From positions 62,001-126,000 of the forward strand of contig NZ_JAUCZG010000008.1 in assembly GCF_030373225.1 (NCBI RefSeq): a stretch of DNA of 64,000 nucleotides, written 5' to 3'. This document shows positions 1 to 64,000 of the stretch, piece after piece (positions within the stretch are counted from its first letter, which is position 1; each line of letters opens with the position of its first letter). Made by a program: the position numbers and the translations under genes. This DNA comes from Hydrogenophaga sp. Lineage in GTDB: Bacteria > Pseudomonadota > Gammaproteobacteria > Burkholderiales > Burkholderiaceae_C. Under the pieces are notes generated by a model. It searched no databases and was not told the DNA's origin. It worked only from the letters and a program-made list of their open reading frames with translations.

Positions 1-1
1 C

Positions 2-100
2 AACCTTTATGTGCAGCTGCACCGTGCACGGTTGCGGCTGCGGGAATGTCTTGAACTGAACTGGTTTGCCCGAGCACCCACCCGACCGAGTCCACCATGA
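2..100 (+). CDS. RNA polymerase sigma factor, C-terminal end (partial)
   Basis: Only the last 32 codons are in the window. The frame reads NLYVQLHRARLRLRECLE and ends at a TGA at 98-100. This resembles the end of the sigma-70 region 4 helix of ECF sigma factors, where the pattern L..RAR..LRECLE is common. The stop overlaps the ATG of the next gene (ATGA), so the two are probably translationally coupled. The downstream partner looks like a zinc-binding anti-sigma factor, which supports the assignment. Identity as a sigma factor is an inference from a short tail and its neighbour. Confidence 0.55.
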   Translation, partial: NLYVQLHRARLRLRECLELNWFARAPTRPSPP

Positions 101-306
101 AGCCCGTTTATCCGTTGCGCCGCACCTGCAAGGAGGTCTCCGCGCTGCTCGTTGCCCGCGAAGACCGCGCCTTGCCACTGGCCGATCGCCTGGCGCTGCG
201 CCTGCACATGGCCATGTGCCAGGCCTGCCCGCGGTTCGAGCGCCAGCTGCTGACCCTGCGCAGCGCCATGGGCCAGTGGCGCCACTATTCCGACAACGAC
301 CTCTGA
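97..306 (+). CDS. Small zinc-finger anti-sigma-like protein (zf-HC2 type)
   Basis: This 69-residue protein starts with an ATG that overlaps the stop of the preceding sigma-factor-like frame. It has Cys10 in the TCKEVS motif followed by a HxxxCxxC motif (HMAMCQAC, about residues 37-44). This is the spacing of the zf-HC2 zinc-binding anti-sigma domain. There is no membrane segment, so it would be a soluble regulator that holds its cognate sigma factor inactive. The coupling to the upstream frame is as expected for a sigma/anti-sigma pair. The partner and signal are unknown. Confidence 0.7.
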   Translation: MKPVYPLRRTCKEVSALLVAREDRALPLADRLALRLHMAMCQACPRFERQLLTLRSAMGQWRHYSDNDL

Positions 307-310
307 GCGC

Positions 311-1324
311 TCAGGACAGCAGCGCCTGCGCGAATTCCCGCGCGTTGAAGGTTTCGAGGTCTTCCAGCTTTTCGCCCACACCGATGAAATAGATTGGCAC
401 CGGCCGTTCGCGCGCGATGGCGCAGATCACCCCGCCTTTGGCCGTGCCGTCGAGCTTGGTGATGATGAGGCCGGTGAGGCCCAGGGTCTCATCGAAGGCC
501 TTCACCTGCAGCAAGGCGTTCTGGCCGGTGTTGCCGTCGATGACCAGCAGGACCTCGTGTGGCGAGGTCGGGTCGGCCTTCTGCACCACGCGCTTGATCT
601 TGCGCAGTTCTTCCATCAGGTGCAGTTGCGTCGGCAGGCGCCCGGCGGTGTCCACCAGCACCACGTCGCGCCCGCGGGCCCGTCCGGCGGTCACGGCATC
701 AAAGCTCACCGCGGCCGGATCACCGCCCTGCTGGGTGATGATCTCCACCGTGTTCCGGTCGGCCCACACCGCGAGCTGTTCGCGCGCCGCAGCGCGGAAG
801 GTGTCGGCAGCGGCCAGCAGCACGGTGGCACCGCCCTGCGCGAGGTGCCGGGTGAGTTTGCCGATGGAGGTGGTCTTGCCCGCGCCGTTGACGCCGGCGA
901 CCATGATCACCGTGGGCTTGTGTTGACCGATCACCAGAGGCTTTTGCAGCGGCTTGAGCAACTCGGTGATGGCGTCGGCCAGCAATCCCTTGACGGCGGC
1001 CGGGTCGGTGGTCTTGCTCTCCTTGACCCGCCGCTTGAGATCGCTCAGCAGGTGGGCGGTGGCCTTCACGCCGGTGTCGGCCATCAGCAGCGCGGCTTCC
1101 AGTTCTTCGTACAGCGCGTCGTCGATCTGCGTACCGGTGAACACCGTGGTGATGCTCGATCCGGTCTTGCGCAGACCGCTCCGGAGCTTGTCCATCCAGC
1201 CCTGGCGCACCGGTGCGGCAGCGGGTGGCGGTGGCGCCAGTTCGACAGGAGGCGCGGCCTGCGGGGCAGCGGAAAGAGCCGGTGTGGGCTCGGCAGGGGC
1301 TTTTTTGCGAAAGAACGAGAACAT
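311..1324 (-). CDS. ftsY: Signal recognition particle receptor FtsY
   Basis: FtsY is the SRP-receptor GTPase that docks ribosome-nascent-chain complexes at the inner membrane. The protein has a short Pro/Ala-rich N-terminal region in place of the long acidic A domain of E. coli FtsY, then the helical N domain and the G domain. G1 is GVNGAGKTT, followed by DTFRAAA, DTAGR and TKLDGTAKGG. I prefer the ATG at 1324 (MFSFFRKK, the conserved FtsY N-terminus) over the in-frame ATG at 1345, giving 337 residues. It diverges from the M16 peptidase pair, as in many betaproteobacteria. Confidence 0.96.
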   Translation of the reverse strand: MFSFFRKKAPAEPTPALSAAPQAAPPVELAPPPPAAAPVRQGWMDKLRSGLRKTGSSITTVFTGTQIDDALYEELEAALLMADTGVKATAHLLSDLKRRVKESKTTDPAAVKGLLADAITELLKPLQKPLVIGQHKPTVIMVAGVNGAGKTTSIGKLTRHLAQGGATVLLAAADTFRAAAREQLAVWADRNTVEIITQQGGDPAAVSFDAVTAGRARGRDVVLVDTAGRLPTQLHLMEELRKIKRVVQKADPTSPHEVLLVIDGNTGQNALLQVKAFDETLGLTGLIITKLDGTAKGGVICAIARERPVPIYFIGVGEKLEDLETFNAREFAQALLS

Positions 1325-1335
1325 TTGTCCATCTC

Positions 1336-1354
1336 TAGAATCCATTGCATTCTA
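1336..1354. promoter_or_regulatory. Inverted TAGAAT pair between ftsY and the M16 peptidase gene
   Basis: TAGAAT at 1336-1341 and its reverse complement at 1349-1354 are separated by 7 bases. Each half is a plausible -10 hexamer for one of the two divergent genes. The gap to the ftsY ATG (1324) and to the peptidase ATG (1354) would leave very short leaders. No convincing -35 is visible in either direction, so this is a tentative call. Confidence 0.3.
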
Positions 1355-2766
1355 TGAAACGCACATCGTTCCTGCCTGACGGGCGCCGCGCCGCACTGTC
1401 CCTCGCACTGGCTTTCATGGCCTTCGGGTCGATGGCTCAGACTCCTCCAGTCCCTTCCGTGGCTCCCGCCACCCCGGTTGCGCAGAGCTTCACGCTGTCC
1501 AACGGCATGACGCTGATCGTGCGACCCGACCGGCGCGCGCCCACGGTGGCCCACATGCTGTGGGTTCGGGTGGGCTCGATCGACGAGGTCGACGGCATCT
1601 CGGGCGTGGCCCACGTGCTCGAACACATGATGTTCAAGGGCACGCCCAGCCTGCAGCCGGGCGAGTTCTCGCGCCGCATCGCAGCGCTCGGCGGGCGCGA
1701 CAACGCTTTCACCAGCCGCGACGCCACGGCCTACCACCAGCAGGTGCCGGCCCAGGCGCTGGAGGCGGTGATGAAGCTCGAGGCCGACCGGTTTGCCAAC
1801 AACCGCTGGAACGACGAGGAGTTCAGGCGCGAGCTCGCGGTGGTGAAGGAAGAACGCCGCCAGCGCACCGAAGAGTCGCCGCGCGCGCGCATGTTCGAGG
1901 CGATGAACGCCATGGTCTACCAGGCCAGCCCCTACCGCCGGCCCATCATCGGCTGGATGAGCGACCTCGAATCGATGACGCCCGACGACGCGCGTGACTT
2001 CCACCAGCGCTGGTACTCACCGGCCAATGCTGCCGTGGTGATCGCCGGCGATGTGGACGTGGAACAGACGCGTGCGCTGGCAGAAAAGCACTTCGGCGCC
2101 ATTCCTGCCCGGGCCGTGCCCGCGCGCAAGCCGCGCGAGGAGCCGCTGCAGACGGGACCGCGTCGCCTGGAGTTCCGCGCGGTGGCCGAACAATCGCTGG
2201 TGGCGCTCGCGTTCAAGGTGCCGAGCTGGCGTGGCACGGCCGAGGAGAGTGCCCAGAGCCAGGACGCGCTGGCCCTGACGGTGCTCTCGGCCGTGCTCGA
2301 CGGCTACAGTGGCGCCCGACTCGACCGTGCGCTGGTGCAGGGCCAGGGCACGGGGGGCAAACGCATTGCCGACAGCGCGGGCGCGTCCTACGGATTGATG
2401 GGCCGTGGCCCGCAGCTCTTCTCGCTCACGGCCGTGCCTGCGCGGGGTGTCACACCCGAGATGGCCGCGGCTGCGCTCAAGTCCGAGGTCGAGCGCATCG
2501 CCCGCGAGGGCATCAGCGAGGCCGAGTTGCGCCGCGTGAAAACACAGTGGACGGCGGGCGAGGTCTACAAGCTCGACTCGGTGTTCAACCAGGCGCAGGA
2601 GCTCGGCAGTTACTGGGCCAACGGCCTGGACATCCACACCGGCGACCGGCTGATGGAACGCCTGCGCGCCGTGACGGCGGCCCAGGTGCAGTCGGTGGCC
2701 CGACGTTATTTCTCCGACCAGCAGCTCACCACCGCGGTGCTGGTGCCCCAGGGCAGCCCGAAATGA
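1354..2766 (+). CDS. M16 family zinc peptidase, catalytic member
   Basis: This protein of about 470 residues begins with a signal peptide ending near FGSMAQ, so it is probably periplasmic. The inverted zinc motif HxxEH is present as HVLEH, and a downstream Glu lies in ELAVVKEERR, as in active pitrilysin/insulinase-type peptidases. An in-frame ATG at 1345 is also possible. The stop overlaps the start of a second M16 gene by 4 bases. Active and inactive M16 chains are often encoded together and form heterodimers. The substrate is unknown; family members degrade small peptides or process proteins. Confidence 0.9.
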   Translation: MKRTSFLPDGRRAALSLALAFMAFGSMAQTPPVPSVAPATPVAQSFTLSNGMTLIVRPDRRAPTVAHMLWVRVGSIDEVDGISGVAHVLEHMMFKGTPSLQPGEFSRRIAALGGRDNAFTSRDATAYHQQVPAQALEAVMKLEADRFANNRWNDEEFRRELAVVKEERRQRTEESPRARMFEAMNAMVYQASPYRRPIIGWMSDLESMTPDDARDFHQRWYSPANAAVVIAGDVDVEQTRALAEKHFGAIPARAVPARKPREEPLQTGPRRLEFRAVAEQSLVALAFKVPSWRGTAEESAQSQDALALTVLSAVLDGYSGARLDRALVQGQGTGGKRIADSAGASYGLMGRGPQLFSLTAVPARGVTPEMAAAALKSEVERIAREGISEAELRRVKTQWTAGEVYKLDSVFNQAQELGSYWANGLDIHTGDRLMERLRAVTAAQVQSVARRYFSDQQLTTAVLVPQGSPK

Positions 2767-4136
2767 ATGTCTTGCTGAAACCTTCCCGGCGATGGCTCTC
2801 CCAGGGCCGTGGCCGTGCCGCTGTGGCGCTGGCCTGCCTGTCCCTGTCGGGCCTGCTCAACACCGCCCAGGCGGCCATCCCCGTTGAACACTGGACCCAC
2901 GCCAGCGGTGCGCGCGTGTACCTCGTGGCCAGCCCGTCCATCCCCATGCTCGACGTGCAGCTCGACTTCGACGGCGGCAGTCGTCGCGACCCGGCGGCCC
3001 AGGCCGGCCTGGCCAGTGTCACGGCCGGTTTGCTCTCGGGCGGTGTCGCGGCGCAACCCGGCCTGCCCGCACTCGATGAAAACCAGCTCAGCGAAGCCTG
3101 GGTGGACCTCGGTGCGCAGTTTGGCGCCCAGGCCAGCGCCGACCGTTTCACGCTGTCGCTGCGGACGCTGACCGAACCCGACCTGCTGGAGCGCGCCGTG
3201 GCCCTGGCTGCGCGCCAGATCGCTGCACCGGCCTGGCCGCAGAACGTCTGGCAACGCGACCGCGAGCGTTTGCTGGCGGCCCTGAAGGAAGCCGAGACCC
3301 GGCCCGGCACCCAGGCCGCCCGCGCTTTCGCGCGCGCGGTCTACGGCAGCCATCCCTACGGGTACCAGCCCGATGCCGCCACCTTCAACGCCATCGGTGT
3401 GGCCGACATGCAGGCCTTTTACCGGCGCCACGTGGTGGCTTGCCGCGCTCAGGTGACGCTGGTGGGTGCGATCGACCGGAACCGGGCCGATGCCATCGTC
3501 GGCCGTTTCATGGCGCCGCTGCAGCTGCACGGTTGCGGGCCGCTGCCGGGGGTCCCTGCGGTGGCGTCGCTGGAACGGGCGATCGACGAGCGCCTGCCGT
3601 TTGCTGCCGCGCAAGCCCAGGTCTCGATCGGCCAGCCCGGCATCGCCCGCGACGACCCCGATTTCTTTCCGCTGTTCGTCGGCAATTACATCCTCGGCGG
3701 GGGCGGTTTCGTGTCGCGGCTGACCACCGAAGTGCGGGAAAAGCGCGGCCTGAGCTACAGCGTGTTCAGCTACTTTGCCCCAGGGCGCCACGCGGGGGCC
3801 TTCCAGATCGGCCTGACCACCCGCCCTGACCAGGCCGCGCAGGCGGTGGAGGTTTCGCGCAAGGTGGTGCGGGACTTCGTGGAAAAGGGCCCGACCGAAG
3901 CCGAACTCGTTGCAGCGAAGGCGTTTCTGGTCAACGGCTTTTCGCTGCGCATCGACAGCAACCGCAAGCTGCTCGACAACGTGGCCAACATCGGCTGGAA
4001 CGGCCTGCCGCTGGACTACTTGGACACCTGGACCCGGCAGATCGAGCGAGTGAGCGTGGCCGACATCCGGCGCGCGTTTGACCGCGTGCTGCAGCCCGAT
4101 CGCATGGTGACGGTGGTGGTGGGCGCAACACCCTAG
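2763..4136 (+). CDS. M16 family peptidase-like protein, catalytic motif absent
   Basis: This 457-residue protein starts at an ATG overlapping the previous stop (ATGA). A hydrophobic N-terminal segment ends near NTAQA, consistent with export. The fold is M16, with the conserved YGSHPYGYQPD and GGGGFVSRL regions. The position of the HxxEH zinc motif reads ASVTAGLLSGG, so it cannot bind catalytic zinc in the usual way. It is most likely the non-catalytic partner of the upstream M16 peptidase, shaping the closed chamber. Confidence 0.88.
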   Translation: MNVLLKPSRRWLSQGRGRAAVALACLSLSGLLNTAQAAIPVEHWTHASGARVYLVASPSIPMLDVQLDFDGGSRRDPAAQAGLASVTAGLLSGGVAAQPGLPALDENQLSEAWVDLGAQFGAQASADRFTLSLRTLTEPDLLERAVALAARQIAAPAWPQNVWQRDRERLLAALKEAETRPGTQAARAFARAVYGSHPYGYQPDAATFNAIGVADMQAFYRRHVVACRAQVTLVGAIDRNRADAIVGRFMAPLQLHGCGPLPGVPAVASLERAIDERLPFAAAQAQVSIGQPGIARDDPDFFPLFVGNYILGGGGFVSRLTTEVREKRGLSYSVFSYFAPGRHAGAFQIGLTTRPDQAAQAVEVSRKVVRDFVEKGPTEAELVAAKAFLVNGFSLRIDSNRKLLDNVANIGWNGLPLDYLDTWTRQIERVSVADIRRAFDRVLQPDRMVTVVVGATP

Positions 4137-4167
4137 GCTTCCCCGGGTGCAATGCCTGCGGCCCGGC

Positions 4168-4193
4168 CTTTCGACCGGCTCGGGACAGGCCAG
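4168..4193. repeat. Diverged copy of the TTCGACNGGCTC dispersed repeat
   Basis: The stretch contains TTTCGACCGGCTCGGGACAG, related to the TTCGACAGGCTC elements at 46395 and 51030. It lies in the space between the M16 pair and rsmD. Such short elements are common between genes in Comamonadaceae genomes; that family knowledge is from memory. Confidence 0.4.
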
Positions 4194-4253
4194 GGCCGCG
4201 CTCCGCGGTGTCGCCGGCGGGCGTTGTCTGCCGCGTGTCGTAAGCTCACGGCC

Positions 4254-4868
4254 ATGAAAAAACCTCCCGTTCCTGCAGCGCGCGCTGCGGCCAGTGCCCC
4301 CCACGAGATCCGCATCATCGGCGGCCTGTGGAAGCGCACGCTGCTGCCGGTGGCCGATCGCCCCGGCCTGCGCCCCACGCCCTCGCGGGTGCGCGAGACC
4401 TTGTTCAACTGGCTCGGGCAGGACCTCACCGGACTTCGATGCGTCGATGCCTTTGCCGGTACCGGCGCGCTGGGTCTGGAGGCGGCGTCACGCGGCGCTG
4501 TCGAGGTGGTGCTGGTGGAGCAGGACAGTGCCCTGCTCGCCAACCTGAGCCGCATCACCACCCGTCTCAAGGCCACCGGAGTGCGCGTGGAACGCGGGGA
4601 TGGCGTGGCCGCGCTGCGCCAGCGTGCCGGACAAGGGCTGGACGTGGTCTTCCTCGACCCGCCGTTTGCCGATGGCCAGAACGAAGCCCTGGTGCTGTCG
4701 GCGCTCGCGGCGGCGCGCCAGGCCATCGGGGCGCAGGGGCTGATCTACCTGGAATCGTCGCGCCCCTGGCTCGACGACGAGCTGGCCACCCTGGGTCTGC
4801 AAGTGCACCGCCAGGCCAGGGCGGGCGCGGTGGCCTTTCATCTGTTGCGGCCATTGCCCGTGCAGTGA
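4254..4868 (+). CDS. rsmD: 16S rRNA (guanine966-N2)-methyltransferase RsmD
   Basis: RsmD methylates G966 of 16S rRNA in assembled 30S subunits, using S-adenosylmethionine. The 204-residue protein begins MKKPPVP and soon reaches IRIIGGLWKRTLLPV and RPTPSRVRETLFNWL, the family signature. The SAM-binding motif FAGTGALGLEA and the catalytic DPPF motif (FLDPPF) are intact. I chose the ATG at 4254 because the RsmD signature begins soon after it; the longer open frame from 4152 is Arg-rich and runs through a repeat. The gene precedes coaD, a conserved order. Confidence 0.94.
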   Translation: MKKPPVPAARAAASAPHEIRIIGGLWKRTLLPVADRPGLRPTPSRVRETLFNWLGQDLTGLRCVDAFAGTGALGLEAASRGAVEVVLVEQDSALLANLSRITTRLKATGVRVERGDGVAALRQRAGQGLDVVFLDPPFADGQNEALVLSALAAARQAIGAQGLIYLESSRPWLDDELATLGLQVHRQARAGAVAFHLLRPLPVQ

Positions 4869-4891
4869 GCGGGCACTGACCACCCCGCGCG

Positions 4892-4897
4892 CATAAT
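4892..4897 (+). promoter_or_regulatory. -10-like hexamer (CATAAT) 7 bases before coaD
   Basis: CATAAT matches the TATAAT -10 consensus at five positions and lies 7 bases upstream of the coaD ATG. Transcription would begin at or very near the start codon, giving a leaderless message. No clear -35 or Shine-Dalgarno sequence is seen. Confidence 0.35.
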
Positions 4898-4904
4898 TCC
4901 GGGC

Positions 4905-6356
<1,452 letters not shown>

Positions 6357-6394
6357 GAGGTCGGATTATCGGCAGGTAGGGGGGCGCTGAATGC

Positions 6395-6423
6395 AGGACG
6401 GCCCGCATGAAGCGGGCCGTCCT
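6395..6423 (-). terminator. Strong hairpin between rplY and pth, without U-tract
   Basis: A perfect 12-base stem (AGGACGGCCCGC paired with GCGGGCCGTCCT) with a 5-base loop lies between the rplY stop and the pth start. On the minus strand no T-run follows, so it may be a transcript-stabilising or Rho-assisted hairpin rather than a full intrinsic terminator. It could uncouple rplY from pth expression. Confidence 0.45.
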
Positions 6424-6449
6424 GATGGAGTCAACGGTCCGAAGACGGG

Positions 6450-7079
6450 TTACTTCTTCTTGCCCTTGGCGCCTTTTTTGTCGTCGACAGCGGCGACCAC
6501 CGGAGCGGCCACGACTTCTTCAACCGGCTCCACCACGGTGGCGATGGTCAGGTTTTTGCGGCCGTGCATGACCAGCTTGATGCCCTTGGGCAGCTTGATG
6601 TCGCCGGTGTGGACCGTGCCGCCCTTGACGACCTCGCCCAGGTCGACCGTGATGTTCTCGGGCAGCTGGGTGGCCAGGCACTCGATCTCGATCTCGGTCA
6701 TCACGTGGTTGATCACGCACTTGTCGGTCTTGACCGCAGGCGAGCTCTCTTCGTTGATGAAGTGCAGGGGCACCTTCTTGTGCAGGCGCGTCTTCTCGTT
6801 CACGCGTTGGAAGTCCACGTGCAGCACCAGCGGCTTGTACGGGTGGTACTGCACATCGCGCAGCAACACTTTCTGCACCGTGCCGGCCACGTCCATCTCG
6901 AGGATGGACGAGTGGAAGGCTTCCTTTTTCAGGGCGTGCCACAGGGCGTTGTGATCGAGTTCGATCGTGGCGGCGGCTGTTTCACCACCAAAGACGATAC
7001 CGGGCGTGCGGCCGGTGTTGCGGAGACGGCGGCTCGCACCCGTACCCTGCTTGGCGCGCTCAAAAGCGACGAATTGCAT
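6450..7079 (-). CDS. rplY: 50S ribosomal protein L25 (long CTC form)
   Basis: This 209-residue protein is the long form of L25/CTC, which binds 5S rRNA. The N-terminal L25 domain starts [20 protein letters not shown] and the C-terminal beta domain is present. The C-terminus is Ala/Val-rich and ends KKGAKGKKK, a basic tail. The start at 7079 is preceded by a good Shine-Dalgarno (CAGGAGA, 5 bases away). An upstream in-frame ATG at 7205 would overlap prs and is rejected. It sits between prs and pth, the usual order. Confidence 0.95.
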
Positions 7080-7179
7080 ACATTTCTCCTGTGGAGGGGT
7101 TCCGCGACCAGAACGCCTCTGTTTCAAATGAGCGACCCCCACCATGGGAGTCACCCGCTTTTGCTGCCTCCAGGGCCTC

Positions 7180-8154
7180 TTAGAAGAGGTTGTCCTGATC
7201 GGCAAACAAACTCATCACCGACTCACCCGAGGCAATGCGCGCGATGGTCTCGGCCATCAGCGGTGCCACGGAGAGCTGGCGGATCTTGGCGCAGGCCTGG
7301 GCGGCTTGCGACAAGGGAATCGTGTTCGTGACCACCACCTCGTCCAGCGCGTTGCCCTTGGCGATGCGCTCGATGGCCGGGCCCGAGAAGATCGGGTGCG
7401 TGCAGTACGCATAGACGTGTTTGGCGCCGCGCTCCTTGAGCACCTCGGCGGCTTTGACCAGCGTGCCGGCGGTGTCGATCATGTCGTCCATGATCACGCA
7501 GTTGCGGCCGTCGATGTCACCGATCACATGCATGACTTCCGACACGTTGGCCTTGGGGCGGCGCTTGTCGATGATGGCCATGTCGCAGTTGAGCTGCTTG
7601 GCCAGCGCCCGCGCCCTCACCACGCCCCCGACGTCGGGAGAGACCACCAGCAGGTCGGGATAGTTCTTCTGGCGCAGGTCGCCCAGCAGCACCGGCGAGG
7701 CGTAAATGTTGTCCACCGGAATGTCGAAGAAGCCCTGGATCTGGTCGGCATGCAGATCCATGGTCAAGACGCGGTTCACGCCCACGGCCGTCAGCATGTT
7801 GGCCACCACCTTGGCCGAGATCGGCACCCGGCCCGAGCGCGGGCGACGGTCCTGGCGGGCATAACCGAAATAGGGGATGACGGCGGAAATGCTCACAGCC
7901 GAGGCGCGCTTGAGCGCGTCGACCATGATGATCAGTTCCATCAGGTTTTCGTTCGTCGGCGAGCAGGTGGACTGGATCACAAACACGTGGCGCGCGCGCA
8001 CGTTTTGTGTGATCTCGACAGTGACTTCACCGTCGGAGAAGCGACCCACATTGGCCGCGCCGAGCTGGGTGCCCAGATGCTGTGCGATCTCCGAGGCCAA
8101 CACCGGATTGGCGTTGCCGGTGAAGATCATGAAATCCGGCGGCTGAACTTGCAT
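7180..8154 (-). CDS. prs: Ribose-phosphate pyrophosphokinase
   Basis: Prs makes phosphoribosyl pyrophosphate from ribose 5-phosphate and ATP, feeding nucleotide, histidine and tryptophan synthesis. The 324-residue protein has [14 protein letters not shown] and [12 protein letters not shown] near the N-terminus and [15 protein letters not shown] in the middle. The PRPP-binding loop is [13 protein letters not shown]. All are typical of class I enzymes. It lies between tRNA-Gln and rplY in a cluster that probably starts at the TPR gene or lolB. Confidence 0.97.
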
Positions 8155-8253
8155 GGGGTTCCCAGCTGTTTGAACGACGGCCCAGATGGATCGCCGTCAA
8201 AAATGGCCGCTTGTGGAACGGCCGGTGGGGTACGTGATGTGATGAAAACCGGG

Positions 8254-8330
8254 TGGCAGGGGAGGAAGGACTCGAACCCTCGCATGCTGGAATCAAAATC
8301 CAGTGCCTTTACCAACTTGGCGACTCCCCT
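8254..8330 (-). tRNA. tRNA-Gln (anticodon TTG)
   Basis: On the minus strand the sequence folds as a 77-base tRNA including an encoded CCA. The acceptor stem is AGGGGAG paired with CTCCCCT, with discriminator G. The anticodon loop is ATTTTGATT with TTG. The T arm reads GAGGGTTCGAGTCCTTC. It sits between ispE and prs, a position seen in other betaproteobacteria. Confidence 0.95.
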
Positions 8331-8421
8331 ACGCAGGAGGTCTGTTCAACGTGAAGCCGGACAGACCACCGAAAACCTTTGCAGGTTGCACAACCGCTGC
8401 CTGGGCTGCGCGCTGCCGATT

Positions 8422-9330
8422 CTAATCGGTGCACCAGTCAAGCAATGGATGGACATCCATGTTGCTGCATTCACGAACCATCCAGTCGCCCGGGGCGGTG
8501 GTCAATACCGTGCCCTGCGGCAACTGTGCGAACACCGCCGTTCCCGAACCGGTCATGCGCCCCTGCAAACCCTGGTCTTTCAACCACTGTATGCAGTGCC
8601 CCACATCGGGGCAAAGCGCCTGCGCCACGGGTTGAAGGTCGTTGTGTCCGAAGGCCAGCATTGCCTGGATATCGAACACCCTGTCTCCAGGGGAACCTTC
8701 ACGCGAGTCGTTTGCAGCAAAGCCTTGGATTGTAGCAGTTTTTGTATCGCGTTTGAGTTCGGGCGCGCCGAAGATGCGCTGTGTCGATGCCCCGCCCGAG
8801 GGCTTGACCACCACAAACCGGGCCGGGGCCAGCTTCAGGGGCGTGAGCTGTTCGCCCACGCCTTCCACCCATGCGTGTTGCCCGCCAACGAAAAATGGAA
8901 CGTCGGCGCCCAGGGTGAGACCGATGGCACAGAGTTGGGAGCGCGTCAGGCCAAGGCCCCACAGGCGGTTGAGCGCGAGCAGGGTGGAGGCCGCGTCGGA
9001 CGAGCCGCCGCCCATGCCGGCTTCGGCCGGCACGTGCTTTTCCAGCGCGATGTGCACGCCCGACGGGCACCCCGTGGCGGCTTGCAGCGCACGGGCCGCG
9101 CGCACCGAGAGGTCCTCGGCCGGCAACGAGCCTGGCATGAGGTCTTCACGGCTGATCCGGCCGTCCTGCCGCAGATCGAAGTGCAGTCGGTCGCACCAGT
9201 CGATCAACATGAAGACAGATTGCAGCAGGTGGTAACCGTCTGCGCGGCGCCCGGTGATGTGCAGGAAGAGGTTGAGCTTGGCCGGGGCTGGAACATCCAG
9301 CAAGCGCCGCAAGGTCGCGCCACGGATCAT
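8422..9330 (-). CDS. ispE: 4-diphosphocytidyl-2-C-methyl-D-erythritol kinase
   Basis: IspE phosphorylates CDP-methylerythritol in the MEP pathway to isopentenyl diphosphate. The 302-residue protein belongs to the GHMP kinase superfamily. It has PAPAKLNLFLHITGRRADGY near the N-terminus, the ATP-binding PAEAGMGGGSSDAAS motif, and GADVPFFVGG. The ATG at 9330 overlaps the lolB stop by 4 bases, so the two are translationally coupled. The longer open frame from 9576 lies inside lolB and is rejected. Confidence 0.96.
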   Translation of the reverse strand: MIRGATLRRLLDVPAPAKLNLFLHITGRRADGYHLLQSVFMLIDWCDRLHFDLRQDGRISREDLMPGSLPAEDLSVRAARALQAATGCPSGVHIALEKHVPAEAGMGGGSSDAASTLLALNRLWGLGLTRSQLCAIGLTLGADVPFFVGGQHAWVEGVGEQLTPLKLAPARFVVVKPSGGASTQRIFGAPELKRDTKTATIQGFAANDSREGSPGDRVFDIQAMLAFGHNDLQPVAQALCPDVGHCIQWLKDQGLQGRMTGSGTAVFAQLPQGTVLTTAPGDWMVRECSNMDVHPLLDWCTD

Positions 9331-9800
9331 GGCTGCACCACGACCCGGAGTTCCGCTGGCGGTTGAGGCGCAAAGCGGCGCGCGGTGATGCGGCCTTCGG
9401 GTTGCCGGGCCAGGTCGGCCTGCCAGCCGGGCACGTCGCCGGCCTGACCGCGCAACCAGCCGAACAGCGCAGCCACCGGCACGGGCGTGCCGCTGAGTTC
9501 TGCGGTGAGTTCGTCCAGGCTGCCCCGACGGGTCACTTGACCCCCCTGGCGCATCTCGGCGCTGCCGGGGCGCCACACCACGGTGGCCAGCGAAGTTCCA
9601 AGGGGTGAGGTGAGTTGCAACTCGCCTGCGTCGGGAGAGCCTCGCAAATCAAAGCCGGCGGAGAACGATTGCGGCGGATTGCCTTGCACGGTCATGGCCA
9701 GGCGACCGCTCCACAGTTCTTCCCCGGGCAACGCGACGCGCTGAGGGGTGGCACAAGCCGACACCAGCGCGACGGTGACCAGCAACGCCACCCACCTCAT
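9327..9800 (-). CDS. lolB: Outer-membrane lipoprotein LolB
   Basis: LolB receives lipoproteins from the periplasmic carrier LolA and inserts them in the outer membrane. The 157-residue protein begins with a hydrophobic signal and a lipobox, VSAC, with the lipidated Cys near residue 16. It then shows the LolB-like W.GRLAMTV and FDLRG strands. It is shorter than E. coli LolB (about 207). Assignment rests on the lipobox, the beta-rich body and the conserved lolB-ispE-prs order. Its start overlaps the stop of the TPR gene. Confidence 0.85.
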   Translation of the reverse strand: MRWVALLVTVALVSACATPQRVALPGEELWSGRLAMTVQGNPPQSFSAGFDLRGSPDAGELQLTSPLGTSLATVVWRPGSAEMRQGGQVTRRGSLDELTAELSGTPVPVAALFGWLRGQAGDVPGWQADLARQPEGRITARRFAPQPPAELRVVVQP

Positions 9801-11653
9801 GGTTTGACGCGCAGTCGCTTGAGCGTTCCTTGCAGCGTTTCGTTGTCTGCCGAAAGCAGCAGGCCTTCGCGCCAGATCTTGAGTGCCTGTTCCCGCTGGC
9901 CTTTCGACCACAGCACTTCGCCGAGGTGGGCCGCGATCTCCGGATCCGGACGCTTGCCGTAGGCCGACTGAAGGATCTCGAGCGCGCGGGCCGTGTTGCC
10001 CATGCGGAATTCGACCCAACCCAGGCTGTCCAGGATGTAGGCGTCGCCGGGCGCCAGCTCCACGGCCTTCTCGATCAGGCGCTTGGCTTCGGGCAGGCGC
10101 TCGTTGCGGTCGGCCAGCGAGTAGCCCAGCGCGTTGTAGGCGTGGTGGAAGTCGGGCTTGGCCGCGATCAAGGCACGCAGCAGCACCTCCATGTCGGCAG
10201 GCTTGCCCGCCTTCTCGGCCATCATGGCCTGGTCGTACCGCAGGTCCGCTTCGTCGGGGTAACGCGCCACGGCTTCGCCGTACACCTCGTAGGCCTCCTG
10301 CCAGGCCTTGAATTCGCGCAGCAGCTGGGCCTCGGCCACCAGCTTCAGGCGTGCGTCTTCGGGGCGCCGCTCGGGCTGGCTGCGCAACAGGGCACGGGCT
10401 TGAGGCATCTGGCCCTGGCGAGCCAGCAACGACGCCCGGCGCATCTGGGCGGCCATGATGTCATCGGCGTTTTCGATACGGTCCAGCCACGCAGCGGCCG
10501 CGGCATAGTCCTGCCGTTTCTCCGCGATCTGCGACATCATCAGGTAGGCCTGGGTGAGGCCCCGGGCAGAGCGTTCGTCTCCCGCCTGCCGGGCCAGGGT
10601 CATGTACTTCTCCAGCGATGCGGTGGCCGCAGGCAGGGCGTTTTCCTGCAACTGCAGCGAGCCCAGCAGCAGCCAGGGCTCGGCTTGATCGGCTTGTCGC
10701 GTGGTGAGTTTTTCCAGCTGGACGCGTGCCTCCACATTGCGCTGGGCGTCAAGCAGGGTTCGCGCATAGCTCAGCGCCACAGCGGTGTCTGTCGATGTGG
10801 TGATGCTGCTGGCTTCGAGCTGCTGGCGCACGATGGGCTCGGCCTCTTGCTCACCGCGTTCCATCAGCTCCAGCGCCAGCAGGGCCGGGAAGGGCGAGGC
10901 CGGATCGGCCGTGTGGCCCAGCCGGGCGGACACCAGAGCCTCGGGCAACTGGTCCTGCACAAAGTACATGCGGCCGATCGATGTGAAGGCGGGCGCCGCA
11001 TGGGCCGGTTGTTTGAGGTAGGGGCCCAAGGCCTCACGAACCACGGCCGCCGCCAGGCTCTTGTCGGACGCACGTGAAAAGGTCTGGGGAATCGCGTTGA
11101 TGGTGTCGTTGCGGTCGGCGTCCGACGCGCCCTTCAGGATGGCCTGCAGCACCGGCCCGGTTTCGCCGACGCGGTTGAGGGCCAGCAGGATCTGCAATTC
11201 GAAACGCCTGGCCTCCGAACTGCCGGGAAGTTCCTGTGCCCAAGCGCGCGCAGCGGCAAGTGCTGCGTCGCCCGACCTGGCTTGCAGGGCCACTTCAACC
11301 GCACGCCGGTACAGCAACGGGTCGCGTTGTTTGCGCGCTGCATCAAGGATGAAGGAGTAACCCGTGCCCGGCTCGCCTGCGCGCACGTTGAGTTCACCGA
11401 GCAGCAACTGGTAGAAGAGCGGTGCGTTGAGTGCCGAATTGACGACCTCACCGGCGCCCGGCGCAGCCGCCGGCACGGGTGCTGGCGCCGTCGCGGGGGG
11501 GGGTGAAGTCTGGGCCCAGGCGCTCCAGATGCTGCCCGCTGCGGCCAGCGCGACGGCGGTGTGGCGCAGCAGGCCGGCCGAGATCACCGCGCGGGAACCC
11601 GGCAAACGGGCACGCTGGGTGGACGGGCCTTGGGAGCGGAGCACGGTATTCAT
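9797..11653 (-). CDS. Tetratricopeptide-repeat protein, probably exported
   Basis: This 618-residue protein has an N-terminal hydrophobic segment ending near SAWAQ, followed by a Pro/Ala linker. The rest is alpha-helical TPR repeats. The best are near the C-terminus: FHHAYNALGYSLADRNERL and AYILDSLGWVEFRMGNTARA. Proteins with this layout occur upstream of lolB in many betaproteobacteria and may work in envelope biogenesis, but the role is not known. Its stop overlaps the lolB start (ATGA), which suggests a shared function or at least co-expression. Confidence 0.85.
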   Translation of the reverse strand: MNTVLRSQGPSTQRARLPGSRAVISAGLLRHTAVALAAAGSIWSAWAQTSPPPATAPAPVPAAAPGAGEVVNSALNAPLFYQLLLGELNVRAGEPGTGYSFILDAARKQRDPLLYRRAVEVALQARSGDAALAAARAWAQELPGSSEARRFELQILLALNRVGETGPVLQAILKGASDADRNDTINAIPQTFSRASDKSLAAAVVREALGPYLKQPAHAAPAFTSIGRMYFVQDQLPEALVSARLGHTADPASPFPALLALELMERGEQEAEPIVRQQLEASSITTSTDTAVALSYARTLLDAQRNVEARVQLEKLTTRQADQAEPWLLLGSLQLQENALPAATASLEKYMTLARQAGDERSARGLTQAYLMMSQIAEKRQDYAAAAAWLDRIENADDIMAAQMRRASLLARQGQMPQARALLRSQPERRPEDARLKLVAEAQLLREFKAWQEAYEVYGEAVARYPDEADLRYDQAMMAEKAGKPADMEVLLRALIAAKPDFHHAYNALGYSLADRNERLPEAKRLIEKAVELAPGDAYILDSLGWVEFRMGNTARALEILQSAYGKRPDPEIAAHLGEVLWSKGQREQALKIWREGLLLSADNETLQGTLKRLRVKP

Positions 11654-11744
11654 CGGTTCATGATAATGGAAGGGTTTCGGGGTGCTGTGGTCAGACAGGA
11701 AGACCGCACAAGCGTTCCGGACGCCTTGAAAAAATCAACGATCC

Positions 11745-12560
11745 ATGCCCGAACTCCCCGAAGTTGAAGTCACACGGCGCAGTTTTGCCGACCGCATTGC
11801 CGGGGCCTCGATCCTGCATCTGCGCATGGGCAAGGCGTTGCGCTGGCCGCTGGGTTGCGAGACGGCCGCCCTTCATGGCCGCACGGTGGTGTCGGTGAGC
11901 CGGCGCGGCAAATACCTCCTGCTCAACCTGGACCGGGGCCATCTGCTGGTGCATCTGGGCATGTCGGGCAGCCTGCAGTTCGCGGTCACGCTGCCGCCCC
12001 CGGGCGTGCACGATCACTTCGAGTTGTTGACCACACGGGGCAGCTTGCGGCTGCACGATCCCCGGCGTTTCGGAGCCGTGGTCTACGCCGACGCCCTGAA
12101 CGATGCTGTGGCCGTCAAGTTGCTGGGTGGCCTGGGTGTGGAGCCGCTCGAGGGCGGATTTGATCCGCTGGCGTTTCACCGTGCCCTGCAACTGCGCCGC
12201 TCGGTCATCAAGCAGGTTTTGCTGTGCGGTGACATCGTGGTGGGGGTGGGCAACATCTACGCCTCGGAAGCCTTGTTCATGGCCGGCATTCGCCCGACCA
12301 TGCGGGCCGATCGCATCAGCAAGCCGCGTGCCGCGCGTCTGCACGCGGCCATCGTCGAGGTGCTGACCCGGGCCGTGGCTCTGGGCGGCAGCACCCTGCG
12401 CGATTTTTCGAATGCCGAGGGTCGTTCGGGCTACTTCCAGCTCGATGCCATGGTCTACGGTCGGGAAGGACAACCCTGCAGGGCATGCGGCAGGCCCGTC
12501 AAAGCCATCCGGCAGGGCCAGCGATCGACGTTTTTCTGCACCTCTTGCCAGAAAAGCTGA
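11745..12560 (+). CDS. mutM: Formamidopyrimidine-DNA glycosylase (MutM/Fpg)
   Basis: MutM excises 8-oxoguanine and formamidopyrimidines and nicks the abasic site. The 271-residue protein starts MPELPEVE, with Pro2 the catalytic nucleophile and Glu3 the general acid. [10 protein letters not shown] (helix-two-turn-helix) and a C-terminal zinc finger with C.AC and C.SC pairs are intact. It diverges from the TPR gene. It lies two genes from mutY, its partner in the 8-oxoguanine defence pathway. Confidence 0.97.
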
Positions 12561-12653
12561 GCGTCGGGGCAGCCCGGCTGTCGGTCATGCACGCCGACCA
12601 GCATTGCGAGGGGAGCCGATGCTATATTGACCGATGGTTACAACAACAGAGCT

Positions 12654-14597
12654 ATGAGTTTCAATCAGGAATTTGATCAACATGGCGTGTGGCGCAAGCA
12701 GTTTGCCTTGCGCCTGCGTCTGCTTGCCGAGTGGTTGACCGACCACGACCTGATGGAGCCCGGCATCCGTGAACGCCTGGACGGGCTGCACGCCCAGGTC
12801 AAGAACGACAAGATCATGGTCGCTTTCGTGGCCGAGTTCTCGCGCGGCAAGTCCGAGCTGATCAATGCGGTGTTTTTCGCAGGCTACGGCCGCCGCATCA
12901 TGCCGGCGAGCGCGGGCCGCACCACCATGTGTCCCACCGAGTTGGGCTACGACGCCGAGGTGCCGCCCTGCCTTCGCCTGTTGCCCATCGAGACCCGCAT
13001 GCAACCCCTGTCCCTGCTGGACTGGCGCAACGCCCCCGACAAATGGGAACGCGTGGATCTCGACGTGAACGATCCCAAGCAACTGGCCCGGGCCATCCAA
13101 AAAGTGGCCGAGGTTCGCCGGGTCACGCTGGACGAAGCGCGTGGACTGGGTTTCTGGAGCGATGAAACGCCCGAAGACAACCCGCTGGCCGGTGCCGACG
13201 GCACGGTGGAGGTACCCAGGTGGCGCCACGCCCTGATCAACATGGCGCACCCGCTGCTCAAGCAAGGCCTGGTGATTCTGGACACACCCGGACTCAACGC
13301 CATCGGTGCCGAACCCGAGCTGACGGTGAGCCTCTTGCCCCAGGCGCAGGCGGTGGTGTTCATCCTCGCGGCCGATACCGGCGTGACCAAGTCCGACCTC
13401 ACCATCTGGCGCCAGCATCTGTCGGTGCTGGGGGAAGGCAAGGAATCGCGCCTGGTGGTGCTCAACAAGATCGACACCATGTGGGACGCGCTGAGCTCTC
13501 CCGAGCAAGTGCAGTTGCAGATTGCTTCGCAGCGCACCGACTCTGCCGAGATCCTCGGGCTCTCGCCCAGGCAGGTTCTGGCGGTGTCCGCCCAGAAGGG
13601 TCTCCTGGCCAAGGTCAATCGGGACAAGAAATTGCTCGAAGCCAGCAACCTGATGGAGCTGGAAACGGCGCTGGGTGTGGACCTCCTGGGTCAGCGGCGC
13701 AAGATCCTGAGTGCGGCCGTGGCCACCGGCATCCAGGCCTTGCGGGTGGAAACCACCCGCATGGTGCACACCCGCTCGCGCGACCTGGTCGAGCAGATTC
13801 AGGAGCTCGAAGGATTGCGCGGAAAGAACGCCGGGGTGATCAAGCAGATGCGCCTTCGCATTGAACAGGAGCAGGCAGACTTCGATGCCAGCGGCGCCAA
13901 GATACAGGCCGTGCGCTCGGTGCATCTGCGTTTGCTCAAGGACCTCTTTGCGATGTTGAGTGCCACGCACCTCAAGGCCGAGGTGTCGGTGCTGTCCAAG
14001 GCGCTGCGGCAACCCGGCATCAAGCTCGGTGTGCGCCGCGCCTACGACCACACCTTCGACCGTCTTCGCGCCGACATGCTCAAAGCCGACGGCATGGCGG
14101 GCGACATCCAGTCCATGCTGGAGGGCAGCTTCAAGAGCCTGAACGCCGAGTACGGGTTTTCGCTGCAGGCGCCCACGCCGCCCAAGCTGGCCCAATACGT
14201 CAACGACCTGGACCTGATCGAAAAAAGCCATCTGCAGTATTTGAGCCTGGGCAATGCGCTCAAGCTCGCACAGCCCGAATTCGCCGAGCGTCTGGCGCGT
14301 GCGCTCATGAGTCGACTGCGCGTGGTCTACGACACGGCGGTCAACGAAGTTGAACTGTGGAACAAGTCGGCGGCGGCCCAGCTTGATGCGCAGCTGCGCG
14401 AACGTCGGCGAAACTTCACCCGCCGCATCGAAGCCGTCTCGCGCATCCAGCAAGCGGCGGGGGGATTGGACGAGCGCATTCGCGAACTCCAGACCCACCA
14501 GGGCAAGCTCAATGTGCTCGATGCCAAGTTGTCCGAGCTGACCGACCACCTGCTGGCTGCCCCCGAAGAAGAGTCCGACGAAGCCCTGGCCGCATGA
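12654..14597 (+). CDS. Dynamin-family large GTPase
   Basis: This 647-residue protein has a G1 P-loop in FVAEFSRGKSELIN and a G2 region with GRTTMCPTEL. G3 is DTPGLNAIG and G4 is LNKID. This is followed by long helical segments likely to form coiled coils (about residues 380-600). It resembles bacterial dynamin-like or YjdA/CrfC-type GTPases. There are no clear membrane segments. The start at 12654 is preceded by TATATT at 12623-12628. Its stop overlaps the mutY start by 4 bases. A role in membrane remodelling or in chromosome positioning is possible but unproven. Confidence 0.85.
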   Translation: MSFNQEFDQHGVWRKQFALRLRLLAEWLTDHDLMEPGIRERLDGLHAQVKNDKIMVAFVAEFSRGKSELINAVFFAGYGRRIMPASAGRTTMCPTELGYDAEVPPCLRLLPIETRMQPLSLLDWRNAPDKWERVDLDVNDPKQLARAIQKVAEVRRVTLDEARGLGFWSDETPEDNPLAGADGTVEVPRWRHALINMAHPLLKQGLVILDTPGLNAIGAEPELTVSLLPQAQAVVFILAADTGVTKSDLTIWRQHLSVLGEGKESRLVVLNKIDTMWDALSSPEQVQLQIASQRTDSAEILGLSPRQVLAVSAQKGLLAKVNRDKKLLEASNLMELETALGVDLLGQRRKILSAAVATGIQALRVETTRMVHTRSRDLVEQIQELEGLRGKNAGVIKQMRLRIEQEQADFDASGAKIQAVRSVHLRLLKDLFAMLSATHLKAEVSVLSKALRQPGIKLGVRRAYDHTFDRLRADMLKADGMAGDIQSMLEGSFKSLNAEYGFSLQAPTPPKLAQYVNDLDLIEKSHLQYLSLGNALKLAQPEFAERLARALMSRLRVVYDTAVNEVELWNKSAAAQLDAQLRERRRNFTRRIEAVSRIQQAAGGLDERIRELQTHQGKLNVLDAKLSELTDHLLAAPEEESDEALAA

Positions 14598-15709
14598 GCG
14601 TGCCTGGCCCGGGCGCAGAACTGCCTGCCGCGTTCGCCCCCCGGCTGATCGACTGGCAGCGGCGCGCCGGGCGCAGCGGTTTGCCCTGGCAGGGCAGTCG
14701 GGATCCTTACCGCGTGTGGTTGTCCGAGGTGATGCTGCAGCAAACCCAGGTGAGCACGGTGCTGGGCTACTACGGACGCTTCCTCGACCGTTTTCCCGAT
14801 GTGCACACCCTGGCGGCCGCCGAAACCGACGAGGTGATGGCGTTGTGGAGCGGCTTGGGCTATTACAGCCGTGCGCGCCATCTGCACCGCTGTGCCCAGA
14901 CCGTTGTGCTGCGCCATGCCGGCGCGTTTCCCTCCACGGCCGCAGAGCTGGAGAAGCTGCCGGGCATCGGCGCATCCACGGCGGCCGCCATCGCGGCGTT
15001 CTGTTTCGGTGAACGGGTGTCCATCGTTGACGGCAACGTGCGCAGGGTGCTGACTCGCCTGCTCGCGTTTGAGGGAGACCTGGCGCAGACCGCGTCTCAG
15101 CGGGCGCTGTGGGAGCAGGCACAGAACCTGTTGCCTCTGCACCCATCAGCCGATGACATGACCGCTTACACGCAGGGCCTCATGGACCTGGGTGCGACCG
15201 TGTGCACGCGCAGCCGGCCAGCCTGCGAGCTTTGCCCCATGCAGCCGATCTGCCTGGGCTGGCGGTCGGGTGAGCCACAGCGGTTCCCGATCAAGACCCG
15301 CACCCTCAAGCGTCGGCACGAAAGCTGGTGGTTGTTGATGCTGCTGTTGCGTGGCGGGCAGGACCGCATCTGGCTGCAGCGCCGGCCCGCCAGTGGCATC
15401 TGGGCCGGCTTGTTTTGCCCGCCGGTTTACCCGAGCGAAGAGGCGGCGCGCGAGGCGCTCGGACCCATGCAGGCCGGCGGACTCGCGGCGCTGGACGCTG
15501 TGAGCCACAGCCTGACACACCGCGAGCTGCGCCTGCACCCCATGCTGATGCAACTGCAGGCAGAGCCTCAGGGCGAGGCCTGGCCCGATGGCCAGTGGGT
15601 CAGTGTGGCGATGCTTGAACAGCACGGTCTGCCTGCGCCGGTCAAGCTGCTTCTGCAGAACTTGTTCAAACCCTCTTTGTTCGAGGCGGCAGCAGCGGGC
15701 AGCAACTGA
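14594..15709 (+). CDS. mutY: A/G-specific adenine DNA glycosylase MutY
   Basis: MutY removes adenine mispaired with 8-oxoguanine. The 371-residue protein has LPWQGSRDPYRVWLSEVMLQ, the helix-hairpin-helix LPGIGASTAAAI, and the catalytic Asp in VDGNVRRVL. The iron-sulphur cluster is formed by CTRSRPACELCPMQPIC. The C-terminal NUDIX-like domain that recognises 8-oxoguanine is present. Its ATG overlaps the dynamin-like GTPase stop, and it ends 1 base before the convergent rapZ stop. Confidence 0.97.
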   Translation: MSVPGPGAELPAAFAPRLIDWQRRAGRSGLPWQGSRDPYRVWLSEVMLQQTQVSTVLGYYGRFLDRFPDVHTLAAAETDEVMALWSGLGYYSRARHLHRCAQTVVLRHAGAFPSTAAELEKLPGIGASTAAAIAAFCFGERVSIVDGNVRRVLTRLLAFEGDLAQTASQRALWEQAQNLLPLHPSADDMTAYTQGLMDLGATVCTRSRPACELCPMQPICLGWRSGEPQRFPIKTRTLKRRHESWWLLMLLLRGGQDRIWLQRRPASGIWAGLFCPPVYPSEEAAREALGPMQAGGLAALDAVSHSLTHRELRLHPMLMQLQAEPQGEAWPDGQWVSVAMLEQHGLPAPVKLLLQNLFKPSLFEAAAAGSN

Positions 15710-15710
15710 A

Positions 15711-16652
15711 TCAGGCCGTTCCGGCCCGCGCAGTCGGCGCTGCAGGCCAGGCGTCGGCTTCGCGGTGGCGCACCCGGCTCGACCAGTCCACCGCAAAGGT
15801 GCGGGCGAGTTGCTCGACCAGATACACCGAGCGGTGTTGTCCTCCGGTGCAGCCGATCGCCACCGTCACATAGCTGCGGTGGTCGCGCAGCATCTGGGGC
15901 AGCCAGTGTCCGAGGAAATCGCTGATTTGCTGCTCCATCTGTTGCACTTCCGGTTGTGCCGCCAGGTAGGCGGCAACCGGCGCATCGCGCCCGGTCAGCG
16001 GCTTGAGTTCGGGCTCGTAGTGCGGATTGGCCAGCATGCGCACATCAAACACAAAGTCGGCGTCCATGGGAATGCCGCGTTTGAACGCGAACGACTCGAA
16101 CACCAGTGTGAGTGGCGCCTGCGTGGCGCCCAGCAGGTCCTTGATCTGGCTGCGCAGGTGCGTGGGCCGGATCAGGCTGGTGTCGAGCACCAGCGCCTGG
16201 TCGCGAAGCTCGGCCAGCAGCTCGCGTTCCTGTTCGATGGCATCGGTCAATGCGCGATGCTGGTCGTTGAACTGTTTGAGCGACAGCGGATGCAGCCGAC
16301 GGGTCTCTGAAAAACGGCGCACCAGGGTGTCGGTCGTCGCGTCGAGGAACACCGTGGTGAGGTTCACCGGTCGCTGGGCATGCCGCTGCAGTTGCGCGAG
16401 TCGCTTGGGCAAACCCGGCAGCGAAGCGGCGCTGCGCACATCCATGGCGATGGCGACCTTGCTGGCTTTGTGGCTTTGCTCAAGCTCGATGAAAGGCTCG
16501 AGGAGCTCGGGCGGGAGGTTGTCCACGCAGTAAAACCCCACATCCTCCAGCGCGGTGAGTGCCACCGACTTGCCGGAGCCGGACATGCCGGTGATCAGCA
16601 CCAGGCGAATCGGAGTGTCTGGGGTGGTGGACATGATGGGTGTTTTGGGCAT
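15711..16652 (-). CDS. rapZ: RNase adapter protein RapZ
   Basis: RapZ is a nucleotide-binding protein that in E. coli guides RNase E to the GlmZ small RNA. In bacteria lacking GlmZ the role is less clear. The protein has a Walker A motif in [13 protein letters not shown], followed by [12 protein letters not shown]. The C-terminal signature is [15 protein letters not shown]. The ATG at 16652 follows the recN stop immediately (TGAATG), suggesting coupling. A second ATG at 16634 (MSTTPDTP) is an alternative start. Confidence 0.93.
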
Positions 16653-18296
16653 TCAGGCAGACAGGAGTTCGCGGGCGTGGGCCAGCGAGATTTCCGACTT
16701 CTCGTTGCCACCGAGCATGCGTGCGAGCTCGACCACGCGTGCCTCGTGCGCGATCGGTGCGACTGTGCTGAGCGTTTGTTTCCCGACCCGCTGTTTGCTC
16801 ACCAACAGATGGTGGTCGGCGCAGGCCGCCACCTGGGGCAGATGGGTCACGGCCAGCACCTGGCGATCACGTCCGAGCTGGCGCAACAGCTGGCCCACCG
16901 TGTGCGCCACGGCGCCACCAATGCCGGAGTCCACTTCGTCAAAGATCAGTGTGGGTGCCTGCCCCAGTCGACTCGTGACCACCGAAATCGCCAGTGCAAT
17001 GCGCGAGAGCTCGCCGCCCGAGGCCACCTTGCCAACGGGTTTGGGTGTCGTGCCGGCATGGCCCGCCACGCGAAACTCGACCAGCTCCCAGCCGTGCGCC
17101 TGCGGCTCCTCAAGGCGCTGCAAGACCACTTCAAACACGCCCCCTTGCATGCCCAGGGACTGCATGCTTTGTGTGACCGCTTTCGACAGCCGGGGCGCGG
17201 CCTTCTGGCGTTCCCTGGTGATGGTCTGCAACTCGGCATTGAACGCCTTGAAGGCGGACCGTTCGGCGGCCTGCAAGGCATCGAGATCCAGCGCCTGGTC
17301 GATGGTGGCCAGTTCACTCTTCCACTGGGCGAGCACGTCGGCGAGTTCTTCGGGGCTGCGTCGGTAGCGGCGTGCCAGCGACACCCACAGCGCCAGTCGC
17401 TGGTCGAGCGATGCCAGGCTGGTGGGGTCCTGGTCGGTGTGGCGCGCGTACTGGTGCAGGTTGTGCACGGTGTCCTGCACCTGCGCCAGTGCTGCCTCGA
17501 GTGCGGCGATCGGGTCTGCAAAGCGCGGCTCGATGTGGGCCTGCGCCTGCAGCGCCGCCAGGGCCCGGTGGATGAGCGCGGCCGCATTGGCCTCTTCGTC
17601 GTCCAGCGCCGTGACAGCCGCCTGCGCGGCATCCAGCAGCCCTTGTGCGTTGGCCAGGCGGCTGTGCTGGGCGTTGAGTTCGGCCCATTCGTCCGGCAGC
17701 GGCGACAGCTTGTCAAGCTCGGCGATCTGCCAGGCCAGGCGCTCGCCTTCCTGCCGCAGCGTGTTCTGTTTTTCGGTGGCGTTGTCCAGCAGTTTGCGTT
17801 GCTGGCGCCACCGGGCCCAGGCCTGGGTGGCCGCGGAGGTGTCGATGCCGGCATAGGCGTCGAGCAGGTCGCGCACGGCGTCGGCGCGCGTGAGGCTCTG
17901 CCATGCATGCTGCCCGTGGATGTCGACCAGGCCATCGGCCAGCGCCTTGAGCTGTGCCATGGTGGCTGCGCTGCCGTTGATCCATGCGCGACTTCGGCCT
18001 TCGGTGTCCACCGTGCGGCGCAACAGCAGACCGTCTTCGATCGGGAATCCCTGCTCCTCGAGCCATGGGTGGATCGATGCGGGCGCATCGAACTCGGCGG
18101 CAATTTCACAGCGTGCAGCGCCTTCGCGCACCACGCCACTTTCGGCGCGCGCACCCAGCGCCAGCTGGAGGGCGTCGATGAGGATGGACTTGCCGGCACC
18201 GGTTTCGCCCGTGAGCACGCCAAAGCCCTGGTCCAGATCGAGATCAAGGGACTGCACGATGACGAAGTCACGCAGGGCAATTCGGCGCAGGCTCAT
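16653..18296 (-). CDS. recN: DNA repair protein RecN
   Basis: RecN is an SMC-like ATPase acting in double-strand-break repair. The 547-residue protein begins MSLRRIALRDFVIVQ, with Walker A GETGAGKSIL. It has a central coiled coil, and signature and Walker B regions in ASGGELSRIALAI and LIFDEVDSGIGG. The start at 18296 gives the typical N-terminus. The longer open frame from 18644 overlaps nadK and is rejected. It is downstream of nadK, with 43 bases between. Confidence 0.96.
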   Translation of the reverse strand: MSLRRIALRDFVIVQSLDLDLDQGFGVLTGETGAGKSILIDALQLALGARAESGVVREGAARCEIAAEFDAPASIHPWLEEQGFPIEDGLLLRRTVDTEGRSRAWINGSAATMAQLKALADGLVDIHGQHAWQSLTRADAVRDLLDAYAGIDTSAATQAWARWRQQRKLLDNATEKQNTLRQEGERLAWQIAELDKLSPLPDEWAELNAQHSRLANAQGLLDAAQAAVTALDDEEANAAALIHRALAALQAQAHIEPRFADPIAALEAALAQVQDTVHNLHQYARHTDQDPTSLASLDQRLALWVSLARRYRRSPEELADVLAQWKSELATIDQALDLDALQAAERSAFKAFNAELQTITRERQKAAPRLSKAVTQSMQSLGMQGGVFEVVLQRLEEPQAHGWELVEFRVAGHAGTTPKPVGKVASGGELSRIALAISVVTSRLGQAPTLIFDEVDSGIGGAVAHTVGQLLRQLGRDRQVLAVTHLPQVAACADHHLLVSKQRVGKQTLSTVAPIAHEARVVELARMLGGNEKSEISLAHARELLSA

Positions 18297-18339
18297 GGTG
18301 GGTGTGGGGCGTTGTGAACAGGCGGGATTCTGCGGGTCC

Positions 18340-19257
18340 TCAGACCCCTTCGTTCCAGTGCAGCTTCTTCCGCAGGGTATCGAAATAGCTCCATCCCACC
18401 GGATGCAGCAGGCGCAGGGCATGGTCGGAGCGGCGCACCACGATGCGGTCACCGTGCAGCAGGCTGGTGAAGGACTGCATGTCGAAATTCGCGCTGGCTT
18501 CCTTGCCCGAGACGATTTCCACCGCGATCTCGCTGTGACCCGGCAAAACGACGGGTCGGTTCGACAAGGTGTGTGGTGCGATCGGGACCAGCAGCCAGCC
18601 GCCGATGGCCGGGTGCAACAGCGGCCCGCCGGCAGACAGGGCATAGGCGGTGGAGCCGGTGGGGGAGGCGATGATCAAGCCGTCTGCGCGCTGGTTGGCC
18701 ACGAAATGCCCGTCCACCTCGACGCGCAGTTCGATCATGCTCGCCGCTCCACCCCGGTTGACGACCACGTCGTTGAGGGCGGTGGCCTCGAAGACACAGC
18801 GGCCATCGCGCCAGATGCCGGCGGCCATGAGCGAGCGTGGATCGTCTTCGAACGATCCACGCAGGATGGGGCGCAGCGTGTCGCGGAAGTCCTCGAAAGG
18901 AATGTCGGTGATGAAGCCCAGTCGCCCCTGGTTGATGCCCACCAGCGGTACGCCGAAGCGTGCCAGCTGGCGCCCGATGCCCAACATGGTGCCGTCGCCG
19001 CCCACCACCAGCGCCAGGTCGCAGTGCTGGCCCATGGCCGGCACGGAGAGCGAGGGGTACTGGTTCAGGCCGGTGTTGAGCCAGGTCTCCTGCTCCAGCG
19101 ACACATCGCAACCTTCGTCGTGCAGGAAATGCGCGATTTCCTCGACAGCGTCCCGCGAACCGGGTGCCTGGTATTTGCCGACGATGGCCACATGCGAGAA
19201 ACGCAAGGGACGGCCCGATGGGGTGGGAGCGGACCGTGTGTCGGGGGGCAGGTTCAT
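18340..19257 (-). CDS. nadK: NAD kinase
   Basis: NadK phosphorylates NAD to NADP. The 305-residue protein contains the diagnostic GGDGTMLG motif and the second conserved segment [27 protein letters not shown] is also typical. The ATG at 19257 is chosen because the frame upstream of it runs into the space before hrcA. The order hrcA (divergent)-nadK-recN is common in betaproteobacteria. Confidence 0.96.
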
Positions 19258-19339
19258 GCGCAAATTACAACATAGCCCGTCTGTGGCGGATTGACCGAAA
19301 ACCCTCGTTTGCAAACGGCCTCAGGCATCGGTCTCTCCG

Positions 19340-19345
19340 TAAAAT
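19340..19345 (+). promoter_or_regulatory. -10-like hexamer (TAAAAT) 6 bases before hrcA
   Basis: TAAAAT matches the -10 consensus at five positions and lies 6 bases before the hrcA ATG. If used, the message would be leaderless. A CIRCE operator (TTAGCACTC-N9-GAGTGCTAA) is not visible here, so self-repression by HrcA is not supported. Confidence 0.35.
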
Positions 19346-19351
19346 GAAGCG

Positions 19352-20371
19352 ATGTTGGACGAACGTGCGAAGCTGCTGCTCAAAGCCCTTGTCGAGCGAT
19401 ACATCGCCGACGGCCAGCCCGTGGGTTCGCGCACCCTGGCGCGCGCGGCGGGCATGGAGCTGTCGCCCGCCACCATCCGCAACGTGATGAGCGACCTGGA
19501 AGAACTCGGACTCATCGCCAGCCCCCACACCTCGGCAGGACGCATCCCCACCGCCCGCGGCTACCGCCTGTTTGTCGACACCATGCTCACCGTGCGCCGC
19601 GAGGGGCTTTCGCCAGTGAGCGAAATGTCGACGCCGGGCATCGAGGCGGGCCAGCCCCACCGCGTCATCAGCCATGCGGCCAACATGCTCTCCAGCCTGT
19701 CGCAGTTCGTCGGCGTGATCACGGCCCCGCGTCGCGCCACGGTGTTCCGCCACATTGAATTCCTCAGCCTGTCCGAGCGCCGGGTGCTGGTGATCATCGT
19801 CTCGCCCGAAGGCGAGGTTCAGAACCGCATCATCCACACACAGGCCACGTTCACCCAGCCGCAACTGCTCGAGGCAGCCAATTTCCTCAACAGCCACTAC
19901 TCGGGGCTGACCATGGAGGCGGTGCGGGAGCGGCTGAAGAACGAGGTTGACGCGCTGCGCGGTGAAATCGCCGATCTCATGAAGGCAGCGGTGGACATTG
20001 GTGCCGAAGGCGACGCGGCACAAGACGAGGTGGTCGTGTCGGGCGAACGCAATTTGCTGTCGGTGACCGAGTTTTCGAGCGACATGGGCAATCTGCGCCG
20101 CATGTTCGATCTGTTCGAGCAAAAGACCCAGCTCATCCGCCTGCTCGACGTTTCTGCGCAAGCGGACGGTGTGCGCATCTACATTGGTGGCGAGAGCCAG
20201 GTGGTGCCCTACGAAGACCTGTCGGTGGTCACGGCACCCTACGAGGTGGACGGACAGATCGTCGGCACGCTCGGCGTGATCGGCCCCCAGCGCATGCCGT
20301 ACGAACGCATGATCCAGATCGTTGATGTCACTGCCAAGCTGGTGGGCAACGCCTTGAGTCACCACAAATAG
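19352..20371 (+). CDS. hrcA: Heat-inducible transcription repressor HrcA
   Basis: HrcA represses groESL and related chaperone operons by binding CIRCE elements and is itself stabilised by GroEL. The 339-residue protein begins with the winged-helix domain ([49 protein letters not shown]). A GAF-like domain and a C-terminal domain ending in [11 protein letters not shown] follow. No dnaK, grpE or groESL genes are in the window. Confidence 0.97.
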
Positions 20372-20406
20372 AGCGAACCGTGGCCGGCCCTACAATCCCG
20401 CCTTCC

Positions 20407-20483
20407 GGGCCGTTAGCTCAGTTGGTTAGAGCAGAGGACTCATAATCCTTTGGTCGTTGGTTCAAGTCCAACACGGCCTACCA
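20407..20483 (+). tRNA. tRNA with CAT anticodon (Met elongator, or Ile2 if lysidine-modified)
   Basis: The 77-base tRNA has acceptor stem GGGCCGT paired with ACGGCCT (G1-T72 wobble), discriminator A and encoded CCA. The anticodon loop is CTCATAA. CAT could be elongator Met or tRNA-Ile2, whose C34 becomes lysidine. C4-G69 and C5-G68 pairs, reported as lysidine-synthase determinants in E. coli, are both present, so Ile2 cannot be excluded. A -10-like TACAAT lies 10 bases upstream (20391-20396). Confidence 0.9.
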
Positions 20484-20510
20484 AAAAACCCTGCTACAAT
20501 GCAAGGCTTC

Positions 20511-20587
20511 GCGGCTGTAGCTCAGTTGGATAGAGTACTTGGCTACGAACCAAGGGGTCGTGGGTTCAATTCCTGCCAGCCGCACCA
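20511..20587 (+). tRNA. tRNA-Arg (anticodon ACG)
   Basis: The 77-base tRNA has acceptor stem GCGGCTG paired with CAGCCGC, discriminator A and encoded CCA. The anticodon loop is CTACGAA. As in the preceding tRNA, a TACAAT hexamer sits exactly 10 bases upstream (20495-20500), so the two may be separately initiated. A strong terminator follows. Confidence 0.95.
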
Positions 20588-20590
20588 AAC

Positions 20591-20623
20591 AAAAAACCCG
20601 CAGCCACAAGCTGCGGGTTTTTT
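20591..20623 (+). terminator. Intrinsic terminator after tRNA-Arg
   Basis: The stem AAAACCCGCAGC pairs with GCTGCGGGTTTT around a 5-base loop and is followed by a T-run. The flanking A-run makes it potentially bidirectional. It separates the tRNAs from greB. Confidence 0.9.
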
Positions 20624-20665
20624 CATTTCTGCCGTCGAAAGAGCGCCAGACGGCAAGAGGCCACC

Positions 20666-21229
20666 ATGAGCAAGGCATTCACCAAAGAATCCGATCAGGA
20701 CGAGGATGACGATCTTCCCGAAGTCGCTCCAGTGGCCGGCGGGAAGAACTACATCACGCGTGCGGGCTATGACCGGCTGCGTGCCGAACTGTTCACGCTC
20801 ATGGACGACGAGCGACCCAAGATGGTCGAGATCGTGCACTGGGCGGCGAGCAATGGCGACCGTTCGGAAAATGGTGACTACCTGTACGGCAAGAAGCGAT
20901 TGCGCGAGATTGATCGGCGCATCCGTTTTCTCACGCGTCGGCTGGAAGTGGCCGAGGTGGTGGACGCATCGCTCCATCATGGTGGCGATCAGGTCTTCTT
21001 TGGCGTGACCGTCACCTATGCCGATGAGGCGGGGGTTGAGACCACTGTCACGATTCTCGGTGTGGACGAGGCCGACAGCGCGCAGGGTCAGATCAGCTGG
21101 GTGTCGCCGGTGGCCCGTGCCCTGCTCAAGGCCAGGGTGGGCGACGTGGTGCGGCTGGTGGTGCCAGGGGGAGCCCAGGAACTCGAGGTGTTGTCGGTGA
21201 GTTACCCCATCCCGACCGCGCCCAGCTGA
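20666..21229 (+). CDS. greB: Transcription elongation factor GreB
   Basis: GreB enters the RNA polymerase secondary channel and stimulates cleavage of backtracked RNA. The 187-residue protein has an acidic N-terminal extension (QDEDDDLPE) before the usual start. Then come the coiled-coil domain with NYITRAGYDRL and WAASNGDRSENGDYLYGKKRLREID (acidic tip), and a C-terminal FKBP-like domain. A Shine-Dalgarno (AAGAGG) precedes the ATG. The stop codon directly abuts the convergent spoT stop, with no spacer. Confidence 0.95.
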   Translation: MSKAFTKESDQDEDDDLPEVAPVAGGKNYITRAGYDRLRAELFTLMDDERPKMVEIVHWAASNGDRSENGDYLYGKKRLREIDRRIRFLTRRLEVAEVVDASLHHGGDQVFFGVTVTYADEAGVETTVTILGVDEADSAQGQISWVSPVARALLKARVGDVVRLVVPGGAQELEVLSVSYPIPTAPS

Positions 21230-23488
21230 TCAGGCCTTGACGGGCTTGAAGCGCTGCGCCTTGATCACCGAGCTGGTGCGCTTGAGGCTGCGCAGCACGT
21301 CGGCCAGGTGTTGACGGTCGCGTACCGACACGGAAAACCGGATGTCGGTGGCGGTCTGGGCAGGCTCGTCACCCATGTCCACATGGGTGATGTCGGCCTC
21401 TGCCGCCGCGATGCTGGACGCCACCCGGGCCAGCACGCCCTTGCCGTTGGTGACAGTGACCACCACTGTGGTTTCGAAGGAGCGCACCGGCTCGTCGGCC
21501 CATTCAACCTCGAGGAAACGCTCGCTGTCGCGCAGCAGCAGGCGCTTGCCGGTCGGGCAGTCTTCAGCGTGCACCACCAGTCCTTCACCTCTGCCCAGGT
21601 AGCCGACGATGCGGTCCCCCGGGATCGGCCTGCAACACGGCGCGTATTGCACCGACAGTCCCTCGCTGCCGTCAAGCGTGACGACGCCCTGGGATGCCGA
21701 TTCGTCGCGACCGCTGGCGTAACGCTCGGTGCTGATCAGCAGCGCGTCGGGTTTGAGACCGGTTTCAGACAGCAGAACCGCCAGTTTCTTGCCCACCATG
21801 CTGGCGATGCGCTTGCCCATGCCGATGTCGGCCAGCAGCTCTTCCCGCGACTTGTTGCCGGTGAAGCGCAGCAGTTTTTCCCATGTGCTCTGGTACTCCC
21901 CGTCCTCGGTGGGAAGGGCCGCAATGCCCTCCGACCGCAGCGCCTGACTCAGCATGCGTTCACCGAGTTCGTGCGACTTCTCCTGCGCCACGGTCTTCAG
22001 GTGATGGCGGATCTTGGATCGTGCCCGGCCGGTCTTCACAAACGAAAGCCACGCGGGATTGGGTTCCGCACTCTCTGCAGTGATCACCTCCACGACATCG
22101 CCATTGGCAAGCTCCGTGCGCAGTGGCCGTTGTTCGCCGTTGATGCGGGCCGACACCGTGTGGTTGCCCACGTCGCTGTGGATGGCATAAGCAAAGTCCA
22201 TCACCGTGGCGCCGCGCGGCAGGGCCATGATCTTGCTTTTGGGCGTGAACACATAGACCGCATCGGGGAACAGATCGATCTTGATGTGGTCCCAGAACTC
22301 CCCGGCGTCATGGGTTTCCTGCTGGATGTCCAGCAGCGATTGCAGCCACTGCGTGCCCAGCCGCTGCGACATGTCGCTGCCTGGCTCGCTGGCCTTGTAG
22401 AGCCAGTGCGCCGCGACGCCGGACTCCGCCACGACGTCCATGGCGTGGGTGCGCAGCTGGAACTCGATGTTGGTGCCGAAGGGGCCGATCAGGGTGGTGT
22501 GCAGCGACTGGTAGCCATTGACCTTCGGGATCGCCACGTAGTCCCGGAACTTGCCGGGCAGTGGTTTGTAGAGCTGGTGCAGCACCCCGAGTCCGGTGTA
22601 GCAATCGGTGAGTTCGGGCACAACAATGCGAAAGCCATAGACATCGGTGACCTGGGAAAAAGACAGGTGCTTGTTGTCCATCTTGCGATAGACGGAGTAG
22701 AGCGTCTTTTCGCGACCCATGATGCGCACGCTCATGCCCTGCCGGGCGAACACGCCCTCCACCTCTTTCTGCACCCGGGAGATCAGGTCGCGGCGGCGGT
22801 TGCGGGATTTGTTGAGCGCCTTGGACAACACCTCGTAGCGCCAGGGGTGCAGGAAGCGAAACGCCAGGTCCTGCAATTCGCGGTAGGTGAAGTTCAGGCC
22901 CAGGCGGTGCGCGATCGGCGCATAGATCTCGAGGGTCTCGCTGCTGATGCGTTGCCACTTGCTGCGCGGCATGTCGCCCATGGTGCGCATGTTGTGCGTG
23001 CGGTCGGCCAGCTTGATGAGGATGACGCGGACGTCCTTGGCCATGGCCAGCAGCATCTTGCGAAACGACTCGGCCTGGTTCTGCTCCCGCGTGTCGAACT
23101 CCAGCTTCTCCAGCTTGGTGAGCCCGTCGACCAGATCGGCAACCGGTGCACCAAAGCGCTCCACCAGTTCCTCTTTCGTGACGCCACAGTCTTCGATCGC
23201 GTCGTGCATCAGCGCCGACATGAGCGCCTGTGCATCGAGCTTCCACTCGGCGCATTGGGCAGCCACCGCAATCGGGTGGGTGATGTAGGGATCACCGTTC
23301 TTGCGCAACTGGCCCAGATGCGCCTCGTCGGCGAACCGGTAGGCCCGCCGGATGTTCTCGATGTCGCCGGGGCTCAGGTAGTCCAGCTTCGAGAGCAGTC
23401 CGGCAAAGCTGGCCGCGGCTGCGCTGGCCGCTGGATGGGCCTGATCGTCCGAAGACAGAAGTGAGCCGTTCTCGGCCATGGTGGACAT
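21230..23488 (-). CDS. spoT: Bifunctional (p)ppGpp synthetase/hydrolase (SpoT/Rsh)
   Basis: This enzyme makes and degrades the stringent-response alarmone. The 752-residue protein has the HD hydrolase domain with HDAIEDCG and DRTHNMRT, then the synthetase domain with YRKMDNK and GYQSLHTTLIGP. TGS, helical and C-terminal ACT domains follow. The presence of both HD residues and synthetase residues supports bifunctionality. An in-frame ATG at 23479 is an alternative start. It follows rpoZ but is separated from it by an intrinsic terminator. Confidence 0.95.
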   Translation of the reverse strand: MSTMAENGSLLSSDDQAHPAASAAAASFAGLLSKLDYLSPGDIENIRRAYRFADEAHLGQLRKNGDPYITHPIAVAAQCAEWKLDAQALMSALMHDAIEDCGVTKEELVERFGAPVADLVDGLTKLEKLEFDTREQNQAESFRKMLLAMAKDVRVILIKLADRTHNMRTMGDMPRSKWQRISSETLEIYAPIAHRLGLNFTYRELQDLAFRFLHPWRYEVLSKALNKSRNRRRDLISRVQKEVEGVFARQGMSVRIMGREKTLYSVYRKMDNKHLSFSQVTDVYGFRIVVPELTDCYTGLGVLHQLYKPLPGKFRDYVAIPKVNGYQSLHTTLIGPFGTNIEFQLRTHAMDVVAESGVAAHWLYKASEPGSDMSQRLGTQWLQSLLDIQQETHDAGEFWDHIKIDLFPDAVYVFTPKSKIMALPRGATVMDFAYAIHSDVGNHTVSARINGEQRPLRTELANGDVVEVITAESAEPNPAWLSFVKTGRARSKIRHHLKTVAQEKSHELGERMLSQALRSEGIAALPTEDGEYQSTWEKLLRFTGNKSREELLADIGMGKRIASMVGKKLAVLLSETGLKPDALLISTERYASGRDESASQGVVTLDGSEGLSVQYAPCCRPIPGDRIVGYLGRGEGLVVHAEDCPTGKRLLLRDSERFLEVEWADEPVRSFETTVVVTVTNGKGVLARVASSIAAAEADITHVDMGDEPAQTATDIRFSVSVRDRQHLADVLRSLKRTSSVIKAQRFKPVKA

Positions 23489-23583
23489 CCCGGTACTTTA
23501 GCGTGTGATCGCTTCGGCCGCCGCCGGCGGTGCAGCGACCCGCTCGATCCGGTGAGGGATTGCCGGCAGCGCGGTGTCCGGGC

Positions 23584-23610
23584 AAAAAAAAACACCGCAG
23601 TGCGGTGTTT
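23584..23610 (-). terminator. Intrinsic terminator after rpoZ
   Basis: AACACCGCA (23591-23599) pairs with TGCGGTGTT (23601-23609). Read on the minus strand it is followed by a run of nine Ts. It ends the gmk-rpoZ transcript about 100 bases before spoT, so spoT must have its own promoter or depend on read-through. Confidence 0.85.
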
Positions 23611-23634
23611 TCCTTCAATTGATTCAAGCCCGGG

Positions 23635-23838
23635 TCAGAGCGGAACCTTCTTGAGCATTTCGAGGCCGATCTTGCCTTCGGCGATTTCGCGCAGCGCGGT
23701 CACGCCGGGCTTGTTCTTGCTTTCGATCTTGGGGGCATGGCCCTGGCTCAGCATGCGGGCGCGGTAGGTCGCCGCCAGCACGAGCTGAAAGCGGTTGGGG
23801 ATCTTTTCGAGACAGTCTTCGACGGTGATGCGTGCCAT
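23635..23838 (-). CDS. rpoZ: RNA polymerase omega subunit
   Basis: Omega assists RNA polymerase assembly and forms part of a ppGpp site. The 67-residue protein reads [20 protein letters not shown] and has the family's conserved N-terminal block. The ATG at 23838 gives this start; the longer open frame from 23961 overlaps gmk. It lies 28 bases after gmk, in the conserved gmk-rpoZ-spoT order. Confidence 0.97.
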
Positions 23839-23866
23839 GGGCGGGCTCCAGTAAACGGGCTTGGGG

Positions 23867-24487
23867 TCAGAGGATGTTGAGCGCTTTGAAGGTATCGCCG
23901 CGGGCGATACGCTGGGCGGCGAACTTGAGCCGCTGGGCATGGACGATGGCCTTGAGATCAAACAGGGCCCGCTCGAACAGCTCGTTGATTATAACGAAGT
24001 CGAATTCCCGGGCATGGGTCATCTCGGCGGCGGCGTTTTGCAGCCTCAGCTCGATCACGTCGGCAGAATCCTCCGCCCGGCGCTCCAGGCGCGAGCGCAA
24101 CTCTTCCCAGCTTGGCGGCAGGATGAAGATCAGCACCGCGTTGGGGAAGATGCGCTTGACCTGGATCGCACCCTGAAAGTCGATCTCCAGCACCACGTCG
24201 GCTCCTTGCGCCATGCGTTGCTCGATCGCCAGCTTGGATGTGCCGTAGCGGTTGCCGTGCACCATGGCCCATTCCAGAAACGCACCCTGGATGACCATGT
24301 GATCAAAGGTTTCCTTGCTCACAAAGTAGTACTCGCGGCCGTGCAGCTCCTGGCCGCGCGGCGGCCGGGTCGTGTGCGAGACCGAAGGCACCACGCGGGA
24401 GTCGAGCTCCATCAGCGCCTTGACCAGGCTGGATTTGCCGGCCCCGCTGGGGGCTGCGACGACGAACAGGTTTCCGGGGTATTCCAT
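23867..24487 (-). CDS. gmk: Guanylate kinase
   Basis: Gmk converts GMP and ATP to GDP and ADP. The 206-residue protein begins [21 protein letters not shown] (P-loop). It has the GMP-binding residues in [13 protein letters not shown] and the LID region near RLERRAEDS. It lies 2 bases downstream of the yicC stop, so the two genes are co-transcribed. Confidence 0.97.
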
Positions 24488-24489
24488 GC

Positions 24490-25422
24490 TTATTCGATGT
24501 TCTGGACTTGCTCGCGCATTTGTTCGATCAAGACTTTCATGTCCACGGATATGCGGGTGAGCTCCAGGTTGGATGACTTCGAGCCCAGGGTGTTGGCTTC
24601 ACGATGCAGCTCCTGGATCATGAAATCCAGCCGCTTGCCGACCTCGGCACCTTTGTGGATCAGGCGTTCGATTTCGGTCAGGTGAGAGTCGAGCCGGGTC
24701 AGCTCCTCGGCCACGTCGATGCGGATGGCGAAGGCGGTGGCTTCGGTCAGGGCGCGGTCGCTGGCCATGTCCGACGTGACCGAATTGCCCGTGGCCGACG
24801 CGCCACCCGCCGCCAGGGCCTCGTTCCAGCGATCGATGAAGCGCTGGCGCTGCTGGGCCACCAGCAGGGGAATCAAGGGTTGCGCGTCCCGGGCGAGTTG
24901 TCGCAGCTGACCCAGTCGGTCCAGCAACATGGCCGCCAGGCGCTCGCCCTCGCGCGCTCGTGCTTCCATCAGGTTGTGGACGGCGGTGTCGGCCAGCAGT
25001 TGAAGGCCATCGTTGAGTTCGCCGGGGTTTCCCTGCTGACGTGAGGTGAGCTGCAGCACCTCGGACACAGACAGGGGTGCGGCGGTGGGCAGCCAGGCGC
25101 GCACGTTGTCCTGCAGGCCGACAAGTTTCTGGAGTTCCACCGCGCTGGGTGAACGCGGACTGGCGTCGCTGCGGCCTTCGATCCAGGCCCGGACCTCCAC
25201 CTTGCCCCGCTTGAGACGCGATGTCAGCAGTTCGCGCAAGGCGGGCTCCGATCCGCGGAGGTCGTCGGGCAATTTGAAAGTGAGGTCGAGAAAGCGGCTG
25301 TTGACCGAGCGGATCTCCAAACCCAGACCCGGCTTCGGATCGCGCGCCGGCTCTGCGTTCGCGGCAGTTGTGGGCCCGCCCAGGTGGGCCGTTGCATAGC
25401 CGGTCATGCTGTAAACTGCCAT
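24490..25422 (-). CDS. yicC: YicC/YloC-type endoribonuclease
   Basis: YicC-family proteins are stress-related endoribonucleases. The 310-residue protein begins [12 protein letters not shown], the family N-terminus, followed by [18 protein letters not shown]. The C-terminal DUF1732 part reads [23 protein letters not shown], the family ending. I start it at 25422, not at 25521, because of the conserved MTGY block. It is divergent from the Ser/Thr kinase gene with a 61-base gap. Confidence 0.93.
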
Positions 25423-25483
25423 TGCACTTCGCCCGTCAGGTTGAGTGGTCCAAAACGAGGCGTTCCGGAAACCATCTCGAATT

Positions 25484-26491
25484 ATGTCAAAGGTCAAACC
25501 CGCACCGCTCCCGCCGGACACCGTGATTGGTGGTTACCGCATTGTTCGCAAGCTGGCTGCGGGTGGCTTTGGCGTGGTTTACCTCGCGGTGGACACCGAA
25601 GGGCAGCAGGTCGCGGTCAAGGAATATTTGCCTTCGTCTCTGGCCTCGCGCGGCCCCGGCGAACTGCTGCCCCAGGTGCAGCCCGAAAAGCTCTCGCTCT
25701 ACCGCCTCGGACTCAAGAGTTTTTTCGAAGAGGGCCGCGCTCTCGCGCAGATCTCGCACGCTTCGGTGGTCAGCGTGCTCAATTTCTTCCGGGAGAACGA
25801 GACCGTCTACATGGTCATGAATTTTCTGGAGGGCGCCTCCCTGCAGGAATTCATCATCACCGCACGGGAGCAAAAGAAGCAGAAGGTCTTCCGCGAATCG
25901 ACCATCCGCTCGCTGTACGACGAAGTTCTGCGCGGACTGCGCATCGTGCACCAGCACAAGATGCTCCACCTGGACATCAAGCCCGCCAACATCTTCGTGA
26001 CCGATGACAACCGTTCAGTGCTGATCGACTTCGGTGCAGCTCGCGAAGTGCTGAGCAAGGAAGGCAACTTCATCCGTCCCATGTACACGCCGGGTTTCGC
26101 AGCACCCGAGATGTACCGGCGCGATTCGAGCATGGGCCCATGGACCGACATCTACGCCATTGGCGCCTGCATTTACGCCAGCATGCAGGGCTACCCACCG
26201 AACGACGCGCCGCAGCGACTGGAAAAAGACCGCCTGTCGTTGGCGCTGTCCCGCCTGCGCGGCGTCTACTCCGACAACCTGATCGAGGTGGTCGAATGGT
26301 GCATGTCGCTGGATCCCTTGTCGCGTCCGCAGTCGGTGTTTGCGCTGCAGAAAGAACTCAGCCGCGAGACCGAGCGCAGTTACACCAAGCTCACGGTGGC
26401 CGAAAAAATGCGGCTGCAGTTTGACAACATCGTCTCGGACAACAAGAAATCCCTGCGGAAATCCACCAACGCCGGCACCAAGTTTCGATGA
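25484..26491 (+). CDS. Serine/threonine protein kinase
   Basis: The 335-residue protein is a complete Hanks-type kinase. The glycine loop is GGFGVV, the catalytic Lys is in VAVKEY, and the catalytic loop is HLDIKPANIF. It has IDFGAA in place of DFG and APE in AAPEMY. The activation segment is short. There is no membrane segment or sensor domain, so it is probably cytoplasmic. It overlaps the PP2C phosphatase gene by 4 bases; the two form a reversible phosphorylation pair. The targets are unknown. Downstream genes act on RNA and nucleotides (rph, rdgB). Confidence 0.93.
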   Translation: MSKVKPAPLPPDTVIGGYRIVRKLAAGGFGVVYLAVDTEGQQVAVKEYLPSSLASRGPGELLPQVQPEKLSLYRLGLKSFFEEGRALAQISHASVVSVLNFFRENETVYMVMNFLEGASLQEFIITAREQKKQKVFRESTIRSLYDEVLRGLRIVHQHKMLHLDIKPANIFVTDDNRSVLIDFGAAREVLSKEGNFIRPMYTPGFAAPEMYRRDSSMGPWTDIYAIGACIYASMQGYPPNDAPQRLEKDRLSLALSRLRGVYSDNLIEVVEWCMSLDPLSRPQSVFALQKELSRETERSYTKLTVAEKMRLQFDNIVSDNKKSLRKSTNAGTKFR

Positions 26492-27387
26492 AATTTTCGG
26501 TCTATCAGATCAGCCGCCAGGGTGGGCGGGAGCGCAATGAAGACCGCATGGGTTATGCCTACACCCGGGAGTCCGGCCTTTTCGTGCTGGCCGATGGCAT
26601 GGGCGGGCATCCTGAAGGTGCCATGGCGGCCCAGCTGGCCCTGCAGACGTTTTCGGCCTACTTCCAGAAAGCGGCCAATCCAACGGTGCGGGAGGTGCCC
26701 GAGTTTCTCTCCAGTGCGCTCATGGCCGCACACCACCAGATCATCCGTTACGCCGCCGAGAAGGGCATGCTGGACACGCCGCGCACCACACTGGTGGCTT
26801 CCGTCATGGAGCGTGGCCATGTGTACTGGGTGCACTGCGGTGACTCGCGACTGTATGTCGTGCGCAATGGCGAGATGTTGACCCGCACGCGCGACCACTC
26901 CTACATGGAGCAGCAAGCGCACCTGGGGCGCGCCACCGAGCACATCAACCGCAACATCCTCTTCACCTGCCTGGGTTCACCCGCCAAGCCGGTGTTTGAC
27001 CTGTCGGGTCCTGTGCAATTGCTGCAAGGTGACCGGGTGCTGCTGTGCTCCGACGGCTTGTGGGGCACGGTGACCGACGAAGAAATCACGTCCGAGTTGT
27101 CCAAGCGCCCCCTGGAGCAGGCCGTGCCGGAGCTGGTGGAGCTGGCGCTCAAGCGGGGCGGCCCGCGCTGCGACAACGTCACCGTGCTCGCCATGGAGTG
27201 GGAGACGGCCGACGAATTCCAGAGCACCCGCGTGTCCACCGAGGACATCGAGGACGGCGTGTTCGCCTCCACCATCCAGTCGGGCACACCAGACTCGACC
27301 ATCGAGGATCTGGACGACGCAGCGATCGAACAATCGATCGCCGAAATCAACGAAGCGATCCGCCGCACGGCCGAACGCAACACCTGA
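26488..27387 (+). CDS. PP2C-type serine/threonine phosphatase
   Basis: The 299-residue protein has the PP2C metal motifs: RERNEDR, FVLADGMGGHPEG, VHCGDSRLY, and near the end CDNVTVLAM. It therefore should be active, with manganese or magnesium. The last 60 or so residues are acidic (TEDIEDGVF, STIEDLDDAAIEQS) and may be a regulatory tail. The ATG overlaps the kinase stop. It precedes rph by 9 bases. Confidence 0.93.
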   Translation: MKFSVYQISRQGGRERNEDRMGYAYTRESGLFVLADGMGGHPEGAMAAQLALQTFSAYFQKAANPTVREVPEFLSSALMAAHHQIIRYAAEKGMLDTPRTTLVASVMERGHVYWVHCGDSRLYVVRNGEMLTRTRDHSYMEQQAHLGRATEHINRNILFTCLGSPAKPVFDLSGPVQLLQGDRVLLCSDGLWGTVTDEEITSELSKRPLEQAVPELVELALKRGGPRCDNVTVLAMEWETADEFQSTRVSTEDIEDGVFASTIQSGTPDSTIEDLDDAAIEQSIAEINEAIRRTAERNT

Positions 27388-27396
27388 GGTTTTCCC

Positions 27397-28134
27397 ATGA
27401 GCGATGTTTCCCGACCCGGCCAACGGGCCGTTGATGCCCTGCGCCCTGTGCGCATCACCCGCAGTTACACGATGCACGCCGAAGGCTCGGTGCTGATCGA
27501 GTTCGGTCACACCAAGGTGTTGTGCACCGCATCGGTCGAAGAAAAGGTGCCGCCGCACAAACGCGGCAGCGGGGAGGGCTGGGTGACCGCCGAATACGGG
27601 ATGTTGCCGCGCGCGACCCATACCCGAAGCGATCGCGAAGCCGCCAAGGGCAAACAAAGCGGGCGCACACAGGAAATCCAGCGCCTCATTGGGCGCTCGC
27701 TGCGCGCCGTGTTCGATCTCAAGGCCCTGGGCGAGCGCACCATTTCGCTCGACTGCGATGTGATCCAGGCCGATGGCGGTACGCGCACCGCGAGCATCAC
27801 CGGTGCCTTTGTGGCGGCGCACGACGCAGTTTCAAAGCTGATCGCCGACGGCAGAATCGCGGCCTCTCCCATCAAGGACCACGTGGCCGCCATCTCGGTG
27901 GGCATTCTGCAAGGCACGCCACTGCTCGATCTGGAGTACGTGGAAGACTCGGCTTGCGACACCGACATGAACGTCGTGATGACCGGCGCCGGTCACTTTG
28001 TGGAAGTGCAGGGCACGGCCGAGGGCGTGGCCTTCACCCGCCGCGAAATGGATGCATTGCTGGCACTGGCTGAACAGGGCATTGGCGAGCTGGTGGCCCT
28101 GCAGAAGCAAACGCTGGGCACCACAAAGGCATGA
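27397..28134 (+). CDS. rph: Ribonuclease PH
   Basis: RNase PH is a phosphorolytic 3'-5' exoribonuclease that trims tRNA precursors. The 245-residue protein has [20 protein letters not shown] near the start, [18 protein letters not shown] and the [15 protein letters not shown] motif. The phosphate-binding residues appear intact. The gene overlaps rdgB by 4 bases, as in many proteobacteria. Confidence 0.97.
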
Positions 28135-28760
28135 AGCTGGTTCTGGCGTCGAACAACAAGGGCAAGCTCGCCGAGCTGCAGGCGCTGTTCGCGCCGCTGG
28201 GTATCGAGCTGGTGTGCCAGGCCGACCTGGGCATTCCCGAGGCCCCCGAGCCGCACCGCACCTTTGTGGAAAATGCGCTGGCCAAGGCGCGTCACGCGGC
28301 TCAAGTCAGCGGGCTGCCCGCCCTGGCCGACGACGCCGGACTGTGCGTGGAGGCTTTCGGTGGCCTGCCGGGCGTCGACACGGCCTTCTATGCGACCCGG
28401 TTCGGCTACGAAAAGGGCGACGACAACAACGTGCGGGCCTTGCTGGAGCAGATGCAGGGCCAAAGCGACCGCCGCGCAGCGCTGGTCAGCACGCTGGTGG
28501 CCCTGCGCAGCGCCGACGACCCCGAACCGCTGGTGGCCACCGGCCGCGCACCGGGGCTCATCACGCAGCAGCCCGTCGGACAAAATGGTTTCGGCTTCGA
28601 TCCGGTGATGTACCTGCCGGCGTTCGGCAAGACCTTTGCCGAGCTCCCCACCGAGGTGAAGAACGCCAACAGCCACCGCGGTCGCGCGGCGCAACAGATG
28701 CTGGCGCTGATGCGCGAACGCTGGTTCGCACCGGCGCCCGAGTCCAGGCCCACGCCGTGA
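28131..28760 (+). CDS. rdgB: XTP/dITP pyrophosphatase RdgB
   Basis: RdgB hydrolyses deaminated purine triphosphates to keep them out of DNA. The 209-residue protein begins [16 protein letters not shown], the substrate-binding loop. It has [13 protein letters not shown] and [13 protein letters not shown], with the catalytic Asp. [13 protein letters not shown] and SHRGRA are also intact. The start overlaps rph and the stop overlaps the GTG of hemW. Confidence 0.96.
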
Positions 28761-30037
28761 GTGCCGACAAGCCGGTGCCGGTCGCCTGGCCCGGCGGTTT
28801 GCCGGCCAGGGCAGTGTTGCCTGGCGACGCGCGCTGGAACGATGTTCGTCACTGGATGCGCCCCGGCACACTGCAGTTGCAGAGCCTGCCGCCGCTGTCG
28901 CTCTACATCCACCTGCCGTGGTGCCTGAAGAAGTGTCCTTATTGCGATTTCAATTCGCACGAATGGAGCGCCACCGCAGCGCCTGGGCAGGCGCTGCCCG
29001 AAGCGCGCTACCTCGACGCCTTGCGCGCCGACCTGGAGGCCACGCTGCCCTTGATCTGGGGCCGCACGGTGCACAGTGTTTTCATTGGCGGCGGCACGCC
29101 CAGCCTGTTTTCCCCCGAGTCCATCGACCGTCTGCTGGCTGAGGTGCGTGCCTTGCTGCGCCTCGACGCGGATGCCGAAATCACGCTGGAAGCCAACCCG
29201 GGCACGTTCGAGAAGGACCGCTTTCGGGCGTTTCGCGCCGCGGGCGTGACGCGCTTGTCGGTTGGCGTGCAAAGTTTCAACAACGTCCACCTGAAGGCGC
29301 TGGGCCGGGTGCACGACCGCGACCAGGCCATGGCCGCGATGGAAGAGGCCGCGCAGGCCTTCGACACCTTCAACCTCGACCTGATGTACGCCTTGCCCGG
29401 GCAGACACTGGCCGACTGCGAGGCCGATGTGCGCACCGCGCTGGGGTTCTCACCGCCTCACCTGTCGATCTACCACCTCACGCTCGAGCCGAACACGGTG
29501 TTCGCCAAATACCCGCCAGCCCTGCCACCCGAGGACGAGGCCTGGGACATGCTCGACCGCATCACCGCGCTCACCGGCGCGGCGGGCTTGCAGCGCTACG
29601 AGGTGTCGGCCTATGCGCGCACCGGGCACCACAGCCGGCACAACACCAACTACTGGCAGTTCGGCGACTACCTGGGCATCGGCGCCGGCGCCCACAGCAA
29701 GCTGAGTTTTGCCCACCGCATCGCGCGCCCGGTGCGCGTGCGCGAACCTCGCCTGTACATGGAGCGCGCCTTGGCCGGCGACGCCGTGGTCAGTGCCGAG
29801 GAAGTCTCGCGCGCGGACTTGCCGTTCGAATTCATGCTCAACGCCATGCGACTCAGGCAAGGTTTTTCCCTTCAGCAGTTCATGGAGCGCACCGGATTGC
29901 CGCTCTCCAGCATCGAGCCCGGCCTCGCGCAGGCGCTTCAAAAGGGGCTGATCGAACGCGATGCCGCGCGGGTCTGGCCCACCGAGCGCGGCTTCGATTT
30001 CCTCAGCGACCTGCAGGCCCTGTTTCTGGCGGACTGA
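28757..30037 (+). CDS. hemW: Radical SAM heme chaperone HemW
   Basis: HemW is a heme-binding radical SAM protein related to the coproporphyrinogen dehydrogenase HemN. The 426-residue protein has the cluster motif CLKKCPYC near residue 55, in LYIHLPWCLKKCPYCDFNSH. GGGTPSLF, GVQSFN and NLDLMYALPGQ follow. The start is a GTG at 28757 overlapping the rdgB stop (GTGA); an ATG at 28856 is less likely. HemN-only features are not apparent, so HemW is preferred. Confidence 0.92.
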   Translation: MSADKPVPVAWPGGLPARAVLPGDARWNDVRHWMRPGTLQLQSLPPLSLYIHLPWCLKKCPYCDFNSHEWSATAAPGQALPEARYLDALRADLEATLPLIWGRTVHSVFIGGGTPSLFSPESIDRLLAEVRALLRLDADAEITLEANPGTFEKDRFRAFRAAGVTRLSVGVQSFNNVHLKALGRVHDRDQAMAAMEEAAQAFDTFNLDLMYALPGQTLADCEADVRTALGFSPPHLSIYHLTLEPNTVFAKYPPALPPEDEAWDMLDRITALTGAAGLQRYEVSAYARTGHHSRHNTNYWQFGDYLGIGAGAHSKLSFAHRIARPVRVREPRLYMERALAGDAVVSAEEVSRADLPFEFMLNAMRLRQGFSLQQFMERTGLPLSSIEPGLAQALQKGLIERDAARVWPTERGFDFLSDLQALFLAD

Positions 30038-30302
30038 GGCCGCCTCGAAGGCTTGCGCACCTCGTCCAGCGGGCCCTTGATCCGATCGGCGCAGGGAGGT
30101 GCTGCCGGCCCTTCGACACCATGCCAAGGACGCCCTCCATCCAACGCGGGTGTTGGTGTCCAGGCGTTGAGGTCCCACGAAGCGTGCGGCCCCGGCCGGC
30201 TTGCCCAGCTGCGGTGGAGGCGACGACGCCATGGCGGATGGCGCGCCGTCGGGCGCTTGTGCACAGGGCCATCACGCCGGCAACCAGATGCGCCAGAAAA
30301 CC
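30038..30302. other. Intergenic stretch with no recognisable gene
   Basis: Between hemW and the tRNA-Ser terminator I see no credible open frame, RNA or repeat on either strand. The base composition is similar to the coding neighbours. A degraded gene is possible, but nothing is recognisable. Confidence 0.5.
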
Positions 30303-30332
30303 AAAAAAGGGCCTTGATTTCTCAAGGCCCTT
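30303..30332 (-). terminator. Intrinsic terminator after tRNA-Ser
   Basis: AAGGGCCTTGA pairs with TCAAGGCCCTT around a short loop. On the minus strand it is followed by a T-run (six As on the plus strand at 30303-30308). It ends the tRNA-Ser transcript, and may also stop leftward read-through from ureG. Confidence 0.85.
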
Positions 30333-30340
30333 GAATGGTC

Positions 30341-30428
30341 TGGCGGAGACGGTGAGATTCGAACTCACGGACCCTTGCGGGTCGGCAGTTTTCAAGACTG
30401 CTGGTTTAAACCACTCACCCACGTCTCC
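30341..30428 (-). tRNA. tRNA-Ser (anticodon TGA)
   Basis: The 88-base tRNA includes encoded CCA. The acceptor stem is GGAGACG paired with CGTCTCC, and the discriminator is G. The anticodon loop is CTTGAAA with TGA. A long variable arm (GACCCGCAAGGGTC) identifies a class II serine tRNA. Confidence 0.95.
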
Positions 30429-30469
30429 GGATGCGGTTGCAAGGCGACGATTTTAGCCTGCGTACCCGC

Positions 30470-31147
30470 TCACGCCGGCTCCGGCTGGCTGCTTTCGCTG
30501 CACAGCATGCCGCGCGTCTCGATGAATCGCACCACCTCGTCAACACCGTCCAGGGTCTTGAGGTTGGTCATCACCCAGGGCCGGCGAACGCTGTCGGGCC
30601 GCATGCGGGCCGTGTCGGCCTTCATCACTTCGAGATCGGCGCCCACGTGCGGTGCGAGGTCGGTCTTGTTGATGACGAAGAGGTCGCTCTTGGTGATGCC
30701 GGGTCCGCCCTTGCGCGGAATCTTCTCGCCCGCGGCCACATCGATCACGTAGATGGTGAGGTCGCTGAGCTCGGGGCTGAAGGTGGCAGCGAGGTTGTCG
30801 CCGCCGCTCTCGATGAACACCACGTCGGCGTCGGGAAACTCGGCGAGCATGCGGTCGATGGCTTCCAGGTTGATGGAGGCGTCTTCGCGGATGGCGGTGT
30901 GCGGGCAGCCACCGGTCTCCACGCCCATGATGCGATCGGCCGGCAGCGCACCACTGACGGTGAGGATGCGCTGGTCTTCCTTGGTGTAAATGTCGTTGGT
31001 GATGGCAATCAGGTCGTACCGGTCGCGCATGGCCTTGCAGAGCATCTCGAGCAGCGTGGTCTTGCCCGAACCGACCGGGCCGCCGATGCCCACGCGCAGC
31101 GGTGGCAGGTGTTTGGTGCGGCGGGGAATGTGGTGCAGGGGGGTCAT
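30470..31147 (-). CDS. ureG: Urease accessory GTPase UreG
   Basis: UreG is a SIMIBI-class GTPase that drives nickel delivery to apo-urease together with UreE, UreF and UreD. The 225-residue protein has the P-loop [12 protein letters not shown] near residue 23, the nickel-binding CPH motif in [12 protein letters not shown], and [27 protein letters not shown] is the G4 region. Its start overlaps the ureF stop by 4 bases. Confidence 0.97.
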
Positions 31148-31863
31148 GAGCGGAACAGGCGTGAGTACTGGGTTTCGTGTCGGGCGGAATGGATGGCCAG
31201 CAAGGGCAGGAAGGCCTGGCGGTCATTGTCGTGCAGGGCGATGGCACGGTCGACGGCCGCGGGGATCTGTCCCGCCAGGCGCGCCAGCATGCGTTGACCG
31301 GCGCTCTGTCCGAGCGGCACCGACTTGACGGCTGCCTGCACCATGTTCTCGCACCAGCCGAAGGCGTAGCCCAGCAGGCTGTCGTGAACGCTGGCGTCGC
31401 TGCGGGCGGCGGCACAGGCGCAGGCCACGGGGTAGGTGGGTGGGTCCAGCCGCGCGGACTGAAGCTGCTCGAAGACACCGCTGCCCAGCGCGCCGAGTTG
31501 ACGCGCCCACTCCATCAGGGAACGCCCCATCTGTTCGCTCTGCAGGCGAAACTCGAGCGTCTCGCGGGTCTGCAGTACCCAATGGTTGAGTGCTGCGATG
31601 CGCACAAGATCGTTCGCCTGCCACGCGGGGATGGCCTGGGCCACCACCGCGAGGTCGCTGCGGGCCAGGCCGAGCTGCAGCTGGTCGGTGAGCCAGGCCG
31701 CTGCACTGGCTTCGTCGTGCACCAGACCCGCCTCCACCGCCGATTCGAGCCCCTCGGAATACGAGAAGCCGCCCACCGGCAGGGCGGGAGACGCCAGCCA
31801 GAGGATCTGCAGCAGGCTGGCTGCCGTTCGCCGCGGGGCCAGGGCCCCGTCAGCCGTGGTCAT
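31144..31863 (-). CDS. ureF: Urease accessory protein UreF
   Basis: UreF bridges UreD and UreG in the urease activation complex. The 239-residue protein has [21 protein letters not shown] near the N-terminus and the C-terminal [21 protein letters not shown] ending ([14 protein letters not shown]). It starts at 31863, overlapping the ureE stop by 14 bases; the longer frame from 32022 lies within ureE. The partner UreD is not encoded here. Confidence 0.94.
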
Positions 31864-32395
31864 GGCTGTGGTGCGCGTGGCCGTGATCGTCCCGGGCGGC
31901 ATGAACGTGGGTGTCGCCCGCGCCGGCACCGTGGCCACCATACGCGCCGGCCTCGGGCTCGAAGGGCTCCCGCACCTCGACCACTGTGAGGTGCATGGCG
32001 CGCAGCATCGCGGCCAGCACATGGTCGGGCTCGATCTTCAGGTGGTCGCGTTGCAACTCGATCGGCACGTGCCGGTTGCCCAGGTGGTAGGCGGCGCGCA
32101 TGAGGTCGAAGGCCTGGTCTTGCGCCGGGTGGTCGGGGCAGGCGCTGATGCGCAACACCGCTTGGGGCGCGGCCACCACACGCAGCAGCGAGCCGTCCTG
32201 GGTGACCAGCACATCGCCACCCCGCACCACGGTGCCGCGTGGCAGGAACACGCCCACGTGGCGTTCGTCGGAAGCGACGGTGTCGAAGCGGCTTTTCTGG
32301 CGGATGTCCCAGTCGAGATCCAGGTGTGCGGCACGCTGCACCAGCGGCCTGGCGAGGCCATGGCCCTGGGGGATGAGTCGGGAGGCTTGCAACAT
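31850..32395 (-). CDS. ureE: Urease accessory nickel chaperone UreE
   Basis: UreE carries nickel to the urease activation complex. The 181-residue protein has the N-terminal peptide-binding domain and a C-terminal metal-binding domain with [13 protein letters not shown]. It ends in a His/Asp-rich tail ([17 protein letters not shown], seven His) that can hold extra nickel. It lies 10 bases after ureC. Confidence 0.95.
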
Positions 32396-32405
32396 GGGGT
32401 GTCGT

Positions 32406-34124
<1,719 letters not shown>

Positions 34125-34126
34125 GG

Positions 34127-34432
34127 TCAGAGCTTCCCTTGAACGAGGCCGCGAAAGCCGTGCACGATGCGCGCACCCGCGTAGTCCACCAGCTCCACCG
34201 TTCGCTGCTGGCCAGGCTCGAAACGCACGGCCGTGCCGCTGGCGATGTTCAGGCGCATGCCGCGAGCCGCCGCGCGATCGAAATCGAGCGCGCCGTTGGT
34301 CTCTGCGAAGTGGTAGTGCGAGCCGACCTGGATCGGGCGGTCGGCGCTGTTCTTCACCACCAGGGTGAGCGTGCGCCGGCCGGGGTTGAGCGTGTGAACG
34401 CCCTCGTCGGTGAAGAGTTCGCCGGGGATCAT
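34127..34432 (-). CDS. ureB: Urease beta subunit
   Basis: The 101-residue protein begins [19 protein letters not shown] and contains [19 protein letters not shown], both typical of UreB. It is a structural subunit of the (UreABC)3 trimer. The start at 34432 is chosen from the family N-terminus. It is separated from ureA by the ureJ/hupE gene. Confidence 0.97.
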
Positions 34433-34449
34433 TCGGTGCCTCCTCGGTT

Positions 34450-35037
34450 TCAGCCAGCGATGAGCGACCAGCCCATGTTCAAGCCCATCACGGCGACCAC
34501 GCCACCGGCCACGCGCGGTGCCCAGTGGTTGGCGCGCTGGAGACCCAGACCCATGGCGATGCCCACCCCGTGCAACGCAGCGGTGCCCAGCACCATGCCG
34601 GCCAGCGCTGCGCCATCGGCAAGCTCCTGTCCGTGGGCTGCGCCATGAAACAACGCAAAGGTGCCCACCAGCACCGCGCCCGCCGCCTCGGGCAGCTTCA
34701 CCTGCGCAGCCAGCAGCAGTCCCACCACCAGCAGGGAGGCGGCGATCATGGGTTCGATCGCCGGGAAACCGATGCCGGCCTGTGCAAGCAGCGCGCCCGC
34801 CAGCAGCAAGGCCGCGAAGGACAGCGGTGCAACCCAGAGGCGCCGCGTGGTCATGGCGCTCCACACGCCCACAGCCAGCATGGCGGCCAGGTGGTCCAGC
34901 CCGGTGATGGGGTGCAGAAAGCCGGTGAGCAGGCCGCCGTGGTCGTGTGCGCCACCCACGTGGGCCGCGGCGGAAAACGACAGGGTGGCGAGCGCGACGG
35001 CGAACAGGCTTCGTTTGATCAGGGCAGAAGAGCTCAT
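34450..35037 (-). CDS. ureJ: HupE/UreJ family nickel transporter
   Basis: The 195-residue protein has a signal-like N-terminus ending [14 protein letters not shown]. This is followed by about six membrane segments. It carries the HupE/UreJ signature [12 protein letters not shown] and [13 protein letters not shown], with His residues suited to nickel binding. It probably imports nickel for urease. Its place between ureA and ureB is common in proteobacterial urease operons. Confidence 0.93.
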
Positions 35038-35063
35038 GCGGGTCTCCGGGGAATGGGGATGCT

Positions 35064-35366
<303 letters not shown>

Positions 35367-35406
35367 GGCGGTGCGTGCGGGTCGGTGGTGTCTGACGCTT
35401 CAGGTC

Positions 35407-35422
35407 AGCAAGTCCCGTGCCC
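35407..35422 (-). promoter_or_regulatory. Sigma-54 promoter for the urease operon
   Basis: On the minus strand the sequence is GGGCACGGGACTTGCT. It matches the consensus TGGCACG-N4-TTGCW at every fixed position but the first, with GG and GC exactly 10 bases apart. Transcription would begin near 35397, about 30 bases before the ureA ATG. Sigma-54 promoters need an activator such as NtrC; no certain NtrC site is seen. Confidence 0.8.
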
Positions 35423-35434
35423 CGGGCACCGGTG

Positions 35435-35450
35435 TGGCACGAAAGCTGCA
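35435..35450 (+). promoter_or_regulatory. Sigma-54 promoter for the permease-kinase gene
   Basis: The sequence TGGCACGAAAGCTGCA matches TGGCACG-N4-TTGCW with one mismatch (C for T) and correct GG-N10-GC spacing. It lies back to back with the urease promoter, 12 bases away. Predicted start is near 35461, leaving a leader of about 66 bases before the ATG at 35527. A near-palindrome GCACCGGTGT lies between the two promoters (35426-35435). Confidence 0.75.
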
Positions 35451-35526
35451 CAAACGTGGCGTGACGACCATCCCCATTGTTCCCATCAGAGCCACGCCTG
35501 CCGCCACCGCCGGGCAGGAACCCGGC

Positions 35527-38500
35527 ATGGATGCGCCCCAGCGCATCACCCGCGTGCGCCGCGACTACAACAACTGGGTGGGCAGCGAAACCATGGAGGA
35601 CTACGCGCTGCGCTACACGCCGCAGCGCTTTCGCAAATGGAGCGAATGGCGCGTGGCCAACACGGCATTCGGCGCCGCCTCCTTCCTGATCCTGGAAGCC
35701 GTGGGCGCCACGCTGCTGGTGCAATACGGCTTTGTGAACGCCGCGCTGGCCATCCTGTGCACCGGCCTGATCATCTTCCTCGCCGGCCTGCCGATCAGCG
35801 TGTACGCCGCCCGCTACGGGGTCGACATGGACCTGCTCACGCGCGGCGCGGGCTTCGGCTACATCGGCTCAACCATCACCTCGCTGATCTACGCGACCTT
35901 CACCTTCATCTTCTTTGCGCTCGAAGCGGCGGTGATGGCCTACGCGCTGGAGCTCGCGCTCGACATTCCGCCCGCCTGGGGTTACCTCATCTGCGCGGTG
36001 GTGGTCATTCCGCTGGTCACGCACGGGGTGTCGGTGATCAGCCGCTTCCAGATGTGGACCCAGCCGCTGTGGCTGGTGATGATGGTGGTGCCCTTTGTGG
36101 CGGTGGCGGTCATGGCGCCCGAAACATTCACCAACGTGGTGCGTTATGGGGGCGAATCCGGTGCAGGAGCGGTGTTTGACTGGCACCTGTTTGGTGCAGC
36201 CCTCACCGTGGGCATCGCGCTCATCACCCAGATGGGCGAGCAGGCCGACTACCTGCGTTTCATGCCCGCACAGGAGCCCGGCAAGGGCCTGCGCTGGTGG
36301 GCCGGTGTGCTGGCGGGCGGGCCGGGCTGGGTGCTGCTGGGTGTGGTGAAGATGCTCGGTGGTGCGCTGCTGGCGTATCTGGCCATCAGCCACATGGTGC
36401 CGCCCGAGCGCGCGGTGGACCCCAACCAGATGTACCTGGCGGCCTACGAATACGTGTTCGCCGACTACGGCTGGGCGGTGGCGGCCACGGCACTGTTTGT
36501 CGTGGTCTCGCAGCTCAAGATCAACGTCACCAATGCGTATGCCGGTTCGCTGGCCTGGAGCAATTTTTTCTCACGCATCACCCACAGCCACCCGGGGCGC
36601 GTGGTGTGGGTGGTGTTCAACACCTTCATCGCCTTCATGCTGATGGAGATGAACGTGTTCCAGGCGCTGGGCCAGGTGCTGGGCCTGTACTCCAACATCG
36701 CGATCGCCTGGATCATGGCGGTGGTGGCCGATCTGGTGATCAACAAGCCGCTGGGCTGGAGCCCCAGGGGCATCGAGTTCAAGCGCGCCCACCTGTACGA
36801 CATCAACCCGGTGGGCGTGGGTGCCATGGTGCTGGCCTCCGTGCTGTCGATCACCGCCCACATGGGTTTGATGGGGCCGACAGCGCAGGCGTTCTCGGCC
36901 GTGATTGCGATGGTCACGGCGTTTGTGACGGCGCCGCTGATCGCCTGGGCCACCCAGGGCCGGTACTACATTGCGCGGGCTGGCGGCGAGCTTGCAGAGC
37001 GTGTCCACACCTGCGTGATCTGCGAGCGCGAATACGAGGGGCCGGACATGGCCCACTGCCCGGCATACCAGGGGCACATCTGTTCGCTCTGCTGCACGCT
37101 CGACGCGCGTTGCGGAGACCTGTGCAAACCGCACGCGAAACTCTCCGAGCAGTGGATGGGTGCGCTGCGGCGCGTGCTGCCGCGCTCCATCTGGCCCTAC
37201 CTCGAAGCCGGCCTGGCGCATTACCTGCTGCTGATGCTGGTGATGGCGCCGGTGCTCGCTGCGGTGCTCGGCCTGTTGTACCGCCAGGAGGTGCAGGCCA
37301 TCGCCCAGCGCATGGGGCTGGCGGCCAACGCCGGCCTGCTCGATGCCGCATTGCGCTCGGGTTTCCTGCGGGTGTATGCGGTGCTGCTGCTGATCACGGC
37401 CACGGTGGCGTGGTGGCTGGTGCTCACGCACAAGAGCCGCGAGGTGGCGCAGGAGGAGTCCAACCGCCAGACGCGCCTGCTGCTGCAGGAGATCGAGTCG
37501 CACCGCCTCACCGACGAGGCCCTGCAGCAGGCGCGACGGGCCGCGGAACAGGCCAACCAGGCCAAGACGCGCTACATCAGCACCATCAGCCACGAGCTGC
37601 GCACGCCGCTCAACAGCATCCTGGGCTACGCGCAGCTGCTGCAGGAAGACACCGGCCTGGCACCGCACCGGGCCCAGGCGATCCGGGTGATCAACCGCGG
37701 GGGTGAGCACCTGCTCTCGCTGATCGAGGGCACGCTGGACATCGCGCGCATCGAGTCCGGCAAGCTCGCACTCGATGTGCGGCCCATGGCCTTTGCCGGC
37801 GCCATGCAGGAGGTGGCCGGCATGTTCGAACTGCAGGCCAGCGCCAAGGGCCTGCGCTTCGCTTTCGAGACCGGCAGCCGCCTGCCCGACACGGTGCGGG
37901 CGGACGAAAAGCGGCTGCGCCAGATCCTCATCAACCTGCTGGGCAATGCGGTGAAGTTCACCCGCACCGGGCAGGTGCGCCTGCGCGTGACGCACGCCCG
38001 CGAGATGGCGCAGTTCGAGGTGCACGACACCGGACCGGGCATGCGGGCGCAAGATCTCGAGCGCGTGTTCGAGCCGTTTGCGCGCGGACAGAACGAAGCC
38101 GCTGCGCCCGGGCCGTCCAGCGGCACCGGACTGGGCCTGACGATCGCCAAGATGCTGACCGATCTCATGGGTGGCGAAATGACCGTGCGCAGCGAGCCCG
38201 GCGCGGGTTCGGTGTTCACCGTGCGCCTCTTTCTGCCCGAGGTGCATGGTGCGGTGCTGCCGCGCCCGCTGGCGCTGCCCGGCCACATCGGCTACGAGGG
38301 TCCGCGCCGGCGCGTGCTGGTGGTCGACAACGAAGAAGCCGACCGCGAGCTGATCCAGCGCTGGCTGGAGCCGCTGGGCTTCGAGGTGATGCTGGCCACC
38401 AGCGGCCTGGACGCGCTGGCGCTGCTCGAGGGCCTGCAACCCGGTGCCGCCGGTGCACCCGACGCCGTGTTCATGGACCTGGCCATGCCCGGCATCGACG

Positions 38501-38958
38501 GCTGGGAAACCATGCGCCGCCTGCGTGCCGCGGGCTGGAGCGCGGTGCCGCTGGCCATCGTGTCGGCCAATGCTTTCGACAAGGGCCCGCAGATCGACGG
38601 CGACGGCCACCTGGGTCACCGGCCGCAGGACTTCTTTGTGAAGCCGGTGCGGCGCGACGACCTGGTGGGCTGGCTCGGCCTGCGGCTGCGGCTGGCGTGG
38701 ATCGAACTCGCGCCGCCGGCCGCCGCTGCGGTGTCGACCCAACCCGCCGGCACAGACCCCGCCATCACCCGCAGCCACGAATGGGTGCCCTTGCTCGAAC
38801 TCGTGCGCCTGGGCTATTACAAGGGCATCGTGCAGTGGCTCGACGACTGGGTGCACGAACACCCCGATCAGGCCGCGTTCGCACAGCAACTGCGAACGCT
38901 CGCGCGCGAGTTCCGCTTTGACGCCATCGAACAGCAACTGCTGCAACGCCATGTCTGA
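35527..38958 (+). CDS. NCS1-type permease fused to hybrid histidine kinase
   Basis: One frame of 1143 codons joins a transporter and a sensor. Residues about 1-480 are an NCS1-like nucleobase/allantoin permease with about 12 membrane segments (NNWVGSETMEDYALRY, SRFQMWTQPLW). Residues 496-533 hold eight Cys and two His in a likely metal site. Two membrane segments follow. The kinase part has the H-box ISHELRTP with His689, an N-box near NAVKF, and GTGLGLTIAKML. A receiver has Asp984 in FMDLAMPG. The ATG at 35527 has a Shine-Dalgarno (CAGGAA), and a GTG at 35461 is the predicted transcript start. The permease probably senses, or senses and imports, a nitrogen compound. The layout resembles SLC5-kinase sensors such as CbrA, but with a different transporter family. 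It overlaps the response regulator gene by 8 bases. Confidence 0.9.
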   Translation: MDAPQRITRVRRDYNNWVGSETMEDYALRYTPQRFRKWSEWRVANTAFGAASFLILEAVGATLLVQYGFVNAALAILCTGLIIFLAGLPISVYAARYGVDMDLLTRGAGFGYIGSTITSLIYATFTFIFFALEAAVMAYALELALDIPPAWGYLICAVVVIPLVTHGVSVISRFQMWTQPLWLVMMVVPFVAVAVMAPETFTNVVRYGGESGAGAVFDWHLFGAALTVGIALITQMGEQADYLRFMPAQEPGKGLRWWAGVLAGGPGWVLLGVVKMLGGALLAYLAISHMVPPERAVDPNQMYLAAYEYVFADYGWAVAATALFVVVSQLKINVTNAYAGSLAWSNFFSRITHSHPGRVVWVVFNTFIAFMLMEMNVFQALGQVLGLYSNIAIAWIMAVVADLVINKPLGWSPRGIEFKRAHLYDINPVGVGAMVLASVLSITAHMGLMGPTAQAFSAVIAMVTAFVTAPLIAWATQGRYYIARAGGELAERVHTCVICEREYEGPDMAHCPAYQGHICSLCCTLDARCGDLCKPHAKLSEQWMGALRRVLPRSIWPYLEAGLAHYLLLMLVMAPVLAAVLGLLYRQEVQAIAQRMGLAANAGLLDAALRSGFLRVYAVLLLITATVAWWLVLTHKSREVAQEESNRQTRLLLQEIESHRLTDEALQQARRAAEQANQAKTRYISTISHELRTPLNSILGYAQLLQEDTGLAPHRAQAIRVINRGGEHLLSLIEGTLDIARIESGKLALDVRPMAFAGAMQEVAGMFELQASAKGLRFAFETGSRLPDTVRADEKRLRQILINLLGNAVKFTRTGQVRLRVTHAREMAQFEVHDTGPGMRAQDLERVFEPFARGQNEAAAPGPSSGTGLGLTIAKMLTDLMGGEMTVRSEPGAGSVFTVRLFLPEVHGAVLPRPLALPGHIGYEGPRRRVLVVDNEEADRELIQRWLEPLGFEVMLATSGLDALALLEGLQPGAAGAPDAVFMDLAMPGIDGWETMRRLRAAGWSAVPLAIVSANAFDKGPQIDGDGHLGHRPQDFFVKPVRRDDLVGWLGLRLRLAWIELAPPAAAAVSTQPAGTDPAITRSHEWVPLLELVRLGYYKGIVQWLDDWVHEHPDQAAFAQQLRTLAREFRFDAIEQQLLQRHV

Positions 38959-39985
38959 GACCGTGTCCAGCCGAACCGCCAACATGCCGGCGGCGCCCAT
39001 GCCCCTGCCGCATGGCGACCAGCCCATCGTGCTGATCGTCGACGACGTGCCCGACAACGTGGCGCCGCTGCACGACGCGCTGGACGAGGCCGGCTACACC
39101 GTGCTGGTGGCCCTGGACGGCGAGAGCGCCATCCGACGCGCCACCCAGGCCCTGCCCGACGTGGTGCTGCTCGATGCGTTGATGCCCGGCATCGACGGCT
39201 TCGAAGTGGCGCGCCGGCTCAAGGCGCAGCCGGCCACCGCGCACATTCCCATCATCTTCATGACCGGACTGACCGAGACCGAGCACCTCGTCGCCGCGCT
39301 CGATGCGGGCGGGGCCGACTACGTGACCAAACCGATCAAGCCGCGCGAGGTGATGGCGCGCATGGGCGTGCACCTGCGCACCGCCCGGCACGTGCGCCAG
39401 GGCGCGGTGGAGCGCAGCCAGGCGCGCAACGCGCTGGATGCCTTCGGCTACGCCACCATCACCGTGCGCGAGAGCGACGGCCGCCTGATGTGGCAGACGC
39501 CGCTGGCGCGTGAACTGCTGCGCAACCACTGCGGCACCGAATCGCCCACCACGCCGCCAGCGGTGCTGCAGTGGCTGCGCCGCCACCTCGGAGAAGCCAG
39601 CGAGCAGCGCGAGCCGCCGCGCCTGACCCTGGAGAACGGCCCGCGCCGGCTCACGTTCCGCTTGCACCAGCGCGTGGGCGACGAGGACGGTGATGCCGAT
39701 GCCGGTGGTGACTGGCTCATCGTGATGCAGGAAACCTCGGACGCCAGCGTGCTCTCCAGCGTGGCCGGCGCGTTCGGCCTGACCGCGCGCGAGGCCGAGG
39801 TTTTGTACTGGGTGGTCAAGGGCAAGATCAACCGCGACATCGGCGACATCCTGGGTGCCAGCCCCGCCACCGTGAAAAAACACCTGGAGCGGATCTACGC
39901 CAAGCTCGGCGTGGAAACCCGCACCGCCGCCGCCGCCATGGCCATCAACCGCGTGCCGCTGCTGCAGCCGCAGCACGGCGGCTGA
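38951..39985 (+). CDS. REC-LuxR two-component response regulator
   Basis: The 344-residue protein has an N-terminal receiver (VLIVDDVPDN, phospho-acceptor Asp75 in LLDALMPG, then TKPIKPREV). A middle region is PAS-like (residues about 150-260). A C-terminal LuxR/NarL HTH reads LTAREAEVLYWVVKGKINRDIGDILG with VKKHLERIYAKLGVETRT. The ATG at 38951 overlaps the permease-kinase stop, so the pair is coupled. It is the likely output of that sensor. It is not a sigma-54 activator (no AAA+ domain), so another protein must activate the sigma-54 promoters. Confidence 0.92.
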   Translation: MSETVSSRTANMPAAPMPLPHGDQPIVLIVDDVPDNVAPLHDALDEAGYTVLVALDGESAIRRATQALPDVVLLDALMPGIDGFEVARRLKAQPATAHIPIIFMTGLTETEHLVAALDAGGADYVTKPIKPREVMARMGVHLRTARHVRQGAVERSQARNALDAFGYATITVRESDGRLMWQTPLARELLRNHCGTESPTTPPAVLQWLRRHLGEASEQREPPRLTLENGPRRLTFRLHQRVGDEDGDADAGGDWLIVMQETSDASVLSSVAGAFGLTAREAEVLYWVVKGKINRDIGDILGASPATVKKHLERIYAKLGVETRTAAAAMAINRVPLLQPQHGG

Positions 39986-40010
39986 GCCGGGCTGCGGCGG
40001 GGCGCGCGCG

Positions 40011-40979
40011 TCACTCGGTGATGTTGTTGGCCTTGATGAAGGCCGACCAGGTCGTCATCTGTTTTTCGACAAAAGGCTTGAACACCTCGGGGCCGCCGCC
40101 CACCAGGTCGATGCCCTGGGCCTCGAGCTTTTTGGCCACCTCGGGATTTTTCAGCGCAGCGGCCACGGCGGCGTGGATGCGGGCGGTGAGGGCCGGGGGC
40201 ATGTTGGCCGGGCCGATCACGCCCCACCAGGCCGGTGCGTCAAAACCGGGGAAGCCGCTCTCGGCAATGGTGGGCACGTTGGGCATGTCCTTGGAGCGCT
40301 TGCTGGTGCTCACCGCCAACGGGGTCACGTTGCCGGAGTCCGCATGGGGCTTGATCAGGAACAACGATCCCACGGCCAGCGGCACATGGCCGGCAATGGC
40401 GTCGTTCATCAGCGGGCCGCCGCCCTTGTAGGGCACATGGGTCCAGTCGAAGCCGGCGTTCTTGGCCATCTGCGCAATCGCCAGATGCCCCAGGCTGCCG
40501 GTGCCGATGGTGCCGAAGCTGGTGGACTTCTTCGCCCTGGCCTCGCTCACCAGCTGCGCAAAACTGGTGATGGGCGAGCCCTTGGTGGCGGCCAGCACCA
40601 TGGGCGCGGTGCCGATCAGGGTGATGTGCTCCAGGTCTTTCATGGTGTCGAAGGCCATGGACGGTTTGAGCGCCGGGTTCACCGCGTGGGTGTCGAACAC
40701 CACGCCGAAGGTGTAGCCGTCGGGCGCTGCCCTGGCGATGGCCGCGGTGCCGATCACGCCCGAGGCCCCACCGATGTTCTCCACGATCACCGACTGCTTG
40801 AGTTGCACCCGCAGCGCTTCGGCCAGGATGCGCGAGACCTGATCGACCGAGCCGCCCGGCGGAAACACCGCGATCACGCGGATCGGTTTGGCCGCAGGCC
40901 ACTCCTGCGCCAGGGCGACCGAGGCCGAGGTGGCCAGCACCGTGGACACCAGGGCGCCCACCACGAGTTTCTTCAGCAT
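40011..40979 (-). CDS. Bug-type (TctC) substrate-binding protein
   Basis: The 322-residue protein starts MLKKLVVGALVSTV with a signal peptide ending VALAQ. It has the Bug signature KPIRVIAVFPPGGSVDQVSRI and ENIGGASGVIG. Such periplasmic receptors bind carboxylated or amide ligands for TctAB-type transporters or for signalling. No TctAB genes are here, so it is an orphan receptor. A Shine-Dalgarno (GGAGA) precedes the ATG. A GCATGC-centred near-palindrome lies upstream. Confidence 0.93.
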   Translation of the reverse strand: MLKKLVVGALVSTVLATSASVALAQEWPAAKPIRVIAVFPPGGSVDQVSRILAEALRVQLKQSVIVENIGGASGVIGTAAIARAAPDGYTFGVVFDTHAVNPALKPSMAFDTMKDLEHITLIGTAPMVLAATKGSPITSFAQLVSEARAKKSTSFGTIGTGSLGHLAIAQMAKNAGFDWTHVPYKGGGPLMNDAIAGHVPLAVGSLFLIKPHADSGNVTPLAVSTSKRSKDMPNVPTIAESGFPGFDAPAWWGVIGPANMPPALTARIHAAVAAALKNPEVAKKLEAQGIDLVGGGPEVFKPFVEKQMTTWSAFIKANNITE

Positions 40980-41018
40980 GTGATTGTCTCCAACAGGTTG
41001 CATGAACAGGGTCTGGAT

Positions 41019-41034
41019 GGTAAGCATGCAAACC
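41019..41034. promoter_or_regulatory. GCATGC-centred near-palindrome upstream of the Bug receptor
   Basis: GGTAAGCATGCAAACC is symmetrical at 12 of 16 positions and shares the GCATGC core with the site at 54263. It lies 40-55 bases upstream of the Bug receptor ATG. It may be an operator for a MarR-type regulator. Confidence 0.35.
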
Positions 41035-41051
41035 CGCACCGGGACAGATCG

Positions 41052-41465
41052 CTAACCCTGAGGGATTGAGCCCGGCACGACCCGGTCGGCGCGCAGTTCG
41101 CGGATGCGTGGATCGATGTAGTAGCCGCCGTACTCGGTGTAGCGCAGGAAGGGAAAACCGCACGACCTGCAGGCCCAGATCTCGCAGCGGTTGCAAGGGT
41201 GGTGGGCCAGCGAGATCGGCGCCTCGGGCGACCACGCGTCCACGCCAGGCGGGCGGTGTTCCTCCAGCGTGGGCTCGTCGTCGCCGGGCAGCCAGAGTGC
41301 GCCAATCGGCTGCAGGGCGGCACCGTCCTGCGAGGCGGGAAACGACTCCCAGCCTGCGCTGGCATACGGCCGGCAGGCGGGGCAGGTTGTGGCGCCAGCG
41401 TGCGCTTTCGCCAGACCGGCCACGGTTTCGGGGGACAGGCGTTCAAGGTCGGATGGTCGGGACAT
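41052..41465 (-). CDS. Cys-rich conserved hypothetical protein
   Basis: From the ATG at 41465 the protein has 137 residues and begins MSRPSDLERLS. It has three CxxC pairs (CPAC, CNRC, CRSC), which suggest two zinc ribbons or knuckles. After them comes a Tyr-rich segment, YTEYGGYYIDPRIREL. An ATG at 41474 is also possible. There is no signal peptide or membrane segment. I do not recognise a function. It is divergent from the XRE gene. Confidence 0.7.
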   Translation of the reverse strand: MSRPSDLERLSPETVAGLAKAHAGATTCPACRPYASAGWESFPASQDGAALQPIGALWLPGDDEPTLEEHRPPGVDAWSPEAPISLAHHPCNRCEIWACRSCGFPFLRYTEYGGYYIDPRIRELRADRVVPGSIPQG

Positions 41466-41538
41466 GGGTTGCATGCTAACGGAGGCCGCCGTGCTGCCCC
41501 TCACGGTATGGCTGTGTTCGATGTCGTACCATCCGCCC

Positions 41539-42021
41539 ATGACCACGTTTGCCGACTCCCTCAAGAAAGAGATTGCCCGGGTGGCACGCAAGGAACTGCG
41601 CGACGAACTCGCCTCCCTGCGCAAGACCGCGTTGCTCCAGCGCGCCGAACTGGCTGCGCTGAAAAAGCAGACCAGGGCGTTGCAGGTTCAGTTGAACCGG
41701 CTCGGTCAGGCGAGCGCGCAGGGTGCGCGCCAGCCTGCCCAGGCGGCCGACACCGGGCCGGCGGCGGCGCCCCGAGGCAAGCCCGGGCGCAAGGTGGTTT
41801 TCTCGGCAGAGCGACTGAAACTGCAGCGTGCACGCCTGGGCCTCACGCAGGAACAGGCGGCCCGGCTGCTGGGTGTGTCGTCGCTCTCCATCTGGAAATG
41901 GGAGTCCGGCGGCGCCGTGCCGCGCGCCTCGAGGGTTCCGAAGCTGCTGGAGTTGCTGGCGCTGGGCAAACGCGAAGCACTGGCCCGGGTCGAAGCCCCG
42001 GCGGCGTCCGAGCCGCGCTGA
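41539..42021 (+). CDS. XRE-type helix-turn-helix protein with N-terminal coiled coil
   Basis: The 160-residue protein begins MTTFADSLKKEIARVARKEL, with a charged helix of about 55 residues likely to form a coiled coil. A Pro/Gly linker follows. The C-terminal HTH reads RARLGLTQEQAARLLGVSSLSIWKWESG. The start at 41539 is preferred because a -10-like TACCAT lies 6 bases upstream (41527-41532), inside the frame that would begin at 41521. The target is unknown. Confidence 0.75.
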   Translation: MTTFADSLKKEIARVARKELRDELASLRKTALLQRAELAALKKQTRALQVQLNRLGQASAQGARQPAQAADTGPAAAPRGKPGRKVVFSAERLKLQRARLGLTQEQAARLLGVSSLSIWKWESGGAVPRASRVPKLLELLALGKREALARVEAPAASEPR

Positions 42022-42111
42022 AACGCGGTCTGTCGCGCCCGGGCAGGTGGCTGCGGCGCGTTGAGCGCAATCAATCGGTCCGGCGCCGGGCGATGCACCA
42101 TGCGGTGTCCG

Positions 42112-42135
42112 ACCTCACGGCATGTGCCGTGAGGT
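42112..42135. promoter_or_regulatory. Perfect inverted repeat upstream of a small secreted protein gene
   Basis: ACCTCACGGCA and TGCCGTGAGGT are perfect 11-base arms around TG. The element ends 23 bases before the ATG at 42159. It could be an operator or an RNA hairpin; no T-run follows, so it is not an ordinary terminator. Confidence 0.5.
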
Positions 42136-42158
42136 GACGGGATCCAATGGAGTCCACC

Positions 42159-42464
42159 ATGAAACCAGGCATGTTTGCCGCAGCGGTATTGTTCACGGCC
42201 CTGTCGGGCAGCGCCATCGCCCAGACCCCGGCGGAGGCGCCCATCTTTGGCTCGGAGCTCATGACGCAGCAGGAGCGGCTGGAGTACCGCGATCGCATGC
42301 GCGCAGCGCGCACCCAGGAGGAGCGGGAGCAGATCCGCAACCAGCACCACGAGAAAATGCAGGTGCGCGCCAAGGAGCGCGGCTCCACCCTGCCCGCGAT
42401 GCCACCGATGCCCGGCGGCATGGGGCCGGGCGGGGGCCAGGGTCCCGGCGTGCCCAAGCGCTGA
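42159..42464 (+). CDS. Small exported hypothetical protein
   Basis: From the ATG at 42159 the protein has about 101 residues. A signal peptide ends near GSAIAQ. The mature part has a charged helix with MTQQERLEYRDRMRAART and EEREQIRNQHHEKM, then a Gly/Pro/Met-rich tail. The helix resembles periplasmic Spy/LTXXQ-like proteins in style, but I see no firm family match. It ends 16 bases before the convergent ABC ATPase stop. Confidence 0.7.
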   Translation: MKPGMFAAAVLFTALSGSAIAQTPAEAPIFGSELMTQQERLEYRDRMRAARTQEEREQIRNQHHEKMQVRAKERGSTLPAMPPMPGGMGPGGGQGPGVPKR

Positions 42465-42479
42465 GTCGCGCGCCGGTCT

Positions 42480-43265
42480 TCAGGCTGCCGCGGGTGATCG
42501 GCCGTCGGCGAAGCGCTGCAGGAACTGCCGGCCGCGCTCGGTGCTCGGCGCATCGAAGAAGGCCTCCGGCGCACCGGTTTCCACCACCACCCCATGGTCC
42601 ATGAAGACCACGCGGTGGGCGGCTTCCCGGGCAAACGCCATCTCGTGCGTCACCACCAGCATGGTCATGCCCTCGGCGCACAGGTCGCGCATGACGGCCA
42701 GCACCTCGCCCACGAGTTCGGGGTCGAGTGCGCTGGTGGGCTCGTCGAACAGCATCAGTGCGGGCTTCATCGCCAGCGCCCGTGCAATGCCCACGCGCTG
42801 TTTCTGTCCACCGGAGAGCCGGGCCGGAAACACATCGCGCTTGTCGAACAGACCCACGCGCCGCAGCAGCGCTTCGGCCTCGACGCGCACGGCGTCCTTC
42901 GGGCGGCGCTGCACATGCACCGGTGCTTCCATCACGTTCTGCAGCACCGTGAGGTGCGGCCACAGCGCGAACTGCTGGAACACCATGCCGATGTGGGTGC
43001 GCACCTGCGCGAGCTTGCGGTCGTCCATCACGACGCCGCCCGAGGTCACCCCGATGGGTTGGCTGTCGATCAGGATGCGCCCGCTGTCGGGGCGTTCGAG
43101 CCAGTTGATGCAGCGCAGCAAGGTGGATTTGCCCGACCCGGAGGGCCCGAGCAGGCAGACCGTTTCGCCAGGCGCCACGGTGAAGGAAATGTTGTCCAGC
43201 ACGCGCAGGCTGCCGTAGCTCTTGCAGAGCGACTGGACGCTGAGGAGGGGGATGAGGGTGGGCAT
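42480..43265 (-). CDS. Polar amino-acid-type ABC transporter, ATPase
   Basis: The 261-residue protein has Walker [12 protein letters not shown], signature [15 protein letters not shown], Walker [15 protein letters not shown] and the H-loop in VVTHEMAF. It belongs to the GlnQ/HisP group. It is the last gene of an SBP-permease-permease-ATPase set. Confidence 0.93.
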
Positions 43266-43284
43266 GGTGCGGGCGGGTGGTGGG

Positions 43285-43941
43285 TCAGCGCCGCGCGTCG
43301 GCCAGGCGGCCCACGGCGGCCACGCCGGCCTCCACCACCAGGCACAGCGCCCAGTACAGCAGCACGGCGGTGAGGAAGGCGGCGAACGGAATGAAGTGGC
43401 GCGACTGGATGGAGCTCACCGCATGGGTGAGCTCGGGCAGGGTGATGATGGTGAGGAAGGCGCTGTCCTTGATGATCTGGATCAGCTGGTTGCCCAGCAC
43501 CGGCGCGCTGGAGAGCGCCAGCGGCGGCAGCACGATGCGCCGGAACAGGCCAAGACCGCTGTAGCCGAATGCCACGCCGGCCTCGATCGGGGCGCGTGGC
43601 TGGCTGGCCCAGGCCGCGCGCAGGATCTCGGCCATGTAGGCCGCGTGGTAGGCCGTGAGCGCGAACAGGCCCGCGCTCCAGGCGTCGAACGGCAGGCCCA
43701 GCGAGGGCAGGCCGTAGTAGACGATGTAGGCGAACAGCAGGAAGGGCGTGCAGCGCGCCAGGTCCACCAGTGCCTTGGCCGGCAGCGACAGCGACCGCCG
43801 GGGCGACATCAGCAGGGTCGAGAGCAGCGCGCCCAGCACCAGTGCCGCCAGGCCGGCCAGCACCGACAGCAGCACCGTGTTGCCCAGGCCCGAGAGCAGC
43901 AGGCCACGCTCGGACCACACGGTGGCGAAGTCGCGCATCAT
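43285..43941 (-). CDS. Polar amino-acid-type ABC transporter, permease 2
   Basis: The 218-residue protein has about five membrane segments and the HisM/GlnP-type EAA loop in [20 protein letters not shown]. The start overlaps the preceding permease stop by 4 bases (43938-43941). Together with the other permease it should form a heterodimeric channel. Confidence 0.9.
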
Positions 43942-44585
43942 GCGGCGGCCCCACGCTGGTGGGTGCGCCGCTCCACCCGGCGTTGCACGCTCACCAGTGC
44001 ATAGACGATGGGAATGTAGATGGCCAGCGCCACCAGAAACGGGGGCAGCGGCTCGTAGGTTTGTGCACCGATGCGCACGGCCGCGCGCGTGATGTCGACC
44101 ACGCCCACCACCGCCAGCACCGGCGTGAGCTTGACCAGTTGCGACATCTCGTTGATGAGGCCGGGCAGCGCGGTGCGCCAGACCTGCGGCAGCACGATGC
44201 GCCGAAAGCGCAGGCTGCGACCCATGCCGACCGACTGCGCCGCTTCGATCTGGTCTTTCGGCAGATCGAGCAGCGCGGCCCGCCACACCTCGCAGTTGAA
44301 CGCCGCGGTGTTGAGCACGAGCGCCATCAGGCCGGCAGACACCGGGCCGACCGAGATGCCGGCGGTGGGCAGGGCAAAGAAGATCAGCAGCACCAGCGTG
44401 ATCAGCGGTGTGGCGCGCAAGAGGCTCACGTAAACCGCCACCGCCGCGCCCAGGATCGGTACCCGGGCCCAGCGCGCCAGCGCCAGACCCAGGCCCAGCG
44501 GCAGGCCCAGCGCAATGCCGGCGATGGACAGCAGCAGCGTGGTCAGCGCGCCGCTGAAGATCGACAGGACATCGGCGTGGGTCAT
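43938..44585 (-). CDS. Polar amino-acid-type ABC transporter, permease 1
   Basis: The 215-residue protein has about five membrane segments and the EAA loop region AAFNCEVWRAALLDLPKDQIE. It follows the binding-protein gene by 27 bases and overlaps permease 2. Confidence 0.9.
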   Translation of the reverse strand: MTHADVLSIFSGALTTLLLSIAGIALGLPLGLGLALARWARVPILGAAVAVYVSLLRATPLITLVLLIFFALPTAGISVGPVSAGLMALVLNTAAFNCEVWRAALLDLPKDQIEAAQSVGMGRSLRFRRIVLPQVWRTALPGLINEMSQLVKLTPVLAVVGVVDITRAAVRIGAQTYEPLPPFLVALAIYIPIVYALVSVQRRVERRTHQRGAAA

Positions 44586-44612
44586 GCGCTGGCGGTTTCT
44601 CGCGGTTCGGTC

Positions 44613-45449
44613 TTATTGCTCGGGCGTGTAGCTCACCGGCAGCGTGAACGCTTCACCGAACCACTTCTTCTGCAAGGCCGGCATCACGCCGTTGGCCTTC
44701 TGCGCAGCAATGAAGTCGTTCATGAACTTCTGCAGGTCGGTGTTGCCCTTCTTCACCGCCCAGGCGGGGTAGGAACTGCCCGACACCGGCTGGCCGAGTT
44801 CGAACACGTTGGGGCGCTCGGCCACCAGGGCCTTGAGGTTGATCACCGTGTTGACCACGAAGTCGGTGCGCTTGAGCGCGAGGTCCTGGTAGGCCTCGGG
44901 GTAGGAGGCGTATTCAACGATCTTGCCGAGCTTGCCGCCTTCCTTGGCCAGCATGGCCTGCAGCTCGGGCAGGCGGCTCAGGAACGCGCTGCCGGTCTGC
45001 ACCCCGACGGTCTTGCCGTTCAGGTCCTTGATCGACTTGATGCTGCTGTCGTCCTTGCGCTTGACGTAGTAGTGCGTGGCGTCGGCGATCGGGCTGGTGA
45101 AGTCCAGCGACTGCGTGCGCTCCCTGGTCATGAGCACCGCAGTGATGGCGATGTCGTACTTGCCGGTCGCCACACCCGCGAGGATGCCGGGCCAGGGCAG
45201 GATCTCCTGGCGGATCTCGAACGGTGCGTATTTGCGCAGCGCATCGACCATCTCGTTGTTGAAGCCGGTGGGCTTGCCGTCCTTGACGAATTCGAACGGG
45301 CGGAAGTCGTCTTCTGTGACCACGGTCATGTAGCCGCGCTTCTTGATCTCGTCGAGGTTGGCGGCTTGTGCGGTGGTGGCCCACAGCGCGAGCGGCAGCA
45401 GCAGGGCGGCGAGCACGCCGCGGCGAGAGAATGGGAGGGTGGTTGGCAT
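44613..45449 (-). CDS. Polar amino-acid-type ABC transporter, binding protein
   Basis: The 278-residue protein has a signal peptide ending TAQAA and the family 3 (SBP_bac_3) pattern: GYMTVVTEDDFRPFEF, GFNNEMVDALRK, and the DIAITAVLMTRERTQ loop. The ligand is probably a small amino acid or amide. A Shine-Dalgarno (CAGGAG) precedes the ATG. A sigma-54 promoter match lies about 53 bases upstream. Confidence 0.93.
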   Translation of the reverse strand: MPTTLPFSRRGVLAALLLPLALWATTAQAANLDEIKKRGYMTVVTEDDFRPFEFVKDGKPTGFNNEMVDALRKYAPFEIRQEILPWPGILAGVATGKYDIAITAVLMTRERTQSLDFTSPIADATHYYVKRKDDSSIKSIKDLNGKTVGVQTGSAFLSRLPELQAMLAKEGGKLGKIVEYASYPEAYQDLALKRTDFVVNTVINLKALVAERPNVFELGQPVSGSSYPAWAVKKGNTDLQKFMNDFIAAQKANGVMPALQKKWFGEAFTLPVSYTPEQ

Positions 45450-45501
45450 GGTGAAGCTCCTGGGGGTTGAAGTGAAGCGGGGTTGAGCGCTTCACCTTCC
45501 G

Positions 45502-45517
45502 CGCAAGTTGCATGCCC
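45502..45517 (-). promoter_or_regulatory. Sigma-54 promoter for the ABC transporter operon
   Basis: On the minus strand the sequence is GGGCATGCAACTTGCG. It fits TGGCAYG-N4-TTGCW except at the first and last base, with GG-N10-GC spacing. Predicted start is near 45491, about 40 bases before the binding-protein ATG. Inverted GTGCA/TGCAC half-sites lie about 75 bases farther upstream (near 45583-45606). Confidence 0.65.
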
Positions 45518-45621
45518 ATCAAAAGACCATGGAGGTCCGTTTGTGCAGACGCGTCCACACCACCCGCTGCGAAGCTGGTGCATGTGCCGCCGGGTGCACG
45601 GCAGCGGTGCGTGGGCGGGCT

Positions 45622-46380
45622 TCAGTCGGGTGCGTGCCACTCCAGCACCTGCCAATGAACCGGCAGAAGAGGGCTCTTCACCGTGGCCTCCGACTGGCTC
45701 GTGCGCTGCAGGGCACACGTGTGCACACGGCCTTCCCGTTCGGGCACGGTGGCGCGCTCGATGGTCCACACACCATGCTCCAGCGTGCCGAAGCCGATGT
45801 CGAAGTCCAGCAGCTCATCGGCATGCCCCGGATGGCGCGCCACCACCCCGGCCAGCGAGTCGTCGGGCGCCGTGTCGGCGGGCCAGGCGGCGCTGCGCGG
45901 TCGCAGGTGCATGAGGTAGCGTCCGGCCACCAGGAGGCGCTCGGCGGTGGGTGCGCCGCTCTCGTCGAGCGCGCCCAGTGCGATGCGGGTGCCCAGCGAG
46001 CCCGGCAGGCGTTCCCACACCTCGAAGTAGGTGCCGTGGATACCGGTCTCGTGCACGCAGTCGGGCGACTCGAACACCATGTGGCCGGCATCGGGTGTGC
46101 TGCGTGGCGGCTGCAGGTCGATCTGGCGTTGCCAGGTGCAGACCTCGGGTTGGGTGGCGTCGGGCTGTGTGATGAGCGTGGTGCCACCGAAACCCTGCTG
46201 CGCGGCGCGGCCCGCGGGAGTGCGGCGGTCGGCTTCGGGCGGCACGCGCAGGTCGCCGTGCCACAGGCCGGTCTGCAGCCAGCGCACCCAGGTGGTGGTG
46301 TCACGCTCGGTGGGTGTTTCCAGCAGGGTGCGCTGCCACACGCCGTGGTAGCGCTCGGGGATCGGGTCGATGGCGTTCAT
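45622..46380 (-). CDS. Uncharacterised protein, possibly HRI1/lipocalin-like
   Basis: The 252-residue protein starts MNAIDPIPERYHGVWQRTLLE. Patterns WQRTLLETP, TTTWVRWLQTG and WQRQIDLQPP recur in a widespread uncharacterised family, which I recall as similar to HRI1 proteins with a lipocalin-like fold. There is no signal peptide. It is the last gene of the nine-gene operon. The function is unknown; a small-molecule-binding role would fit. Confidence 0.6.
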   Translation of the reverse strand: MNAIDPIPERYHGVWQRTLLETPTERDTTTWVRWLQTGLWHGDLRVPPEADRRTPAGRAAQQGFGGTTLITQPDATQPEVCTWQRQIDLQPPRSTPDAGHMVFESPDCVHETGIHGTYFEVWERLPGSLGTRIALGALDESGAPTAERLLVAGRYLMHLRPRSAAWPADTAPDDSLAGVVARHPGHADELLDFDIGFGTLEHGVWTIERATVPEREGRVHTCALQRTSQSEATVKSPLLPVHWQVLEWHAPD

Positions 46381-46394
46381 GGTTGTGCGGATGG

Positions 46395-46420
46395 GCTTCG
46401 ACAGGCTCAGCCCGAACGGA
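46395..46420. repeat. TTCGACAGGCTC dispersed repeat
   Basis: GCTTCGACAGGCTCAGCCCG followed by AACGGA is 25/26 identical to the copy at 51030-51055. It lies in the 55-base gap between the uncharacterised gene and the metallo-hydrolase gene. Confidence 0.7.
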
Positions 46421-46435
46421 CCTGTGGGCATGCGT

Positions 46436-47230
46436 TCAGATGAAGTTGGGCAGGCTGCGGTAGAAGGCCATGTCGTGGTTCGGCCAGAGGCGTGCGCCGG
46501 TCTCGCGGGCCAGTGCCTTGAGCTTGCGGATGCTCTCGACGGCCTGTTGTTCGCGGCCCTGCCACAGCGTGCCGGGGGCCACCTCGTCGTCGATGTTCTC
46601 CTGCAGGTCGGCCGCGTCGCCGGCCAGCAGCACCGGCGCGCCCGTGGGCAGCTCGACCAGCATCGACATGTGGCCGGCGGTGTGGCCAGGGGTGGCCACG
46701 GCCTGCACGCCGGGCAGCACGCTGTACTCGCCCTGCTTCAGGCAGAACTGGAACGCCCGTCCTTCGTCGTCCAGCAGTTCGTCTTCGAACACCGCGCCGT
46801 CCAGGCCGCTGCAGGCGGCGTCCCACTCGTCGCGCTGCAGCTGGATCTCGGCGCCGCAGCCGCAGCGCTTCAACTCCTTCAAGCCCCCGGCGTGGTCGAA
46901 GTGCAGGTGGCCGATGAAGATCAGGTCGACGTCTTTCACGCTGAGCCCCAGGCGCGCGAGGTGGTTGGGAATTCGCTGCTCCTCGTGCATGTCGGGCGCA
47001 CCCATCTCGAAGCTGGCGGGGTTGTAGTGGCGCTCACGCAGCTCGGGCGTGTGGATCTTGGCGTGGTCGCAGCCCACGTCGTAGAGCAGGCGGCCGTTTT
47101 TCGTCTCGATCAGGTAGGCCAGGATCGGCGCCTCGATGGTCTGTCCGTGGCCCCGGTTGAAGGTGGAGATGGTTTTGTCGTAGCGGTGGGTGGCGGTGAG
47201 CAGCGGCCAGATGCGAAGTGCCTGGGTCAT
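46436..47230 (-). CDS. Metallo-beta-lactamase-fold hydrolase, AiiA-like
   Basis: The 264-residue protein has the HxHxDH motif in GHLHFDHAGG, a further His in TPGHTAGHM and an Asp in LAGDAADL. This is the set of ligands for a di-metal site. The layout resembles N-acyl-homoserine lactonases of the AiiA/AttM group. In this operon it may open a lactone or other ring. No LuxI or LuxR-type quorum genes are adjacent. Confidence 0.85.
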   Translation of the reverse strand: MTQALRIWPLLTATHRYDKTISTFNRGHGQTIEAPILAYLIETKNGRLLYDVGCDHAKIHTPELRERHYNPASFEMGAPDMHEEQRIPNHLARLGLSVKDVDLIFIGHLHFDHAGGLKELKRCGCGAEIQLQRDEWDAACSGLDGAVFEDELLDDEGRAFQFCLKQGEYSVLPGVQAVATPGHTAGHMSMLVELPTGAPVLLAGDAADLQENIDDEVAPGTLWQGREQQAVESIRKLKALARETGARLWPNHDMAFYRSLPNFI

Positions 47231-47241
47231 GGTGGACTCCT

Positions 47242-47955
47242 TCAGGCGCCGGTGAAGGCGCTGACCCAGGTGCTGACCCTGGCGTCGTGGCGATCGGGCG
47301 GCTGCGCGGGCAAGCCCTGCAGCGCAGCCACCGCTTCGTCGGTGCTGCACACCCGTCCGAAAATGCCGCCTTCCACGCCGATCATGGCCAGCGCAGCCGC
47401 CTGCAGCGCGGGGTTGCTGGCGGCGGTGGCGTCGGCCACCGTGGTGCAGGCGTAGCCGCGGTCCACCGCTTCGCGCAGCGTGGAATGCACACACACCTCG
47501 GTGGTCACGCCGCAGACGATGAGCTGGCCAATGCCGCGTGCTGTCAGCAGCTGTGCCAGCCGCGTCTGGTGAAAGGCGCCGTAGCCGGGTTTGTCGATCA
47601 CCTCTTCGCCACCGACGGGGCGCACGGCGTCCACGAAGTCGTGTCCCTGTTCACCGCGCACCAGCAGGCGACCCAGCGGGCCTGTGCTGCCGATCGGCGC
47701 GCCGGCCTGGATGCTGCGCGCCAGCTTGGTGGGTGGGCAGTCGCTCAGGTCGCTCAGGTGGCCCTCGCGCGTGTGCACCACCAGCAGCCCGGCGGCGCGC
47801 GCCGCGCGCAGCAGCCGCACGGCATTGGCCACCACCGCCTGCATGGGGCCGATGTCGATGCCGGCCTGGTGGGCATAGCCACCGGCGCTGCAGAAATCGC
47901 GCTGCAGGTCGATCAACAGCAAGGCGGTGCGGCCGGGGTCGGGCAAGGTGTCCAT
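47242..47955 (-). CDS. Isochorismatase-family cysteine hydrolase, biuret-hydrolase-like
   Basis: The 237-residue protein has the catalytic triad Asp16 (LLIDLQRDFC), Lys122 (VIDKPGYGAF) and Cys155 (CGVTTEVCVHST). HTREGHLSDLSDCPP and GRLLVRGEQGHD closely resemble the biuret hydrolase BiuH group, as I recall it. The Gln that follows in BiuH (MQGGVFG) is Glu here (VEGGIFG). The substrate may therefore be a related ureide, N-carbamoyl compound or amide. It lies 2 bases downstream of the creatininase homologue. Confidence 0.85.
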   Translation of the reverse strand: MDTLPDPGRTALLLIDLQRDFCSAGGYAHQAGIDIGPMQAVVANAVRLLRAARAAGLLVVHTREGHLSDLSDCPPTKLARSIQAGAPIGSTGPLGRLLVRGEQGHDFVDAVRPVGGEEVIDKPGYGAFHQTRLAQLLTARGIGQLIVCGVTTEVCVHSTLREAVDRGYACTTVADATAASNPALQAAALAMIGVEGGIFGRVCSTDEAVAALQGLPAQPPDRHDARVSTWVSAFTGA

Positions 47956-47957
47956 GG

Positions 47958-48749
47958 TCAGACGCCGGCAGGTCGCGTGAAGCCGGTGGTGATGGCCTCG
48001 GCCATGCGCCGCGCGACTTCGTGGCTCAGCAGCCGGCCCTTGTCGGCGTCGGAACCTTTGGCCGACGACAACACACCCGAGGCCGGCACCCAGTCGGTGC
48101 GCGGCGGGTACATGTCGTAGGGTGGAAAGTCGGCCGGACCGTCGTCGGGCAGCAGGTCCATGCGCACAAGATGCGGGTGGTGGTGCAGCATCATCGAGGT
48201 CTCCAGCACCGCGGCGTGCTCCAGCGCGAAACCGGGGAAACCGTCGGGAAACACATCGCCCAGGGTCTCGGGCGTCATGAAGTCCCAGTACTCCAGGCGC
48301 ATCACCTGCAGTGCACTGGCCGGGTCGGCGGCCCGGGCATCGCGCAGGCCGAGGTCGATGCCTTCGATCAGGAACCACTGGTTCTCGTAGTGGCCGTTGA
48401 CGATCACCAGTTTCGTCAAGCCATGGCGCGCGAATTCACGCACCGCGTCGCGCACCTGGCCCACCAGCGTGGCGGCGTCCACGCTGGTGGTGCCGCAGAA
48501 GTGTTGCCCGCCGCCGCACTTGGGCTGCGACTTGTAGCCATACGACAGCGTGGGCGCGACCAGCCCGCCCACGAGCGCTGCGGTGTCGGCGGCCACGGCG
48601 CTGGCCAGCAGCCCGTCGGTGCCCAGTGGCAGGTGCGGGCCGTGCTGCTCGAGTGCACCCACCGGCAGCAGCACCGGCGGCTGGTCGCGCTGCACACGCG
48701 ACTGGTAGTCCACCCACGACAGTTCGTTCATCCACACGGTGGTGTTCAT
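47958..48749 (-). CDS. Creatininase family amidohydrolase
   Basis: The 263-residue protein matches creatinine amidohydrolase in length and register. The metal ligands fall at Glu34, His36, Asp45, His120 and Glu122, the same numbers as in the Pseudomonas putida enzyme. His178 and Glu183 are also kept. YGYKSQPKCGGGQHF is close to the creatininase sequence. Position 174, a substrate-contacting Trp in creatininase, is Phe. It could open creatinine to creatine or hydrolyse another cyclic amide. It lies next to a cysteine hydrolase of the biuret type. Confidence 0.9.
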   Translation of the reverse strand: MNTTVWMNELSWVDYQSRVQRDQPPVLLPVGALEQHGPHLPLGTDGLLASAVAADTAALVGGLVAPTLSYGYKSQPKCGGGQHFCGTTSVDAATLVGQVRDAVREFARHGLTKLVIVNGHYENQWFLIEGIDLGLRDARAADPASALQVMRLEYWDFMTPETLGDVFPDGFPGFALEHAAVLETSMMLHHHPHLVRMDLLPDDGPADFPPYDMYPPRTDWVPASGVLSSAKGSDADKGRLLSHEVARRMAEAITTGFTRPAGV

Positions 48750-49649
48750 TCAGGCTCCTTGGGGTTTGGGATCAGGCGAGGTGTCGAGCGCTTCGGCAAA
48801 GGCGGCCATGGCGATCAGCGCACCACCCGCCCACTCCATGCCGGTCATGGATTCGTCGCCGAACCACAGCGCGCTCATCACCGCCACCACCAGCTCGGCC
48901 AGCAAAATCACGCCGGCCCTGCTGCTTTCGATGTGGGTGACGCCGAACTGCCAGGTGGCGGTGGCCAGCAGCAGCCAGACAAAACCGTAGGCCAGCACGG
49001 CCAGCCAGACGCCCAGGCCCATGCCGGCGGGCACGGCGTGGCCCAGCGTGCTGGTGGCCAACAGCGAGATCACACCGCAGCCGGCGAACACCGCGAAGGT
49101 CTTGCTGACCATGGGCACTTGCTGCGCGGCGCGCGCGATCACGTTGTTGGCCGCGAAACAGAAGCCTGCCGACAGCGCGAGGAAGTCGACGAAGGTGAAG
49201 GCGAGATCGGGCCCGCCCGGCCCGCCCAGAAACAGCCAGAGCCCCAGCAGCGCCACCACCACCGCGGCCCAGCGCAGCGGCGGGATCCGCTCCTTCAGGA
49301 ACAGCCAGCCACCCAGCACCGACCACACCGGCGAGAGGTAGAACAGGAACATCACCCGCACCACGTCGCCCAGCATGAGCGCGTTGACGAACGAGGTGTT
49401 GGCCCAGCCGCCAACCACGGCCAGTGCCAGCAGCAAGCCCCACTGGGGGCGCCAGGCGGCGCGCTGGCGCCAGATGAAGATGCAGCTGAACAGGCCCACC
49501 ACGCCATACGACAGCAGCGACACCATGGGCCCGCTCAGTCCCTGTGCGATGAACCACTTCAGCGGCATCCACGACAGACCCCACAGCGAAGCGGAGAACA
49601 GCAGAACGCCGGTGGCGAAGCGGTTGGACGGGTGGGTGAAGACGGACAT
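48750..49649 (-). CDS. DMT superfamily transporter (EamA type)
   Basis: The 299-residue protein has about ten membrane segments in two EamA repeats. It abuts the creatininase gene with no spacer. Family members usually export amino acids or other metabolites. Here it may remove a toxic intermediate or act as an importer. Confidence 0.88.
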   Translation of the reverse strand: MSVFTHPSNRFATGVLLFSASLWGLSWMPLKWFIAQGLSGPMVSLLSYGVVGLFSCIFIWRQRAAWRPQWGLLLALAVVGGWANTSFVNALMLGDVVRVMFLFYLSPVWSVLGGWLFLKERIPPLRWAAVVVALLGLWLFLGGPGGPDLAFTFVDFLALSAGFCFAANNVIARAAQQVPMVSKTFAVFAGCGVISLLATSTLGHAVPAGMGLGVWLAVLAYGFVWLLLATATWQFGVTHIESSRAGVILLAELVVAVMSALWFGDESMTGMEWAGGALIAMAAFAEALDTSPDPKPQGA

Positions 49650-49658
49650 GCGGGCCGA

Positions 49659-50420
49659 TCAGGGCATGACGGAGCCGCCGTTGGGACCGAGCACCTGACC
49701 GCAATAGAAGCGCGAGAGGTCGCTGGCCAGAAACAGCGCGGTGGCAGCAATCTCTTCCGGCTCGGCCACGCGGTGCTGCGGAATCGCCAGTTCCTTCTCC
49801 ATCCACTCGGGGCTCATGTTCTGCAGCGACACCATGGCGGTGTTCACCGGGCCGGGCGCGATCGCGTTGACCCGGATGCCGTGCGGCGCGAATTCGCGCG
49901 CCAGTGAACGCGTGAGGCCGATCACGCCGGCCTTGGCGGCGCAGTAGGGCGCGAAGTTCTCGCGGCCGAGGATGCCGAGATCGGAGGCGAGGTTCACCAC
50001 CACGCCGCTGCGCTGCGCCACCATGCCGGGCAGCACGGCGCGCGCCATGAGAAAGACCGATTTGAGGTCGGTGCCCAGCAAACGGTCCCAGTCGGCCTCG
50101 GTGGTCTCCAGGAATGGCTTCTCCTGGATGATGCCGGCGTTGTTGACCAGGATGTGGATGTCGCCCACGGTGTGCAGCGCCTCCGCCACCAGGCGCTGCA
50201 CGGCTGTGCCGTCGCTCACGTCGGCGTTGATGGCCACCGCCTGGCCCCCGCCGTTCCTGATGGCCTGCACCAGCGTCGCGGCTTCCTGCGGCTGGTTCAG
50301 GTGGTTGACCACCACCGAGGCGCCCGCCTGGGCCAGCGTCAGCGCGATCGCGCGTCCGATACCGGTGGCAGCGCCCGTGACCAGAGCGGTGCGACCCGCC
50401 AGCGAGATGGCAACGCTCAT
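49659..50420 (-). CDS. SDR family oxidoreductase
   Basis: The 253-residue protein has the classical cofactor motif TGAATGIG, NNAG, and the Tyr-Lys pair in YCAAKAGV. The Asn/His after the second strand (VVNHLN) suggests NADP or NAD could be used. It is FabG-like. The start overlaps the stop of the second SDR gene by 4 bases. Confidence 0.93.
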   Translation of the reverse strand: MSVAISLAGRTALVTGAATGIGRAIALTLAQAGASVVVNHLNQPQEAATLVQAIRNGGGQAVAINADVSDGTAVQRLVAEALHTVGDIHILVNNAGIIQEKPFLETTEADWDRLLGTDLKSVFLMARAVLPGMVAQRSGVVVNLASDLGILGRENFAPYCAAKAGVIGLTRSLAREFAPHGIRVNAIAPGPVNTAMVSLQNMSPEWMEKELAIPQHRVAEPEEIAATALFLASDLSRFYCGQVLGPNGGSVMP

Positions 50421-51250
50421 GCCATCACCTCACCGTGGCTGGCCACCAGGCACTGGCCGGTGAGCGGGCGGGCACCTTCGCTGGCCAGGAACAGGAAGAC
50501 GCCGGCCAGGTCGTCGGGCGTGAGCATCTCGGCCACGGCCTGTCGCGCCAGGATCTCGCGTTCAACCTCGGCCTCGCTGCGGCCTTGCTCCTGCGCCATG
50601 GCGGTGAGCGAACGCAGCGCGGCGTCGGTGCGCACCCAGCCCGGGCAGACCGCGTTGACACGGATGCCGCGCGGGCCGAGTTCCAGTGCGAGCGAGCGTG
50701 TGAGGCCCACCACGGCGTGTTTGCTCGCGGCATAGGCCGAGAACCCCGCCACGCCGATGCGACCCCAGATCGAGCTCTGGTTGATCACGCTGGCGCCACG
50801 CGGCAGCAGCGGCAACAAGGCCTGCGTGAGCCGCACCATGGAGGTGACGTTGTTGTCGAGCAGGCCGGCCCAGCGCTCCATGGCGTCGGGCGCGGTGTCG
50901 TCCAGCGGTGTGGGGTACTCGGTGCCGGCGTTGTTCACCAGCACGTCGAGTGCGCCCCAGCGTTCCCGTACCTGCTCGACAACCGCCGCCACCTGTCGGG
51001 CGTCGGCGAGGTCACACAGGATCGAGTGGGCTTCGACAGGCTCGGCCCGAACGGAGGTGGGCTCGGCCCGAATGGAGGGGGTCTGGTCTCGTCGGATCCA
51101 GTCCAGGGTGCTGGTTGCATCGACCCGGTCGAGCAGCATCAGCCGGGCTCCCTGCGCCGCAAAGGCCCGCGCCAGCGCCAGACCGATGCCGCCGGCAGCC
51201 CCCGTGATGAGCACGGTCTTGCCCTGCAGGCCGTACGACGCGGCGCCCAT
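50417..51250 (-). CDS. SDR family oxidoreductase with in-frame repeat insertion
   Basis: The 277-residue protein has TGAAGGIG, NNAG, and YAASKHAV. After LLDRVDATSTLDWIRRD it carries an insertion (IRAEPTSVRAEPVEAHS) encoded by the dispersed repeat. The insertion falls after the adenine-binding Asp of LLLDRVD and leaves the frame open. The start at 51250 lies 1 base from the desaturase stop. The remaining fold is intact, so it is likely active. Confidence 0.9.
   Translation of the reverse strand: MGAASYGLQGKTVLITGAAGGIGLALARAFAAQGARLMLLDRVDATSTLDWIRRDQTPSIRAEPTSVRAEPVEAHSILCDLADARQVAAVVEQVRERWGALDVLVNNAGTEYPTPLDDTAPDAMERWAGLLDNNVTSMVRLTQALLPLLPRGASVINQSSIWGRIGVAGFSAYAASKHAVVGLTRSLALELGPRGIRVNAVCPGWVRTDAALRSLTAMAQEQGRSEAEVEREILARQAVAEMLTPDDLAGVFLFLASEGARPLTGQCLVASHGEVMA
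51030..51076. repeat. TTCGACAGGCTC repeat inside the SDR gene
   Basis: GCTTCGACAGGCTCGGCCCG followed by AACGGA is almost identical to the copy at 46395. A partial second copy (GCTCGGCCCGAATGGA) follows at 51061. In the SDR frame it encodes RAEPTSVRAEPVEAHS. Confidence 0.75.
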
Positions 51251-51251
51251 G

Positions 51252-52262
51252 TCAGACCGCGGTGAGGAAAGACACCCCCACCGCACCGAGGAAACCATCG
51301 GCCCGGCCCGGCGTGCCCGGCGGCTGCACGGCACCGTAGTTGCTCGCCAGCACGCGCTTGACGCGGTTGACATGAAAACTCTTGAGCAATTCGCCCACGG
51401 TGATGACCTGCGGGTAGCTGTCGGGGTAGAGCTCGCGGTGGAACGCCGGCAGGCGGTACCACGGCGCGGTGGGGCGCTCGTGGTGCGCGTTGTGGAAGCC
51501 GAAGTTGAGCCAGACCAGGTTGAACCACTTCGCATCGAGGCTGACCACATCGCTGTAGGTGTTGGCCTGCTCGTAGGCGCGGTCGCGCAGCTTGTCGGCC
51601 GGGATCGGCGTGTCGTCCATGATCGGGTAGGCGTCGTAGGTGTGCTGGAAGCAGTCGGCGAAACGCAGCACCGTCACGAAGATCAAAAAGGCCAGACAGT
51701 AGAGTGCCAGCGCCTTGAGCGACCACCAGCCCAGCAAGGCGAGTGCAGCGATGCGCACCAGCGCCACGCCGACGACCCGGCCACGGGCCTGCTTCTTCTT
51801 GTCGCCCATGAAGGGCATGGCGATCACGAAGCCGCGCATGACGAACTCCACCGCCGGGATGTAGGCCCATTCGAGTGCCAGCACCACGCGGCGCACGGCG
51901 GGGTGGGCACGCAGGAACGCCTGCGCGTCGAAGGTGATGACATCGGCGCGCTCCACGTGGTGACGCATGTGCTTGCGACGCATGTCGGCGAAGCTGGCGT
52001 AGCAGCTGCCGTTGATCCAGCTCATGAGCGTGCCCCAGCGTTCGTTGGCCTGCGGGGTGCGGAAGATGGCGTTGTGCGCGAACTCGTGGATGTAATAGGC
52101 CGACCAGACCAGTGTCTGTGCCACCAGCAGCACGCCCAGTGCGTTGATCAGCCAGCTGGCCTGACCCAGCAGGGCGATGCCCAGCGGCCAGCCGAGCACG
52201 GTGAAGCCCATGGCGGCGAGGTTCGGCCAGACGCCGTCCTCGTATCGAAAAACCGGTTTCAT
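51252..52262 (-). CDS. Membrane fatty acid desaturase/hydroxylase family protein
   Basis: The 336-residue protein has about four to six membrane segments and three His boxes: HEFAHN, KHMRHH and HNAHH. This is the di-iron centre of desaturases and alkane hydroxylases. In the operon it may hydroxylate or desaturate a small substrate rather than a lipid. It starts 76 bases after the NMT1-type binding-protein stop. Confidence 0.88.
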   Translation of the reverse strand: MKPVFRYEDGVWPNLAAMGFTVLGWPLGIALLGQASWLINALGVLLVAQTLVWSAYYIHEFAHNAIFRTPQANERWGTLMSWINGSCYASFADMRRKHMRHHVERADVITFDAQAFLRAHPAVRRVVLALEWAYIPAVEFVMRGFVIAMPFMGDKKKQARGRVVGVALVRIAALALLGWWSLKALALYCLAFLIFVTVLRFADCFQHTYDAYPIMDDTPIPADKLRDRAYEQANTYSDVVSLDAKWFNLVWLNFGFHNAHHERPTAPWYRLPAFHRELYPDSYPQVITVGELLKSFHVNRVKRVLASNYGAVQPPGTPGRADGFLGAVGVSFLTAV

Positions 52263-52338
52263 GCAAGTGCCTTCAATGGAGATCGCTGTCAGCCCAGCAC
52301 CGATGCCCGCCCGGGCACCGGTGCGTCTGCCCGGAGGC

Positions 52339-53355
52339 TTACTTGAGGCCCTTGACCAGGCTGGCGTCGAAGGTGGACTCGATCGCCGGGATCGTGGTGA
52401 TCTGGCCCTTGGCCTTGAGCAGCTCGCCGATGATCTCGCCGCTGGCGAAGTACGAGGTGGTCTCCTTGGCCTTGGTGAAGGCCTTGGGCATCTCGGCCAG
52501 CGGGATGTTGTAGACGCCGGTGAGCTGCTCCTTCACCTCGGCGGCCGTCACGCCCATGAACTTGCCGATGATCTTGTTGGCTTCGTCGGGCTTGGCTTTC
52601 ATGTAGGCCAGGCCGTCGAGGTAGGCCTGCATGACGCCGGTGATCTGGGCCGGCTTGGCCTTGATGACCTTGTCGTCGAAGACCAGCACGTCGGCGATCA
52701 GGCCGGGCGCGTTCTTCGACGAGAACACCACCTTGAACTTCTTGCCGCCGCCCTGGCCGAGGATCTGCGAGAGGCTGGGCTCGTAGGTCACGCCGATGGG
52801 CAGCTGGCCCGAGGCCATCGCCGCCGGCACGGCTTCGGGCGTCATGCTCACCGGGGTGATGTCTTTCTCGGTGAGGTTGACCGTCTTGAGGGCATACGAG
52901 AGCAGGAAGTCGGATGGCGAGAGCGGGTTGTAGCCGATCTTCTTGCCCTTGAAATCGGTCACCTTGGTGATGCTGCTGTCGGCCACGATCGCATCGCCTC
53001 CGTTGGAGTAGTCGATGGGCATGACCACCTTCATGTTGCGGCCCGCCGCCACCTGGCCGACCACCTGGTCGTAGGTCAGCATGCCGCCGTCGACTGCGCC
53101 CGAGGCGATGGCCGCCGGAATCAGCGCCGGGTCGTTGAAGACCTGCAGCGAGACCTTGAGGTTGTATTTCTTGAACAGGTCCAGCGACTCGGCGACGTAG
53201 AACGGGCCGTAGCCGATCCACACCACGGTGGCGATCTTCATCTGGGCGGGTGCCTGCGCGAACGATGAGAAAGCGGCCAGCGACAGGGCCAGGCCCAGGG
53301 CCGGCTTGAAGAAGTGGTTGCGCCGGCTGGACAGGGTGGGGGCAGAGGTTTTCAT
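52339..53355 (-). CDS. NMT1/TauA-type ABC substrate-binding protein
   Basis: The 338-residue protein has a signal peptide ending SFAQA and the NMT1/NrtA pattern: WIGYGPFYVAESLDLFKKYNL and SGAVDGGMLTYDQVV. The ATG at 53355 is preceded by a Shine-Dalgarno (GGAGC). Such receptors bind sulfonates, pyrimidine precursors or aromatic acids. No matching permease or ATPase lies in the operon. It is the first gene of the nine-gene operon. Confidence 0.92.
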   Translation of the reverse strand: MKTSAPTLSSRRNHFFKPALGLALSLAAFSSFAQAPAQMKIATVVWIGYGPFYVAESLDLFKKYNLKVSLQVFNDPALIPAAIASGAVDGGMLTYDQVVGQVAAGRNMKVVMPIDYSNGGDAIVADSSITKVTDFKGKKIGYNPLSPSDFLLSYALKTVNLTEKDITPVSMTPEAVPAAMASGQLPIGVTYEPSLSQILGQGGGKKFKVVFSSKNAPGLIADVLVFDDKVIKAKPAQITGVMQAYLDGLAYMKAKPDEANKIIGKFMGVTAAEVKEQLTGVYNIPLAEMPKAFTKAKETTSYFASGEIIGELLKAKGQITTIPAIESTFDASLVKGLK

Positions 53356-53563
53356 CAGGGGGCTCCGTGGGTTGAAAGGGCGTGCAGGAAGAAGCGATCG
53401 GTGGATCGTTCTCCCGGGCTTTTGTCCCTCCGTGGAGCCTGCGATGAGGCCGGCACACTCTCGGACCAGACACCGCGCAAACGCGGTCGGAACCCTAGTG
53501 CACCTGAATACCGAGCAGATGATCGGGCGGACCCGCAATCGCTCTTCTTGCGCCATGTTCATC

Positions 53564-53579
53564 AGCAGAAAGCGTGCCA
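53564..53579 (-). promoter_or_regulatory. Sigma-54 promoter for the nine-gene operon
   Basis: On the minus strand the sequence is TGGCACGCTTTCTGCT. It matches TGGCACG-N4-TTGCW with one mismatch and exact GG-N10-GC spacing. Predicted start is near 53553, leaving a leader of about 200 bases before the ATG at 53355. The rest of the 53356-53647 gap has no gene. Confidence 0.7.
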
Positions 53580-53604
53580 GGCTGGCGGACACCCGCTACC
53601 TGGG

Positions 53605-53627
53605 TTTGGTGCTGTTCCTGCACCAAA
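53605..53627. promoter_or_regulatory. Inverted repeat upstream of the sigma-54 promoter
   Basis: TTTGGTGC and GCACCAAA are perfect 8-base arms with a 7-base spacer. The centre lies about 60 bases upstream of the predicted start. It has the form of an activator site. The arms are in the reverse order from the enteric NtrC consensus (TGCACC...GGTGCA), so a different activator is possible. Confidence 0.5.
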
Positions 53628-53647
53628 AGCAGTTGGTCGGCGGCCTG

Positions 53648-54202
53648 TCAGCGGCGCCTGGGTGCCTCGCCTTGCCCCGTGTTGGTGCGGCGGGCGCGGG
53701 CCTTGGGTGCGGGCTGGGCCGGCTGCGTGTCGGATGGCGCCGGCAGCAGGGGAACGAAGGGCGCACGCGCGTCGTCGGCCAGTCCCTGGGTCAGGGTTTC
53801 GAGGATCTCGATCAGCTGGTGGCGCTGCGTGAGCGTGAGCGGCGAGAGCAGCCGCTGGTACGCCTGTTCGGCCGGGCCGCGGGCCTGTTGCAGCAGCTTC
53901 TTGCCGGCCGCAGTGAGCACCACGGCCATCTGGCGGCGGCTGTGCTCGGACAGGCGCCGCTCGATCAACCCGCGCTCTTCAAGGCCCTTGCAGACCCGCA
54001 TGACGGTGACCTTGTCGAAGGCCAGTGCACGTGCCAGCCGGGTCTGGTCCAGGCCCGGTTCGCTGGACAGCACCGTGAGCACCCCGTACTGTGCCGGCGT
54101 CAGCCCCACACTGGCGCAGGCGTTCTCGAACACCGCCGCCGAAATCTGGTGGGTGCGGCGCAGGAGGAAGCCAGGGCGCTGGTACAGGTCTTTGAGGGTC
54201 AT
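53648..54202 (-). CDS. MarR family transcriptional regulator
   Basis: The 184-residue protein has the winged helix with LTPAQYGVLTVLSSEPGLDQTRLARALAFDKVTVMRVCKGLEERG spread over residues 34-80. The wing holds ERRLSEHSRRQ. A basic C-terminal tail (KARARRTN) may aid DNA binding. It is divergent from the Bug receptor/monooxygenase pair and probably represses it until an aromatic or related ligand binds. Confidence 0.93.
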   Translation of the reverse strand: MTLKDLYQRPGFLLRRTHQISAAVFENACASVGLTPAQYGVLTVLSSEPGLDQTRLARALAFDKVTVMRVCKGLEERGLIERRLSEHSRRQMAVVLTAAGKKLLQQARGPAEQAYQRLLSPLTLTQRHQLIEILETLTQGLADDARAPFVPLLPAPSDTQPAQPAPKARARRTNTGQGEAPRRR

Positions 54203-54255
54203 GACGTGCTCGGAAACTCGGGATTCTACGAATGGCGATCACCGTCCGTCACTTT

Positions 54256-54276
54256 CATAATGGTCAGCATGCTAAC
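54256..54276 (+). promoter_or_regulatory. Promoter and probable MarR operator
   Basis: A -10-like CATAAT (54256-54261) is followed at once by GTCAGCATGCTAAC (54263-54276), a 14-base palindrome with one mismatch pair. The site would cover the transcription start. It is the likely operator of the divergent MarR gene. Confidence 0.55.
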
Positions 54277-54291
54277 GATAGGAGACTTTGC

Positions 54292-55299
54292 ATGACACGC
54301 TCGACAACGCCGGGTGCGCCGTCGCACCGGCCCCTGGCCTCCCGCACGCGCCGTGGTTTGCTGGCGCTTGCCGTGCTCGCCGGCACCGGTCTGGCCCAGG
54401 CCCAGACGACGGACGCGCCCTTGCGCCTCATCGTGCCGTTCACGCCCGGCACCGGCATCGACCTGATCGCACGCACCATCGGTCCCAAACTCTCGGAGCG
54501 GCTCAAGCGCCCGGTGGTGGTGGACAACCGCGCCGGCGCCTCGGGCAACATCGGCACCGAGGCCGTGGTGCGCGCCGCGCCCGATGGCAACACCCTGCTG
54601 GTGAGCGTGAACACGCTGGTGATGAACCGCAGCCTCTACCCGGCGTCCACCTTCGACCCGCTGCGCGACCTCACGCCGGTGGGCCTGACCAGCTGGGGCC
54701 AGCTGATGCTGGTGACCCACCCCAGGACCGGCTTCAAGACCGCCGCCGACCTGGTGGAGGCCGCGCGCCGCGCGCCCGGCAAGCTCAACTACGCTTCGCC
54801 CGGCGTGGGCACGCCGCACCACTTGTCGATGGAGCTGTTCAAGAACACCAGCAAGAGCTTCATCACCCACATCCCCTACCGAGGCACCGGCCCGGCCCTC
54901 ACCGACATGATCGGCGGCCAGGTGGATGCCATGTTCCTGCCGATCCACGTGGCGCTGCCGCAGGTTCGCAGCGGGCGCCTGGTGGCGCTGGCCATCGGCA
55001 GCGACAAGCGCCACGCGCTGCTGCCCGATGTGCCCACACTCACCGAGTCGCGCACCGGCGAGGTGAACGTGGACATGTGGTACGGCGTGTTCGCGCCCAA
55101 GGGGCTGGCCCCGGCCATGGTGGCCATGCTCAACCGCGAGATCAACGACATCCTGGGCAGCGAGGAGGTGAAGAAGGCCTTCTCGGCGCAGGGCATGGAC
55201 CCGGGCACCGGCACGCCCGAGGCCTTCGGCCAGCTGGTGCAGAAAGACGCGCAGCGTTGGGCAGACCTCATCAAGGCGCAGAACATCAAACCGGAGTGA
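54292..55299 (+). CDS. Bug-type (TctC) substrate-binding protein
   Basis: The 335-residue protein has a signal region ending TGLAQAQ and the Bug pattern LRLIVPFTPGTGIDLIART and NRAGASGNIG. The ATG at 54292 has a Shine-Dalgarno (AGGAGA). It precedes the FAD monooxygenase by 2 bases, so it probably binds that enzyme's substrate. No TctAB partner is in the window. Confidence 0.94.
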   Translation: MTRSTTPGAPSHRPLASRTRRGLLALAVLAGTGLAQAQTTDAPLRLIVPFTPGTGIDLIARTIGPKLSERLKRPVVVDNRAGASGNIGTEAVVRAAPDGNTLLVSVNTLVMNRSLYPASTFDPLRDLTPVGLTSWGQLMLVTHPRTGFKTAADLVEAARRAPGKLNYASPGVGTPHHLSMELFKNTSKSFITHIPYRGTGPALTDMIGGQVDAMFLPIHVALPQVRSGRLVALAIGSDKRHALLPDVPTLTESRTGEVNVDMWYGVFAPKGLAPAMVAMLNREINDILGSEEVKKAFSAQGMDPGTGTPEAFGQLVQKDAQRWADLIKAQNIKPE

Positions 55300-55301
55300 G
55301 C

Positions 55302-56546
55302 ATGTCTGATCAAACCGCGATCGCGGTGGTGGGTGGCGGCATTGCCGGGTTGGCGTTTGCGCTGGCCTTGCACCAGCGGGGCATGGCCTGCGATGTGTAC
55401 GAGGGCGTGGCCGACGTCAAGGAGCTGGGGGTGGGCATCACCTTGCTGCCGCACGCCATGGAGGAGCTCACGGCACTGGGCCTGCTGCCGCAGCTGGAGG
55501 CGGTGGGCATTGAAAACCGCGAGAGCGTGTTCTTCAACCGCTTCGGTCAGCGTGTGTATGCAGAGGCGCGCGGGCGCCACGCCGGTTACGCCGTGCCCGA
55601 ACTGGGCATCCACCGCGGCAAGCTGCACCGCATCCTGTTCGAGGCCGCGCTGCAGCGCCTGGGACCGCAGCGGGTGCACACCGGCTTCCGCTGCCAGGCG
55701 ATCGAGCAGGACGACGAGGGTGTCACGCTGTACTTTGCCGACAACGCGCAGGGGCCGGTGGCGCCGGTGCGCGCGGCGTGGGTGGTGGCCTGCGATGGTG
55801 TGAATTCGGCCATCCGCAAACATTTCTACCCGGATGACCAGGTGTGTTTCGCCGGCATCAACACCTGGCGTGGCACCACGGTGCACAAGCCCATCCTGGG
55901 CGGCAAGAGCTACATCCGGGTCGGCTCGATCGACACCGGCAAGATGGTGATCTACCCCATCGTGGACGACGTGGACGGCCAGGGCAACCAGCTCATCAAC
56001 TGGGTGGCCGAGATCCGCGACAGCGAAGCGCGCATGAACGACTGGAACCGCCCGGGGCGCATCGAAGACTTCCTGCCCACCTTTGCCGACTGGCGTTTCG
56101 ACTGGCTCGACGTGCCCGCGTTGATCGGCTCGGCCGGGCAGGTGTTCGAGTACCCCATGGTCGACAAGGACGCGCTGCCACGCTGGAGTTTCGAGCGCGT
56201 CACCCTGATGGGCGACGCCGCCCACCCCATGTACCCCCGCGGCTCCAACGGCTCGGCGCAGGCGCTCATCGACGCCCGCACCCTGGCCGACGCCATCGCT
56301 GCCGGACGGCAGGCCGGTGGCGACCTGCGCGAAGCCCTGCAGCGCTACCAGGCTGCGCGCCTGCCCGCCACCGCCCGCGTGGTGCAGACCAACCGCACCC
56401 TGCCGCCGGACTTCATCATCATGAAGGCCGACGAACTCAGTGGCGGGCAGCCGTTCGCCAACATCGACGACCTGATCAGCCAGGACGAACTGCGCGCGAT
56501 TTCCGACAACTACAAGCAGATCGCGGGTTTTGCGCTGAAGGCCTGA
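55302..56546 (+). CDS. FAD-dependent aromatic monooxygenase (PhzS/salicylate-hydroxylase-like)
   Basis: The 414-residue protein has the dinucleotide motif VGGGIAGL near the N-terminus and the DG motif in ACDGVNSAIR. The GD motif is in LMGDAAHPMYPRGSNGSAQ. This is a group A flavoprotein monooxygenase. PRGSNGSAQ is typical of PhzS-like members. It likely hydroxylates an aromatic or N-heteroaromatic acid. It is under the MarR operator. Confidence 0.9.
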   Translation: MSDQTAIAVVGGGIAGLAFALALHQRGMACDVYEGVADVKELGVGITLLPHAMEELTALGLLPQLEAVGIENRESVFFNRFGQRVYAEARGRHAGYAVPELGIHRGKLHRILFEAALQRLGPQRVHTGFRCQAIEQDDEGVTLYFADNAQGPVAPVRAAWVVACDGVNSAIRKHFYPDDQVCFAGINTWRGTTVHKPILGGKSYIRVGSIDTGKMVIYPIVDDVDGQGNQLINWVAEIRDSEARMNDWNRPGRIEDFLPTFADWRFDWLDVPALIGSAGQVFEYPMVDKDALPRWSFERVTLMGDAAHPMYPRGSNGSAQALIDARTLADAIAAGRQAGGDLREALQRYQAARLPATARVVQTNRTLPPDFIIMKADELSGGQPFANIDDLISQDELRAISDNYKQIAGFALKA

Positions 56547-56571
56547 GGGAGTGCCAGGCGGGTAGCGGGAG

Positions 56572-56593
56572 GCCTGCACCACCCTGTGCAGGC
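56572..56593 (+). terminator. Hairpin after the monooxygenase gene, no T-run
   Basis: GCCTGCAC pairs with GTGCAGGC around a 6-base loop, 25 bases past the stop. No T-run follows. It may be a weak or Rho-assisted terminator. Confidence 0.3.
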
Positions 56594-56685
56594 GCCAGGG
56601 AGTCGGTGGTCCAGCCCACAGACAAGACCCGGCTGTTCATGCATCATGAAACCATGTCCATGCCGTTCCCGGCGCAGCAGCGCCC

Positions 56686-57456
56686 GTGCAAAGTTTGAGC
56701 GCGGCCCCCCCGGCAAGGAGCCTGCGCGTGCTGACCGTCAACATCCACAAGGGTTTTGACGTTTTCAACACCCGGTTCGTGCTGCACGAACTGCGCGAGG
56801 CGGTGCGCGCCGTGCGCAGCGATGTGGTGTTCCTGCAGGAAGTGGAAGGTGCCACCGGCGCACGCGCCGCAGCGTCGGCGGGCGCGCAGTACGAGTTCCT
56901 GGCCGACGCCATCTGGCCCGACCACGCCTACGGGCGCAACGCGGTGGCCGAGGGACTGGACCATGGCAACGCGGTGCTGTCGCGCTATCCGGTGCTGCGC
57001 AGCTTCAACCACGACATCTCGGTGCCGGGCGTGGAGCCGCGGGGCCTGCTGCACTGCGAGCTGGCCCTGCCTGGCGACCAGCCCGCGCTGCACGTGATGT
57101 GCGTGCACCTGGGGCTGCGCGAAGCGCACCGCAGCCATCAGCTGGCGCGCCTGTGCGAAACCGTGCAGTCCGACGTGCCGGCCGCGGCGCCCCTGGTGGT
57201 GGCGGGTGACTTCAACGACTGGCGCTCGCGCGCCGACGCACAACTCGAGGCCAGCGGCCTGCGCGAAGTGTTTCGCCAGGCGCATGGCCAGCATGCACGC
57301 AGTTTCCCGGCCCGCTGGCCACTGCTGCGGCTGGACCGCATCTATGTGCGCGGTGTCGCCAGCGCGCTGCCGGTGCCCATGCCGCGGCGACCCTGGGCCC
57401 AGCTGTCGGACCACGCCCCGGTGGCTGCTGCGATCGAGTTGCGGGAGCCGGCGTGA
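56686..57456 (+). CDS. ybhP: Endonuclease/exonuclease/phosphatase family protein (YbhP-like)
   Basis: The 256-residue protein has the EEP motifs: TVNIHKGFD, FLQEVEG, GDFNDWRS and SDHAPV. The start is a GTG at 56686 or a TTG at 56695; neither has a strong ribosome site. It is followed by clsB and ybhN in the same order as the E. coli ybhPON cluster. Its substrate is unknown. Confidence 0.85.
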   Translation: MQSLSAAPPARSLRVLTVNIHKGFDVFNTRFVLHELREAVRAVRSDVVFLQEVEGATGARAAASAGAQYEFLADAIWPDHAYGRNAVAEGLDHGNAVLSRYPVLRSFNHDISVPGVEPRGLLHCELALPGDQPALHVMCVHLGLREAHRSHQLARLCETVQSDVPAAAPLVVAGDFNDWRSRADAQLEASGLREVFRQAHGQHARSFPARWPLLRLDRIYVRGVASALPVPMPRRPWAQLSDHAPVAAAIELREPA

Positions 57457-58661
57457 ATTCGCACTGGCTGCCCGGCAATCGCCTCACGCTGCTGGAGAAC
57501 GGCGAGGGTTACTACCCGCGCGTGTTCGATGTGATTGCGTCGGCCGAGCGCGAGGTGCTGCTGGAGACCTTCATCCTGTTCGACGACCGGGTCGGGCAGC
57601 AGCTGCAGCAGGCCCTGATCGCAGCCGCCGCTGGCGGCGCCGAGGTGCACGTGCTGATCGATGGCTGGGGCTCGCCCGACCTGTCCGAGTCGTTCACCCG
57701 GCCGCTGCTCGACGCCGGGGTGCACCTGCGCAGCTTCGAACCGGCTCAACGCCTGCTGGGCGCGCGCATCAACCTGCTGCACCGCATGCACCACAAGCTG
57801 GTGGTGGTCGATGGCCAGCGTGCCTTTGTCGGCGGCATCAATTATTCGATCGACCATCTCATCGCTTCCGGCCCGCAGGGCAAGCAGGACTACGCGGTCG
57901 AGGTCGAAGGCCCGCTGGTGGGCCAGATCCAGGCCTTCTGCCGCGCCAACCTGCGCTCGCCGCAGCCCTCACGGGGCCAGTGGCTCCAGCGCTGGCGTGC
58001 CGCCCTGAAGCGCGGTGGCGTTCCCACCCACGACGGGGTGGGAGCGGTGGCGGCGTTCGTCACGCGGGACAACCACCTGCACCGCACCGACATCGAGCGG
58101 CACTATCGCGCCGCCGTGCGAAACGCGCGCCAGCGCGTGCTGATCGCCAACGCCTATTTCTTCCCGGGCTACCGCGTGTTGCGCGACCTGCGCCGCGCCG
58201 CGCGGCGCGGTGTGCAGGTGGACCTGGTGCTGCAAGGCCATCCGGACCAGCCCTGGGTGAAGCGCGCCACCGAGCTGCTCTACCGCCACCTGCTGCGCGC
58301 CGGCGTGAACATCTTCGAATACAACGAACGGCCGCTGCACGCCAAGGTCGCGGTCGTGGACGACAACTGGGCCACCGTGGGCTCGAGCAACCTCGACCCG
58401 ACCAGCCTGAGCCTCAACCTGGAGGCCAATGTGGTGGTCCGCGACACCGTGTTCGCCACGCTGCTGCGCGAGCGCATCGACCACCTGATGGAAGAGAGCT
58501 GCGAACGCATCCGGCGGCCGGCCACGGGGCGTCTGCACTCGGCCTGGATCTCCGTGCGCAGCATGGTGGTGTTCCACCTGTTGCGCCGCTATTCGGTCTG
58601 GGCCGCACGGGTGAGCGTGCGCGAACCTCGCGTGGTACCGCTGCACGGCGACACGCCATGA
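57453..58661 (+). CDS. clsB: Cardiolipin synthase B
   Basis: The 402-residue protein has two phospholipase D HKD motifs: HHKLVVVDGQRAFVGG and HAKVAVVDDNWATVGSSN. There are no N-terminal membrane segments, as in ClsB. It forms cardiolipin from phosphatidylglycerol. The start is a GTG at 57453 overlapping the ybhP stop. Its stop overlaps the ybhN ATG. Confidence 0.92.
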   Translation: MNSHWLPGNRLTLLENGEGYYPRVFDVIASAEREVLLETFILFDDRVGQQLQQALIAAAAGGAEVHVLIDGWGSPDLSESFTRPLLDAGVHLRSFEPAQRLLGARINLLHRMHHKLVVVDGQRAFVGGINYSIDHLIASGPQGKQDYAVEVEGPLVGQIQAFCRANLRSPQPSRGQWLQRWRAALKRGGVPTHDGVGAVAAFVTRDNHLHRTDIERHYRAAVRNARQRVLIANAYFFPGYRVLRDLRRAARRGVQVDLVLQGHPDQPWVKRATELLYRHLLRAGVNIFEYNERPLHAKVAVVDDNWATVGSSNLDPTSLSLNLEANVVVRDTVFATLLRERIDHLMEESCERIRRPATGRLHSAWISVRSMVVFHLLRRYSVWAARVSVREPRVVPLHGDTP

Positions 58662-59635
58662 GTCCGGCGCTGCGACGGGCCTGGGGCGGGTTCCGGCGCG
58701 TCGCACCCTGGGCGCTGGCCGCCATCGTGCTGACGCTGGTGGCCCGGCAGGCCCGCACCGTGGAGTGGCCCGGGGTGTGGCAGGCGCTGCAGGCGCTCTC
58801 ACTCGCGCAGGTGCTCGTTGCCGTGGGGTTGGCGCTGGCGAGCCATGCGCTGGTGGCCAGCTTCGATCTGCTCGGGCGTCGGCTCACCGGTCACCCGATG
58901 TCGGCCCTGCGCACGCTGGGCACGGCGGCCATCTGTTACGCGGTCAACCTCAATGTCGGGGCGCTGGTGGGCGGCCTGGGCTTGCGCATGCGGCTGTACC
59001 TGCGCGGTGGCCTGTCGGCCTCGACCGTGGGCCGGGTGATCGTGCACAGCATGGTGACCAACTGGCTGGGTTACCTGTGGGTGGCGGGCGCGGTGCTGCT
59101 GATCGCCCCGCCCCGGTTGTCGGCGTCCTGGGCACCGGGCGCGCTGTGGTTGCGCGGCATCGGCGCGGCGATGCTGGGGCTGGCGCTGGCCTACCTGGCC
59201 CTGTGCGCCTGGTCGCGCGCACGCGAGCTGTCCTGGCGCGGACACACGTTGGGTTTGCCGGGCTCGCGCCTGGCCTGGCTGCAAGCGGCGCTCGGAGGAA
59301 CGAACTGGCTGTTGATGGGCGCCATCGTCTGGAGCCTGTTCGGCGGGCGGGCCGACTACCCCACGGTGCTGGGCGCCTTGCTGCTGGCAGCGGTGGCGGG
59401 TGTGCTCACGCACGTGCCGGCCGGGCTGGGTGTGCTGGAAGCGGTGTTCGTGGCAAGCCTGGGCCACGTGTTGACCGCTCCCGTGGTGCTCGCCACGGTG
59501 CTGGCCTACCGCGCGGTGTACTACCTGATGCCGCTGGCCTGGGCCCTGCCGGCCTACGCCCTGAGCGAGGCGCGGGCCAGGTCGCCCGGGCGGCCAGCTG
59601 CCGCACCAGTGCCCGGTCCAGCCCCGAAGCGCTGA
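58658..59635 (+). CDS. ybhN: YbhN family integral membrane protein
   Basis: The 325-residue protein has about eight membrane segments and belongs to the UPF0104/lysylphosphatidylglycerol-synthase-like TM family. The ATG at 58658 overlaps the clsB stop. The tail is Pro/Ala-rich. It may flip or modify phospholipids; the role is not established. Confidence 0.88.
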   Translation: MSPALRRAWGGFRRVAPWALAAIVLTLVARQARTVEWPGVWQALQALSLAQVLVAVGLALASHALVASFDLLGRRLTGHPMSALRTLGTAAICYAVNLNVGALVGGLGLRMRLYLRGGLSASTVGRVIVHSMVTNWLGYLWVAGAVLLIAPPRLSASWAPGALWLRGIGAAMLGLALAYLALCAWSRARELSWRGHTLGLPGSRLAWLQAALGGTNWLLMGAIVWSLFGGRADYPTVLGALLLAAVAGVLTHVPAGLGVLEAVFVASLGHVLTAPVVLATVLAYRAVYYLMPLAWALPAYALSEARARSPGRPAAAPVPGPAPKR

Positions 59636-59654
59636 CGCGCGCGCGGCCCTGCGC

Positions 59655-60563
59655 TCAGGCCATCCCGTTGCGGCTGGCCAGTTCGACAAACAGCGCCGAA
59701 TGGTCCAGGTCGGCCAGACCATGGTCGACCGACTGGGCGTAGAGCTGTTCGAACAAGGCGGTGATCGGGGCCTCGAAACCGATTTCGGCGGCGGTGGCCA
59801 GCGCATTGCGCATGTCCTTGAGCTGCACCGCCACCGCACCCCGTTTGGTGAAGTCGCGCTCGATCATGCGCTGACCGTGCACCTGCAGGATGCGGCTGTC
59901 GGCGAACCCGCCGGTGATGGCCTGCTTGACCTTGGCCATGTCGGCTCCGCCCTTCTCGCACAGCAGCAGCGCCTCGGCCACCGCCCCTATGGTGATGCCC
60001 ACGATCATCTGGTTGGCCAGCTTGGCCAGCTGGCCCGCGCCGTGGGCGCCCACGTGCACCGGGCGGCCGAGCCGCTCGAACAGCGGGCGCACCCGCTCGA
60101 ACTCGGCCGGCTTGCCGCCCACCATGATGGCCAACGTGCCGGCCTCGGCGCCCACCGTGCCGCCGGAGACCGGCGCGTCGAGGTGGTGCACACCGGCAGC
60201 TGCCAGCCGGGCGGCGTGGTCGCGCGCCTGGCGCGGCTGGATGGAAGACATGTCGACCACCACGCTGCCCGGGCGCAGGCCGGCCAGCGTGCCCTGGCGG
60301 AACAACACGTCTTCCACGGTGTTGCCGTCCTCGAGCAGGGTGATGACGATGTCGGCCTGGGCCACGGCCTGGGCGGGTGTGTCGGTCACCTGCGCACCAA
60401 AGGCCAGCAGGCGTTCGGCCTTGCCGCGCGAGCGGTTCCAGGCGCTGACCGTGCAGCCGGCTTCGCACAGGCGGCGCGCCATGGGAAAACCCATCATGCC
60501 GATGCCGAGCACGGCCACCTGCAGGCTGGGGGAAGAGGGGTTGGAGGCAGACGGGGTGTTCAC
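59655..60563 (-). CDS. 3-hydroxyisobutyrate-dehydrogenase-like NAD(P) oxidoreductase
   Basis: The protein has the Rossmann motif VAVLGIGMMGFPMA, the substrate-binding DAPVSGGTVGAEAGTLAIMVGG and the catalytic Lys in GQLAKLANQM. I use the GTG at 60563 (302 residues). The ATG at 60620 would place 15 codons inside the GntR gene's terminator hairpin. No strong ribosome site is seen at the GTG. It likely oxidises a 3-hydroxy acid or reduces tartronate semialdehyde. Confidence 0.88.
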   Translation of the reverse strand: MNTPSASNPSSPSLQVAVLGIGMMGFPMARRLCEAGCTVSAWNRSRGKAERLLAFGAQVTDTPAQAVAQADIVITLLEDGNTVEDVLFRQGTLAGLRPGSVVVDMSSIQPRQARDHAARLAAAGVHHLDAPVSGGTVGAEAGTLAIMVGGKPAEFERVRPLFERLGRPVHVGAHGAGQLAKLANQMIVGITIGAVAEALLLCEKGGADMAKVKQAITGGFADSRILQVHGQRMIERDFTKRGAVAVQLKDMRNALATAAEIGFEAPITALFEQLYAQSVDHGLADLDHSALFVELASRNGMA

Positions 60564-60570
60564 GGGGTTG

Positions 60571-60607
60571 GAAAAAAAAGGCGGTCCCCGGACTGACCGG
60601 GGACCGC
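60571..60607 (-). terminator. Intrinsic terminator after the GntR gene
   Basis: GCGGTCCCCGG (60581-60591) pairs with CCGGGGACCGC (60597-60607). On the minus strand eight Ts follow. It lies 13 bases past the GntR stop. Confidence 0.9.
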
Positions 60608-60620
60608 TGAAGTGGTTCAA

Positions 60621-61379
60621 CTAGCCAGGCTGTTGAAGTCCACGGAGTTGTCGGTTGCGGGCCGTGACCTTCAGGGCCACGGGCGAAGGAGTGGATGGCG
60701 CGCGCTCGGCGAACTGGGCGCCGAGGTGCGTGCTGGCCTGGCCACTGTGCGCCTGCATCAGCCGTTCGGACAACGCCACGTCGCCGTTCTGCACCGCCCG
60801 GGCAATGGCTTCGTGTTCGTCCCAAACGGGTTCGCGCAGCATCGCCGACTGCAGGGCTTCACCCATCGCTCGGCGAATGTGGTGCCAGTGCAGCAGGGCA
60901 CTCTGTTCGATCAGCGGGTTCTGCGCGGCGCGGTAGAGCGCGGTGTGAAAGGCCAGGTCGGCGTCGATCATGGCCTTGATGTCGGCGCGTTTCACGGCCG
61001 CCCGCCCGGCCGCGATCAGGGCCGGGTCGATCGGCGATCGGCGGGCGGCGGCCAGGCGCACGGCCAGCGCGTCGAGCGCGCCGCGCACCTCGTACACCTG
61101 GGCGATCCACTGTGTATCGATGGGCGTGACCTGCAGACCGCGGCAACGTCCCGCCGGTCCGTTGCAGACCGGGGCGTCCTGCACGAAGCCGTCTTTCTTG
61201 AGCAGGCGCAGCGCCTGCATGACCGGCTGGCGCGAGACCGCCAGCTGTTCGGCCAGCTCCTCCTGGGTGATGCGCTGGCCCGGCAGCAGCGCGCCGGCGC
61301 TGATGGCGTCGAGCAGGGCGCAGTACACCTGCTCGACCAGGTCGGGCGCGGCTTTGAGCTGAATCAAACGGGCGGTCAT
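60621..61379 (-). CDS. GntR family regulator, FCD domain
   Basis: The 252-residue protein has the GntR winged helix (LLPGQRITQEELAEQLAVSRQPVMQALRLL over residues 32-61) and a C-terminal FCD ligand domain with DLAFHTALYRAAQN and WDEHEAIARAV. The start at 61379 gives the usual N-terminus. It is divergent from the hydrolase and probably controls it and itself. Confidence 0.93.
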   Translation of the reverse strand: MTARLIQLKAAPDLVEQVYCALLDAISAGALLPGQRITQEELAEQLAVSRQPVMQALRLLKKDGFVQDAPVCNGPAGRCRGLQVTPIDTQWIAQVYEVRGALDALAVRLAAARRSPIDPALIAAGRAAVKRADIKAMIDADLAFHTALYRAAQNPLIEQSALLHWHHIRRAMGEALQSAMLREPVWDEHEAIARAVQNGDVALSERLMQAHSGQASTHLGAQFAERAPSTPSPVALKVTARNRQLRGLQQPG

Positions 61380-61397
61380 GTGAAGGGCTGGGGAACT

Positions 61398-61407
61398 CTG
61401 TATACAG
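61398..61407. promoter_or_regulatory. GntR-type operator CTGTATACAG
   Basis: A perfect 10-base palindrome with core TGTATACA lies between the divergent GntR and hydrolase genes. This core is typical of FadR/VanR-type GntR operators. A second half (ATACACAG) follows at once. Confidence 0.65.
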
Positions 61408-61473
61408 AATACACAGGTTTGCCGACGCCGTCCTGACAGACCGGCGACAACCCCCATGACACAATGCGCGACC

Positions 61474-62358
61474 ATGGAAAAAACACCTTCGACCGACCCC
61501 GCCTGGCTCGACCGCGAATACAACAACCGGGCTCTGGTGCCCGACCACGCTGCCCATTTCGAGCGCTGGGCATCGACCTCGGCGCAGGCCCGCCAGGGCA
61601 GCCGTGCGTTGCTGGACGTGAGCTACGGCCATGGCCCCGGCGAAACCCTGGACATCTTCCCGGCGCCGCGCAAGGCGGGGGCTCCGCTGGCGCCGGTGAT
61701 GGTGTTCATCCACGGCGGCTACTGGCGCAGCCTGGACAAGTCCGACCACTCCTTCATCGCGCCCGCATTCACCCGACGCGGGGCCTGCGTGGTGGTGCCC
61801 AACTACGCACTGTGCCCGGCGGTCACCATTCCCGAGATCGTCATGCAGATGGTGCAGGCCCTGGCCTGGACGCACCGCCACATCGCTGCGCACGGCGGCG
61901 ACCCGCACCGCATCTCGGTGGTGGGCCATTCGGCCGGCGGGCACCTGGCCACCATGATGCTGGCCTGCGACTGGGCGCGTGTGGGCGACGACCTGCCTGC
62001 GTCGCTGGTGAAAAACGCGCTCTCGATCTCCGGCCTGTACGACCTCGAGCCGGTGCGGCGCACGCCGTTCGTGCAGTCGTCGTTGAAATTGACGCCAGCC
62101 CAGGTGAAGAAGGCCAGCCCGGCCTGGTTGCCCGCGCCCGCACTGCGCGAGGGCCGCGGCCAGCTGTTCGTGGCCGCCGGCGCGGACGAGAGCAGCGAGT
62201 TCCTGCGCCACAACCGCCTCATCCAGCAGGCCTGGGGCCCCGAGGTGGTGCCGGTGTGCGAGGCCTTGCCGGGGCTCAACCACTTCAGCATTGTGGAAGC
62301 GCTGGTGCAGCCGAAACACCGCTTGCATGGGATGGCTCGGGAGCTGCTCGCCGTTTGA
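61474..62358 (+). CDS. Alpha/beta hydrolase, kynurenine-formamidase-like
   Basis: The 294-residue protein has the oxyanion motif FIHGGYWRSLDK, the nucleophile elbow GHSAGGH and a C-terminal His in LNHFSIV. HGGYW is characteristic of arylformamidase-like and related esterases. An ATG at 61456 is possible, but a -10-like CACAAT lies between the two (61460-61465), favouring 61474. The substrate may be an N-formyl or ester compound. Confidence 0.87.
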   Translation: MEKTPSTDPAWLDREYNNRALVPDHAAHFERWASTSAQARQGSRALLDVSYGHGPGETLDIFPAPRKAGAPLAPVMVFIHGGYWRSLDKSDHSFIAPAFTRRGACVVVPNYALCPAVTIPEIVMQMVQALAWTHRHIAAHGGDPHRISVVGHSAGGHLATMMLACDWARVGDDLPASLVKNALSISGLYDLEPVRRTPFVQSSLKLTPAQVKKASPAWLPAPALREGRGQLFVAAGADESSEFLRHNRLIQQAWGPEVVPVCEALPGLNHFSIVEALVQPKHRLHGMARELLAV

Positions 62359-62406
62359 CGTCCGGTGGTCTCCGGCGGGTCCGGTCATCGGCGGCCACGG
62401 GGCACG

Positions 62407-62610
62407 GCTCCGCGGCTGTCCCCCGCCCGGGGCTGCGCCCCGGTCTCCCCTTTACGCCGCTGCGCCGTGCCCCATGGCCACCCATGACCTCGTTGGCATG
62501 GGTATCAATGGCGGGTTCACATCACTTCAGGCTTGCGGGTGCGGTGTGCGCTGCGCAGCGGCGTCAAGGAGGAGAGGCGGCGCAGCCGCCTCGGGGGACA
62601 GCCGCGGAGC
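62407..62610. repeat. Long imperfect inverted repeat between hydrolase and guaC
   Basis: The left arm (62407-62465) and right arm (62553-62610) are imperfect reverse complements over almost 60 bases. Shared blocks include GCTCCGCGGCTGTCCCCCG and ACGCCGCTGCGC. Each arm also has its own GC-rich small hairpin. The spacer is about 87 bases. The 62359-62668 gap holds no gene. This may be a mobile, REP-like or MITE-like element, or a large terminator. Confidence 0.6.
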
Positions 62611-62668
62611 AGCGCACATCGCGCCCGTGAGCCCCAAGTCCGGTTGGAGTGGAGGGTTCCGTTACCCG

Positions 62669-63646
62669 TCACATCAACAAATGCTCTCCCGCATTGTCCC
62701 CACCCAGAATCACGTAGTTCACCTTGCGCACGTCCATCAGCTTCGTGCCGCCCGAATAGCTGATCGAGCTCTGCACGTCCTGCTCCATTTCCACCAGCGT
62801 GTCGGCCAGCTTGCCCTTGATGGGCTCCAGGATGCGCTTGCCTTCCACGTGCTTGTACTCGCCCTTGTTGAAGTCGCTCGCCGAGCCGTAGTACTCCTTG
62901 TAGAGCACACCGTCCACCTCCACCGTCTGGCCGGGTGACTCCTCGTGGCCGGCGAAGAGCGAGCCGATCATCACCATGGACGCACCGAATCGCACACTCT
63001 TGGCGATGTCGCCATGGCTTCGGATGCCGCCGTCGGCGATGATGGGCTTGGTCGCCACGCGGGCACACCACTTGAGCGCGCTGAGCTGCCAGCCGCCGGT
63101 GCCGAAACCCGTCTTGAGCTTGGTGATGCACACCTTGCCCGGGCCCACGCCCACCTTGGTGGCGTCGGCGCCCCAGGTTTCCAGATCGATCACCGCTTCG
63201 GGCGTGGCCACGTTGCCCGCGATCACGAACGACGAAGGCAGCTTTTCCTTCAGGTAGCCGATCATGTTCTTCACGCTGTCGGCGTGGCCGTGCGCGATGT
63301 CGATGGTGATGTACTCCGGTGCCAGACCCTCGGCCACCAGCTGGTCCACGGTGGCGTAGTCAGGCGCCTTCACGCCCAGCGAGATCGACGCGTACACACC
63401 TTGGGCACGCATGTCGCGCACGAATTTCAGGTTGTCCAGGTCGAAGCGGTGCATCACGTAGAAGTAACCGTGTCTGGCCAGCCAGACGCAGATGGACTCG
63501 TCCACCACCGTCTTCATGTTGGCCGGCACCACCGGCAGACGAAACTTGCGCCCGCCGAGCTCCACGCCGGCGTCGCATTCGGAGCGGCTCTCCACGCGGC
63601 ACTTGCGCGGCAGCAGCAGGACGTTGTCGTAGTCAAATATCTCCAT
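62669..63646 (-). CDS. guaC: GMP reductase
   Basis: GuaC reduces GMP to IMP with NADPH. The 325-residue protein belongs to the IMPDH/GMPR family and begins [16 protein letters not shown]. The catalytic Cys is in [15 protein letters not shown], and the flap-less length and VADGGIR-like [15 protein letters not shown] fit GMP reductase. The start is at 63646. A hairpin with a T-run lies in its leader (63726-63752). Confidence 0.93.
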
Positions 63647-63719
63647 AGGAACCAGGCTCCAGAAAACTGTTGTTGAACAGGGAGAGCGCTTGGCTTGGCC
63701 GGCTTTGTGCGCCGGGCAC

Positions 63720-63752
63720 AAAAAACCGGGCGCAAGAATCTTGGGCCCGGTG
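63720..63752 (-). terminator. Terminator-like hairpin in the guaC leader
   Basis: ACCGGGC (63726-63732) pairs with GCCCGGT (63746-63752). On the minus strand six Ts follow. It lies 80 bases before the guaC start, and a -10-like TAGAAT (minus strand, 63758-63763) is just upstream. It may attenuate guaC or stop antisense transcription from uvrD. Confidence 0.5.
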
Positions 63753-63807
63753 CGCGATTCTAGGCGCCTTGGGCCTGCGGGGGGCGGCTTTGCACGGCAA
63801 GCGCAGG

Positions 63808-63838
63808 GTATGGACGCCATACGCATGACCGTATACGG
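63808..63838. promoter_or_regulatory. Two palindromes in the guaC-uvrD gap
   Basis: GTATGG-ACG-CCATAC (63808-63822) and CCGTATACGG (63829-63838) lie side by side between the divergent genes. Both are perfect. They may be binding sites for a purine or other regulator. Confidence 0.4.
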
Positions 63839-63859
63839 CCAGCGCTGCGGGGTGCTTCC

Positions 63860-63865
63860 TACAAT
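63860..63865 (+). promoter_or_regulatory. -10-like hexamer (TACAAT) 6 bases before uvrD
   Basis: TACAAT lies 6 bases before the uvrD-like ATG, so the transcript would be leaderless. No LexA box (CTGT-N8-ACAG) is seen. Confidence 0.4.
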
Positions 63866-63871
63866 CGGGTG

Positions 63872-64000
63872 ATGCTGTTTGAAGAATCCGTCGCCCCGTC
63901 CCCGCTGCTTGCGGGCCTCAACACCGAACAGGGCGCGGCCGTCATGTTGCCGGCCGAGCATGCGCTGATCCTGGCCGGGGCCGGTTCGGGCAAGACGCGG
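63872..64000 (+). CDS. uvrD: UvrD/Rep-type DNA helicase, N-terminal part (partial)
   Basis: The window holds the first 43 codons. They read [20 protein letters not shown] and then [16 protein letters not shown]. This is the Q-motif (LNTEQ) and Walker A (GAGSGKT) of superfamily 1A helicases. UvrD is the most likely member. The gene runs out of the window. Confidence 0.85.

Follow-up and report, generated by a model that had tools for sequence, protein, structure and literature searches.

What compound is handled by the nine genes (g1-g9) that lie, all on the minus strand, at 45622..53355 of a 64,000-nt stretch of Hydrogenophaga sp. DNA (NZ_JAUCZG010000008.1), the whole of which is here called the window? 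The first-pass annotation described nine one-strand genes with gaps of -4 to 76 bases; the coordinates agree (gaps from g1 to g9 of 76, 1, -4, 9, 0, 2, 11 and 4 bases), the order is as it stated (Table 1), and its family calls are borne out for g1-g8 by profile matches of the Pfam/NCBIfam type. That reading was right as to the nine genes but missed the guanidine-I riboswitch with which the unit starts, ~50 bases upstream of g1.

Table 1. Features of the operon and its leader (positions in the window)
Feature	Positions	Strand	Assignment	Profile
riboswitch	53409..53509	-	guanidine-I (ykkC) aptamer, operon 5' leader	RF00442
g1	52339..53355	-	NMT1/SsuA-type substrate-binding protein	PF09084
g2	51252..52262	-	desaturase-type di-iron protein	PF00487 (1.5e-35)
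g3	50417..51250	-	SDR dehydrogenase 1 (SDR1)	PF13561/PF00106
g4	49659..50420	-	SDR dehydrogenase 2 (SDR2)	PF13561
g5	48750..49649	-	EamA exporter	PF00892
g6	47958..48749	-	creatininase-type amidohydrolase	TIGR04448
g7	47242..47955	-	isochorismatase-like hydrolase, guanylurea hydrolase type	
g8	46436..47230	-	MBL-fold hydrolase, AiiA / 4-pyridoxolactonase kin	
g9	45622..46380 (earlier start 46431)	-	MgdL homologue, proposed N-(hydroxyalkyl)guanidine lyase	

Riboswitch, conservation and linkage to guanidine carboxylase

The leader matches RF00442 over aptamer positions 1-107 of 107 (85.2 bits, gathering score 63) and is one of two guanidine-I riboswitches in the whole genome; no clear U-tract follows the stem after the aptamer. 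Such a riboswitch precedes g1 in 10 of 11 related loci, and its core motif stands before g1 in 72 of the 76 named loci whose upstream DNA was long enough, a core-motif search giving nothing there in L104 and L134. Given a riboswitch of this class upstream, the substrates are, on sequence grounds, most likely guanidine compounds rather than other cyclic amides or ureides.

The g1-g9 block is kept in many Burkholderiales, frequently joined to the guanidine carboxylase (gca) operon, i.e. gca-cgdAB-atzF plus its ABC transporter. The first-pass annotation had allowed that its genes might prove scattered in relatives; the block is instead kept in distant genera, which rules out a chance array. Among 299 same-family genomes, guanidine carboxylase is present in all 12 that carry g2 versus 20 of the 287 others (Fisher P 2.6e-13, ignoring kinship among genomes), and a gca-operon enzyme gene lies near 39 of 80 loci, in one of which (L097) the match is merely 34%.

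Layouts were counted in 56 of these 80 loci (24 being left out), with g2 present in all by selection. SDR1, an accessory gene, occurs in 44 of the 56, and SDR2 (g4) and creatininase (g6) are jointly present or jointly absent in every one (56/56); the weight of this pairing is lessened by the two being neighbours in 6 of 48 loci and by the joint state needing only 3-6 changes on the g2 tree. Two minimal layouts were observed. The first, g1-g2-g4-g6, occurs in L104, in whose genome no g9 was found, and the second, g1-g2-(g5)-g7-g8-g9, which lacks SDRs and creatininase alike, in 7 of the 56, five of which have no other creatininase at E 1e-10. Four of these seven keep g5 despite the loss of its usual neighbours g4 and g6, so that a single deletion poorly explains the joint absence of the pair. 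Irregular loci include L112 (among the 24 uncounted), which has a creatininase and one SDR, SDR1-like rather than SDR2-like; L027, where a distant g2 homologue (45%) stands alone; and L024 (= L128), with one in-frame stop in g9.

The candidate hydroxylase g2 and the MgdL homologue g9

To our knowledge guanidine biology is a young field, and few guanidine-making enzymes are known. Demethylation of methylguanidine by MgdH and MgdL was reported in 2025 from the halophile Vreelandella boliviensis (PMC12508155, here and below as far as its accessible text goes), where the catalytic residues of MgdL are given as Asp49 and Arg51 and are placed by a model inside a beta-barrel. Profile searches at E 0.001 assign no family to g9, which is 30-31% identical (E 2e-17 and 7e-18) to an MgdL-like protein of L058. 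This protein, which was taken as an MgdL relative by gene order and residue numbering, has its Asp and Arg at 49 and 51 (counted by eye); the MgdL primer parts in the accessible text of PMC12508155 gave no match to L058. Asp-x-Arg is kept in 9 of 9 aligned g9-type sequences, and in 62 of 63 block copies of g9 by motif and the 63rd (L075) by eye. The AlphaFold model of g9 (pLDDT 91.7) consists mostly of strands, and among its PDB matches are lipocalin-like barrels, though with weak E-values, which points to a predicted beta-barrel fold as described for MgdL, judged without superposing the two models. We propose from these sequence features that g9 is an N-(hydroxyalkyl)guanidine lyase. Its gene may start at 46431 or at 46380: in the longer frame, codons 1-17 run across a short dispersed repeat, and 46380, where the next ATG lies, was taken as the start for the alignments.

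Genes of the g9 type occur at 12 places in 11 of 398 phylum genomes, five in blocks with g2 and seven with an MgdH-like 2-oxoglutarate dioxygenase within ~2.5 kb; g2 thus occupies the place that MgdH holds near g9 relatives outside this operon type. At L055, genes for a binding protein (29% identical to g1), an EamA protein, MgdL, MgdH, an MBL protein and a creatininase-family protein (26% to g6) lie on one strand beside gca; a BLAST comparison of the exporter with g5 gave nothing at E 1e-4. Among the seven g9 relatives outside this operon type, no guanidine riboswitch above cut-off was found in L055, L056, L057 or L059, and no gca in L057 or L059, within the 20 kb examined at each.

The three histidine boxes of g2 (HEFAH, KHMRHH and HNAHH) are invariant in 12 sequences and, with the PF00487 match, identify it at the sequence level as a fatty-acid-desaturase-type di-iron protein, probably located in the membrane. 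No relative of g2 with a known substrate emerged: its structure model is of low confidence (pLDDT 66.7), no PDB sequence match was found, and other profile matches are weak (carotene ketolase 31.5, desaturase 30.4 and guanitoxin arginine hydroxylase 23.9 bits), the last being far below the NF041365 cut-off of 380, by which assignment as GntB is rejected. Neither is g2 a member of the MgdH family, since it belongs to PF00487 and not to the 2OG-Fe(II) dioxygenases, but it may work like MgdH. An MgdH query that matches two distant genomes at 57% and 51% finds nothing in the genome of the window, which makes g2 the candidate hydroxylase; we propose that it acts on N-alkylguanidines (methylguanidine). 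In one g2-type genome (G675), however, a different contig holds a 40% MgdH relative, the match being interrupted by a stop.

A proposed route to guanidine and its alternatives

On balance, we think it probable that this is a guanidine-induced operon that turns an N-alkylated guanidine, most likely methylguanidine, into guanidine for the carboxylase pathway; the bacterium would most likely use the freed guanidine as nitrogen, and the carbon group removed would be small, probably methyl. In the postulated pathway, g1 would bind guanidine or methylguanidine for a shared ABC importer, and g2 would hydroxylate the carbon adjoining the guanidine nitrogen to give N-(hydroxymethyl)guanidine. This intermediate could then be split by g9 into guanidine and formaldehyde (route a), or be oxidised by SDR2, the proposed hydroxyalkylguanidine-to-acylguanidine dehydrogenase, to N-formylguanidine, which is an acylguanidine as creatinine is and which g6 would hydrolyse to guanidine and formate (route b). 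A further acyl- or carbamoylguanidine may be hydrolysed to guanidine by g7, excess may be exported by g5, and the guanidine would pass to guanidine carboxylase and feed back on the riboswitch. All these roles are predicted from sequence. It speaks against the scheme that, in the window organism, routes a and b would duplicate each other. The earlier outline, in which a substituent is oxidised and hydrolysis follows, fits the hydroxylase, SDR and amidohydrolases, whilst its ring-opening part is superseded, no cyclic substrate being needed, although creatinine is retained below as a less likely candidate; the remark that no described pathway has this set still holds for the open-licence literature, in which we found none.

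The putative route shares with that of V. boliviensis (PMC12508155) a guanidine-I riboswitch, gca-cgdAB-atzF, an ABC importer, and a lyase-family protein with a catalytic Asp-x-Arg encoded alongside an oxygenase. Unlike in V. boliviensis, the place of the 2-oxoglutarate dioxygenase is taken by an oxygenase of the desaturase-type di-iron kind, the genes form, in the window, a separate operon containing a binding protein, and SDRs, a creatininase, a guanylurea-hydrolase-type enzyme, an MBL hydrolase and an exporter are added. More tentatively, and at slightly less than even confidence, we suggest that g2 founds a di-iron N-alkylguanidine hydroxylase class unrelated to MgdH, with two parallel exits, one through the MgdL-relative lyase and the other, an undescribed route, from SDR through acylguanidine to a repurposed creatininase. 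If the operon works as proposed, alkylguanidine use would extend to Hydrogenophaga and many other Burkholderiales, the methylguanidine step would have a second, unrelated hydroxylase, and creatininase- and guanylurea-hydrolase-type enzymes would be placed in one pathway.

We take the metal ligands of creatininase to be Glu34, His36, Asp45, His120 and Glu122, with Trp174 also a functional position. The five aligned positions are invariant in 12 g6 sequences, and g6, which exceeds the TIGR04448 cut-off (355 bits against 235) and has 3a6e and 1j2t as its nearest solved relatives (E 4e-76 and 2e-75), also resembles Pseudomonas creatininase (1j2t) in a Tyr-Trp-Asp motif. In contrast to that enzyme, g6 has Phe for Trp174 (12 of 12 aligned sequences), is tied to an SDR, and is not accompanied in the nine-gene operon by any creatinase or sarcosine gene; we propose, from sequence comparison, an acylguanidine hydrolase. 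The closeness of g6 to true creatininases, the SDR-creatininase co-occurrence, the cleavage of acyl- or carbamoylguanidines by both the g6 and g7 families, and the abiotic origin of methylguanidine from creatinine cited in PMC12508155 could instead indicate creatinine/creatine catabolism via methylguanidine: C5 hydroxylation by g2, oxidation by an SDR to 5-oxocreatinine, ring opening by the creatininase, and release by g7 of oxalate and methylguanidine, which is then demethylated with g9. We regard this as unlikely, since a single oxygenase would need two different hydroxylations (L137 does have two g2 paralogues), Trp174 is replaced in 60 of 62 g6 copies, i.e. all in which the motif was found (Phe 57, Tyr 3), seven of the 56 counted loci carry g7-g9 but neither SDRs nor creatininase, and one binding protein, apparently for both guanidine and substrate, would favour a small substrate.

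Because the published MgdH/MgdL need no creatininase, SDR, g7 or g8, the extra enzymes suggest another or larger substrate, e.g. guanidinoacetate or an arginine-derived guanidine, hydroxylated by g2 at the carbon beside the nitrogen and split by g9 into guanidine plus either an aldehyde or a keto acid, with SDRs and the MBL hydrolase processing the carbon half. Two SDRs and a lactonase-type MBL hydrolase do exceed the needs of a one-carbon leaving group, and the accessible text of PMC12508155 mentions, as compounds on which MgdL was tested, only intermediates derived from methyl- and dimethylguanidine. The g1-g2-g4-g6 and g1-g2-g7-g8-g9 loci, however, have no carbon-processing gene in common, and MgdL as published has a narrow specificity, for N-(hydroxymethyl)guanidine; we therefore regard a substrate of this larger kind, alkylguanidine or guanidino acid, as improbable too.

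The g7 product falls below the cut-off for biuret hydrolase (NF050097, 248 bits against 370), an assignment we rejected. It is 57% identical to the assayed guanylurea hydrolase on pMET-2 (BB_00025; GuuH / BB_00025 of Pseudomonas mendocina, accessible text of PMC9800807) versus 51% and 45% to BiuH, shares its Asp-Lys-Cys positions, and has its Glu, Tyr and His at positions that are Gln, Lys and Trp in two biuret hydrolases; by sequence it appears closer to guanylurea hydrolase, including these active-site differences. As with GuuH / BB_00025, its product would feed a guanidine pathway, but the substrate of g7 is predicted and its gene is embedded in a hydroxylase-MgdL operon. An operon serving chiefly guanylurea, biguanides or compounds of the metformin type, in which g7 would be the central enzyme, would accord with this identity and with the ABC transporter beside the guanylurea hydrolase gene, whose binding protein is 32% identical to g1; it is nonetheless very unlikely, as g7 is missing from 5 of 56 counted blocks and the accessible text of PMC9800807 names no hydroxylase, SDR, creatininase or MgdL among guanylurea pathway enzymes. 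Least credible of all is the first-pass view, now superseded, of an unnamed non-guanidine nitrogen compound, a cyclic amide or ureide oxidised and opened, which the family names of g6, g7 and g8 suggest, whilst the riboswitch, the joining to gca, the homology of g9 to MgdL and the likeness of g7 to guanylurea hydrolase point to guanidines.

The preferred methylguanidine pathway resembles ykkC-associated guanidine carboxylase operons in riboswitch control and, probably, a common ABC transporter, and differs in its proposed position upstream of them, as a source of guanidine and not a means of degrading it. A genome search with g1, which matches TIGR03427 at 100.7 bits (cut-off 333.9), found no relative on the gca-operon contig. 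The permease and ATPase genes of the importer sit in the gca operon, and g1 is probably its binding subunit; the operon would in this way supply a candidate for the binding protein that a guanidine ABC transporter needs to be complete.

Layout and conservation of the operon

The nine genes g1 to g9, numbered 5' to 3', share one strand and are spaced by -4 to 76 bases, in agreement with the first-pass annotation, and the same grouping recurs in other genomes. A g2 search (E 1e-40) of 299 genomes of the same family matched 12, the window's own genome included, and the g1-to-g9 order is kept among the genes present in all 11 of the other regions (L016 to L026, of which L022 is a short contig and L018 terminates within the block); all nine genes are found in L016, L019, L021, L023 and L024, and fewer in the remaining family loci. 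The nearest named g2 relatives belong to Hydrogenophaga and a Comamonadaceae MAG (93% identity), and one genome carries a second, distant g2 homologue (L027, 45%) without block partners.

Features of the window and of related loci, with family assignments for the operon genes
Feature	Position	Strand	Assignment or content
Operon g1 to g9	45622-53355	minus	
g1		minus	NMT1/SsuA-type binding protein (Pfam/NCBIfam)
g2		minus	PF00487 desaturase-type protein (Pfam/NCBIfam)
g3, g4		minus	two SDRs, SDR1 and SDR2 (Pfam/NCBIfam)
g5		minus	EamA exporter (Pfam/NCBIfam)
g6		minus	creatininase, TIGR04448, 355 bits against a cut-off of 235
g7		minus	isochorismatase-like hydrolase (Pfam/NCBIfam)
g8		minus	MBL hydrolase (Pfam/NCBIfam)
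g9		minus	no Pfam/NCBIfam family match at E 0.001
Guanidine-I riboswitch	53409-53509	minus	full length
21-bp repeat	46396-46416, 51031-51051	minus	0 and 1 mismatch
Urease genes	30470-34864		UreC-size ORF 32406-34124, UreG-like ORF 30470-31147 (named by eye)
Rfam 5'ureB sRNA match	33674-33963	opposite to urease genes	
Single-frame fusion	35275-38958	plus	cytosine/purine-type permease joined to sensor histidine kinase and receiver (by eye)
Second creatininase-family gene, own genome	G000:C32:34373-35122		MftE (mycofactocin) 98 bits, creatininase 70 bits, both below cut-off
Block in L137	L137:150-10718		two g2 paralogues, three binding-protein genes
g9 in L024	L024:15250-16020		one in-frame stop
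Second dioxygenase-MgdL pair, genome of L058	L059:8805-13590		adjoins ABC transporter genes
Gene group beside gca	L055:5326-12419	one strand	binding protein, EamA, MgdL, MgdH, MBL, creatininase-family protein, type III glutamine synthetase

Scanning the GTDB species genomes with a g2 alignment gave 129 relatives. The best 80 of these, which were examined, come from Hydrogenophaga, Polaromonas, Rhodoferax, Aquabacterium, Oxalobacteraceae and many unclassified Burkholderiales MAGs, and also include Thiomonas delicata, Tepidimonas sediminis and one Pseudomonas; Hydrogenophaga pseudoflava and H. flava are among the strains carrying the operon. These named loci were found via g2, so that the presence of g2 in them is a selection effect; at least eight of the 80 coincide with L017, L018, L020 to L024 and L026, and the two sets are not summed. 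Gene order is constant in the named loci except in L114, with an extra distant g7 relative, and L137, with duplicated genes. Within the operon itself, a 21-bp repeat, TTCGGGCTGAGCCTGTCGAAG, occurs twice, once where the g9 reading frame has its 5' end and once within SDR1, where it is translated as additional residues; none is expected by chance.

The guanidine-I riboswitch and the guanidine carboxylase operon

Omitted from the first-pass account of the operon is a guanidine-I riboswitch about 50 bases 5' of g1 (85.2 bits against a gathering score of 63); 3' of the aptamer, the search for a terminator gave a weak stem alone, with a clear U-tract absent. A genome search found two guanidine-I elements in total, the second of which precedes a guanidine carboxylase (gca) operon encoding an ABC permease, an ATPase, a urea-amidolyase-associated protein, which we take to be the carboxyguanidine deiminase CgdAB of the published pathway, and, beyond a guanidine-II riboswitch, urea/guanidine carboxylase and allophanate hydrolase. 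The carboxylase was matched by a model named urea carboxylase, and is called guanidine carboxylase here because of its operon neighbours and the pathway published in PMC12508155 and PMC9800807. Once the riboswitch and the gca linkage had emerged, the pyridoxine-, thiamine- and ureide-type pathways initially drawn from family names were abandoned.

The riboswitch lies 5' of g1 in 10 of the 11 related family loci (it is missing in L020), and in 72 of the 76 named loci with enough DNA (from the best 80 of 129; four with contigs starting in or near the block are excluded) a motif search places its core no more than 700 bases 5' of g1. Hits in the named loci also came from a covariance model, which was built partly from places shared with the L017-L026 set. 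Of the four loci without the core there, L119 carries the motif further out, at 2 kb, ahead of permease and ATPase genes, and the L137 contig starts inside the element; no core motif was found in the 700 bases searched upstream of g1 in L104 (Tepidimonas sediminis, the same locus as L020) or L134.

The carboxylase is present in all 12 g2-bearing family genomes versus 20 of the 287 others (Fisher P 2.6e-13, kinship ignored). The block lies directly 3' of the gca operon in L018, L020, L021, L023 and L024 (respectively L091, L104, L103, L111 and L128 of the named set), the L022 contig (L106) opens with allophanate hydrolase, and a gca-operon enzyme gene is found on the available DNA in 39 of the 80 named loci (best 80 of 129), including L097 with a 34% match only, on the opposite strand. 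In three loci of another family, L052 to L054, the block is followed by a permease and an ATPase that share 66-74% identity with their counterparts in the own gca operon. The three other g1 relatives in the own genome are 24-28% identical to g1 and none is on the gca-operon contig. On the basis of these similarities and positions, g1 probably completes a guanidine ABC importer whose permease and ATPase sit in the gca operon.

g9, MgdL and the proposed hydroxylase

Comparison of sequences identifies g9 as a relative of MgdL. According to PMC12508155, methylguanidine is hydroxylated by MgdH and the N-(hydroxymethyl)guanidine (m/z 90 in that paper) is split by MgdL, whose model is a beta-barrel and whose catalytic residues are Asp49 and Arg51. 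A g9 profile searched against 398 genomes of the phylum located 12 places in 11 genomes: two in the window's genus, three in the similar blocks L052 to L054, and seven (L055 to L061, six genomes) where an MgdH-like 2-oxoglutarate dioxygenase is encoded within approximately 2.5 kb, on the opposite strand in L056 and with two intervening binding-protein genes in L057 (assignment verified by Pfam for L055 and L058). On the available DNA gca is found in five of these seven loci and not in L057 or L059; a guanidine riboswitch scores above cut-off in L058, L060 and L061, and none does in L055, L056, L057 or L059.

The order in L058 (guanidine-I, ABC transporter, cgdAB, guanidine-II, gca, dioxygenase, g9 homologue and later allophanate hydrolase) is the Vreelandella-type arrangement published in PMC12508155, and the L058 g9 homologue has Asp and Arg at exactly 49 and 51. 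This pair is invariant in nine of nine aligned sequences and in 63 of 63 block g9 copies (62 by motif, L075 by eye). Parts of the published V. boliviensis MgdL primers gave no match to L058, and the L058 protein is hence regarded as a relative of that MgdL, not the exact protein. A Novosphingobium plasmid encodes a further g9 homologue (28.6%, E 6e-4). The predicted structure of g9 is confident and mostly beta, and its sole PDB match at E 0.001 is yeast YLR301w (Hri1; 3rby, titled 'uncharacterized'; Foldseek E 9e-7, TM 0.58); against Pfam HRI1, g9 scores 18.2 bits, under the cut-off of 27. This likeness of predicted fold may hint at hemiaminal chemistry in yeast Hri1.

No MgdH match was found in the own genome or that of L016 by a query that did detect relatives (57% and 51%) in two distant genomes; g2 thus occupies the place that MgdH has beside g9 relatives elsewhere. 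One g2-type genome, G675, does encode a 40% MgdH relative, on a separate contig. The g2 structure model is of low confidence and gave no Foldseek match at E 0.001; a Gloeothece homologue is 33% identical. Equivalence of g2 and MgdH receives limited support from L055, where a different hydroxylase is encoded among partners of the same kinds. The L055 MBL shares 44% identity with that following g9 in Hydrogenophaga L017; the creatininase is 26% identical to g6 and the binding protein 29% identical to g1, and a BLAST comparison of the exporter with g5 gave nothing at E 1e-4.

Modules of the block and the putative pathway

Block content was counted in the 56 of 80 named loci whose DNA is long enough to contain the entire block (24 with too little DNA were excluded), each SDR being assigned to the type that it matches best, with at least 50% identity required. 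g1 is present in 54, g3 in 44, g4 in 48, g5 in 47, g6 in 48, g7 in 51, g8 in 37 and g9 in 54, and 11 of the loci lacking g8 have a second MBL type. SDR2 and the creatininase occur together in 48 loci, are both absent from eight and are never found one without the other. They stand within 400 bases of each other in only six of the 48, with g5 between them in most loci; their joint state requires three to six changes on the g2 tree. L112, among the 24 uncounted loci, has a creatininase with a single, SDR1-like SDR.

Two minimal layouts are observed. The first, g1-g2-g4-g6, is that of Tepidimonas sediminis, where g9 was not found elsewhere in the genome; the second, g1-g2-(g5)-g7-g8-g9, is seen in seven of the 56 loci, four of which retain g5 with the flanking g4 and g6 missing, and likewise in L107, which has too little DNA to be counted. 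A creatininase search (E 1e-10) of the seven genomes with the second layout and that of L134 found none in six of the eight, and only distant relatives in those of L119 and L123. We read the two layouts as alternative routes onward from a common g2 product, the modules of which may have been gained rather than lost.

g6 retains residues that we take to be the metal ligands of creatininase, and the position of Trp174 is Phe in 12 of 12 aligned sequences (among 62 copies: Phe 57, Tyr 3, motif unlocated 2). Because creatinine is a cyclic acylguanidine, creatininase action on a linear acylguanidine made by the SDR is chemically natural, and we infer this to be the reaction of g6.

g7 is 57% identical to a P. 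mendocina MET plasmid protein, encoded beside a deaminase gene, that by description and position is the guanylurea hydrolase BB_00025 assayed in PMC9800807. At the positions occupied by Gln, Lys and Trp in two biuret hydrolases, g7 and this protein share Glu, Tyr and His, and the Glu is found in all 59 copies with the motif located (63 in total). Assignment of g7 as a biuret hydrolase was rejected, as it scores under the equivalog cut-off and its active-site substitutions match the guanylurea hydrolase. On a Nitrosospira plasmid encoding a 60% g7 relative, none of the neighbouring genes listed for a 17.5 kb region is a guanidine gene.

In the mechanism we propose, the substrate would be taken up by g1 with the gca-operon transporter and hydroxylated by g2, and the product would leave either through the g9 lyase, giving guanidine and an aldehyde, or through SDR2 and g6, giving guanidine and an acid; the freed guanidine would be carboxylated and degraded by gca-cgdAB-atzF, and would also be the inducer. 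Two points favour methylguanidine as the substrate: in other loci the MgdL relatives occur together with MgdH, and one binding protein seems common to guanidine and the substrate. However, the enzyme set exceeds what methylguanidine needs, and g3 and g8 have no step in the scheme. Larger alkylguanidines remain a rival substrate, as does creatinine degraded via methylguanidine, and a pathway with the creatininase as its first step, acting on creatinine, is also retained as a rival.

Every enzyme family here is already known, as is, from MgdH/MgdL, dealkylation controlled by a guanidine riboswitch and feeding guanidine carboxylase; the proposed desaturase-type hydroxylase, the proposed second exit and the operon itself are new. 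The first-pass view that no described pathway has this gene set agrees with the open-licence literature, where no description of it was found; in the available parts of a 2025 review (PMC12186494) the terms 'creatin', 'isochorismatase' and 'short-chain dehydrogenase' are absent. The duplications in L137 suggest two different oxidations or substrates.
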